From: a virus
Strand: one strand, 5' to 3'
DNA: 30,988 nt
IMG/VR virus record: IMGVR_UViG_3300043420_001327
Span: 1 to 30,988 of that record
In this document: positions 1 to 30,988 of the stretch, in pieces
Layout of the letters: the number at the start of each line of letters is the position of its first letter
Numbering within the stretch: the stretch's first letter is position 1
Program-made: the position numbers and the translations under genes
The notes under the pieces: model-generated
The model's database searches: none
What the model was told of the DNA's origin: nothing
Seen by the model: the letters and a program-made list of their open reading frames with translations, nothing else

Positions 1-1536
1 CCGTTTGTCCTTTTAGATATTCGCTCTCCAGTATCTACAGGACAAACGGCACTATATGTTTATGGTGATGCAAGAATTACTGGTGATATTAATATTGATG
101 ATATTATATTAGACCAAGCAGATGTAAACAGATTATATGTAACTCAAAATATTGATATTAATGGTGGAGGTAGATTATATGTAAGCGGTATCACAACATT
201 AGCAAGTTATGTTGACATCAACGATTCTGTCGATATTAACGAAGATTTAAATGTTGTTGGATTAACTACTTTAGGTGGTTATGTTGATATTAATGATTCT
301 GTTGATATCTCAATTGATTTAAATGTTGTTGGATTAACTACTTTAGGTGGTTATGTTGACATTAATGATTCTGTCGATATTAACGAAGATTTAAATGTTG
401 TAGGATTAGCTACTCTTGGTGGTTATGTTGACATTAATGATTCTGTTGACATTTCAACTGATTTAAATGTATCTGGTATTGGTACAATTGGAATTGTTGA
501 GATTTCTTCAGGTATAATTACAGCAACGAGTGGAATTATAACTTACTATGGTGATGGTTCTAATCTACAGAATATTCTTTCTGGTGTTGGTATTGCGACT
601 GAGGGTGGATTAGTAGGTACTGGCGCTACTATTCTTGATTTACGTGGACCAGGAGTATCTACAGTTACAGTATCTTCTGGCATAGCAACTATTAATATTT
701 CTGGTGGTGGAGGAGGTGCTTCTGTAAGCATTAGTAGCGTAGCACCATCCCTCCCAGCAAGTGGAGACTTGTGGTATAGTACCGAATATGGAAGAACCTT
801 TGTATGGTATGATGAAGTTATTCTTGGGATAGGATCTACTGCAGTTTGGGTTGACGCATCTCCATTTAATCAAACTGGTTCTTTCTTGAGCATATATGGT
901 GGAAATATGCTTGCTGGTTTGGGGGTAACCTCTGGTTCTTTAAGTGCCCCAAGTGTATATTTTAACAATTCAACCAATAGTGGATTCTATTCTCCATCTT
1001 CTGGTCAATTTGGCATCGTATCTGTTGGTACAGAAATAGTTAATGTAAATGCAAGTGGGATTAATGTTAGTGGAGTAGTTACTGCAACAGATTTTAATGC
1101 TTCTGGAATTATAACTTCAAGTGGTGCTATTGTTTCTGGAATCATAACAGCATCCGGTGCTTCATTTAGTGGTAATGTAAGTATTGGAGATGTCTCTATA
1201 GGAGCAACAATCACTCCTTCTGGGGATGGTAGTTTCGTTGGTGTAATTACTTGCTTTGATTTGAATACTACATCAGATATATCTTTAAAGCAAAATGTTG
1301 AGACAGTTGATAATGCTTTGAGTGTTGTAAATGAACTCCGTGGTGTAAAATTTGAATGGAAAAAGGATGGAAGACCTTCATATGGTGTGATAGCTCAAGA
1401 ACTTGAGCAAATTCTTCCCGAACTTGTCACTGATACTGATCCAAAAACTGTTAATTATAATGGAATTATAGGAGTTTTGATTGAAGCAGTTAAAGAACTA
1501 TCTGCAGAAATCCAAGAACTGAAGAAGGATAAATAA
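1..1536 (+). CDS. Tail fibre with C-terminal S74 chaperone (5' partial)
   Basis: Frame 1 is open from the first base, so the gene starts upstream of the window. The visible 511 residues begin with a shaft made of four copies of a 24-residue unit (VDINDSVDI..DLNVVGLTTLGGY), followed by a YYGDGSNL motif and a run of SG(I/V)ITA-type shaft repeats. The C-terminus is a peptidase S74 / intramolecular chaperone domain (TSDISLKQNVETVDNALS, then YGVIAQELEQILPELV). In the endosialidase family, Ser and Lys five residues apart form the self-cleavage dyad; here they are the Ser codon at 1273 and the Lys codon at 1288, which would release an 87-residue chaperone after fibre trimerisation. The stop codon lies inside a late-promoter-like box. 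The product is a virion fibre; its exact tail position is unknown. Confidence 0.9.
   Translation, partial: PFVLLDIRSPVSTGQTALYVYGDARITGDINIDDIILDQADVNRLYVTQNIDINGGGRLYVSGITTLASYVDINDSVDINEDLNVVGLTTLGGYVDINDSVDISIDLNVVGLTTLGGYVDINDSVDINEDLNVVGLATLGGYVDINDSVDISTDLNVSGIGTIGIVEISSGIITATSGIITYYGDGSNLQNILSGVGIATEGGLVGTGATILDLRGPGVSTVTVSSGIATINISGGGGGASVSISSVAPSLPASGDLWYSTEYGRTFVWYDEVILGIGSTAVWVDASPFNQTGSFLSIYGGNMLAGLGVTSGSLSAPSVYFNNSTNSGFYSPSSGQFGIVSVGTEIVNVNASGINVSGVVTATDFNASGIITSSGAIVSGIITASGASFSGNVSIGDVSIGATITPSGDGSFVGVITCFDLNTTSDISLKQNVETVDNALSVVNELRGVKFEWKKDGRPSYGVIAQELEQILPELVTDTDPKTVNYNGIIGVLIEAVKELSAEIQELKKDK
211..498 (+). repeat. Four 72-bp tandem units in fibre shaft
   Basis: Units begin at 211, 283, 355 and 427 with an exact 72-nt (24-codon) period. 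They encode VDINDSVDI, then DLNV(V/S)G and, in the first three, a TTLGGY-like ending. Units alternate between two flavours (INED and ISID/ISTD), suggesting a two-unit duplication. The period is in frame, so copy-number change would lengthen or shorten the shaft without breaking the gene. Confidence 0.85.
1528..1535 (+). promoter_or_regulatory. Late-promoter-like box GATAAATA
   Basis: GATAAATA resembles the T4 late promoter core (TATAAATA) recognised by gp55-type sigma factors. It overlaps the stop codon of the S74 fibre (TAA at 1534-1536) and lies about 31 nt upstream of the next start codon. The call rests on the recurrence of this box before seven cassettes in the window; any single box in AT-rich DNA could be chance. 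Confidence 0.5.
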
Positions 1537-1566
1537 GAATAGTAAAAGCCGAGTGGTATCACGAAG

Positions 1567-1752
1567 ATGGCAATCAAAATCAGTGGAGTCACTGTTATTG
1601 ATGACAGCAGAAATATCGTAAACATAGATGCTGTTGGTGTTGGAAGCACAACTACAATTTATTATGGAGATGGTAGTAATTTGGTTGGGGTAGTCACTGG
1701 CGGTGGTGGACTCACAGCTAAAGGTGAGATTTTCTTCATGACAGCAAGATAA
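1567..1752 (+). CDS. Small fibre-module protein (61 aa)
   Basis: This 61-residue protein is MAIKISGVTVIDDSRNIVNI followed by IYYGDGSNLVGVVTGGGG. The YYGDGSNL segment also occurs in the S74 fibre just upstream (IITYYGDGSNLQ), so it looks like one detached fibre module standing alone. No catalytic motif is visible. The start ATG has only a weak upstream purine stretch, but a late-promoter-like box sits just before it. The stop codon TAA runs directly into GGAGG, the ribosome binding site of the next gene, which points to a co-transcribed unit. It may be a small structural or attachment protein; function is not known. Confidence 0.65.
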   Translation: MAIKISGVTVIDDSRNIVNIDAVGVGSTTTIYYGDGSNLVGVVTGGGGLTAKGEIFFMTAR

Positions 1753-1766
1753 GGAGGATTATTTAA

Positions 1767-4058
1767 ATGGCTAGAGGAAGACTTGCTAGTGTTACAATTC
1801 CACCTTATTCGTCGGGTAAAGTATACACGAATAGTTCTGGAAACGAAGCATCGGTTACTTTAAATACAGTAGTTTTGGACGCAACCGCTTGCTCAGAAAT
1901 TTCTGTAGGAATTAGTACATTTTCCAATTTAGAAACGAGCAATGTTAGCATTGCTCAAACATCATGTACTCCATGGTGTTGTATATCATCTTTTTCATAC
2001 TGTGCAGATTCTACATGTCAACTGTACTCTGGATATTATGCTAAACCAATTTGTACTGGATGCACTCCTTGTGTAACTGGTTGCTATTTTCCAAATTATG
2101 TCGATTCTTCTGGTAATGTAACTTCTTTTGTAAGCAGAAGAAGCGATGTGACGGTTTGTTGCCAGAACGTATGTTGGTGTATGTGTTGTCTATTCTATTG
2201 TAGTGGAAGTGCATCAAACTCTGTCAGTGGTTCTTGGTGCTACTTTACTACTGCTGTTGGTCTCTCAACAAATTTGACTTTTGATTCAACATTGACAAAT
2301 AGAAATGCTTACGAAAATCCAGAATTCTTATTGCAAAGTAATATTTGCACAACTTCAAATGGCAGTAAATTCCCGGTAATTTCTATTGATTGTAATGGAT
2401 GTGTTAATTACTTTAGTGACACTACTTTGACAACTCCAACTGCAAGAGCAAAGCATTTTATTAATTCAAAACATGCGGGGAGTTGTACACCAACTGGTTC
2501 AAGTTGTTTTCCATATTTTACTGCTGCAACTGATTATTGGTCAACCGAAAAAACAACAGTAGGAATATATGCGTTAAATTATACTAATGCTACGTTCTTT
2601 TGCAGAACAACCTATGAAGGTAATTGTGCATCCCTTCCTGATTGTGTAGTTACTTCTGCCGTTAATCTTTTGAATCCCAAGTGGGCATATACTTGGGTAG
2701 AAGGATCTACAGTTTGTAGTGCAAAAGTTTGTGACGCTTTTACTCCTTGTTGTTCTTGGTATACTGCCGGAGGGGCTTCTGGCACGATATCTGGGTGGTG
2801 CGGTCTTTGTTTTAATATGAGTAGTTGCTGTATATGTACAGTAGGAACTGGATGGGCATTCACCAATAGTACAAATATGTCCCCTTCCTTTAATGATTTT
2901 TCTACAACATATATTACAAATACTTGTACTATTGGTGAATCTGGCTTTGCATTGGCAACTTGTTCCGGCGCTTGTTGTATTGTAGCTTTTAATGGTTGCT
3001 CATTTACTCCAGCAATTACAAAGTATTTTGTAAATGAGTCTGGTCCTTCTGTTCTGGCTGGATGTAATATTTTCGCATATCAAAATACAATACCAGTTGC
3101 TGGTTCATGTTGTATCGTTGCTGTTGGATTTATTGCAGGTTGTGGGCAAACATTAAGAGATGTTTTATCTTGTGCTTGTAAACCAACTGTAGATTTGTGT
3201 GGATGCTGTACTGTTTGGGGATCTTACAATAGAACTTTTTCTTCCAAAGTATGTACTCCACCTTTTGATAGTTCTACAATGTGTTATATGCCAAATCCAG
3301 TAAAATGGATGACATATAATCCAAATACTTGTTGTAATTATTTTATGCTTCATGTTGGAACAATTGTATGCAGTTGCAATGTTCCATGTCAAAATGGAAT
3401 ATACTCAATTTGTCATCCAACAATTTGTAATGTAACTACAAGCTTGAGTTATTGCACTGGATGTTTTTGTTGCAATTGTCTAAAATATCCTGCCAGAGTT
3501 CATAGAGTAGCGGATGATTCTTCTGACTATGCCATATGTGACAATAATCCTTACACTATCTCATTTAGTGCTATCGGATATCTAGCTGGTTGTAATTTTT
3601 GCTGTAGTAGCGTATGTAGATATTCAACTGCATTTACTAGAGTTGGTTGTTTGCCATCTGAATTTACGAATTGCTGTTTCTATTGCTTCTGCCCTTCTCC
3701 ATTAATAAGAACTGGAGACTCTGAGTGGAAATTTGGTGTTTATGAGAATGGTACTTGGGTTGATTATGTTTCTTGCAACTTAACGTGTTGGCAAAGACAG
3801 TGTTCTTATTATGGAGGTACTGGGGGATTAATAGCACAAACACCTTATAATTTTACCCTAATATCATGTAATACTTGCATACTTCAAATATGCGAATGTT
3901 TTTATAATGTAATTTCCAATTCAGAATATTTGGATTACAGAGATAATGTGAATGCAGTCGAAAGAACCGGATTAGTATTATCTGACCAAGATAGCATTTA
4001 TGTATCAAATGGATCAAATCAAAATGTTTCTGTACAAGTTTGGGGGTATGAAGGATAA
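1767..4058 (+). CDS. Giant cysteine-rich putative tail adhesin (763 aa)
   Basis: I do not recognise a family. By hand count about 80 of 763 residues are cysteine, all between about residue 42 and residue 700, with about 12 CC pairs and motifs such as CTGCTPC and CWCMCC. The region is also rich in Ser, Thr, Asn, Tyr and Trp and poor in Lys. The N-terminus (MARGRLASVTIPPYSSGKVY) and C-terminus (SIYVSNGSNQNVSVQVWGYEG-like) lack cysteine and are closely matched by the 109-residue protein at 4366. The architecture is therefore two conserved ends around a huge cysteine-rich insert. No signal peptide or membrane segment is seen. A strong GGAGGA site lies 8 nt before the ATG. Its place between fibre genes and before a chaperone-like gene suggests a virion adhesin tip; the cysteines could form disulfides after lysis or bind metal. 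Role is inferred. Confidence 0.85.
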   Translation: MARGRLASVTIPPYSSGKVYTNSSGNEASVTLNTVVLDATACSEISVGISTFSNLETSNVSIAQTSCTPWCCISSFSYCADSTCQLYSGYYAKPICTGCTPCVTGCYFPNYVDSSGNVTSFVSRRSDVTVCCQNVCWCMCCLFYCSGSASNSVSGSWCYFTTAVGLSTNLTFDSTLTNRNAYENPEFLLQSNICTTSNGSKFPVISIDCNGCVNYFSDTTLTTPTARAKHFINSKHAGSCTPTGSSCFPYFTAATDYWSTEKTTVGIYALNYTNATFFCRTTYEGNCASLPDCVVTSAVNLLNPKWAYTWVEGSTVCSAKVCDAFTPCCSWYTAGGASGTISGWCGLCFNMSSCCICTVGTGWAFTNSTNMSPSFNDFSTTYITNTCTIGESGFALATCSGACCIVAFNGCSFTPAITKYFVNESGPSVLAGCNIFAYQNTIPVAGSCCIVAVGFIAGCGQTLRDVLSCACKPTVDLCGCCTVWGSYNRTFSSKVCTPPFDSSTMCYMPNPVKWMTYNPNTCCNYFMLHVGTIVCSCNVPCQNGIYSICHPTICNVTTSLSYCTGCFCCNCLKYPARVHRVADDSSDYAICDNNPYTISFSAIGYLAGCNFCCSSVCRYSTAFTRVGCLPSEFTNCCFYCFCPSPLIRTGDSEWKFGVYENGTWVDYVSCNLTCWQRQCSYYGGTGGLIAQTPYNFTLISCNTCILQICECFYNVISNSEYLDYRDNVNAVERTGLVLSDQDSIYVSNGSNQNVSVQVWGYEG

Positions 4059-4354
4059 TGCCTAAGTACGTTTACACAAATCAAGTTCCGGAAAATCCAG
4101 AAAATAATGATTTTGTTGAAGAAATAAATATATTTCAACATATGAGATCTATCAGAAATCAGTTGCTAAGTGAAAGTGATTATATTGCAACTTATGATGT
4201 TTGGACTTCTTTAGATGAAGAACTGAGATTAAAATGGTCATCTTATAGACAATCTTTGCGAGACGTTCCTCAACAAGAAGATTTTCCAAACAGAGTAATT
4301 TGGCCAATAAAACCAACTGATGAAACCGTTGATGTTGATGAAACCGTTAGTTAA
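4058..4354 (+). CDS. Tail-assembly-chaperone-like protein
   Basis: This 98-residue acidic protein has the pattern RNQLLSESDY, then WSSYRQSLRDVP and FPNRVIWPIKP. It matches the conserved core of small phage tail-fibre assembly / tail assembly chaperone proteins (Pfam Phage_tail_APC, PF16778-like). Family members usually lie directly after the fibre or adhesin they help fold. The ATG overlaps the stop of the cysteine-rich gene (TAATG), so translation is probably coupled and the cysteine-rich protein is the likely client. Related C-terminal cores occur at 24965 and 29342. The last 11 residues carry a repeated DETV. Confidence 0.7.
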   Translation: MPKYVYTNQVPENPENNDFVEEINIFQHMRSIRNQLLSESDYIATYDVWTSLDEELRLKWSSYRQSLRDVPQQEDFPNRVIWPIKPTDETVDVDETVS

Positions 4355-4365
4355 GGAGAATAGAT

Positions 4366-4695
4366 ATGGCTAGAGGAAGACTTTCATCAACAGCAATAGG
4401 TAGTGGAAATGCTGCATTAGTTTATTCAAATGAATCTGGACAGGAAGCTTCTATTACCATTAGAGGAGAATCTTTAGGTGGTTCTTCAACTACTAGTGTT
4501 GGCATTTCTACACTAAACATAAGTCCTCTTAATTCATCTACATTTTTCAGTTGTATGGATAATGTGTATATCAGATATTCAAAATCGGCATGTTGTTTTC
4601 TTATAGATGGATTGGTTATATCTAATAATGATAAAGTATATGTTTATAATTCCGGAACAACTGTATCTGTTCATGTATATGGGTATGAAGGTTAA
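4366..4695 (+). CDS. Short paralogue of the cysteine-rich protein
   Basis: This 109-residue protein opens with MARGRLSSTAIGSGNAALVY and ends with DKVYVYNSGTTVSVHVYGYEG-like sequence. Both ends match the 763-residue protein at 1767, including 18 identical bases at the start. Only three cysteines remain, in a short central part (FFSCMDN, SACCFL). It is either the minimal ancestral scaffold or a form that lost the long insert. A TAAGGAG site joins the upstream stop to its ribosome binding site. A small virion or adhesin-associated protein is likely. Confidence 0.75.
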   Translation: MARGRLSSTAIGSGNAALVYSNESGQEASITIRGESLGGSSTTSVGISTLNISPLNSSTFFSCMDNVYIRYSKSACCFLIDGLVISNNDKVYVYNSGTTVSVHVYGYEG

Positions 4696-4697
4696 TC

Positions 4698-4706
4698 TGA
4701 TATAAT
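4698..4706 (+). promoter_or_regulatory. Extended -10 promoter TGATATAAT
   Basis: TGATATAAT is a perfect extended -10 element (TGn plus TATAAT) about 57 nt before the GT9-like gene. No good -35 hexamer is visible, which extended -10 promoters do not need. The stretch from the -10 to TTGTAGAGCATCAACTGA loosely resembles the leaders at 10391 and 14366. It probably starts enzyme island 1 with host-type sigma70. Confidence 0.5.
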
Positions 4707-4719
4707 AAATATTGTAGAG

Positions 4720-4736
4720 CATCAACTGAGTTGATG
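4720..4736 (+). promoter_or_regulatory. Leader hairpin CATCAAC-tga-GTTGATG
   Basis: A perfect 7-bp inverted repeat with a 3-nt loop lies between the extended -10 element and the first gene of enzyme island 1. There is no T-run directly after it, so it is not a classic terminator. It could be a leader stem-loop or a small regulator site. The gene it precedes has no clear Shine-Dalgarno sequence. Confidence 0.35.
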
Positions 4737-4762
4737 AGTTAATTTAATTATTTTATACTAAT

Positions 4763-5707
4763 ATGCCAAAAAGAAAAGTTTTTGCCATCGATGGTGGTGC
4801 GGGTAGAGTACTAGCAGCAATTCCTGCACTTGAAAAATATGCAAAAAAACATTCCGAAGACGACTGGGCAATTGTTGTTTTTGGGTGGGATGTTTTATTT
4901 TTTGGTAACACCCTTCTTCAGGATAGAGTTTTTAGTGCAGATGTAAAGGGAATATTTAATAATCTATTAAAAGACTCTGAAATAGTATCTCCAGAACCAT
5001 ATCGTCTTTGGGAATATTATAATCAAAAATGCTCTTTATCTGAAGGGTTTGATAAAATTATAAATGAGACTGATGATCATTCAGATTTAGGTAAACCAAA
5101 TATATACCTATCAAAATCTGAAGAGAAAATGGCAGCAAACATAATTGCTGACGTTAAGAGCAAGCAACAAAAGAAAACGACTATTGTAATTCAACCATTT
5201 GGCAGATCTGCTAAAGTTGATAATGGTGATGTTATTGATGAAAGTTCTCGTTCTTTGGAACCATTAGTTTATCTAGATCTTATCAAGAAACTTGGGCAAA
5301 AGTATAATATTATTTTAATGGCAGAACCAGAGTATTCTCAGGTTCTTAATGAGCATGACCAGATATCCTTCAAACTTCAATCTGACTTACGAGGGTGGTC
5401 ATCTATTATTGAAGCATCAGACTACTTTATTGGATGTGACAGTGTTGGGCAACATATGGCAAGAGCATTTGATAAACCTGGAACTGTTATTATGGGTTCA
5501 ACCTTTGCAGTAAATACAACGTATCCAGATTTCTTCCAAATTATTGAAAATGAAAATGTGGAAAAAGTTTATTCGCCTATTCGTATTTGTGGATTTGATT
5601 GCCACTTAGCAGATAGATTAAATGATACCTGTATGGATTTTGACAAAGAACATGTTGAAGAGATTTATAAGAAAATAGATGCACATATTAAGGAGAATGT
5701 AAAATGA
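4763..5707 (+). CDS. GT9-like (heptosyltransferase-type) glycosyltransferase 1
   Basis: This 314-residue protein has an N-terminal IDGGAGRVLAAIPALEKYA segment, placed like the glycine-rich start of GT-B enzymes. Its C-terminal half carries ASDYFIGCDSVGQHMARAFDKPGTVIMG when read across the motif, the pattern seen in glycosyltransferase family 9 (ADP-heptose:LPS heptosyltransferases), where D-S-G/V-x-x-H-x-A contacts the nucleotide sugar. It is about 30% identical by eye to the protein at 17468 and shares PEPY and TDDHSDL motifs with it. The 3' end overlaps the carbamoyltransferase by 4 nt (ATGA), so the two are translationally coupled. ADP-heptose enzymes lie just downstream, making ADP-heptose the likely donor; acceptor and exact activity are inferred. 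Confidence 0.65.
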   Translation: MPKRKVFAIDGGAGRVLAAIPALEKYAKKHSEDDWAIVVFGWDVLFFGNTLLQDRVFSADVKGIFNNLLKDSEIVSPEPYRLWEYYNQKCSLSEGFDKIINETDDHSDLGKPNIYLSKSEEKMAANIIADVKSKQQKKTTIVIQPFGRSAKVDNGDVIDESSRSLEPLVYLDLIKKLGQKYNIILMAEPEYSQVLNEHDQISFKLQSDLRGWSSIIEASDYFIGCDSVGQHMARAFDKPGTVIMGSTFAVNTTYPDFFQIIENENVEKVYSPIRICGFDCHLADRLNDTCMDFDKEHVEEIYKKIDAHIKENVK

Positions 5708-7470
5708 CTTATAACATCCTAGCAATTAATCCTGGACATAATGGTTCTGTCGCACTAGTATGTGATGGAAAACTAGAACTTTATATTGAGGAAGAAAGAC
5801 TTTCTCGTATGAAATATGATGGAAATCCTTTTCGAGGGATGATTCATATTTTAGAAAGGTATAAAATTGATGAATTTGTAATTGGTGGAACTGGACAAGA
5901 AGACCATAGACTTCCTTGGACGGGTGAAAGTTCTTATGTTGCTTTGGTTCGCAAGTATTATCCAGAAGTTAAGGTTCATTTACTAAATGGAGAACATCAT
6001 CATGGACATGCTTGCTCCGCATTTTATAATTCTGGATTTGAATCTGCTGCTGCAGTAATCGTAGATGGTTCTGGAAGTCGTCAGCAGGTAAGAATAAATC
6101 CATTTGGTGATAAACCAATAGACTATGAAGCATATGAAACTGAAACCATTTTGCACTGCAAATATCCAAATTCTTTTGAGAGGAAATATAAAAGATATTC
6201 GAATAATATCCTACCAAAAATAGAAGATAGGGGCAATTACTTAGATTGTGCTGTTACGACAGTGAAAGCATATGAAGCAGTAAGTTATTACCTTGGATTT
6301 GGATTTATTGAAGCTGGCAAAACTATGGGACTTGCTCCTTATGGTAAAGAAGATGAAAATATTCCTCAACTTCTAATTGGTGAGGATAAACGAGGTGATA
6401 AGAATATCTTCATTCCAAATTATCCAGCTGGTGCATTTATTGATGGAGCTAGATATCCTTATTTGGAACTTAAAAGAGACCCTGCAGAATGGCATAGAGA
6501 TCCATCTAAGTTGGATGACGCATCTAAAAATCTTGCATGGAAGATTCAAAAAGAAACGCAAGAATATGTTGGAGACTTAATTGATAAAGCGGTTTCTCTT
6601 ACTGGAGAAAAAAATATCGTTATCTCCGGTGGATATGGGTTGAATTGCGTTGCAAATTACTATTACAAGGAAAGATTCCCAGAGTTGAATATTTTTATTG
6701 ACCCAATTTCGCATGATGGGGGTAGTTCTATTGGTTTGGCTAAATTTTTCTGGTATGAATATTTGAGAATTAATCGCCTCGGAGATGAATATGGAATCAT
6801 TAGGGATCCTTTGACAACACTTTACTTGGGTATTTCTAGAGATTATGTTGAAGAAGATCTTGATAAATTTGATGATATTGAAGTTAGTGATGTGACGGCT
6901 GCTGATGTGGCAAAACTGATTCAAGATAGAAATATCGTATCTATTTTCCAAGGAAAGTGTGAGGCAGGTCCACGAGCACTTGGCAATCGCTCAATTCTTT
7001 ATGATCCAACAGACCCAAATGGAAAAGACTTTGTTAATACTGTGAAGGGTAGAGAGTGGTTTAGACCTTTTGCTGGTACTGTGCTCAAAGAACACGCGAG
7101 TGAATGGTTTGATCTTAGGGGAATGGAAGAAAGTCCTTTTATGATGTATGCCGCCGATCTTACAAGTAAAGCAATTGGAGAACTACCATCTATTACTCAC
7201 GTTGACGGTACTTGTAGGGTTCAGACTGTTACAAAAGAGCAAAACAAGCACTATTATGAATTAATAGATGAGTTTAGAAAACTAACAGGAGTTCCTGTAT
7301 TGTTTAATACAAGTTTTAATCTTGCAGGAGACCCACTTGTAGAAACTTTAGAGGATGCAATTCACACTCTTCGTGAAAGTGAATTAGAATATCTATATCT
7401 ACCAGAACTTAAAAAACTGATAAAGGTTGAGAATAGAGAAAAATCTATAGACCCAGAGGTTTTAGAGTAA
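5704..7470 (+). CDS. NodU/CmcH-family carbamoyltransferase 1
   Basis: This 588-residue protein has the full-length NodU/CmcH layout. The N-terminal Kae1-like domain shows AINPGHNGSVALV, EEERLSR, the metal-site motif HHHGHA (residues 98-103) and a DGSGS phosphate loop (121-125), then KTMGLAPYGK and ISGGYGLNCVAN. The C-terminal domain has GPRALGNRS, REWFRPFAG and FNTSFNLAGDP. These enzymes move a carbamoyl group from carbamoyl phosphate through a carbamoyl-AMP intermediate to a hydroxyl, often on a sugar. The gene is coupled to the GT9-like gene before it, so a transferred sugar is a likely acceptor. Its 3' end overlaps the convergent gmhB-like gene by 9 nt. A second family member is at 15777. 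Confidence 0.9.
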   Translation: MTYNILAINPGHNGSVALVCDGKLELYIEEERLSRMKYDGNPFRGMIHILERYKIDEFVIGGTGQEDHRLPWTGESSYVALVRKYYPEVKVHLLNGEHHHGHACSAFYNSGFESAAAVIVDGSGSRQQVRINPFGDKPIDYEAYETETILHCKYPNSFERKYKRYSNNILPKIEDRGNYLDCAVTTVKAYEAVSYYLGFGFIEAGKTMGLAPYGKEDENIPQLLIGEDKRGDKNIFIPNYPAGAFIDGARYPYLELKRDPAEWHRDPSKLDDASKNLAWKIQKETQEYVGDLIDKAVSLTGEKNIVISGGYGLNCVANYYYKERFPELNIFIDPISHDGGSSIGLAKFFWYEYLRINRLGDEYGIIRDPLTTLYLGISRDYVEEDLDKFDDIEVSDVTAADVAKLIQDRNIVSIFQGKCEAGPRALGNRSILYDPTDPNGKDFVNTVKGREWFRPFAGTVLKEHASEWFDLRGMEESPFMMYAADLTSKAIGELPSITHVDGTCRVQTVTKEQNKHYYELIDEFRKLTGVPVLFNTSFNLAGDPLVETLEDAIHTLRESELEYLYLPELKKLIKVENREKSIDPEVLE

Positions 7471-8088
7471 AGTATTTGCAAAATCAAAAAGGGTGTCAAA
7501 TATTTTGACATCCTTATATTTTGGATTAAAAGACTTTAAATATTTTTCTTCTGTTGCTAAACCTTTTCCTGTTCTCACTAAAACGGGAGTGGCTCCTATT
7601 TTGAGTGCCATCTTGATATCATCTATAGTATCGCCAACATAATATCCTTTATCAAACTCTACTTGCAATTCATTTTGTGCTCTATTCAACATTCCTATGT
7701 TTGGCTTAGCAAATATATCCTGATGATTATCTGATTGATTGAAGTAGAATCCATCAATACTAAAGATTCCATTTTGTCCAAACATTTGCATCATGTGGTT
7801 CATGACATTACTAACTTCAGCACTTGTCAAAAGACCCCTACTAATGTTAGGTTGGTCAGAGAATAAGACAACTCTATATCCACTAAGTCTTAAATTTCTA
7901 ATTGCTTGAAGAGATCCATTTATAAATTCTACATCTTCGTATCTTTTTATTATACTTTTCCACTCATTTATTACTCCGTCTCTATCAATCCCAATCACAC
8001 ATTTTGGAAATTCTGTAGGCCAATCGTTAGGATCGTACTGTTGCTGTTGCTGCTCGGCAAAAAATTGTTTTGTTTGATATCTACCCAT
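7462..8088 (-). CDS. gmhB: GmhB-like heptose-1,7-bisphosphate phosphatase
   Basis: This 208-residue HAD phosphatase shows GIDRDGVIN (catalytic Asp35 and Asp37), then FSDQPNISRG, KPNIGML and GDTIDDIKMALKIGATPVLV. Order and wording match GmhB/HisB-N phosphatases, which remove the C7 phosphate of heptose 1,7-bisphosphate. Compared with E. coli GmhB, the zinc loop (CxH...CxC before KPHPGML) is missing: DGFYFNQSDNHQDIFAKPN has no cysteine. There is a 28-residue N-terminal extension with a glutamine run. The gene is divergent from the HldC/HldA pair, across only 40 bp. Substrate is inferred from the neighbouring heptose genes; a different sugar bisphosphate is possible. Confidence 0.75.
   Translation of the reverse strand: MGRYQTKQFFAEQQQQQYDPNDWPTEFPKCVIGIDRDGVINEWKSIIKRYEDVEFINGSLQAIRNLRLSGYRVVLFSDQPNISRGLLTSAEVSNVMNHMMQMFGQNGIFSIDGFYFNQSDNHQDIFAKPNIGMLNRAQNELQVEFDKGYYVGDTIDDIKMALKIGATPVLVRTGKGLATEEKYLKSFNPKYKDVKIFDTLFDFANTLL
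7491..7513. terminator. Candidate bidirectional terminator hairpin
   Basis: GGGTGTCAAA-tat-TTTGACATCC forms a 10-bp stem with one G-U pair. On the minus strand it is followed by TTTTTGATTTT; on the plus strand by TTATATTTT. It lies inside the 3' end of gmhB and just past the convergent carbamoyltransferase, the right place to stop transcripts from both sides. It is also coding sequence, so chance cannot be excluded. Confidence 0.45.
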
Positions 8089-8118
8089 AATTATTTTAAA
8101 ATTTCATATCAGTGTTAC

Positions 8119-8124
8119 ATTATA
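8119..8124 (-). promoter_or_regulatory. Candidate gmhB -10 box (TATAAT on minus strand)
   Basis: The minus strand of the 40-bp divergent gap carries TATAAT about 30 nt before the gmhB ATG. The -35 region at 17 nt spacing reads TTGTAC, a weak match. On the plus strand only TATATT directly against the ATG at 8129 is seen, so a separate promoter for the HldC gene is unclear. Confidence 0.35.
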
Positions 8125-8128
8125 TATT

Positions 8129-8545
8129 ATGACAGAAAAAAGTACAAAAAAAGTATTTGTTAATGGAACATTTGATGTTTTGCATCGCGGACATCTAATG
8201 CTATTAAACTATGCGAAAAGTTTGGGCGACTATCTTATTGTTGGTATAGATAGTGATGCCAGAGTAAAAGAGAAGAAAGGTTCATCAAGACCAGTAAACA
8301 GTGCAGAGGAAAGATCTTTTATGCTGATGAATTTGAAATCAGTGGATGAAGTTCGTTTCTTTGGAACTGATAAAGAACTTGAAAACTTAGTAAAATCCAT
8401 AAAACCTGATATAATGGTGGTAGGAAGTGATTGGAAAGATAAATCTGTTATTGGTTCTTACTATTCTTCAAATCTCATATTCTATGATAGGATAAATGAC
8501 TACTCAACAACAAAAATCGTACAAAGTATTATTGATAGGGGATAG
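8129..8545 (+). CDS. hldC: Heptose-1-phosphate adenylyltransferase (HldE C-domain type)
   Basis: This 138-residue protein matches the C-terminal half of E. coli HldE in order: FVNGTFDVLHRGH (nucleotidyltransferase HxGH-type site), LGDYLIVGIDSDARVKEKKG, SSRPVNSAEER, VDEVRFFG, KPDIMVVGSDW and YSTTKIVQ. The family joins heptose 1-phosphate and ATP to give ADP-D-glycero-beta-D-manno-heptose. As a stand-alone protein it corresponds to HldC of species with split genes. No strong Shine-Dalgarno precedes the ATG. The downstream kinase gene starts 50 nt before its stop, in another frame. A different nucleotidyl acceptor (glycerol-3-phosphate type) is less likely, given the RPVNSAEER segment and neighbours. 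Confidence 0.85.
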   Translation: MTEKSTKKVFVNGTFDVLHRGHLMLLNYAKSLGDYLIVGIDSDARVKEKKGSSRPVNSAEERSFMLMNLKSVDEVRFFGTDKELENLVKSIKPDIMVVGSDWKDKSVIGSYYSSNLIFYDRINDYSTTKIVQSIIDRG

Positions 8546-9248
8546 TTGTACCGATCGTTATATCTATGGTGAAGTAAAGAGATTAAACCCTGAAGCACCA
8601 GTTCCCATTCTTGAGTATAAAAGAACTGAAATACGTCATGGTATGGCATGGAATGTTTATAACAATCTAAAAGCATTTGATTTGGATGTTTATATGCTAA
8701 CCAATGAAGAAAAGATAATAAAAACTAGATATATTGAAGAAAAAACAAATCAGCAGATTCTTAGATTGGATGAAGAGAAAAAAGTAAATCCAATACCTTA
8801 TAATATTCCAGATGATAAGTATGATGCTGTTGTTATAAGTGACTATGATAAAGGATTTATAACCGCGTCGAAGTTATTTGAAATTGTTTATTCGTCTAAG
8901 TGTCCCGTCTTTATTGATACCAAAAAAACAGTTTTGCCAAAGTATAATTGTTTCATCAAAATCAACGACTTAGAATATTCAAAATTAACTGAAGAATATG
9001 ATAATGTTATCATAACTCGTGGAAGTAGTGGTGCTGAGTATGATGGGGTGTTATACCCAGGAGAAAAAGTGAATGTTTATGATGTGGTGGGTGCAGGCGA
9101 TACTTTTCTCGCTGCGCTCACTTTTGGGTATCTGAAGTTTGGTAATATACCAAAAGCCATTCAATTGGCAAATAAGGCAGCTGCGATAGCAGTTTCCAAT
9201 CAAGGAACTTATGTATTAACTAAAGAAGATGTCAGAAAACTCTATTAG
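8496..9248 (+). CDS. hldA: Heptose-7-phosphate kinase (HldE N-domain type, PfkB family)
   Basis: This 250-residue PfkB-family kinase matches the N-terminal half of HldE: GDSCTDRYIYGEVKRLNPEA near the start (HldE has GD..LDRY.YG...R.SPEAPVP), then RHGMAWNVYNNL, QQILRLDEE, VVISDYDKG, ITRGSSGAEY and the GAGD active site (199-202) in DVVGAGDTFLAALTFGY. It phosphorylates C1 of heptose 7-phosphate. At 250 residues it is shorter than the roughly 320 of HldE kinase domains, with losses in the lid region. The ATG at 8496 lies inside the upstream gene (50-nt overlap); no later ATG keeps the nucleotide-binding start, so the overlap is real. AGGA sits very close to the ATG. Confidence 0.85.
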   Translation: MTTQQQKSYKVLLIGDSCTDRYIYGEVKRLNPEAPVPILEYKRTEIRHGMAWNVYNNLKAFDLDVYMLTNEEKIIKTRYIEEKTNQQILRLDEEKKVNPIPYNIPDDKYDAVVISDYDKGFITASKLFEIVYSSKCPVFIDTKKTVLPKYNCFIKINDLEYSKLTEEYDNVIITRGSSGAEYDGVLYPGEKVNVYDVVGAGDTFLAALTFGYLKFGNIPKAIQLANKAAAIAVSNQGTYVLTKEDVRKLY

Positions 9249-9591
9249 ATTTGTTCCCAAAGGATGGGGATATGAAAAATGGATTGTCAATAATGAAGAA
9301 TATTGTGGCAAAATTCTTTATATTGTACAGGGGAAAAAATGCTCCTGGCATTATCACAATCTCAAGGATGAAACTTTTTATGTTCAGTCTGGATCTATAA
9401 AGTTACTATACTCTGAAGATGATAATATAGAACTTGCAAATATATGTTTCCTAAAAAAAGGTGACAAATTCCACGTTCATCGTGGTCTTCGTCACCAAAT
9501 GATTGCTCTTGAAGATACTGAGTTGTTTGAGTTTTCGACTCAGCACCTTGAGAGTGATAGTATTAGAGTTATCCGAGGAGATACTCTTTGA
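9229..9591 (+). CDS. Cupin protein, mannose-6-phosphate-isomerase-like
   Basis: This 120-residue single-domain cupin has both cupin motifs: WHYHNLKDETFYVQSG and HVHRGLRHQMIALED, followed by ELFEFSTQH. The histidines and glutamate of the first motif and the final histidine would bind a divalent metal. It begins with a PKGWGYEKW segment common in cupins fused to or resembling GDP-mannose pyrophosphorylase / phosphomannose isomerase type II. It overlaps the kinase gene by 20 nt and so belongs to the heptose operon. A role as sugar isomerase or epimerase is plausible; it could conceivably supply heptose-phosphate isomerisation, which is otherwise missing, but there is no direct support. Its 3' end overlaps the convergent hldD gene by 23 nt. 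Confidence 0.75.
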   Translation: MSENSIRFVPKGWGYEKWIVNNEEYCGKILYIVQGKKCSWHYHNLKDETFYVQSGSIKLLYSEDDNIELANICFLKKGDKFHVHRGLRHQMIALEDTELFEFSTQHLESDSIRVIRGDTL

Positions 9592-10363
9592 CCGACTTAA
9601 ACTTATAATCACCAATCCATTTCATATCAGCACAAGTATAGTTTTGATATCTGCCTTTAAGGTGTTCGGGGAAGTCGATATATTCGATTTCCCCTTTTTC
9701 TTTTTCTGCAACCAACTCCGCAACTTCTTGAAAACTAATTGGAGTACCAGTTCCCAAATCATAAATTCCCGATGGTTGCTGATTATAAAGAACAACATTT
9801 ACAATATCATCTACAGAAATAAAATCTCTTAAAAACTTATTAGAACCTTTGAATAGTTTTAGTTTGCCAGTTTCACGTATTTGTTTTGTAAACTTTGAGA
9901 CTGGACTTGCTTGGTCTTCTTTATGCTCTTCACCATTCCCATATACGTTAAAGTATCTAAACCCCTGAATATTGGAAAACTTATCTAGGTTATCTTGCAC
10001 AAAGTAATCTACTTGAAGTTTGGTTATTGCATAGTAATTTAATGGGTTGATTACTTTTGTCTTTTTTGTTTGATTTCCATACACCGATGCAGATGATGCA
10101 TACTTTACTGGTATACCATAATGAATTGCTTTTTCAAATAGAAACAGTGAAAATACAACATTATAGTGATGTAGTATTCTAATGTCCTTCTCTATCGTTG
10201 ATGATATTGCCCCCTGATGAATTATTAATGATACTTCATCCCATCTATCAAATCCACTTATAAAGCGAAATGCATTCTCTTTTTCTATTTTAACGATTGG
10301 TTCATTCAGTTTCGATATGAAATTTTTACCAATAAATCCATCCGAACCAGTTAATATTATCAT
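9569..10363 (-). CDS. hldD: ADP-glycero-manno-heptose 6-epimerase
   Basis: This is a 264-residue extended short-chain dehydrogenase/reductase. The NAD(P)-binding start is ILTGSDGFIG (GxxGxxG). Family-specific segments follow: HQGAISST, YASSASVYGNQ (active Ser/Thr region), YYAITK (Tyr-x-x-x-Lys), GFRYFNVYGNGEEHK, LKLFKGSNKFLRDF and IEYIDFPEHLKGRYQNYT. These match E. coli HldD closely in order, so substrate assignment is stronger than for most phage epimerases. The enzyme converts ADP-D,D-heptose to ADP-L,D-heptose. I place the start at 10363 because the glycine-rich motif begins at residue 6 there; an upstream in-frame ATG at 10432 would add 23 residues overlapping its own promoter. Confidence 0.9.
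   Translation of the reverse strand: MIILTGSDGFIGKNFISKLNEPIVKIEKENAFRFISGFDRWDEVSLIIHQGAISSTIEKDIRILHHYNVVFSLFLFEKAIHYGIPVKYASSASVYGNQTKKTKVINPLNYYAITKLQVDYFVQDNLDKFSNIQGFRYFNVYGNGEEHKEDQASPVSKFTKQIRETGKLKLFKGSNKFLRDFISVDDIVNVVLYNQQPSGIYDLGTGTPISFQEVAELVAEKEKGEIEYIDFPEHLKGRYQNYTCADMKWIGDYKFKSVKEYLLG
9668..9705 (+). terminator. Rho-independent terminator embedded in hldD
   Basis: GGGGAAGTCGA-tatat-TCGATTTCCCC makes an 11-bp stem with one G-U pair, followed directly by TTTTTCTTTTT. It points along the plus strand, about 80 nt past the cupin stop, so it would end the hldC-hldA-cupin transcript. The same bases code for EKEKGEIEYIDFP in hldD on the other strand. The minus-strand side has no T-run, so hldD transcription should not stop there. 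Confidence 0.75.
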
Positions 10364-10367
10364 CAGA

Positions 10368-10396
10368 TTGACACTCTTGCAGTTCTTATATATAAT
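10368..10396 (+). promoter_or_regulatory. Consensus sigma70 promoter in scar
   Basis: TTGACA at 10368-10373, a 17-nt spacer and TATAAT at 10391-10396 match both consensus hexamers perfectly at ideal spacing. The -35 lies against the hldD start codon of the opposite strand. Downstream there is only the start-less remnant at 10421 and then adhesin module A. The region aligns without gaps, about 81% identical over 67 bp, to the promoter at 14343. Confidence 0.75.
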
Positions 10397-10403
10397 ATCG
10401 TTG

Positions 10404-10432
10404 AGTATAGCATAACTTGAAGGGCATATCAA
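10404..10432 (-). promoter_or_regulatory. hldD promoter, divergent and overlapping
   Basis: On the minus strand, TTGATA (10432-10427), a 17-nt spacer and TATACT (10409-10404) preceded by TGC form a good sigma70 promoter with an extended -10. It fires toward hldD, leaving a leader of about 30 nt. It lies just downstream of, and facing, the plus-strand promoter at 10368-10396, so the two should interfere. Confidence 0.55.
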
Positions 10433-10543
10433 ACTACAGGAACTTCTCAGCAGTTAGATGCAATTACAACTATAAAAGCAGATTTTCCTCAAAGAGTTGA
10501 TGGTACTGGAAGAGCACAAGAACTTGTTGAGTACTTTAACTAA
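10421..10543 (+). pseudogene. Start-less remnant fusing an oxygenase start to a chaperone tail
   Basis: A 40-codon frame runs from AGG at 10421 to TAA at 10543, with an in-frame stop just before it and no start codon. It begins (R)AYQ where the paralogous gene at 14396 begins MAYQ; a T-to-G change turned ATG into AGG. It ends ADFPQRVDGTGRAQELVEYF, matching the C-terminus of the protein at 13798 with 16-17 codons deleted between two GT-containing sites. It looks like the join left when a block between an oxygenase start and a downstream chaperone-like gene was lost. Confidence 0.7.
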
Positions 10544-10551
10544 TCTAAATA
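10544..10551 (+). promoter_or_regulatory. Late-promoter-like box TCTAAATA
   Basis: TCTAAATA follows the stop of the start-less remnant by one base and lies 23 nt before the ATG of the module A fibre, at the same distance as the boxes at 24935, 25449 and 27493. Confidence 0.5.
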
Positions 10552-10574
10552 CTACAAGGATAATTAAAAATAAA

Positions 10575-11228
10575 ATGAGTCAAACAAAAGCTCAACTACT
10601 TAATCCTACTGGAACAGTAACATTTGAAGGTATTAATGTATCTGGTGTAACTACTGTATCTAATATAGATGCATCAAGTTTAAATGTATCTGGTGTAACT
10701 ACTGTATCTAATATAGATGCATCAAGTTTAAATGTATCTGGTGTAACTACTGTATCTAATATAGATGCATCAAGTTTAAATGTATCTGGTGTTGCAACAG
10801 TAACTAATGTAAATACATCAGGTTTAAATGTATCTGGTGTAACTACTGTATCTAATATAGATGCATCAAGTTTAAATGTATCTGGTGTAACTACTGTTTC
10901 TGGATTAAACAATAGTGGAGTTACTAGCACTAGCAGTCTTTTTGTAGAAAATTCTGTATATAATGCTATTTCAACAACATCAATAAGCAAAACTCTTGTA
11001 AATCGTGAGTTTTGTGAGGTTGTTACTTCGGGATTAACAATAACATTACCTGCCAGTCCTTCTTCTGGATGGGAAGTGTCAGTAAATGTTGGCAATTTTA
11101 CAGACACTATTATTGGTAGAAATGGAAGTAATATAATGTCTCTTGCAGAAGATTTAACTCTTGATGTTGCATATCGTCAAGTTGATTTTGTTTATGTTAA
11201 TTCAACAGTTGGTTGGAGGATAGGTTAA
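10575..11228 (+). CDS. Module A tail fibre with 16-residue shaft repeats
   Basis: I start this 217-residue protein at ATG 10575 (MSQTKAQLLNPTGTVTFEG); an upstream in-frame ATG at 10497 would run through the remnant and lacks a binding site, while AAGGA lies before 10575. The shaft has five full units of a 16-residue repeat, NVSGVTTVSNIDASSL. The C-terminal domain (ITLPASPSSGWEV, FTDTIIGRNGSNIM, VGWRIG) is shared with the fibres at 20213 and 25479. Its last codons (TGG AGG) supply the ribosome binding site of the adhesin gene that begins 1 nt after the stop. It is probably a short trimeric fibre that carries the Gly-rich adhesin. Confidence 0.85.
   Translation: MSQTKAQLLNPTGTVTFEGINVSGVTTVSNIDASSLNVSGVTTVSNIDASSLNVSGVTTVSNIDASSLNVSGVATVTNVNTSGLNVSGVTTVSNIDASSLNVSGVTTVSGLNNSGVTSTSSLFVENSVYNAISTTSISKTLVNREFCEVVTSGLTITLPASPSSGWEVSVNVGNFTDTIIGRNGSNIMSLAEDLTLDVAYRQVDFVYVNSTVGWRIG
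10635..10898 (+). repeat. 48-bp tandem repeat, four copies nearly or fully identical
   Basis: Units start at 10635, 10683, 10731, 10779 and 10827, with a partial unit at 10875. Units 1, 2, 3 and 5 read as the same 48 bases; unit 4 differs at many sites. Identity at silent positions means recent duplication or homogenisation. The array encodes the fibre shaft. Confidence 0.9.
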
Positions 11229-11229
11229 A

Positions 11230-12495
11230 ATGGAAAATTTGCAGAGGTTTTTCAGTAATTCTAAAAGTACAAGCACAAAACTTAATAGAAGGATTATGTA
11301 TGGTCCTTCTAATGAACTTTGGCCAGTACCACAAGGAACAACAGAAGTAGAAGTTCATGTGTGGGGCGGTGGAGGTTCTTCGTGTAGATTATGTTTTTCA
11401 CCTCCTTCATCTGGTGGGGCAGCAGGCGCAGGAGGGGGTGGAGGATATGCTCGTGCTAGATATTCTGTAACGTCCACTGATTGTCTTTGTATTACTGTTG
11501 GTGGTAATGGTGGAACTTCCTCTGTTACTATTGCAACTCAAAGTCCAACATCACCAGTAAGTGCTACTGGTGGAGGTAATGCTACTTGTGTTCCCGGATC
11601 TCCTTGTGGATCTGTTGATGGTGGTGTAGGTGGAAGTGGTTCAGTTTCTTTGGGACCCACCCATTCAACTACATATTGTTTTACAGCATCTGGTGGAAAT
11701 GGCGTTGGTGCATCTTCTTATCCTACTACTCCTGGACCAGCTCCATCTGTATGTCGATGTGGAGGAGGAGGAGGAGCTGCTGGATCTCCTAGAGGTAATG
11801 GTGGTGATGGAGGATTGTCGAAAAATACAAATGAACCTGGTCCATCAGTGATATATGGAGCAGGTGGATCTATAGGTCTTGGTACAGCATATACTTTAGC
11901 TGTAGATGGACTTGATAATGGATGTAAGGCTTATATAGTTTATGGTGGATCATCAGATACCCGAAATGGATTTAATTACGATAATGTTGTTAATGAATCA
12001 AGTTGTTGTTATCCACTAAATTTTGGTGGTAGTTGTCCCAACTGCTCTGTATTTAGAAGTATGATATCGTTTGGGTATCCACACTCATATGTAACTGCAG
12101 GAAAATTTGGCGCATATACTAATCCAGTAAGTCCTGGTCAGGTTTCTTATGGGTATACGACAGATATAAACGTAAGAAATATTGATTCTTGGTTTTATGT
12201 TGAAGATATTCCTGGATATGGTGCAGTTTCTCATTTGGGGTGTGGTTCATTTTGTCCAAATGTTGCAGCAGTTAGAGTTGCCTTTAATGCTCAAGATGGT
12301 GGTGGTGGAACGCAGAACTTTCCTGCAGGTCTTTTAGGTGGTGGAGGCGGTGGAATTATTCCTGGAACTTGTGGATGCTATACGACATATGCTGGATGCG
12401 CTGGTGGGAGTGGAAGTGTTAATGCTTCAAATCAATGTTGCTATACTTCAACTTCTATTCCGGGAACTCCTGGTGTAGTAATCATTTATTGGTAA
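11230..12495 (+). CDS. Gly-rich, Cys-rich tail adhesin A1
   Basis: This 421-residue protein has the entry motif WPVPQGTTEVEVHVWGGGG, typical of phage Gly-rich domain proteins (Gly_rich_2-like), followed by many polyglycine runs (GGAAGAGGGGGYARARY). It ends in GTPGVVIIYW. Such proteins resemble the polyglycine-layered receptor-binding tips of T4-type phages. Unusually it has about 21 cysteines in pairs such as CC, CxC and CPNC. It is 43-bp identical over its entry motif to its tandem paralogue at 12511. Start follows the fibre stop by one base, with GGAGG supplied by the fibre's own last codons. It is probably a host-range determinant. Confidence 0.85.
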   Translation: MENLQRFFSNSKSTSTKLNRRIMYGPSNELWPVPQGTTEVEVHVWGGGGSSCRLCFSPPSSGGAAGAGGGGGYARARYSVTSTDCLCITVGGNGGTSSVTIATQSPTSPVSATGGGNATCVPGSPCGSVDGGVGGSGSVSLGPTHSTTYCFTASGGNGVGASSYPTTPGPAPSVCRCGGGGGAAGSPRGNGGDGGLSKNTNEPGPSVIYGAGGSIGLGTAYTLAVDGLDNGCKAYIVYGGSSDTRNGFNYDNVVNESSCCYPLNFGGSCPNCSVFRSMISFGYPHSYVTAGKFGAYTNPVSPGQVSYGYTTDINVRNIDSWFYVEDIPGYGAVSHLGCGSFCPNVAAVRVAFNAQDGGGGTQNFPAGLLGGGGGGIIPGTCGCYTTYAGCAGGSGSVNASNQCCYTSTSIPGTPGVVIIYW

Positions 12496-12510
12496 TCGGA
12501 GGTAATTTAA

Positions 12511-13779
12511 GTGTCAAATTTTTCTCAGTTTTTTCCAAGTTCTATTCCAGCAGAACAAATACTTACTATATCAACTCCTGGAAATAAAAGGAATCGTCAA
12601 ATTTTTTATGGACCATCTGTTGAATCTTGGACAGTACCACAAGGAACAACAGAAGTAGAAGTTCATGTGTGGGGTGGTGGTGGAGGTGGTAATGGAACTT
12701 TTTGCACAGGATCTGGTGGTGGAGGAGGATATGCTCGTACAAGATATAAAGTAAGTTCGTCGGACATCTTATGTGTTACCGTTGGTGGTAATGGTGGAAC
12801 TTCATCAGTTACTATTCCAACTCAATCGCCAATATCACCTATGAGTGCTACTGGTGGAAGCAATTCTCCATCACTAGATCCTGCATGTTGTGTATGTTGC
12901 AGTCTTCCATCACCGAGTGGTGATACTGGAGGATGTGGATGTATTTCAGGTGGTGCTGGTGGGAGTGGTTCAGTTTCTTTGGGACCTTTACATCCAAGAA
13001 GTTATTGTTTTGTCGCTTCTGGTGGAACTGGTGGTTGTGGTTCTTATTGTTGTTTTTTGGCAGGTTCTACTCATCCATTTCCGAACGCAACTGGATTTGC
13101 AGCTGCTTCTAAAGGAGGAGGAGCTGCTGGATCTCCAAGAGGTAATGGTATAGATTCTGCAGTAGTTTGTCACGCATTCACTTTAACGACAGTTCCCAAT
13201 CAAAATATGAGTGGTGGTGGAGGATCTGGTATAGGTGGATATGGTTTATGTCATGGTGGAGGTAGCAAATCTAGTGCTTATGATTCGCCTGGATCTGCTA
13301 CTTCTTGCTTACTTGGTCCAGTTAGTGTTGCTGGAATGGGTGCAAGAGTAAGTTATACCACATGTGTTGCAGGACCATCTCCGGCAGGATGTGTTGCATT
13401 AGTAAATCATTTCAAATTAGCTGATTGTAGAGATGATACTTGGTTTTCTGTCGAGGATATTGGTGGTGTAGGTGGATTGAGTTTTGGTCTAAAATCGATA
13501 GCACAAAGTATGAGTCAAAATGGAGGAACTGGTGCTGGTGGGGGAGGATCAACTTTACTGCAAATACTTAGCCCCAATCCATCAGTATGGTGTGCTGGAT
13601 CGTGCGGAAATAGTTTTCCGGCAGGAAATGGTGGATTATTGGGAGGAGGAGGTGGACATACTGTAAGATGTTCATCAGTAGATGGATTTATTCAATCTAA
13701 TGGTGGTTATGGTGGTTGTGCTGGTGGATCTGGTGGAAACACACCGGGAACCCCAGGTGTTGTTATAATTTACTGGTAA
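12511..13779 (+). CDS. Gly-rich, Cys-rich tail adhesin A2
   Basis: This 422-residue protein starts with GTG (MSNFSQFFPSS) behind a CGGAGGT site. The SQFFPS opening recurs in the adhesins at 20801 and 26076, while the middle (WTVPQGTTEVEVHVWGGGG) and end (TPGVVIIYW) match the upstream adhesin A1, so it looks like a hybrid of both types. It has about 22 cysteines (ACCVCC, GGCGCIS, SYCCF) among glycine loops. Tandem duplication with divergent central loops suggests two alternative receptor tips, or two subunits of one tip. TAA is followed by an AAGGAGG site for the next gene. Confidence 0.85.
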   Translation: MSNFSQFFPSSIPAEQILTISTPGNKRNRQIFYGPSVESWTVPQGTTEVEVHVWGGGGGGNGTFCTGSGGGGGYARTRYKVSSSDILCVTVGGNGGTSSVTIPTQSPISPMSATGGSNSPSLDPACCVCCSLPSPSGDTGGCGCISGGAGGSGSVSLGPLHPRSYCFVASGGTGGCGSYCCFLAGSTHPFPNATGFAAASKGGGAAGSPRGNGIDSAVVCHAFTLTTVPNQNMSGGGGSGIGGYGLCHGGGSKSSAYDSPGSATSCLLGPVSVAGMGARVSYTTCVAGPSPAGCVALVNHFKLADCRDDTWFSVEDIGGVGGLSFGLKSIAQSMSQNGGTGAGGGGSTLLQILSPNPSVWCAGSCGNSFPAGNGGLLGGGGGHTVRCSSVDGFIQSNGGYGGCAGGSGGNTPGTPGVVIIYW

Positions 13780-13797
13780 ACTAAGGAGGTAAAACTA

Positions 13798-14346
13798 ATG
13801 TCCAAATGGATTCGTATAGACAACCAAAATACAATTCAAGAAGTTATTGATTATGACCCAAATGGTGTAGTTAATGAAACATTCTTACCTTTATTCAAAG
13901 GTCCTTTTGGTGATGATCTAATGTTAGGTTATGTTTATGATCCAGATACTGATACATGCACTCTTCCGGATAATCATGGATTAAATCTAGAAGGTGATAG
14001 ATACGTTCCTGTTCCCAAAGGATGTTCAGTTGATGAAAATGGATATATTGTTTATCCAGAGCCAGATCCATCAACACTTCCTACACCGCCAGAACCTGAA
14101 CCTCAACCAAAGTATATTACAGTAAGTCAATTTAGAGCGCAGTTAACTTTGCAAGAAAAGTTAATTTGGGATAATCCACAAAATGCAACTCCAGAACAAT
14201 CTTCAGCTATCAATACGGTATCTGCAGATTTTCCACAAAGAGTTGATGGAACAGAATTTCTGGAAGAATTAGATTTACTTGAATCTGTCGGTGTAATTGG
14301 TACTGGAAGAGCGCAAGAACTATTAACATACTTCTCTGAAAATTGA
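13798..14346 (+). CDS. Putative fibre-assembly protein, module A
   Basis: This 182-residue acidic protein starts MSKWIRIDNQNTIQEVIDYD and has a proline-rich hinge (PTPPEPEPQP) near residue 95, then FRAQLTLQEKLIWDN, ADFPQRVDG and GTGRAQELLTYF. It has no glycine-rich or cysteine-rich part. Position directly after two adhesins fits a dedicated folding or attachment protein, as for phage gp38/tfa-type helpers, but I do not recognise a named family. Its C-terminus is copied in the remnant at 10421. The stop is immediately followed by the TTGACG promoter of enzyme island 2. Confidence 0.65.
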   Translation: MSKWIRIDNQNTIQEVIDYDPNGVVNETFLPLFKGPFGDDLMLGYVYDPDTDTCTLPDNHGLNLEGDRYVPVPKGCSVDENGYIVYPEPDPSTLPTPPEPEPQPKYITVSQFRAQLTLQEKLIWDNPQNATPEQSSAINTVSADFPQRVDGTEFLEELDLLESVGVIGTGRAQELLTYFSEN

Positions 14347-14371
14347 CGCTTTAAGATCTCTCATATATAAT
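14343..14371 (+). promoter_or_regulatory. Sigma70 promoter of enzyme island 2
   Basis: TTGACG (14343-14348), a 17-nt spacer and TATAAT (14366-14371) form a near-consensus promoter, with the -35 overlapping the stop of the module A assembly gene. It lies 24 nt before the oxygenase ATG, which has no clear Shine-Dalgarno. A homologous copy is at 10368. Confidence 0.7.
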
Positions 14372-14395
14372 ACTGTTGAGTACATCATAACTTGA

Positions 14396-15034
14396 ATGGC
14401 ATATCAAAGTATTTGGTATTTTACCAATATTCCAAAAGAGATTGTAGATATTATTGAGAGAGATCTTACTGAACAATTCGACCCACAACTTCACGAATCT
14501 AGAGTTGGTGGTGGTGGAGATGGTGGAGTTCTTGATACGGACAAAAGAAATGCTAAAAATGCCTGGGTTCCTACCAATCACTGGATCGCTGGATTTTTGT
14601 GGCACTATGTTTGTAGAGCTAATCGAGAAAACTTTCTTTATGATTTGACAAATATTGATGGGGAAGCACTTCAATATACCGTGTATGGAGAAGGTGAATA
14701 TTATGGGTGGCATAATGATGCTGGATTAGCAGGACAGTACAAACCACTATCAGCAGGAAATCGTGGGCATGGTGGAGAAATTCTTCAAGATTTTGTGAAT
14801 GAAAACTGTGAGAAGGTTAGAAAACTTTCATTCTCTCTGCAACTTTCAGATCCCGATGAGTATGAAGGAGGTAACTTTCAGTTGATGGATGAAGGTGGTA
14901 AGAGTTATTTTGCCCCTCGCCAAAGAGGAGCTCTAATTCTATTTGATTCTCGTTCACAGCATCGTGTTCTTCCTGTTAAGAAAGGAGTTCGTAAGAGTAT
15001 TGTTGGTTGGACAGTTGGACCACGTTGGAAGTGA
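14396..15034 (+). CDS. 2OG-Fe(II) oxygenase 1
   Basis: This 212-residue protein has a double-stranded beta-helix oxygenase core. Iron ligands are His106 and Asp108 in YYGWHNDAG and His189 in SQHRVLPV; Arg199 ten residues later would hold 2-oxoglutarate. LSFSLQLSDPDEYEGGNFQL is the usual strand segment of prolyl-4-hydroxylase-like phage enzymes. Such proteins hydroxylate proteins or small molecules; the target is unknown. It is the first gene after a sigma70-like promoter and leads into a second oxygenase gene 8 nt on. An upstream paralogous start survives in the remnant at 10421. Confidence 0.85.
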   Translation: MAYQSIWYFTNIPKEIVDIIERDLTEQFDPQLHESRVGGGGDGGVLDTDKRNAKNAWVPTNHWIAGFLWHYVCRANRENFLYDLTNIDGEALQYTVYGEGEYYGWHNDAGLAGQYKPLSAGNRGHGGEILQDFVNENCEKVRKLSFSLQLSDPDEYEGGNFQLMDEGGKSYFAPRQRGALILFDSRSQHRVLPVKKGVRKSIVGWTVGPRWK

Positions 15035-15042
15035 GGTAGATT

Positions 15043-15759
15043 ATGGCAGAAGGAATGACGCAACAACAACTTGATTTCCAAGAAAGATTTAATTCAGGTT
15101 CTTCAAAAACAAATAATGAAGAGTTTGAGAAGAATGGATATCTGGTAATTAAAAATCTTTGGGATCCTCAAGACCTTTATTGTGAGGTTCCTGAAATTCG
15201 AGGACAAATTAACTACTTTGGGAAACTTAATAAGTTTCATCACGAACCACTTGAGATGCAAGTAGAAGGATCACTTGCCCGATACTATTATCCTCCATAT
15301 AAGTATGCTCACTCTCAAATTCGTAAAAAACTTGAAAAAGCTATTGGAAGTGAACTAGCAAATACTTATTATTATGATAGGTTCTATTTTCCAGGACAAG
15401 AACTAACAAGACATGCAGATAGAGATGCTTGTGAGATTTCTGTAACTGTTCATATTAGTACTAATCTTAAACAACCTTGGCCGATTTGGATTAAAACTCC
15501 AGATACTTATGATGATCCAAACATAAAAATGAATATTCTTAAAAAGGGTGAGAATCGTTCTGTAACTCTCAATCCAGGTGATGGTATGGTTTATAAAGGT
15601 TGCGAAAGACCTCACTGGAGAGACCCCATGCCAACCGAGTATGAAAGAACCTGGTATGGTAGACGAAAAGAAAAAGAAGGACTATACTATCATCAGGTAT
15701 TTTTTCATTATGTTCTTGCAAATGGATATAGAGCACATTTTGCTGGTGATATGAAATAA
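15043..15759 (+). CDS. 2OG-Fe(II) oxygenase-like protein 2
   Basis: This 238-residue protein has FEKNGYLVIKNLW near the start, as in phytanoyl-CoA-dioxygenase-type proteins. It has a probable HxD iron pair, His124 and Asp126, in LTRHADRDACEISVTVHI, and a distal His191 in CERPHWRDPM after LNPGDGMVYKG. Sequence order supports a 2OG-Fe(II) fold, with less certain cofactor residues than its neighbour. A GAGG site overlaps the upstream stop. It sits in one tight unit with carbamoyltransferase and glycosyltransferase genes, so a sugar or surface substrate is possible but unproven. Confidence 0.75.
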   Translation: MAEGMTQQQLDFQERFNSGSSKTNNEEFEKNGYLVIKNLWDPQDLYCEVPEIRGQINYFGKLNKFHHEPLEMQVEGSLARYYYPPYKYAHSQIRKKLEKAIGSELANTYYYDRFYFPGQELTRHADRDACEISVTVHISTNLKQPWPIWIKTPDTYDDPNIKMNILKKGENRSVTLNPGDGMVYKGCERPHWRDPMPTEYERTWYGRRKEKEGLYYHQVFFHYVLANGYRAHFAGDMK

Positions 15760-15776
15760 TTGTAAAGGAGTTAAAA

Positions 15777-17468
15777 ATGATTACACTTGGGCTTTATGGA
15801 GCTTTTGATTGGAGAGCTGATAAATCTTTTAACGAGTTTGGAGAGACTACATGGGTACATGATGCTGGTGCTACTTTATTTGTGAAGGGTAAACATGTAT
15901 GCTCCATTTCTGAAGAGAGATTATCTCGTCTAAAGCATGATGGAAATTTTCCAATTAGATCAATTGGATATTGTATGGATGTTGGAAATATTTCTCCAGA
16001 AGATGTTGATGTTGTTTGTGTTCCTTCCATGTGTCTCAGTATCTTCTATAAGAAGTGGTATGAGGGGACTATTCAAAAAATTATTTCAGGAATCTTTCCT
16101 AATGCAAAACTCAAACTTGTATCTCACCACTTAAGTCATGCGGCAGCAGCGGTCTTTTCTTCTGACTTCAATGAAGGTTCTTTTCTAACTCTTGATGGTG
16201 CAGGTTCTCTTACTTTCAATCAAGATCTTTCTAGAACCTACATGGCAGAAACCAATTCAATTGGTTACTTTAATAAAGATAAAGGTATCTTCCGATTCTT
16301 TAATGGTATTTCTGGAGCAAATAATTTTGGTGGTTTCTACCATGGACTTTCTCATCACATCTATTGTGAAAAAATTCAAAAACAAATTGATGGATATGAT
16401 GAAAAGTATCGGGAAACTTGGGATGGAAAAATCATGGGACTTTCTGCATATGGATGCTCATTAGATTTTTCTGAACGCCATAAACTTTACAGGATGTCAA
16501 AAGACCTTTGTTATGATGATATCCCATATGTTTCTTTTGCAGAAAATCCTGCTGAAGCATTTAAGTTTACAAATGCAGATGAAAAGGCATATATTCTTCA
16601 AAAGAATTTTGAACTTGCTCTATTGGATTATGTAACTGAACTTAAAGATAATTCTTATCTTGAAGATAACATTTGTCTCTCTGGCGGATCTTTCTTGAAT
16701 GTTCTTGGTAATAGTGTTCTGAAGCAGAGTGGATTGTTTAAAGGAATTCACGTTCCTCCTTGCCCCAATGATGTCGGTTTGCACTTTGGTGCTGCTTGCT
16801 TTGCTCAGTTTAAAAATGGCGAAACCATCAAACTTCCAGATAATATTGCTCTTTTGGGTAGAGAATATACTGAAGAAGAAATTGAATATGCTCTGAAAGA
16901 TAATCAAGTTAACTACGAAAAGTATGATAACTTTGATGAACTTTGTGAGTTCACTGCTTTACAGTTGAATGACAATAAAATTATTGGATGGTTCCAAAAT
17001 CGTTCTGAGTTTGGTCCCAGAGCACTTGGATCTCGTTCACTTCTAATGCATCCTGGTCCTGCTGAAAATAAGGATATTGTGAATGAAAGAGTTAAGCATC
17101 GTGAATATTGGAGACCATTTGCAGGTATTATTCTTGAGGAGCATTTAAATGAATACTTTGAAGAAGATTTCAATTCTCCCTACATGCTATACTCTCTTAC
17201 AGTCAAAGAAGACAAAAGAGGCGAAATTGGGGCAATTACTCACAAAGATAACACTTGCCGTATTCAAACAGTAAATGCTAAAATGAATACACAAGTGAAC
17301 ACTTTGATTGAGAAATTCAAGGAAGTATCTGGTATCCCAGTACTTCTAAATACATCATTCAATGATAATGGTGAACCTATTGTCGAATCACCACAAGATG
17401 CAGTAAAGTCCTTTAAAAATATGGACATCGATTATCTTGTGATTGGAAACTTTATTGTAAGGAAGTAA
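15777..17468 (+). CDS. NodU/CmcH-family carbamoyltransferase 2
   Basis: This 563-residue protein is full length for the family. It shows ISEERLSRLKHDG, the metal motif HHLSHA (117-122), LDGAGS (139-144), KIMGLSAYG, ICLSGGSFLNVLGN, GPRALGSRS, REYWRPFAG and LNTSFNDNGEPIV. It is clearly diverged from the enzyme at 5704, with a 30-residue N-terminal variation (YGAFDWRADKSFNEFGETTW) before the usual HDAGATL motif, so the copies are unlikely to be a recent duplication. It overlaps the next GT9-like gene by 1 nt. The pair mirrors the one at 4763-7470 in reverse order. Confidence 0.9.
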   Translation: MITLGLYGAFDWRADKSFNEFGETTWVHDAGATLFVKGKHVCSISEERLSRLKHDGNFPIRSIGYCMDVGNISPEDVDVVCVPSMCLSIFYKKWYEGTIQKIISGIFPNAKLKLVSHHLSHAAAAVFSSDFNEGSFLTLDGAGSLTFNQDLSRTYMAETNSIGYFNKDKGIFRFFNGISGANNFGGFYHGLSHHIYCEKIQKQIDGYDEKYRETWDGKIMGLSAYGCSLDFSERHKLYRMSKDLCYDDIPYVSFAENPAEAFKFTNADEKAYILQKNFELALLDYVTELKDNSYLEDNICLSGGSFLNVLGNSVLKQSGLFKGIHVPPCPNDVGLHFGAACFAQFKNGETIKLPDNIALLGREYTEEEIEYALKDNQVNYEKYDNFDELCEFTALQLNDNKIIGWFQNRSEFGPRALGSRSLLMHPGPAENKDIVNERVKHREYWRPFAGIILEEHLNEYFEEDFNSPYMLYSLTVKEDKRGEIGAITHKDNTCRIQTVNAKMNTQVNTLIEKFKEVSGIPVLLNTSFNDNGEPIVESPQDAVKSFKNMDIDYLVIGNFIVRK

Positions 17469-18448
17469 TGAAAACTATTATTAACATCGATGGTGGATTG
17501 GGTCGTATTATTGCAGCAATTCCTGCACTTCTCAAGTATGGAAAACTTCATCCAGAAGAAGATTGGTATGTTATGATTCCTGCTTGGGATATTATGACTT
17601 GGGGTATTCCAGAACTTCAGGCAAGAACATTCAATCCAGAGACTAAAGGAATGTTTGAGAACTATTATTGGGATGCAGATAAGGTTATTGCCCCTGAGCC
17701 ATATAAACTTCCCGCATTCTATCGTAATGAAATTTCTATGCGAGAAGCATTTGATAAACTAATTAATAATACTGATGACCATAGCGATCTTCCTGATTTA
17801 ACTCTTAAGTTGAGTCTCGATGAGATTATTCGTGCTAAGGAAATTATTAAGAGTGTTAAAAAGGAAAGCAATAAAAAAGTAATTGTATTTCAACCTTATG
17901 GAAGCACATCTCAAGCAACTGAGATGGGCATCTATGATAAAAGTATGAGGTCAATTACCCATTATATGGTAAATAAACTTTGTGAAAAGTTGACTAAAGA
18001 CTACATCGTTATTACGATGAATGATTGGTGTCAAGAAGAAGGTTTAGTAGCACTACGCCCTGACCCCGATCTTCGTACTTGGGCTGCTATCATTCAAGAA
18101 GCAGATTACTTTATTGGTTGTGATAGTTGTGGTCAGCATATGGCAAAAGCAGTTGGAACTCCTGCTTCTGTTGTGATTGCAGGAACTCATGAAGTAAATA
18201 TGTCATATCCAGATACCTTCCATATTATTAAGCGTGAAGGTGTTAAGTATTATCCTGGTCCTATGAGAGTTTCTAACATCAACTCTATGTTGACTGAGAA
18301 ACTGAATGAAGAAAGAAACGCTTTTACCGATGATGAGATTAACACGGCTTACAAAGAAATTGTAAAACGTATTTCCAGAACAGGAAAAGTAGAAACCAAA
18401 ACAACTGAAGTAAAAGAAGAGAAAAAAGAAAATAAGGGATTTAGTTGA
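17468..18448 (+). CDS. GT9-like glycosyltransferase 2
   Basis: This 326-residue paralogue of the protein at 4763 shares IDGGLGRIIAAIPALLKYG, PEPYKL, TDDHSDL and ADYFIGCDSCGQHMAKAVG. The last of these is the GT9-type nucleotide-sugar site with His in the H-x-A position. It ends in a charged Lys/Glu tail of about 20 residues that the first copy lacks. The ATG overlaps the carbamoyltransferase stop (TAATG), and its own TGA overlaps the next ATG, so at least three genes are translated as a chain. It likely transfers a sugar that is then carbamoylated; donor inferred from the heptose genes in island 1. Confidence 0.65.
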   Translation: MKTIINIDGGLGRIIAAIPALLKYGKLHPEEDWYVMIPAWDIMTWGIPELQARTFNPETKGMFENYYWDADKVIAPEPYKLPAFYRNEISMREAFDKLINNTDDHSDLPDLTLKLSLDEIIRAKEIIKSVKKESNKKVIVFQPYGSTSQATEMGIYDKSMRSITHYMVNKLCEKLTKDYIVITMNDWCQEEGLVALRPDPDLRTWAAIIQEADYFIGCDSCGQHMAKAVGTPASVVIAGTHEVNMSYPDTFHIIKREGVKYYPGPMRVSNINSMLTEKLNEERNAFTDDEINTAYKEIVKRISRTGKVETKTTEVKEEKKENKGFS

Positions 18449-18807
18449 TGAATCTACCTCTGGTTCCAATTTCTGTTGGAGAATTGCTTGATAAAATCAC
18501 AATTCTCCAAATTAAATCTGAACATACTGACAACCAGTATGTTCATAAAGAACTTAATGACTTGATTAAAATTGCCAAAGATATGGGAGTTTATAAACAA
18601 GAATATCTAAGCGATTTATTGGCAGTAAATCGAAATCTATGGAATATTGAAGATCGTCTTCGTGAACTTGAAAACTTATGGAGATTTGATGATGAGTTTA
18701 TAGATCTTGCAAGACAGGTTTATACTACAAACGATAAAAGAGCGGCAGTCAAAAAACAAATAAACATAGAAACTCAATCAGAATATCAAGAGGTAAAAAT
18801 ATACTAA
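18448..18807 (+). CDS. DUF6165 family protein
   Basis: This 119-residue protein opens with MNLPLVPISVGELLDKITIL, the signature of DUF6165, a family of unknown function often found beside glycosyltransferase and sulfotransferase genes. It is mostly helical and charged, with RNLWNIEDRLRELENLW suggesting a coiled coil. I use ATG 18448, which overlaps the upstream TGA, rather than TTG 18445. It overlaps the sulfotransferase gene by 1 nt. A structural partner or specificity subunit for the neighbouring transferases is possible; no catalytic residue is evident. Confidence 0.8.
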   Translation: MNLPLVPISVGELLDKITILQIKSEHTDNQYVHKELNDLIKIAKDMGVYKQEYLSDLLAVNRNLWNIEDRLRELENLWRFDDEFIDLARQVYTTNDKRAAVKKQINIETQSEYQEVKIY

Positions 18808-19628
18808 TGACTTTACTTCCATTAACTAGTCTTCCAAGAAGTGGATCCACTCTTTTGATGTCTATTTTGGGGCAAAATCAAAAGTTTCATCTGGGAGATG
18901 ATTCTGAACTTGGAAATTTATTGAATCATAATAAGCAATTTATGATTGATAATATACACCATTTTCAGTTACCACATGAAGTTGCTTCAGAATGTTTTTA
19001 TGAATTTTGTCGCAAAGGATCTGATGCTTGGATTTCTAATATAATGCCTGAAGGCAAGATATTTTTGGATAAGTCGAGACACTGGCTAAAAGATTTAGAT
19101 TATTTTTTTAACGTATTTCCAGATATAAAAATAATTATTAATATTAGAGATTTGAGAGGTATTGTAAACTCTTTTGAAAAAATTCACAACAATTCACTAT
19201 TCATCGATAGAAATAGTTTTTATAATCAGTTGAATTTTGATTTGCAGCTGCAAAGAGTCAATAATATTTTAAACTTTGGTTATCTGAAAGACGGACTTAT
19301 TTCTCTTAAGGAAATTATAGATATTCCTAAAAGATATAAGGATAGAATTTTTATTTGTAAGTACGAAAAACTTTTAGAAGATCCTGTTGAAGAGATTGGA
19401 AAAATATATGAGTTCTTAGAATTGCCAGTCTATAAACATAATTTTGATGAGATAGAACAAGAACCTTATAATGATAACCCATATCAACCTTATGGTTGCC
19501 ATAAAATAAAACCAAAAGTTGAAAGATACGTAGAAAATTTTTCAAACTTGAGACCAGACATATCTGATATGATTATAAATGAATATAAATGGTATTATGA
19601 TATTTTCTATAGAGAAGTAATTGACTAA
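18807..19628 (+). CDS. Sulfotransferase
   Basis: This 273-residue protein has the PAPS 5'-phosphosulfate loop LPRSGSTLLMSIL near residue 9, a 3'-phosphate-binding-type strand IIINIRDLRGIVNSFEKIHN near residue 110, and the C-terminal KYEKLLEDPVEEIGKIYEFL segment that many sulfotransferases carry. The family moves sulfate from PAPS to a hydroxyl or amine, commonly on sugars or proteins. It starts within the upstream stop (TAATG). In this cluster a sugar made or moved by the neighbouring enzymes is the natural candidate, but the acceptor cannot be read from sequence. Confidence 0.85.
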   Translation: MTLLPLTSLPRSGSTLLMSILGQNQKFHLGDDSELGNLLNHNKQFMIDNIHHFQLPHEVASECFYEFCRKGSDAWISNIMPEGKIFLDKSRHWLKDLDYFFNVFPDIKIIINIRDLRGIVNSFEKIHNNSLFIDRNSFYNQLNFDLQLQRVNNILNFGYLKDGLISLKEIIDIPKRYKDRIFICKYEKLLEDPVEEIGKIYEFLELPVYKHNFDEIEQEPYNDNPYQPYGCHKIKPKVERYVENFSNLRPDISDMIINEYKWYYDIFYREVID

Positions 19629-19629
19629 T

Positions 19630-20187
19630 ATGTTTAAAAAAGTAAATTCAGATTTTCCCATCTTTATTTGGGATAATTTTTTAACTATAGACAACCAAAC
19701 AAGGACAGACCTGATGGGGATAGTTCTTGAAAATAAAAAGAGGAATCATCATGGAGTAGGTGGTAGTTTTAAAATTGACTACGATCCTACTTCTTTTTTT
19801 GCAGAGTTATACTCAAAGTTTTTTGAAGTTACTTATAATTTCTTTGGAGGATTGGATATACTTCCAAATAATTCAAGTATGTGTTGGTCTTATAGTAGTA
19901 ATGATATTGATCATGGACCAGGAATGATTCATAATCATATAAACACTTCAACCATTAACTCAGTATATTATCTTAATGTTCCAGATTCTGCAACGATTGA
20001 AAACGGTTCTATTCAGTTTTTTATGGACGATAAAACATTTTCGTATCGTCCAAATAGATATGACCTTGTTATCTTTCCAAATTATTTAAGTCATCGTATC
20101 AATTATTTGAAAGATTCCGAATATAGAATTTCAATTAACATGGAAATTCTATGCAATAATGACCCTCGTGTTCTTTTTTATAAATAA
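19630..20187 (+). CDS. 2OG-Fe(II) oxygenase 3 (PF13759-like)
   Basis: This 185-residue protein matches the putative 2OG-Fe(II) oxygenase family common in marine phages. It has IHNHINTSTINSVYYLNVPD, with His101 and His103 where most families have HxD, then RYDLVIFPNYLSHRIN with His155, and YRISINMEI with Arg166 for 2-oxoglutarate. I choose ATG 19630 over TTG 19621, because 19621 would overlap the sulfotransferase by 8 nt. It closes island 2, and its stop codon sits inside a perfect TATAAATA late promoter. Confidence 0.8.
   Translation: MFKKVNSDFPIFIWDNFLTIDNQTRTDLMGIVLENKKRNHHGVGGSFKIDYDPTSFFAELYSKFFEVTYNFFGGLDILPNNSSMCWSYSSNDIDHGPGMIHNHINTSTINSVYYLNVPDSATIENGSIQFFMDDKTFSYRPNRYDLVIFPNYLSHRINYLKDSEYRISINMEILCNNDPRVLFYK
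20179..20186 (+). promoter_or_regulatory. Late promoter TATAAATA
   Basis: This is an exact match to the T4 late promoter core, overlapping the TAA stop of the last island 2 gene. It lies 26 nt before the ATG of the module B fibre, with AGGAG in between. Confidence 0.65.
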
Positions 20188-20212
20188 GACATAGGAGATT
20201 TAAACAAACATA

Positions 20213-20800
20213 ATGTCCAAACTAAGGCTTACTGGAGAAACAAGTGGTTATGTTGAACTTGCTCCTCAATCAGTTGCTAATAATAATACATTAAAACTTC
20301 CAGATTCCGGAGATACTTTAGTGTCTTCGGATTTTTCTGGCAATGTTAATATTGCTGGTATTGTAACTGCTACAAGTTTTAGTGGTGATATTACTGGAAC
20401 AGCAACTACTGCAACTACTGCAACTACTGCAACTGTTGCAGAAGGTCTTATTGGAACTCCAAATATTGATGTTGGAGTTACAACTGTTACTGGTCTTGGT
20501 GGTGTTGCTTATGTTGCAATAACTACAACATCTGTAAGTAAAACTCTTGTGAACCGAGAGTATTGTACTGTTGTTACTTCTATTGCTGGAACAGTAGCAG
20601 GAATTGCAGTAACTTTACCAGCAACTCCACAACCTGGATGGGAAGTCGGGGTTGCTGTAGGTGGCACATTTACTGATACTGTTATTGGCAGAAATGGTAG
20701 TAATATTATGGGTCTTTCTGAAGATATGACGATGGATAGGGGATATCTATCTTTTCAATTTGTATACGTAGATTCAAACGTTGGTTGGAGGTTTTTCTAA
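20213..20800 (+). CDS. Module B tail fibre
   Basis: This 195-residue protein begins MSKLRLTGETSGYVELAPQS, a phage fibre start in which graphics-like 'TLKLPDSGDTLVSSD' follows. The shaft has VTATSFSGDITGTATTATTA repeats, including three 9-nt copies at 20402-20428. The C-terminal domain (VTLPATPQPGWEVGVAV, FTDTVIGRNGSNIMG, VGWRFF) is shared with fibres at 10575 and 25479. The final Trp-Arg codons form GGAGG 9 nt before the adhesin ATG, and the stop is directly followed by that ATG. A 55-bp stretch is identical to one in the fibre at 28325. Confidence 0.85.
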   Translation: MSKLRLTGETSGYVELAPQSVANNNTLKLPDSGDTLVSSDFSGNVNIAGIVTATSFSGDITGTATTATTATTATVAEGLIGTPNIDVGVTTVTGLGGVAYVAITTTSVSKTLVNREYCTVVTSIAGTVAGIAVTLPATPQPGWEVGVAVGGTFTDTVIGRNGSNIMGLSEDMTMDRGYLSFQFVYVDSNVGWRFF

Positions 20801-21823
20801 ATGTCAGTAGCAAGTCAATTTTTCCCTAGTGGATCTACTTCTGGTGGCGGTGGTGGTACTAATATTGGTGGAGGAACTATTCCTGTAGAAATCGTTGGTA
20901 TGGCAGGAGGCGGCGGCGGTGGTGGTGGTTGCTGCCAACCTAATTGTAGAGCTAGTGGCGGTGGGCCAGGTGGCGACGGTGGTTATTTTAATGCAATAAA
21001 CTATTACTTAAATCCAGGAACAACTTATCCAATTACAATTGGCGGCGGTGGTAGTGGTGGAGGTCTTGGTACTCAAGGTTCGAATGGTACACATACTTCT
21101 TTCAACAATCCACTATGCCCTATTAGGGTAGAAGGTGGCGGTGGTGGTGGTGGTGGTACTTCGCCATATTGTTCTCCATATTGCCGTGCAGGACTTCCCG
21201 GCGGTTCTGGTGGTGGTGCGGGTTCGCCTAGTGGTCAGATTGGTCAGGGATTATATTTTACAAAATGTGTAAATTCTAGAGTCCTAACTCAAAGTGTATC
21301 TGGAAATATAGTTTCTGGTCCAGCTCAAGGAACAGTACGTCTAGATTTTTATAATACTTTATTATATGGCACACCTGAACCTATTACTTGTCCTTGGGGA
21401 TGTATGTCCGGATTTCCAGGATCTCCTGCAGTGTTGTTTTGTTCGTCTAATCTTCCAGCTTGCGCTTATTGTGGTGGATGTGGGGGAAGGACTGGTGGAA
21501 ATCCCATAGCATATTGTGTATACGTTCCATATGGTCCAACTAATTGCATTACCAGAGGACAACAAATTGATTCCGGTTACATTTATAGTTCTATAACCGG
21601 AAATAGTGTTGGATACGGAGAAACTATAGGGACAAGAGGTAATGGTGCCACTGGAAGTTTTAGTGGAACTTCGGGGTGTGCCGGAGCACTTATCATTAAA
21701 TGGCCTTCTTCTGTTGGAGCAGCACCGCCAACAGGATTCCCTGGAGGTACTGATATTTCTCCACAAACTCCTGGATATTATACTTATTGCTTTACATCTT
21801 CAGGTTCTATTACCTTACCATAA
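20801..21823 (+). CDS. Gly-rich, Cys-rich tail adhesin B
   Basis: This 340-residue protein starts MSVASQFFPSGSTSGGGGG and has IPVEIVGMAGGGGGGGGCC, then long polyglycine runs and about 17 cysteines (CAYCGGCGG, YCSPYCRAG). It ends FTSSGSITLP. Start and end match the adhesin at 26076 (24 identical bases at the SQFFPSG start, and GGTDISPQTPGYYTY versus GATDISPSTPGYRTY), while the middle differs, the expected pattern for swapped receptor loops. It starts immediately after the fibre stop. A polyglycine-sandwich receptor-binding tip is likely. Confidence 0.85.
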   Translation: MSVASQFFPSGSTSGGGGGTNIGGGTIPVEIVGMAGGGGGGGGCCQPNCRASGGGPGGDGGYFNAINYYLNPGTTYPITIGGGGSGGGLGTQGSNGTHTSFNNPLCPIRVEGGGGGGGGTSPYCSPYCRAGLPGGSGGGAGSPSGQIGQGLYFTKCVNSRVLTQSVSGNIVSGPAQGTVRLDFYNTLLYGTPEPITCPWGCMSGFPGSPAVLFCSSNLPACAYCGGCGGRTGGNPIAYCVYVPYGPTNCITRGQQIDSGYIYSSITGNSVGYGETIGTRGNGATGSFSGTSGCAGALIIKWPSSVGAAPPTGFPGGTDISPQTPGYYTYCFTSSGSITLP

Positions 21824-21837
21824 GGAGGAAATAAGAA

Positions 21838-22317
21838 ATGGCTAGTTTTGCCCAATTAAACGATGATAATGAAGTAATTGGAGTTTTTAAAATTTCTAAT
21901 GATGAAATTTTAGACAAAAATGGTAATGAAAGTGAAGAACTTGGTATTAAAAGATGTAAAGAACTTTTTGGTGAAGATACTAAATGGGTCCAGACTTGGT
22001 TTAGTTCACCTCCACCAAAAAGATTTAGAACTGCAAGTCCAAAAATGATTTATAATGCTGAGTTTGATAGGTTTCTTTTACCAAAACCTTTTCCTTCTTG
22101 GTCACTAAACACAGAAACTTTTGAGTGGGAACCACCAACCCCACGACCAGATAGAATAGTTATAAGACCAGTTACTCATGAATGGAATGAAGAAACTTTA
22201 TCTTGGATTGAAGTTGATATTCCAAAACCAGATGGTAAAAATGAATATGAATGGAACACGGTTGATGGCGCATGGGACATGGTTCATCCAGAACCAGTAG
22301 GTATTGCGTCAACCTAA
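21838..22317 (+). CDS. Adhesin-associated assembly protein B
   Basis: This 159-residue acidic protein begins MASFAQLNDDNEVIGVFKIS and has NESEELGIKRCKELFGEDTKWVQTW, then PFPSWSLNTETFEWEPPTP and further W-N-E-E-T-L-S-W repeats. It is a clear paralogue of the 122-residue protein at 27128; this copy is longer by extra tryptophan repeats. Both follow a Gly-rich adhesin behind TAAGGAGG, suggesting a dedicated helper or small structural partner. The N-terminal FAQL...VI pattern is common in small phage structural proteins. The stop lies in a CTAAATA box. Confidence 0.65.
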   Translation: MASFAQLNDDNEVIGVFKISNDEILDKNGNESEELGIKRCKELFGEDTKWVQTWFSSPPPKRFRTASPKMIYNAEFDRFLLPKPFPSWSLNTETFEWEPPTPRPDRIVIRPVTHEWNEETLSWIEVDIPKPDGKNEYEWNTVDGAWDMVHPEPVGIAST

Positions 22318-22320
22318 ATA
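22314..22320 (+). promoter_or_regulatory. Late-promoter-like box CTAAATA
   Basis: CTAAATA contains the TAA stop of the preceding gene, and the flank AC-CTAAATA-ATCAAAA is nearly the same as at 27491. It lies 19 nt before the next ATG. Confidence 0.55.
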
Positions 22321-22339
22321 ATCAAAAAAGAGATAAGTA

Positions 22340-22933
22340 ATGGCTTCCAAGGCTTCTAACTTAGCGGGTTTTGTAACAAGTATTTCGCCAGTTAATAATC
22401 TTAATGTAGGTGTTGTAACTGCATCAAGTTTCGTTGGAAATTTAGATGGAACAGCAACAACTGCAGGAACCGCTGGTTATGCAACAACTGCTGGAATATC
22501 AACTGAAGCAACTACTGCTGGTTATGCAACAACTGCAGGAATATCTACAGTATCTCAAGGATTAACAGGAACTCCTAGTATTGTTGTTGGACTTACAACG
22601 GTTGGAACTGCACTTAGTCTGACTGGTTATTATGTAGAAAATATCACTGCGATGGGAGCACTTGATGTTGATTGCTCTACCGCAAACTACTTTACGAAAA
22701 CTATTGCAGGTGTAAGTACATTTACATTCTCTAATGTTCCTTCCAGTGGAGCATATAGTTTTACTTTAGAACTTACACATACAAGTGGAACAATAACTTG
22801 GCCGACAGAAGTTAAATGGCCTGCAGATACTGCACCAACATTAACAACGGGTAAGACACATCTATTTATTTTTGTTACGGACGACGGTGGAACCCGTTGG
22901 AGAGGTTCATCACTTGTTGATTATACGAACTAA
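22340..22933 (+). CDS. Tail fibre with ATTAGYATTAG shaft
   Basis: This 197-residue protein has a low-complexity Ala/Thr/Gly shaft (GYATTAGISTEATTAGYATT) with a 45-nt DNA repeat at 22472 and 22517, then VSQGLTGTPSIVVG, also seen in the fibre at 28325. Its C-terminal domain (NYFTKTIAGVSTFTFSNVP, WPTEVKWPADTAPTLTTGKT) is the beta-rich end found on many marine phage fibres, different from the GRNGSN end of modules A-C. It lies 5 bp before the large repeat protein, so the two are likely made together as shaft and tip. Confidence 0.8.
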   Translation: MASKASNLAGFVTSISPVNNLNVGVVTASSFVGNLDGTATTAGTAGYATTAGISTEATTAGYATTAGISTVSQGLTGTPSIVVGLTTVGTALSLTGYYVENITAMGALDVDCSTANYFTKTIAGVSTFTFSNVPSSGAYSFTLELTHTSGTITWPTEVKWPADTAPTLTTGKTHLFIFVTDDGGTRWRGSSLVDYTN

Positions 22934-22938
22934 GTATT

Positions 22939-24939
22939 ATGAGTAAGTTAGCAAAATCATTAATGATGGGTGCTGCAGGTGCTGCAGGTGAAAATCTTTA
23001 TATCGAAGACGTTTTTAGCACTTATCTCTACACAGGCAACAGCAGCACGCAGACAATCACGAATGAGATTGATCTGGCGGGTGAAGGGGGGTTGGTTTGG
23101 ACAAAGATACGAAGCATCAGTAGCAGCCACATCTTGGTTGACACAGTGCGGGGCGGGAATACTCATCTCCGCACAAACAATACAGATGGCAACGGATACT
23201 CCTATTCATACACGTTCAATTCAAATGGCTACACGATTGGAACGGATAGTCAAGATGTGAACGAATCCACAAGAACCTACGCCTCCTGGACCTTCCGCAA
23301 GGCGGAGAAGTTCTTTGACATTGTGACTTATACGGGGGATGGTACTGCTGGGCGAACGGTATCGCACAACCTTGGCAGTGTGCCGGGTTGCATTATTGTC
23401 AAACGGACGGACAGTGTTTCCGACTGGCAGGTATATCATAAAGCGCTCGGTGAAACTTTCCATTTATTTCTAAACGATACCCAACCAGAAATTGGCCCTA
23501 GTGGTAGATGGGACTCAACAGCACCCACCTCTGCTGTGTTTTCATTAGGTGGCAGCGGGGAGAATGTCAACGACTCCGGCGGCACCTACGTCGCCTACCT
23601 ATTCGCTCACGACGCTGGCGGGTTTGGCGATGATGGCACGGAAAGTGTGATTAAGTGTGGGAGTTTTACCGGTGCCAATATCAGTGTTGATCTTGGCTGG
23701 GAGCCCCAGTTCTTGCTTGCAAAGCGAACTGATTCCACGAGCAACTGGTTTCTGGTAGACAACATGCGCGGTTTCCTTGTAGGAACCGACTCCTTAAATC
23801 TATCCCCAAACCTGTCAATCAGTGAAAATACGACTTGGTTCTCGCTGACTAATACGGGATTTCAGTACACATCGAGTAGTGCCACTTACATCTACATCGC
23901 CATCCGCCGTGGGCCGATGAAGACGCCCGAAGATGCGACGGAGGTGTTTGGAGTTACTGCTGCTTCCAATGAACCTTCATCTACCTCTCCAGGTCCAACT
24001 CTGAATAGCCAATCTGGTGTTCTTGCTGATTTAATTTTTCATCGTCCACGCCGGACTGATAGCAATAGTTTCCATGCAGCATCACGTTTGCAAGGAGCAG
24101 ACAAATACATGGTAACAACTCAAACAACTGCAGAGAGTTCAGCAGAAGGTACATTCGGAGGTTTTTGGAAATTTGACAATAATGAATACGCTTATATTCC
24201 TGGCCCCGGTTTGTATAACAATACAACTATTGGTACCCCGTATGTTGTTAATTCCTTCCGCCGCGCCCCCGGCTTCTTCGACGTGGTGGCTTGGACTGGT
24301 TCAGCAACATCAACTGGTCAGGCTCGATACATTAATCATAATCTATCTGCTCCTGTTGATCTAATAATAATTAAGAATCGAAGTTCTGGTGTTTGGATAG
24401 TGCAAGTGTCCCCTTTAGTGACTGGTAATAATCATTATACATTAAATCTTAATAATGGAAATAGTGCGTTTAGTGACTTAACATTTTCACTATCTTCTAC
24501 AAGTTTCGTTGTTACTACATTTCAATTTGCTGGATATCAACCGTATAATACAGACACCAACGGACAAAATTATATTGCATATCTATTTGGAAGCCTGCCT
24601 GGAGTTTCTAAGGTAGGAATGTATACAGGTACAGGGACAACACAAGATATAGACTGTGGATTTACTTCAGGGGCTCGATTTGTTCTAATTAAAAGATTAG
24701 ACCCGGTAGTAACGCTCGCAAGCACTCCTCCATCTTCTGTGGGAGATTGGTACGTCTGGGACACCGCTCGCGGCATTGTTAGTGGTGACGATCCCTATTT
24801 GTTACTCAATAGCACCGCTGCTGAAGTCACCAATACCGACTATATCGACCCGCTGAGTTCTGGCTTCCAGATATCCTCATCTGCGCCTGCAGCACTTAAT
24901 GCTGATGGTGGTTCTTACATTTTCCTCGCTATAGCATAA
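22939..24939 (+). CDS. DUF7483-type repeat tail protein, mosaic composition
   Basis: This 666-residue protein is built from about six units of roughly 100 residues. Each has a pattern like YTGDGTAGRTVSHNLGSVPG, (I/L)(I/L)xKRTDSxSDW, L.LN and SGGTYVAYLF. This matches the DUF7483-type domain of marine phage tail proteins. Base composition is patchy: sampled lines at 23041 and 23581 are about 55% and 65% G+C, whereas 24481 is near one third, like the rest of the window; short G+C-rich tracts return at about 24241-24300 and 24700-24870. Codon use follows. This suggests acquisition from a G+C-rich relative with later recombination. A receptor-binding or fibre-tip role is inferred. Confidence 0.8.
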   Translation: MSKLAKSLMMGAAGAAGENLYIEDVFSTYLYTGNSSTQTITNEIDLAGEGGLVWTKIRSISSSHILVDTVRGGNTHLRTNNTDGNGYSYSYTFNSNGYTIGTDSQDVNESTRTYASWTFRKAEKFFDIVTYTGDGTAGRTVSHNLGSVPGCIIVKRTDSVSDWQVYHKALGETFHLFLNDTQPEIGPSGRWDSTAPTSAVFSLGGSGENVNDSGGTYVAYLFAHDAGGFGDDGTESVIKCGSFTGANISVDLGWEPQFLLAKRTDSTSNWFLVDNMRGFLVGTDSLNLSPNLSISENTTWFSLTNTGFQYTSSSATYIYIAIRRGPMKTPEDATEVFGVTAASNEPSSTSPGPTLNSQSGVLADLIFHRPRRTDSNSFHAASRLQGADKYMVTTQTTAESSAEGTFGGFWKFDNNEYAYIPGPGLYNNTTIGTPYVVNSFRRAPGFFDVVAWTGSATSTGQARYINHNLSAPVDLIIIKNRSSGVWIVQVSPLVTGNNHYTLNLNNGNSAFSDLTFSLSSTSFVVTTFQFAGYQPYNTDTNGQNYIAYLFGSLPGVSKVGMYTGTGTTQDIDCGFTSGARFVLIKRLDPVVTLASTPPSSVGDWYVWDTARGIVSGDDPYLLLNSTAAEVTNTDYIDPLSSGFQISSSAPAALNADGGSYIFLAIA

Positions 24940-24942
24940 ATA
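24935..24942 (+). promoter_or_regulatory. Late-promoter-like box CATAAATA
   Basis: CATAAATA overlaps the TAA stop of the repeat protein and is followed by TTCAAA, as at 27493. It lies 22 nt before the ATG at 24965. Confidence 0.55.
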
Positions 24943-24964
24943 TTCAAACGCATAAGAATAAGAA

Positions 24965-25453
24965 ATGGAACTCAGAGTTAGAGAAACCGGACAAGTTATT
25001 ACTGAAAGTGAGTTTCGTGCTCTTTATAAGAACACATCATTTCCTAAACCATTAACTCTTGATATTTTAGATTCATTTGGTGTTGATGCGATTCTTGAAG
25101 GACCACAAGCAACAACTACACCACCTTATGAGATTTCAGTAAGGCAGGGTATTGAAGAAATAAATGGTAAGTGGTTTACTAAGTATGTTGTAGGTCCCGT
25201 TTTTACTGACACTGAAGATAAAACAGCAGTAGAGCAAGAGGCAGAATATAAAGCAGGTATTGACAATAGAGCATCGGAAGGTGTAAGAACACAAAGAGAT
25301 AAGTTACTTCAAGAAACTGATTGGGTTGTAATTAAAGCAAAAGAAACTGGTACAAATCTATCGGCAGCATTTAAAGATTATCGTCAAGCACTTCGTGATA
25401 TTACACTTCAGAATGGATTTCCTCATAATGTAACTTGGCCTGTCAAACCATAA
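24965..25453 (+). CDS. Tail-fibre assembly / chaperone-like protein
   Basis: This 162-residue protein has an N-terminal part with LRVRETGQVITESEFRALYK and FPKPLTLDILDSFGVDAILEG, then a C-terminal core RTQRDKLLQETDWVVIKAKE with FKDYRQALRDITLQNGFP and VTWPVKP. The core matches phage tail assembly chaperones (Phage_tail_APC / DUF4376-like) and the genes at 4058 and 29342. It has its own late-promoter-like box, unlike the other two, and follows the DUF7483-type protein, its probable client. The stop is in the next box. Confidence 0.75.
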   Translation: MELRVRETGQVITESEFRALYKNTSFPKPLTLDILDSFGVDAILEGPQATTTPPYEISVRQGIEEINGKWFTKYVVGPVFTDTEDKTAVEQEAEYKAGIDNRASEGVRTQRDKLLQETDWVVIKAKETGTNLSAAFKDYRQALRDITLQNGFPHNVTWPVKP

Positions 25454-25460
25454 ATAAATA
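25449..25460 (+). promoter_or_regulatory. Double late-promoter-like box CATAAATAAATA
   Basis: Two overlapping TAAATA cores at 25451 and 25455 cover the TAA stop of the chaperone-like gene. They lie about 19-23 nt before the GTG start at 25479. Confidence 0.5.
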
Positions 25461-25478
25461 AAAGACAGTAAAAAAATC

Positions 25479-26075
25479 GTGTCTAGTTTAAAAACCTATA
25501 ATATACAAAATCCATCTTCACCTACAGTAAATATTGGTTTGGGATCTGATGGAACTACAACTTTAGGAAATGTTGTTTCCTCAGGTATTTTAACAGTATC
25601 AAATATTAGTTCTTCAGGAATTATTACTGCAATAGGTCTAAGTGTTAGTGGTATTGTAACAGCATCAAATGCTAGTATTGGCGGGTCAGTAACAGCAGCG
25701 AGTGCTAGTATTGGTGGTGCAACAACAACATCATCAATTACAGTTTCTGGTATTACATCAACAAGCAATTTGATTGTTGAAAATTCTGCATATAACTCAA
25801 TTTCAACAACTTCTATAAATAAGACATTAGTGAATCGCGAACTTTGTACGATAATTGGTGTTGGCACTCAAGCAGGACTTACAATTACTTTGCCATCATC
25901 TCCATCATCTGGATGGGAAGTTGGAGTAGCGATTGCTGGAACCTTCACTGATACTATCATAGGTAGAAATGGAAGTAATATTATGGGATTTGCGGAGAAT
26001 TTAACAGTAGATAAGGCATATGCTACTCTCAGATTTGTTTATACGGACACAAATGGCGGTTGGAGGATTTTCTAA
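25479..26075 (+). CDS. Module C tail fibre (GTG start)
   Basis: This 198-residue protein starts with GTG (MSSLKTYNIQNPSSPTVNIG). The shaft uses SGI(L/I/V)TVSNISSSGIITAIG-type repeats with ASIGG units. The C-terminal domain (ITLPSSPSSGWEVGVAI, FTDTIIGRNGSNIMG, GGWRIF) is shared with the fibres at 10575 and 20213. GGAGG in the Trp-Arg codons is 9 nt before the adhesin ATG. No strong Shine-Dalgarno precedes its own start, and the GTG lies at the usual distance from the late box. Confidence 0.85.
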   Translation: MSSLKTYNIQNPSSPTVNIGLGSDGTTTLGNVVSSGILTVSNISSSGIITAIGLSVSGIVTASNASIGGSVTAASASIGGATTTSSITVSGITSTSNLIVENSAYNSISTTSINKTLVNRELCTIIGVGTQAGLTITLPSSPSSGWEVGVAIAGTFTDTIIGRNGSNIMGFAENLTVDKAYATLRFVYTDTNGGWRIF

Positions 26076-27113
26076 ATGACAACACTGAGTCAATTTTTCC
26101 CTAGTGGATCTGGTGGTGGTGGAGGTACTCCAGGCATTCCTCTAGAAATGCTACTTGTTTCTGGTGGTGGTGGAAAGGGTAGTGGTTCTGATGGACCTCC
26201 TTATAGTTGGGCTGGCGGAGGCGGTGCGATAGAATATGTAAATTCTTATCCAGTTCAACCAGGAACTACGCTTACAGTCACTGTAGGTCAAGGTGGAGCT
26301 TGTGGAACTCCAGGTTCACCGGGAACTCCAGGTTCTAATGGAGGATCTTCTTCAGTACTAGACCCAACTGGACAAAGATTTCATGTTTTAGGTGGCGGCG
26401 GAGGTGGACGTTGTGTGGGTTCTTGTCCAGGTTTACCTGGAGGAACTGGTGGAGGTGGTGGTATGGGACCATCATATGGAGGATCCTGCGGATTAGGTGG
26501 TGAAGGTGCATATTATGTTGGAACACCAAGTTCGATTATGTGTATAACTAAAAACGTTATTTGTCGATGTACATTTGGTTCGCCATGTAATCAAGTATCA
26601 TATGACATGGCTTGCCAGGACTTTTTAAAGACTCAATATGGATTTAAGGGTGGATTTCCAGGATCTACTTTTGTCAATCCTGGTGGTCCTACTTTTTCTG
26701 GGGGATCTGGTGGAGCAGGGGGACAAATTGGTGGTATGTATATTCCTCCAGCATGTCCTTCTCCTGGCACGTTAGCTTTCTGCTATCCAATTTATAATGG
26801 TTTTGTATCTAGTATTGAAGGAACAGAAAAAGTTTATGGTCTTGGGGGTGTAGCCGCAGGAAATCTGTGTTTTGTGTGTTATAGTTCTGCTCTATGTAGA
26901 GATACTTGCTGCCCAAATCAAGGATGGGGGCATGGGGGAGCTTATTTTCTATGTTATACCAGTGGACAAGATGGAGTTGTTATTATTAAATATCCTGATG
27001 CTTTTGCAGCAGCATCACCAACAGCATATCCTGGTGCAACTGATATTTCTCCATCAACTCCTGGATATAGAACTTATAGATTTACAAGTACTGGAACTCT
27101 CACACTACCATAA
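26076..27113 (+). CDS. Gly-rich, Cys-rich tail adhesin C
   Basis: This 345-residue protein begins MTTLSQFFPSGSGGGGGTPG, with IPLEMLLVSGGGGKGSGS, polyglycine layers and about 18 cysteines, clustered in MCITKNVICRCTFGSPC and LCRDTCCPNQG. The end, GATDISPSTPGYRTYRFTST with TLTLP, matches adhesin B. Conserved ends with a divergent middle suggest the loops are the receptor-facing part. It starts directly after the fibre stop and is followed by TAAGGAGG and the module C assembly-type gene. Confidence 0.85.
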   Translation: MTTLSQFFPSGSGGGGGTPGIPLEMLLVSGGGGKGSGSDGPPYSWAGGGGAIEYVNSYPVQPGTTLTVTVGQGGACGTPGSPGTPGSNGGSSSVLDPTGQRFHVLGGGGGGRCVGSCPGLPGGTGGGGGMGPSYGGSCGLGGEGAYYVGTPSSIMCITKNVICRCTFGSPCNQVSYDMACQDFLKTQYGFKGGFPGSTFVNPGGPTFSGGSGGAGGQIGGMYIPPACPSPGTLAFCYPIYNGFVSSIEGTEKVYGLGGVAAGNLCFVCYSSALCRDTCCPNQGWGHGGAYFLCYTSGQDGVVIIKYPDAFAAASPTAYPGATDISPSTPGYRTYRFTSTGTLTLP

Positions 27114-27127
27114 GGAGGAAATAAAAA

Positions 27128-27496
27128 ATGGCAGGATTTGCTCAATTAAATGAAAATAATGTAATTATCGATATTGTAGTTATATCTGATGATGATATTT
27201 TAGATGATAATGGTAATTTGAGTGAAGAACTTGGGGTAGAAAGAATTAAATCTCTTTTAGGACAAGATACTCGCTGGGTTATTGCAAATAAACAAAGAGT
27301 TGCTAGAATTGGTGATACCTATGATCATAGTAGAAATGCTTTCATTTACAAAAAACCCTTTCCTTCTTGGATTTTAAATGAGGATACTTTAGAATGGGAT
27401 GCACCAACTCCAATTCCTGGTGAAAATTATGTTTGGAATGAAGAAACTCTAACTTGGGACTCTCTAGAGAATCCAGTAGATACCGAAACTACCTAA
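27128..27496 (+). CDS. Adhesin-associated assembly protein C
   Basis: This 122-residue acidic protein is a paralogue of that at 21838: MAGFAQLNENNVIIDIVVIS, DDILDDNGNLSEELGVERIK, then RWVIANKQRVARIGDTY, PFPSWILNEDTLEWDAPTP and WNEETLTWDS. The shared N-terminus and W-x-x-E-x-L-x-W repeats suggest a common partner. It follows adhesin C with TAAGGAGGAAATAAAAA, almost the same junction as in module B. Its stop lies in a CTAAATA box. Confidence 0.65.
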   Translation: MAGFAQLNENNVIIDIVVISDDDILDDNGNLSEELGVERIKSLLGQDTRWVIANKQRVARIGDTYDHSRNAFIYKKPFPSWILNEDTLEWDAPTPIPGENYVWNEETLTWDSLENPVDTETT

Positions 27497-27499
27497 ATA
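27493..27499 (+). promoter_or_regulatory. Late-promoter-like box CTAAATA
   Basis: ACCTAAATATTCAAAAGAG covers the TAA stop of the preceding gene and is nearly the sequence at 22312. It lies 22 nt before the GTG start at 27522. Confidence 0.55.
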
Positions 27500-27521
27500 T
27501 TCAAAAGAGACATTAAGATAA

Positions 27522-28310
27522 GTGGCACTTAATTTTCCAGATAGTCCTGTACTTAACGAAATATATACAGATTCTACATCTGGGTTTTCTTACCAGTGGA
27601 ATGGTACAGTATGGATAAGTTATACTGCAGCTGCTGCATCAAATACTGTAAGAGAAATAGATGATATTTCTGGATCTTTTGATGGTTCACAAGCATCTTT
27701 TCCAATTACAATTAGTGGAAATTCTGTAACAGTATTAACTCCAGAACAACTAATTGTAAGTCTTGGTGGTGTTATTCAAAACCCAAACCAAGATTACATT
27801 ATATCTGGAAGTGATATTATTTTTACGACTCCACCAGCATCTGGGTTGGATTTCTTTGCGACTTTAATTGGAAGTTCTTTTGCGGTTGGGTTCACGACAT
27901 CTGGTGGAAATGTTTATTATAGGCAAGTCTATAATCCAATCGGTGTTCAAACCACATTTAACTTTGCAAATGGATATACTGTAGGATATCTTGATGTTTA
28001 TAAGAATGGTGTAAAACTTCTATCTACAGTTGATTTTACTGCAACAAATGGAGTTTCATTTGATTTAAGTCCAGCAGGTCAGATTGGTGATGAGATTGAA
28101 GCGATTGGGTATAAAGCACAAACTGTAGGTATTTTAACAAGTGGTGCAGTTGGTGGTGGTACTGATAATGTTTTCTATGAAAATGGACAAACAGTAAACT
28201 TTAGTTATACAATCACTCCAGGAAAAAATGCGATGTCTGCTGGTCCCATAACGGTTGGAGCAGGTGTAACGGTTACTATTCCTGATGGTTCTTCATGGAT
28301 AATCGTATAA
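27522..28310 (+). CDS. Tail fibre protein with repeated beta modules (GTG start)
   Basis: This 262-residue protein starts with GTG: MALNFPDSPVLNEIYTDSTS then GFSYQWNGTVWIS, the standard opening of many marine T4-like fibre and neck proteins. Two related modules follow: PEQLIVSLGGVIQNPNQDYI near residue 75 and VGYLDVYKNGVKLLSTVDF near residue 155. The C-terminus (NGQTVNFSYTITPGKNAMSA, then GPITVGAGVTVTIPDGS) is a widespread fibre end. The stop TAA joins GGAGG for the next gene. It is a virion structural protein; the precise location is unknown. Confidence 0.85.
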   Translation: MALNFPDSPVLNEIYTDSTSGFSYQWNGTVWISYTAAAASNTVREIDDISGSFDGSQASFPITISGNSVTVLTPEQLIVSLGGVIQNPNQDYIISGSDIIFTTPPASGLDFFATLIGSSFAVGFTTSGGNVYYRQVYNPIGVQTTFNFANGYTVGYLDVYKNGVKLLSTVDFTATNGVSFDLSPAGQIGDEIEAIGYKAQTVGILTSGAVGGGTDNVFYENGQTVNFSYTITPGKNAMSAGPITVGAGVTVTIPDGSSWIIV

Positions 28311-28324
28311 GGAGGTAAAGAATT

Positions 28325-29329
28325 ATGCCAGTAGTCATTAGCGGTTCATCAGGTATTTCTGGAGTTGCTGGAACAGCAGGTTCTCCAGCTATTTCTGGAG
28401 CAACCCCAAATTCAGGTCTTAACTTTGAAAATGATGCAGTCAATATTTCAATAGGAAGTTCAAATCGTCTAAATGTTGACGCTCAGGGAAATATTATCAT
28501 AACTGGTATTGTAACTGCTACAAGTTTTAGTGGTGATATTACTGGAACAGCAACTACAGCAACGACTGCACTTACAGCAACGACTGCACTTACAGCAACA
28601 ACTGCAGGATATGCAACGACTGCAGGTATTTCCACAGTATCTCAAGGATTAACGGGAACACCAAATATTACTGTAGGAACTGTTACAGCTAATGCTATTA
28701 GTGCATCGGGAACAGTGGGTTCTGCAAGTTCGGTTTTAACTTCTAGTGGATCTGGAATTTATTGGTCACAACCAGCTAGTGGTGCTTGGACTTATATTTC
28801 TAGCGTAACTGCTAGTAACTCTGCCACCATAGATTTTACTTCAAATATTGATAGTACATATGATACCTACGTATTTGTCGGTAAAAATTTAGTTCCTAAT
28901 ACAGATGCCGTGCATATGCGTATGCGTTATTATGACGGATCGACGTGGACTCCAGGCACATCTGGGTATGGTTCTCAAAATTTATCTGTTTATAGTACTA
29001 ATGCTCTCGCTTCTGTTCATAATGTAGGAAGTGCTGATGAGCTTTATACAAGTAATGAAAATGCAAATTCAGGAACTTCTAACGTCTTTTCAAGAGGTGG
29101 ATTAAACTTTATTTATTATGTAAGTAATCCTTCAGATACAACTGCATATAAACATGCTTATGGTGAAGGTTTTCTTTATGGATCTGCATCTTGGGCAAAT
29201 AACACGGTATTATTATCGTGGTCTCATGTTTATGCTTATACTACTGCAGTTACTGGAGTAAGATTTTTCTGGAGTAGTAGTAATGTAGTCACAGGAAAGA
29301 TTGATATGTATGGTATTAAGAATTCATAA
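28325..29329 (+). CDS. Tail fibre with YATTAG shaft and beta C-domain
   Basis: This 334-residue protein begins MPVVISGSSGISGVAGTAGS. The shaft is low-complexity ALTATTALTATTAGYATTAG, encoded by two exact 18-nt repeats at 28555 and 28573. The C-terminal 180 residues (WTYISSVTASNSATIDFTSN, STYDTYVFVGKNLVPNTD, GKIDMYGIKNS) form a beta-sandwich end common in marine phage fibres. A strong GGAGG site precedes the ATG. It shares 55 identical bases with the module B fibre. Confidence 0.85.
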   Translation: MPVVISGSSGISGVAGTAGSPAISGATPNSGLNFENDAVNISIGSSNRLNVDAQGNIIITGIVTATSFSGDITGTATTATTALTATTALTATTAGYATTAGISTVSQGLTGTPNITVGTVTANAISASGTVGSASSVLTSSGSGIYWSQPASGAWTYISSVTASNSATIDFTSNIDSTYDTYVFVGKNLVPNTDAVHMRMRYYDGSTWTPGTSGYGSQNLSVYSTNALASVHNVGSADELYTSNENANSGTSNVFSRGGLNFIYYVSNPSDTTAYKHAYGEGFLYGSASWANNTVLLSWSHVYAYTTAVTGVRFFWSSSNVVTGKIDMYGIKNS

Positions 29330-29341
29330 GGAGATATAAAA

Positions 29342-29620
29342 ATGACTAGATATCACGCAACACCACAAGGAAATATTCCATTTACTCCTGAAGAAGAAGC
29401 AGAATGGGACGCGAGAGAAGCAGAATGGGCTGCTGGAGAATCTGATAGAAAAGCATCAGAAATTCGTGAGCAACGCAACCGTTTACTTGCAGAAACAGAT
29501 TGGATGGCAGGTTCTGATGTTACTATGAGTGATGATTGGAAAACTTATAGACAAGAACTTAGGGACATTACACTTCAAGATAGTTTTCCTGATAGTGTAA
29601 CTTGGCCTGATAAACCTTAG
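29342..29620 (+). CDS. Tail-assembly-chaperone-like protein
   Basis: This 92-residue acidic protein has FTPEEEAEWDAREAEWAAGE (helical), then REQRNRLLAETDWMAGSD, WKTYRQELRDITLQDSFP and VTWPDKP. It matches the Phage_tail_APC core and is the best family example of the three in this window. It lies 12 bp after the fibre at 28325, its probable client, with AAGGAG overlapping the upstream stop. It is the last fibre-region gene before the spacer at 29621. Confidence 0.8.
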   Translation: MTRYHATPQGNIPFTPEEEAEWDAREAEWAAGESDRKASEIREQRNRLLAETDWMAGSDVTMSDDWKTYRQELRDITLQDSFPDSVTWPDKP

Positions 29621-29804
29621 TAGACACTTCAAAAACTGGCACACAGACCTTCCAGAACACCACTGGGAGGTCTTATAGTAGGTGGAGACACACGAAACCG
29701 ATGAGGTACTCCACACTGGACAGAATTCTTTTTGTCACCAGTTTCCTGTGGTTCAGTCACTGGGCTGCTAAAATATCTGAACTGACCATTAACGCACTGT
29801 TTTA
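29621..29804. other. 184-bp spacer, non-coding and structured
   Basis: No convincing plus- or minus-strand gene is present; the one minus-strand frame here has no binding site or family match. It contains an 11-bp hairpin at 29645-29673 and a possible extended -10, TGCTAAAAT, at 29766-29774, which could serve the SprT-like gene. The region is richer in G+C than nearby fibre genes. It marks the boundary between the adhesin cassettes and the downstream phage genes. Confidence 0.5.
29645..29673 (+). ncRNA. Conserved-looking hairpin of unknown role
   Basis: AGACCTTCCAG-aacacca-CTGGGAGGTCT folds as 11 bp with one T-G wobble and a 7-nt loop. No T-run follows on the plus strand (TATAGTAGG), so a normal terminator is unlikely; on the minus strand TTTTT comes about 8 nt after the stem. 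It may be an RNA processing or mRNA 3' end protection element at the end of the fibre transcript. Confidence 0.35.
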
Positions 29805-30236
29805 ATGCTTTCATTATACACCAGCGGGTACAACTATAGCAAGCATCGGTGTACTGATGCTGTGGAATGGTTCATCACAAAGTATCTTCCAAAGCACAAA
29901 CTTGAGATTACCGTAAATCATCGTGGATTGCTGCGTGAAGGTGTTTATGGGTGGTGTACTGTGATGGATTGCAACTGGCGTCCAAGAGAGTTTGAGATTG
30001 AACTACACAATCGTATGAACTCTGATCATTACCTACAGACCCTCTTCCACGAACTCTGGCACGTTTATCAGCACGTTATGGGTAATCTTAAGGATAAGCA
30101 CGGTAAACGCCTTTGGAGGGGCATAGACTACACGGAGACAGACTATGAAGATCAACCTTGGGAGATTGAAGCAAGACAGATGGAAGAACAACTCTATATC
30201 GAGTACCTGAGACTAAATGACTTTGTGTATTCCTGA
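29805..30236 (+). CDS. SprT-like zinc metallopeptidase
   Basis: This 143-residue protein has the HExxH zinc site in TLFHELWHVYQHVMG (His82, Glu83, His86), and PWEIEARQMEE near residue 118, which probably gives the third ligand. The layout (strand-helix, metal site, PWEIEA) matches SprT-like peptidase proteins common in T4-like marine phages. The substrate is unknown; roles in head maturation or host protein cleavage are possible. No strong Shine-Dalgarno lies before the ATG. Codon use is less AT-rich than the fibre genes, like a conserved core gene. Confidence 0.85.
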   Translation: MLSLYTSGYNYSKHRCTDAVEWFITKYLPKHKLEITVNHRGLLREGVYGWCTVMDCNWRPREFEIELHNRMNSDHYLQTLFHELWHVYQHVMGNLKDKHGKRLWRGIDYTETDYEDQPWEIEARQMEEQLYIEYLRLNDFVYS

Positions 30237-30240
30237 TAAC

Positions 30241-30269
30241 TTGACAACCTCATAAATCCTCACTAGACT
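30241..30269 (+). promoter_or_regulatory. Candidate sigma70 promoter
   Basis: TTGACA (30241-30246), a 17-nt spacer and TAGACT (30264-30269, 4 of 6 consensus) follow just after the peptidase stop. It would start the four small genes at 30327-30988 with a leader of about 50 nt. Confidence 0.45.
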
Positions 30270-30326
30270 ACCTTTGTTGGGGTTGATAAGAAAAGCTTTA
30301 AGTTCCTTTAAAACACTTTAAAAAAA

Positions 30327-30530
30327 ATGCTGAAGACCAAAAAACATCTCATCAACGTTGCACCCAAGAGCAGCAAAGCTAAGAATCGTTTTGCAAATCA
30401 AATGGATTCTCTACACGCTATGGAAGTTGAGCAAGAAACTGACAGTCAGTTCTTTGTGGTTTCTATCAATCGTCGCTACTGCTTTTGGTTGAATAAAGAA
30501 AATGATCCTCACTGGAATGTTATTAAATAG
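30327..30530 (+). CDS. Small conserved phage protein (67 aa)
   Basis: This 67-residue protein starts basic (MLKTKKHLINVAPKSSKAKN) and continues RFANQMDSLHAMEVEQETDS, then VVSINRRYCFWLNKENDPHW. The pattern resembles a small protein of unknown function found in many T4-like marine phages. It is preceded by an A-run without a clear Shine-Dalgarno. No catalytic motif is seen. Confidence 0.65.
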   Translation: MLKTKKHLINVAPKSSKAKNRFANQMDSLHAMEVEQETDSQFFVVSINRRYCFWLNKENDPHWNVIK

Positions 30531-30549
30531 ATATTAATTGGAGAGTATT

Positions 30550-30735
30550 ATGGTTGAGTTACTTGCTACAACTGTAATCAGTTGTTCTGATGCTTTTAGA
30601 ATTGTCAATCGTATTGGAAATGTGATTGGTCTTTCTTATCAACAAAAGATAGAAGTAATTCAAGTTATCAGTCAACACGTTCCTTCTTGTCCTCTGAAAA
30701 TTATTCCAGATGAAAGACCAAAATCCAGTACCTGA
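30550..30735 (+). CDS. Small hypothetical phage protein (61 aa)
   Basis: I start at ATG 30550 because GGAGAG lies 4 nt before it; the TTG at 30538 would place that site inside the gene. The protein, MVELLATTVISCSDAFRIVN then LSYQQKIEVIQVISQHVPSC, is small and helical, and looks like a short phage protein family of unknown function. It overlaps the next gene by 26 nt in another frame. Confidence 0.6.
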   Translation: MVELLATTVISCSDAFRIVNRIGNVIGLSYQQKIEVIQVISQHVPSCPLKIIPDERPKSST

Positions 30736-30904
30736 CAATGAATCCAAAGATGTAAAATGGAATCGTGGACTTGACTTGTTTATTGAATCCGTGCATAAAC
30801 CTGATAGTGAACTACGCCAATGTGCTCATAATCAGAAATGTTATAATGAACTCCTAGAAGTTCGTGCTACAGTGCTTGAGTATCTTAAAACATTAAGACG
30901 ATGA
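30710..30904 (+). CDS. Small hypothetical phage protein (64 aa)
   Basis: This 64-residue charged protein contains WNRGLDLFIESVHKPDSELR and CYNELLEVRATVLEYLKTL, predicted mostly helical. It starts inside the previous gene and its TGA overlaps the next ATG (ATGA), so the three small genes form one translationally coupled run. Family unknown to me; similar small proteins occur in T4-like marine phages. Confidence 0.65.
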   Translation: MKDQNPVPDNESKDVKWNRGLDLFIESVHKPDSELRQCAHNQKCYNELLEVRATVLEYLKTLRR

Positions 30905-30988
30905 CAGCACAATACATCTATCTGGTTATATTCTTCTGTCTTGGTTATTTGATTGTAACCGACCAAAGTATTGCCAAAGCAGTTGTAT
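30901..30988 (+). CDS. Small membrane protein (3' partial)
   Basis: This frame starts at ATG 30901, overlapping the upstream stop by 4 nt, and is still open at the window end. The 29 visible residues, MTAQYIYLVIFFCLGYLIVT and DQSIAKAVV, contain one hydrophobic membrane segment at about residues 4-19. Small single-span proteins are common at this kind of phage locus. Confidence 0.55.
   Translation, partial: MTAQYIYLVIFFCLGYLIVTDQSIAKAVV

Follow-up and report, generated by a model that had tools for sequence, protein, structure and literature searches.

In Agrobacterium phage Milano, the structural proteins are reported to be enriched in cysteine (2.1-2.4%) and the enrichment is spread over many proteins; disulfides knit the virion together and give it resistance to heat and shear, and the short tail fibres contain intrachain bonds (PMC10811340, PMC10491603). 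The receptor-binding protein (RBP) of phage phi11 and the phage endosialidases are reported to carry a propeller head on the fibre or baseplate that is thought to bind a surface sugar (PMC4901313). Propeller phage tips and disulfide-rich virions are already known; no description of a tip family with 9-12% Cys, a partner protein of 6-17% Cys and a cysteine-poor sister group, nor any paper on a cysteine-rich phage tail tip, was found in the open-access literature.

The gene under study, here called P, is an ATG-start ORF at positions 1767..4058 (plus strand) of the window, by which we mean the whole stretch of 30,988 nucleotides analysed (IMG/VR record IMGVR_UViG_3300043420_001327, positions 1 to 30,988). 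It encodes a putative tail-tip protein of 763 aa with 80 cysteines (10.5%) and 12 CC pairs, and these counts bear out the preliminary description, which had put them at about 80 cysteines, roughly one residue in ten, and about 12 CC pairs. Cysteine accounts for 0.88% of the window proteins other than five high-Cys ORFs, and at this rate 80 cysteines in P have a binomial tail of 7e-58. Position-specific base composition predicts 5.5% Cys, a figure that the Cys codons (58 TGT, 22 TGC) themselves push up. As P exceeds it about twofold, its cysteine richness is no artefact of base composition. The first cysteine is residue 42 and the last residue 711, leaving residues 1-41 and 712-763 Cys-free. 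The cysteine-free conserved ends noted earlier are therefore real and form a small module that exists elsewhere without the insert; their lack of Cys is a trait of the window member, since the P proteins of Marine virus AG-345-O18 and of relative L005 have a cysteine at residue 9.

P of the window consists of the two halves of this module around a large insert, with a tail-chaperone gene adjoining. The N-terminal half (residues 1-65; 1767..1961, plus strand) matches residues 1-65 of the AG-345-O18 protein in BLASTP (E 4e-6), and strands are predicted at residues 3-50 (block pLDDT 72-88). The C-terminal half (residues 712-763, ERTGLVLS...VQVWGYEG; 3900..4055, plus strand) is defined by a BLASTP match to AG-345-O18 over 641-763 (E 1e-18) and is likewise predicted as strands (block pLDDT 75-86). 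A neighbouring ORF of 109 aa (4366..4695, plus strand) is a copy of the terminal module alone, with 3 Cys and a short middle that keeps a CxxxxxxxxxxxxCC-like remnant. When P was searched against the window, residues 1-60 matched this neighbour at 47% identity (E 5.5e-6) and residues 712-763 at 42%. By this split match, P is a small module whose halves are separated by an insertion of about 650 residues, and the stand-alone copy shows, at the level of sequence, that the two ends belong to one module. The neighbour may be a stripped copy of P. The insert (residues 66-711; 1962..3899, plus strand), delimited by the Cys positions and by the split match, holds 79 of the 80 cysteines. Its last part (residues 510-711; 3294..3899, plus strand) can be aligned to the last propeller-blade-like stretch of cysteine-poor family members, on the evidence of motifs, a match to the cysteine-poor member L017 and a GH32 profile match. 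It has the motif YNP ... W ... S-x-D/N-L-x-x-W in common with them; in the P-family alignment, W654 never varies and P519 is conserved to at least 90%.

Among 50,697 phage records, the only match to P was the protein of AG-345-O18, a single-cell virus from the Pacific (L004; 758 aa, 73 Cys). The first viral scans with single proteins as query and one scan of genome contigs with the C-terminal module found no relative of P. A search with the conserved ends, as the preliminary description had proposed, uncovered further members in IMG/VR scans. Ten distinct cysteine-rich members are now at hand, with 33-111 Cys in 649-911 aa (Cys/aa: window 80/763, L004 73/758, L005 75/757, L006 94/894, L007 33/674, L012 75/741, L016 62/680, L069 111/911, L072 69/669 and L073 58/649), together with cysteine-poor members (n=14 aligned) that have 2-6 Cys in about 515-555 aa. 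L015, a copy of L016, was left out, as were L021, L022, L025-L027 and L029, which are on the same contig as, or near-copies of, retained members; L004 is not part of the alignments or the tree. In an unrooted tree of the trimmed alignment (367 columns), nine cysteine-rich members separate from the 14 cysteine-poor ones with an ultrafast support of 95. Cysteines were likely gained in one lineage of P, with loss in the other lineage as the alternative on an unrooted tree. None of the 17 members scanned matched PHROGs, and Pfam gave no match for window P or for the cysteine-poor members L017 and L014; window P also lacked a match to Gly_rich_2 (PF21722). In S-IOM18, S-SM2 and P-SSM2, the initial 50 kb contained no long cysteine-rich fibre protein, the high-Cys ORFs there being short or on the reverse strand. 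The earlier statement that P belongs to no known phage tail family thus stands for Pfam and PHROGs, and sequence comparison places P in an undescribed family, in a cysteine-rich branch with a cysteine-poor sister group.

The assignment of P as a tail protein is likewise supported, by its genomic context. Upstream lies a tail-fibre protein (1..1536, plus strand), cut at the window edge, with a Peptidase_S74 intramolecular (endosialidase-type) chaperone domain. It is followed by a 61-aa ORF (1567..1752, plus strand) ending in ...GGGGLTAKGEIFFMTAR, which might be a short stem, as judged only from its position directly before P. On the last base of P starts the gene for a tail-fibre assembly chaperone, Phage_tail_APC (4058..4354, plus strand; 98 aa, 0 Cys; PF16778 E 3.6e-18, phrog_4912 E 9.7e-19), and this family also provides the third cassette gene in 8/8 relatives tested, one of them cysteine-poor. 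In T4-like loci the chaperone has an extra C-terminal part (245-429 aa vs about 100). Downstream of the chaperone, the window continues with a phrog_8954 gene and a carbamoyltransferase. In all nine relatives with a cysteine-rich P, P is directly followed by a second cysteine-rich gene, Q (6-17% Cys; Cys/aa 31/290, 31/290, 36/289, 39/235, 42/310, 21/248, 22/235, 17/281 and 24/272). The start of Q in L012 (contig G004) is lost in a run of N between P and Q, and its 16.6% Cys refers to the 235-aa remainder. A search with Q in the 50,697 phage records again matched only AG-345-O18, and Q is absent between P and the chaperone in the window. Downstream of a cysteine-poor P lies either a Gly-rich protein or a cysteine-poor Q with a length of about 200 aa; the profiles of cysteine-rich and cysteine-poor Q match over their N-terminal 75-90 residues (hhalign probability 96.6, E 5e-10). 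The other proteins of seven scanned contigs average 0.55-1.19% Cys, so it is the tip genes that the enrichment targets.

The relatives give indications of the carrier phage. The 67.6-kb contig of L005 (G001) is of the T4-like cyanophage type (Kyanoviridae): it starts with gp59- and gp32-type genes related to those of S-SM2 and P-SSM2. Within its first 20 kb, 93% can be matched to the other contig of AG-345-O18 at 88%. P is located there in a tail-fibre cluster, preceded by long fibre genes, and the gene order resembles that of S-SM2. The L006 contig (G002) also encodes gp32 (phrog_224). Contigs of the cysteine-poor members carry phrog_446 and phrog_457 tail proteins and an internal virion protein, structural genes which we take to be T7-like. 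The window fragment itself has no T4-type core gene, and its matches to phages are only short ones, to AG-345-O18, AG-345-E08 and Synechococcus phage Sf-FS3. Judging from these matches and from the relatives, the window virus probably infects cyanobacteria.

An AlphaFold2 model of window P reached a mean pLDDT of 41.7 and was confident only at the two ends and for a few strands near residues 510-550 and 620-680. The model of cysteine-poor L017, computed with 23 sequences, was better (mean pLDDT 69.5, pTM 0.67). With VIA-align it resembled the Vibrio cholerae sialidase 1kit (Z 12.1, rmsd 4.6, 258 aligned residues), with Neu2 and the fucose lectins AAL and PLL (Z about 11) close behind, and Foldseek returned GH43 and influenza neuraminidase (E about 4e-4) at low TM-scores of 0.2-0.3. 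The P-family profile matched GH32 invertases (E 0.0044; matches at E 0.004-0.006). Sialidases, fucose lectins, GH43, neuraminidase and GH32 are all propellers. Z values of 8-12 at 5-10% identity show a common fold between model and known structures, not a common function. A propeller fold is accordingly predicted for the cysteine-poor member only. As a query, L017 matches P of AG-345-O18 over 337-532 (E 2e-6), and the cysteine-rich members align in sequence to the cysteine-poor family for only the last approximately 200 residues of the insert; we infer that the propeller fold extends to the whole cysteine-rich insert.

The arrangement of the cysteines was evaluated against shuffled sequences. 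In the middle of window P, CC pairs are not above the shuffle (12 vs a mean of 9.45; 450/2000 shuffles reach 12). Pooled over nine cysteine-rich members, CC (106 vs 72.9 expected, z 4.3) and CxC (85 vs 63.5, z 3.1) are in excess and CxxC is not (57 vs 56.1). A regular cysteine ladder, which the preliminary description had considered, was rejected: the spacings in P show no peak and the pooled ones only the CC and CxC excess. The pooled pattern fits strand-to-strand disulfides better than zinc knuckles, as far as spacing can tell. Odd cysteine totals occur in 6/10 P and 5/9 Q (with the L012 Q incomplete), which leaves each of these proteins with one or more thiols that are free or paired between chains.

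Selection was analysed on AG-345-O18 and L005, the only closely related pair. Between them, dN/dS reaches 0.51 in P, 0.62 in Q and 0.69 in the chaperone, against 0.17 in the upstream fibre gene; it is 0.10 for the phrog_8954-like and 0.22 for the carbamoyltransferase-like genes, which were identified in relatives by their starts only. The chaperone thus keeps pace in its evolution with the tips. Within this pair, cysteines are retained more often than other residues both in P (68/73 vs 488/682, p 1e-5) and in Q (31/31 vs 196/259, p 3e-4), and 11 retained Cys codons in P and 5 in Q carry synonymous differences. A cysteine framework conserved across all members was also considered and rejected. 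In a control with shuffled middles, the real number of matched cysteines was reached by 29/40 shuffles for window/L005, 24/40 for window/L072, 40/40 for window/L069, 9/40 for L006/L069 and 7/40 for L016/L073, so that alignment bias explains five of six distant pairs and only L005/L012 (0/40) stands. L016/L007 had shown no excess before the control (14/52 vs 168/544), and 14 invariant Cys columns were dropped as evidence after it. Since the distant pairs fail this control, cysteine positions drift between lineages and a single fixed disulfide pattern is unsupported. As far as can be told from these comparisons, cysteines are held in place within a lineage and in density across the clade, and their positions shift between lineages.

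We propose that P is a propeller-type receptor-binding tail-fibre tip of a T4-like marine phage, held by disulfides that form after release, and assign this reading a probability of about 0.5. Such a phage, most probably a cyanophage, would carry P as the receptor-binding head of its tail fibre; the two ends of P would fold together as a small beta module that may anchor it to the fibre, and the insert of about 650 residues would form a glycan-binding head of the beta-propeller type. Its position, the chaperone and the fast evolution point to a tip in contact with the host, and an adhesin role is likely on these grounds. Sugar binding is suggested by the propeller-like fold predicted for the sister group and by the likeness of this fold to enzymes and lectins. 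In one lineage the head would have acquired its many cysteines, as would Q wherever that partner occurs. As long as the phage is within the cell, these would be thiols; upon release into oxygenated seawater, many disulfides could form and lock the head, and the locked frame might stay while host-facing loops change fast. The chaperone encoded by the next gene would help assembly, as expected from its family. Relatives without these cysteines suggest that the host-binding head came first and disulfide stapling later.

That the cysteines of P are paired as disulfides is our inference, and their dense pattern together with the Milano precedent favours disulfides formed after release. Formation after lysis is plausible by analogy with Milano and agrees with the strong cysteine retention in a fast-evolving P. 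Redox genes in nine records, all fragments, comprised glutaredoxin in 2/9, thioredoxin in 0/9 and DsbA in 0/9, and no dedicated oxidase was found there.

The cysteines might instead bind Zn, Cu or Fe-S, which would lend fold stability in the reducing cytoplasm or provide metal for metal-hungry host surfaces. Metallothioneins, too, use the CC and CxC spacings enriched in the pooled members, and a thiol-metal head would stay stable during assembly in the reducing cell. Metallothioneins have about 20-30% Cys and hardly any aromatic residues, and P, with 10.5% Cys and 98 aromatic residues in 763 aa (44 Tyr, 39 Phe, 15 Trp), was rejected as one. Its His content of only 5 and the lack of an excess of CxxC, the usual zinc-knuckle spacing, also speak against metal clusters, and, going by the L017 model, the cysteine-poor relatives appear to fold without the cysteines. 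The stem of the phi11 RBP is reported to contain an iron (PMC4901313), and this precedent included we regard a metal-clustering tip as rather unlikely. In a further scenario, free thiols or strained vicinal CC disulfides would exchange with thiols of the host envelope, or reduction at the surface would trigger commitment. The odd totals in P and the pooled CC excess are in line with such a redox adhesin, and in Milano, contraction of the sheath is reported to have required a reductant, with disulfide reduction as a speculation of the authors (PMC10811340, PMC10491603). As 80 cysteines are far beyond the need of such an exchange, we consider it quite improbable.

It is very unlikely that P cleaves polysaccharides as a GH32-, GH43- or sialidase-type enzyme instead of binding them, despite the profile and Foldseek matches to these families and despite the acids D202, E341 (12 E, 1 D, 1 Q) and D441 that are conserved in 14 cysteine-poor members. 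In the nine cysteine-rich members, position 202 is Asp in 4/9, D441 is replaced by Asn in 2/9, and position 341 is W, T, Q, T, A, A, A, T and S. The loss of these acids makes catalysis less likely in the cysteine-rich members, and with the missing Pfam match for window P it led us to reject membership in GH33, GH32 or GH43 for cysteine-rich P. Finally, the cysteine excess could be functionless and stem from drift in composition or from relaxed selection, in line with the high dN/dS of P and with cysteine positions that are not demonstrably conserved between distant members. This has hardly any chance of being correct: the close pair, with its preferential cysteine retention in P and Q and its synonymous changes at some of the codons, largely refutes it, and the enrichment recurs in both genes and persists across very divergent members.

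Beyond P, the window encodes four Gly-rich tail-tip-like proteins (11230-12495, 12511-13779, 20801-21823 and 26076-27113) with 20-25% Gly and 17-22 Cys each (4.9-5.2%). Gly_rich_2 (PF21722) scores over the curated cut-off in 12511-13779, below it in 11230-12495 and 26076-27113, and is not found in 20801-21823. Gly-rich proteins in the Q slot of cysteine-poor phages have 1-6 Cys. Short stem-like ORFs with VYVxSxVGWRI-type ends (10497-11228, 20213-20800 and 25479-26075) each lie directly before a Gly-/Cys-rich ORF, and judging by their order such pairs look like repeated stem-tip fibre cassettes. Between the fibre cassettes, a sugar cassette (4763-9591 and 15777-18448) comprises two carbamoyltransferases, two phrog_8954 genes, a HAD phosphatase, a nucleotidyltransferase, a pfkB kinase and a cupin, and could, given these gene families, modify glycans of the virion or the host. 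A bolder form of our proposal, which we put forward as a tentative possibility, is an adhesin set by oxidation: P and Q would be soluble thiols in the cell and be cured by disulfides in oxic seawater as the last step of assembly, with the same happening in parallel on the unrelated Gly-rich tips of the window (about 5% Cys).

If the disulfide-held tip is correct, a phage lineage stabilises its fast-changing receptor-binding heads by a dense cysteine frame, of a kind elsewhere linked to secreted toxins and immune proteins, despite assembly in a reducing cytosol. When and where virion thiols oxidise, and whether infectivity matures after lysis, become testable questions, and the cysteine-poor sister family serves as a natural control by which the contribution of the cysteines can be judged.

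Among known systems, the GH33 sialidases and the fucose lectins AAL, PLL and PHL resemble the modelled cysteine-poor L017 (Z 10.5-12.1) at 5-10% identity. A profile search of solved chains with the P family yielded GH32 enzymes only and no sequence link to the phi11 RBP or the endosialidases. P has in common with these two the propeller head, as predicted in its cysteine-poor member, and differs from them in its anchor domains; both are, as we assume, cysteine-poor. The tail fibre protein YP_008126340 of S-IOM18, which occurs in 290 cyanophage records, may have the C-terminal module in common with P (VDRITSLVIGPGERLIVES...LIGFED), according to a Foldseek match of its BFVD model (E 2.6e-6) with an hhalign probability of only 28.6; it is unlike P in having a different middle and 0 Cys. 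Compared with Milano, whose 2.1-2.4% Cys is distributed over many proteins, the phages of the P family concentrate 5-17% Cys in their tip genes only.

Follow-up and report, generated by a model that had tools for sequence, protein, structure and literature searches.

A cyanophage heptose cassette in which a cupin may take the place of the isomerase GmhA

Layout and conservation of the cassette

The window, that is, the whole stretch of 30,988 nucleotides analyzed here, represents a source record that is a 31 kb fragment of a viral genome, and its cyanophage relatives suggest that the host is a cyanobacterium. A heptose cassette occupies positions 4763-10363, where a check of the window for ORFs recovered all seven predicted genes in their predicted places. 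These encode a GT9-fold transferase, a NodU-type carbamoyltransferase, a GmhB-family phosphatase, HldC, HldA, a cupin, and HldD; the GmhB-family phosphatase and HldD are encoded on the minus strand and the other five proteins on the plus strand. The window also contains a second carbamoyltransferase and, directly after it, a second GT9-like transferase that is 40% identical to the first.

4763..5707, plus strand: GT9-fold glycosyltransferase, candidate heptosyltransferase (314 aa; phrog_8954)
5704..7470, plus strand: NodU/WapO-type carbamoyltransferase (588 aa; PF16861, PF02543, phrog_1601)
7462..8088, minus strand: GmhB-family HAD phosphatase (heptose-1,7-bisphosphate 7-phosphatase; 208 aa; PRK08942, PDB GmhB)
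8129..8545, plus strand: HldC-type heptose-1-phosphate adenylyltransferase (138 aa; TIGR02199)
8496..9248, plus strand: HldA-type heptose-7-phosphate kinase (250 aa; TIGR02198, PDB 4e84)
9229..9591, plus strand: cupin, proposed sedoheptulose-7-phosphate isomerase in place of GmhA (120 aa; phrog_7851; proposed from neighborhood, profile and fold relatives, and the HxHxxKxE motif)
9569..10363, minus strand: HldD-type ADP-heptose 6-epimerase (264 aa; TIGR02197, PDB 1eq2)
15777..17468, plus strand: second NodU-type carbamoyltransferase (563 aa; PF16861 5e-66, PF02543 3e-25)
17468..18448, plus strand: second GT9-like transferase (326 aa; PF01075 Glyco_transf_9 2.9e-4, phrog_8954 8e-68)

All seven cassette genes are intact. 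The start of hldA overlaps hldC by 50 bases, the cupin gene overlaps hldA by 20 bases, and the HldD gene is convergent with the cupin gene and overlaps it; the entire cassette is surrounded by fiber-like genes. The original prediction described the locus as a phage island; it is not a singular one, but belongs to a widespread type of cyanomyovirus cassette, noted already in 2010 as a set of linked ‘LPS genes’ with no known function (PMC3037559) and carried by P-SSM2, S-CAM1, S-CAM3, S-SSM7, and others. In these four phages (PSSM2_307-313 in P-SSM2), genes for a GT9-like transferase, carbamoyltransferase, HldC, HldA, HAD protein, cupin, and HldD (minus strand) follow an order shared with the window, and the P-SSM2-type cassette also sits among fiber genes. 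Compared with this type, the window adds the minus-strand GmhB-family phosphatase and has no small HAD gene separating hldA from the cupin gene.

Given that similar cassettes are present in dozens of phages, chance can be excluded as the origin of this gene set. In 2010, cyanophage LPS genes were considered as possible functionless stuffer DNA or decaying acquisitions, with filler for headful packaging raised as a possibility (PMC3037559), and LPS-type genes do vary between phages. This explanation is already disfavored, and we regard it as very improbable: all seven genes are under purifying selection, with non-synonymous differences far below synonymous ones (raw pN/pS 0.15-0.66, pS being near saturation), and more than 100 contigs share the gene order, the overlaps, and the catalytic motifs.

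Heptose enzymes, transferases, and carbamoyltransferases

Profile searches and intact motifs bear out the prediction that the HldA-, GmhB-, HldC-, and HldD-type genes represent, by family, four of the five steps of ADP-heptose biosynthesis. Relative to the known pathway, the window is devoid of GmhA, separate HldC and short HldA proteins take the place of HldE, and the cupin is the sole conserved extra gene. HldD matched TIGR02197 (4.3e-64), with 1eq2 HldD as the best PDB match (1.4e-43), and retains the YxxxK and LKGRYQ motifs. HldA, with intact GAGDT, RLDEE, and NQQ motifs, matched TIGR02198 (1.1e-42), and the phage-family profile of this protein hit HldA 4e84 in the PDB with 105 bits compared to 42 bits for ribokinase, a lead of 63 bits. 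HldC, in which NGTFDxLHxGH is intact, matched TIGR02199 (3.5e-35), the runner-up being glycerol-3-P cytidylyltransferase (1.6e-18). For both the kinase and the adenylyltransferase, heptose families came first, rather than non-heptose ones. Matches along the whole chain had been claimed for HldD and both HldE halves; this does not extend to HldA, whose 250 aa align with a model of 315 positions in three blocks. The GmhB-type protein matched PRK08942 (2.4e-34), with GmhB structures 3l8e and 2gmw on top in the PDB, and retains DxDG and GDTxDD, but the Zn-binding Cys loop of the E. coli GmhB is apparently absent.

What is unusual about the cassette in the window is its GmhB gene. In the relatives, GmhB-type genes accompany the GT9/carbamoyltransferase pair, and a small HAD phosphatase, which the window lacks, is normally encoded as well. 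A one-for-one swap between the small HAD and GmhB is weakened as an explanation because the GmhB-bearing relatives usually retain the small HAD.

The original prediction also placed a GT9-like transferase and a carbamoyltransferase beside the heptose genes, and both identifications stand. Sequence matches of the first GT9-like protein are weak (TIGR02201/RfaQ, 0.0017), with no PF01075 match in the Pfam search, and the second reached 20.7 bits with PF01075 against a cut-off of 22; a GT9-like CDSVGQH block is present in the first protein. Because a GT9 sequence-profile search of the PDB found nothing, the assignment was made by fold comparison. For the AlphaFold model of the first protein (pLDDT 89), the top Foldseek matches in the PDB were WaaF 1psw (E 4e-9), GT9 3tov, WaaC 2gt1, and TibC 4rap, which makes this protein a candidate heptosyltransferase by fold; it shares the GT9 fold with the ADP-heptose transferases TibC and WaaC/WaaF at an identity of 10-13%. 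The first carbamoyltransferase contains both the C and N domains (PF16861, 1.5e-60, and PF02543, 2.4e-18; phrog_1601, 2e-156), and has the carbamoyltransferase superfamily and the heptose context in common with the Pseudomonas WapO, which is responsible for 7-O-carbamoylation of core heptose (PMC8005017).

None of the cassette enzymes reaches its NCBIfam equivalog cut-off, which makes them divergent family members. The HldA-, HldC-, and HldD-like enzymes could, accordingly, have shifted substrate and produce a different activated sugar and no heptose, a reading compatible also with the shortened HldA, the proximity of the phage HldC profile to cytidylyltransferases in the PDB, and the absence of HldD from some related cassettes. 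We consider such a shift unlikely: the heptose enzyme comes first by a wide margin for HldD, HldA, and GmhB, TIGR02199 comes first for HldC, and ADP-heptose transferases head the fold matches of the GT9 protein. The agreement of four independent families is hard to explain otherwise.

The missing isomerase and the cupin

As originally noted, GmhA was not seen: searches of the window with PF13580 and TIGR00441 detected no SIS/GmhA gene. Among 100 related virus records with cassettes (including 6 complete cyanophage genomes), PF13580, validated by matches in control genomes, yielded one weak match, in a separate module. SynMITS9220M01 and contig L096 encode both the cupin and, in another module, a SIS protein, so that strict genome-level exclusion between the cupin and GmhA is rejected and exclusion applies only per module. 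The ‘phosphoheptose isomerase’ of P-SSM2 and its relatives is not GmhA either: this is a HAD protein of 106-114 aa with best PDB matches 1xpj/9iqw and no SIS match. Judging by these comparisons, the published label (phrog_1238) is wrong, and the protein is a small HAD phosphatase. In a scan of genome contigs, matches were found mostly in phage-like contigs within MAGs.

The earlier suggestion that the cupin is a candidate for the missing isomerase is much strengthened by its kinase neighborhood, its motif, and its isomerase relatives. The model of this protein (pLDDT 94.8) is a cupin barrel with a metal site of three His and one Glu; H41, H43, E48, and H89 are invariant in 53 sequences, as is K46, two residues before the metal ligand E48, so that the motif HxHxxKxE is kept. 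The cupin profile matches D-lyxose and L-ribose isomerases in the PDB (E about 2e-3), relatives by fold include D-lyxose isomerase (7nzp/2y0o/3kmh) and phosphomannose isomerase (7zvy/7zvm), and the P-SSM2 homolog weakly matches PF07385 (0.0027). Fold, metal ligands, and HxHxxKxE spacing are common to the phage cupin and the D-lyxose, L-ribose, and phosphomannose cupin isomerases; the phage protein differs from these aldose-ketose isomerases in its identity of about 20%, its single short domain, and its proposed substrate, a heptulose phosphate. Cupins are functionally diverse, and fold scores are equal for oxalate decarboxylase, CapF, KdgF, and cysteine dioxygenase. The last of these is the PHROGs/RefSeq label (phrog_7851), which we do not favor given the sugar-metabolism gene context. 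In the Thermofilum D-lyxose isomerase TsLI, K86 and E88 have been proposed to stabilize the intermediate and act as the base (PMC8378251), and the parallel with K46/E48 provides a chemistry argument for a sugar isomerase. No cupin heptose isomerase turned up in a search of the literature.

HldA and the GHMP kinase HddA have unrelated folds, and the only steps common to their pathways are those of the isomerase and the phosphatase. A heptose-7-phosphate kinase lies within 5 kb of 146 of the 158 distinct viral cupins (HldA in 125 cases and HddA in 21). In all 20 untruncated viral HddA loci, the cupin gene is located directly downstream of HddA, followed in most by HddC. In the Campylobacter GDP-heptose operon (C. 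jejuni Cj1423-1424-1425), gmhA lies between hddC and hddA (PMC10680097); the sister cyanophage modules encode HddA (3e-85) and HddC (2e-16), with the cupin, not gmhA, in the gap between them. All INPHARED cyanophage records with HldA also carry the cupin, the constant extra gene of the cassettes. Against an isomerase role, three contigs (L044, L048, and L060, at least two of them independent) contain a pair of modules with a cupin-like gene in each, the cupin is missing from seven HldA loci that belong to one subclade, and cupins away from heptose kinases occur in L045, L233, L285, L286, L293, and L303 as well as in Patescibacteria (L093/L098) and Halobacteriovorax (L091).

Taken together, the association with two unrelated kinase folds, the gmhA position, the HxHxxKxE motif, and the isomerase relatives make it most likely that the cupin stands in for GmhA as the sedoheptulose-7-phosphate isomerase. 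Alternatively, the phage could make ADP-heptose from heptose 7-phosphate supplied by a host SIS isomerase, with the cupin modifying, for example, epimerizing, an NDP-sugar or the finished glycan. Some cyanobacteria indeed carry SIS_2 proteins (S. elongatus matches PF13580, and Synechocystis sll0083 is annotated as phosphoheptose isomerase, PMC3516471), and some clusters that contain the cupin have no heptose kinase. We nevertheless find host supply the less plausible explanation: the cupin goes together with heptose kinases in the ADP pathway as well as in the GDP pathway, two routes that have no nucleotide-sugar chemistry in common, S. elongatus has no match to the GmhA model TIGR00441, and heptose is reported to be absent from the LPS of marine Synechococcus WH8102 and CC9311 (PMC4515613).

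A proposed route from sedoheptulose 7-phosphate to a heptosylated glycan

Sedoheptulose 7-phosphate is an intermediate of the Calvin cycle and the pentose-phosphate pathway of the host. With moderate confidence, we favor a phage pathway that leads from this compound to an ADP-manno-heptose, followed by heptose transfer and decoration. The cupin would isomerize sedoheptulose 7-phosphate in place of GmhA; going by family membership, HldA would then phosphorylate C1, the GmhB-type HAD would remove the 7-phosphate (in most relatives, the small HAD of phrog_1238 would act instead or alongside), HldC would add AMP, and HldD would epimerize C6. One or both GT9-fold proteins may, by fold, transfer the heptose, and, by analogy with WapO acting on Pseudomonas heptose, the carbamoyltransferase may carbamoylate the glycan. 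Given the location among fiber-like genes, virion fibers and a host surface glycan are both possible acceptors.

The cassette type is already known; the proposed explanation for the missing isomerase step is the new part. We see the evidence as evenly poised on the broader proposal that cyanophages possess a sedoheptulose-7-phosphate isomerase of a second class, non-homologous to the first: a cupin with a single domain, which catalyzes the entry step common to ADP- and GDP-heptose modules and lets the phage make, from a Calvin-cycle intermediate, a sugar that the host LPS reportedly lacks. If true, this would put a name to a new class of isomerase, account for heptose synthesis by these phages in the absence of gmhA, and turn the functional-or-filler question about cyanophage LPS genes into a pathway whose order can be tested. 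The correction of the widespread phrog_1238 database label implies that reports in which gmhA figures as a common auxiliary gene of phages should be checked again. Provided that the heptose is real, Calvin-cycle carbon of the infected cell would be linked to glycans of the virion or the cell surface.

The predicted heptose cassette and its enzymes

The window, a 31 kb virus record, is a fragment of a cyanomyovirus-like phage, given that each of the 59 annotated phage records matched by the island in a blastn search is a cyanophage or a marine single-cell virus. The cassette is flanked on both sides by fibre-like genes and is organized as follows:

4763-5707, GT9-like transferase
5704-7470, carbamoyltransferase
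7462-8088, minus strand, GmhB-type phosphatase
8129-8545, HldC
8496-9248, HldA
9229-9591, cupin
9569-10363, minus strand, HldD

The overlapping reading frames of hldC, hldA and the cupin suggest a single transcriptional unit with coupled translation. In comparisons with several relatives, raw pN is far below pS for all seven genes, which disfavours the idea that the cassette is stuffer DNA.

Searches of NCBIfam and Pfam bore out the original assignment of HldA-, GmhB-, HldC- and HldD-type genes: these proteins, as well as the carbamoyltransferase, matched their own families with strong E-values but with scores under the equivalog cut-offs. With that qualification, the kinase and the adenylyltransferase both fall in heptose families. 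Among solved structures, the phage HldA profile matched heptose-7-phosphate kinase 4e84 with 105 bits, the next hit being ribokinase (42); the top structure for HldD was the ADP-heptose 6-epimerase 1eq2, and D,D-heptose 1,7-bisphosphate phosphatases ranked first for GmhB.

This type of cassette is previously known, not new to the window: P-SSM2, S-CAM1, S-CAM3 and Sf-FS3 share much the same gene order, and heptose genes have been reported in SynMITS9220M01 (PMC7378029). T4-GCs 304, 305, 307 and 308 are among seven LPS gene clusters that were found to co-occur and proposed to be perhaps functionally linked, whether they work being left undecided (Sullivan et al. 2010, PMC3037559); in P-SSM2, those four T4-GCs correspond, by annotation, to hldC, hldA, cupin and hldD. 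In S-CAM3, HldC is annotated only as a 42 aa piece (L001:9158-9286) of a longer open frame, probably a gene-calling error.

The isomerase gap and the cupin

PF13580, the profile covering GmhA, had no match in 99 of 100 cassette-bearing virus records (P-SSM2, S-CAM1, S-CAM3, Sf-FS3 and Bellamy were scanned in full). The sole positive, SynMITS9220M01, has a real SIS gene located in a separate module, also present in L096, that comprises a GHMP kinase, the SIS isomerase, a HAD-nucleotidyltransferase fusion and an SDR (L218:467-2666; L096:9258-11438). RefSeq and PHROGs name a 106-114 aa cassette protein 'phosphoheptose isomerase', but we ruled this small HAD out as GmhA: no SIS match was obtained for it, the HAD motifs DxDGT, TAR, GKP and DD are present, and its profile matches the HAD-type structures 9iqw and 1xpj. 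The family, phrog_1238 (for example, L002:14012-14356, PSSM2_311, and L001:9976-10296), consists of small HAD phosphatases and is represented in 385 phage records, many of which bear the isomerase label; coliphages and Acinetobacter phages are among the carriers.

The best filler of the gap is the cupin, a putative GmhA replacement. The original suggestion of such a stand-in is backed by its tie to HldA or HddA in 146 of 158 distinct viral cupins: 125 are near HldA and 21 near HddA (NF049969, 3e-85), while the remaining 12 have neither kinase nearby, and roughly half of those are cut by contig ends. HldA belongs to the ADP pathway and HddA to the GDP pathway, and the two kinases are unrelated. 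The pathways overlap at just two steps, those of the isomerase and the 7-phosphatase, and the genes common to the two phage modules are the cupin and the small HAD. In the INPHARED phage collection, all cyanophage records with HldA also carry the cupin, and HddA is present in those cupin records that lack HldA (SynMITS9220M01, Bellamy, AG-345-E15). In all 20 viral HddA loci that are not truncated, the cupin comes directly downstream of HddA, the small HAD intervening in some of them, and in most it is followed by HddC (NF049965, 2e-16), whereas in the GDP-heptose locus of C. jejuni, gmhA sits between hddC and hddA (PMC10680097).

An isomerase role is mechanistically plausible. The cupin model (pLDDT 94.8) gave mixed fold matches, with D-lyxose isomerases and archaeal phosphomannose isomerases among the best, and profile matches included D-lyxose and L-ribose isomerases. 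In the shared motif YCxKxL-G-C-HxHxxKxE, K46 and E48 are invariant and correspond to K86 and E88 of the Thermofilum D-lyxose isomerase (PMC8378251). Two cupins off heptose loci lie beside GDP-mannose-type genes (L285 and, by inspection, L293), which is, post hoc, weakly compatible with a manno-type isomerase. Counting against this role are the diffuse similarity, the cupins outside heptose contexts, genomes in which the cupin and SIS coexist, loci that have a pair of cupin-like genes, and an HldA subclade without a cupin.

That subclade (L187, L188, L193, L196, L198, L199, L203) has hldC and hldA and lacks cupin, small HAD and HldD; in L198, two minus-strand genes separate the carbamoyltransferase from hldC. 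Close cupin homologues, with 60-64% identity, are found in MAG contigs of Patescibacteria (L093:8222-8659, L098:9920-10327) and Halobacteriovorax (L091:9986-10348), with no heptose genes nearby; the one in L098 adjoins glycosyltransferases and what looks like a dehydrogenase gene of the UDP-glucose/GDP-mannose type. By inspection, a phage contig (L045:5903-8155) encodes, upstream of the cupin, a transketolase in two pieces, whose products would include sedoheptulose 7-phosphate, as well as a nucleotidyltransferase-RpiB fusion; a fusion of this kind is also present in SynMITS9220M01 (L115:1283-2437).

The phosphatase step and the possible glycan target

Unlike most relatives, the window has a GmhB-family gene and lacks the small HAD. 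We identified GmhB-type genes in 10 loci. In each, a carbamoyltransferase adjoins the GmhB-type gene, and a GT9 gene of the window's type is present in nearly every one. Because those with a visible cassette keep the small HAD as well, and the window does not, GmhB alone probably performs the 7-phosphatase step here.

The predicted heptosyltransferase-type enzyme had no significant match in a PDB search by sequence, and its GT9 fold is supported by structure prediction (pLDDT 89), the first matches being WaaF, a GT9 protein, WaaC and TibC. Given the presence among these of TibC, a protein O-heptosyltransferase, the modelled fold fits LPS and protein acceptors alike. For the adjoining carbamoyltransferase, a precedent is WapO, the putative carbamoyltransferase for core heptose in Pseudomonas (PMC8005017).

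A second carbamoyltransferase-GT9 pair lies at 15777-18448, close to a sulfotransferase and 2OG-Fe(II) oxygenases, and suggests a bigger glycan. This second glycan-decoration block (15777-20187) continues with a DUF6165 protein, the sulfotransferase and a 2OG-Fe(II) oxygenase; a further such oxygenase is located upstream, at 14396. Fibre-like proteins at 1767-4058, 11230-13779, 20801-21823 and 26076-27113 are unusually cysteine-rich, and the cysteine content is 10.5% in a 763 aa protein and about 5% in four Gly-rich ones (20-25% Gly).

Heptose is mostly reported to be absent from cyanobacterial LPS, explicitly so for Synechococcus WH8102 and CC9311 (PMC4515613), although its presence has been reported for Spirulina. 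Because the cassette sits among Ser/Thr-rich fibre-like genes (18-29% S+T), the fibres are a reasonable candidate target for the heptose.
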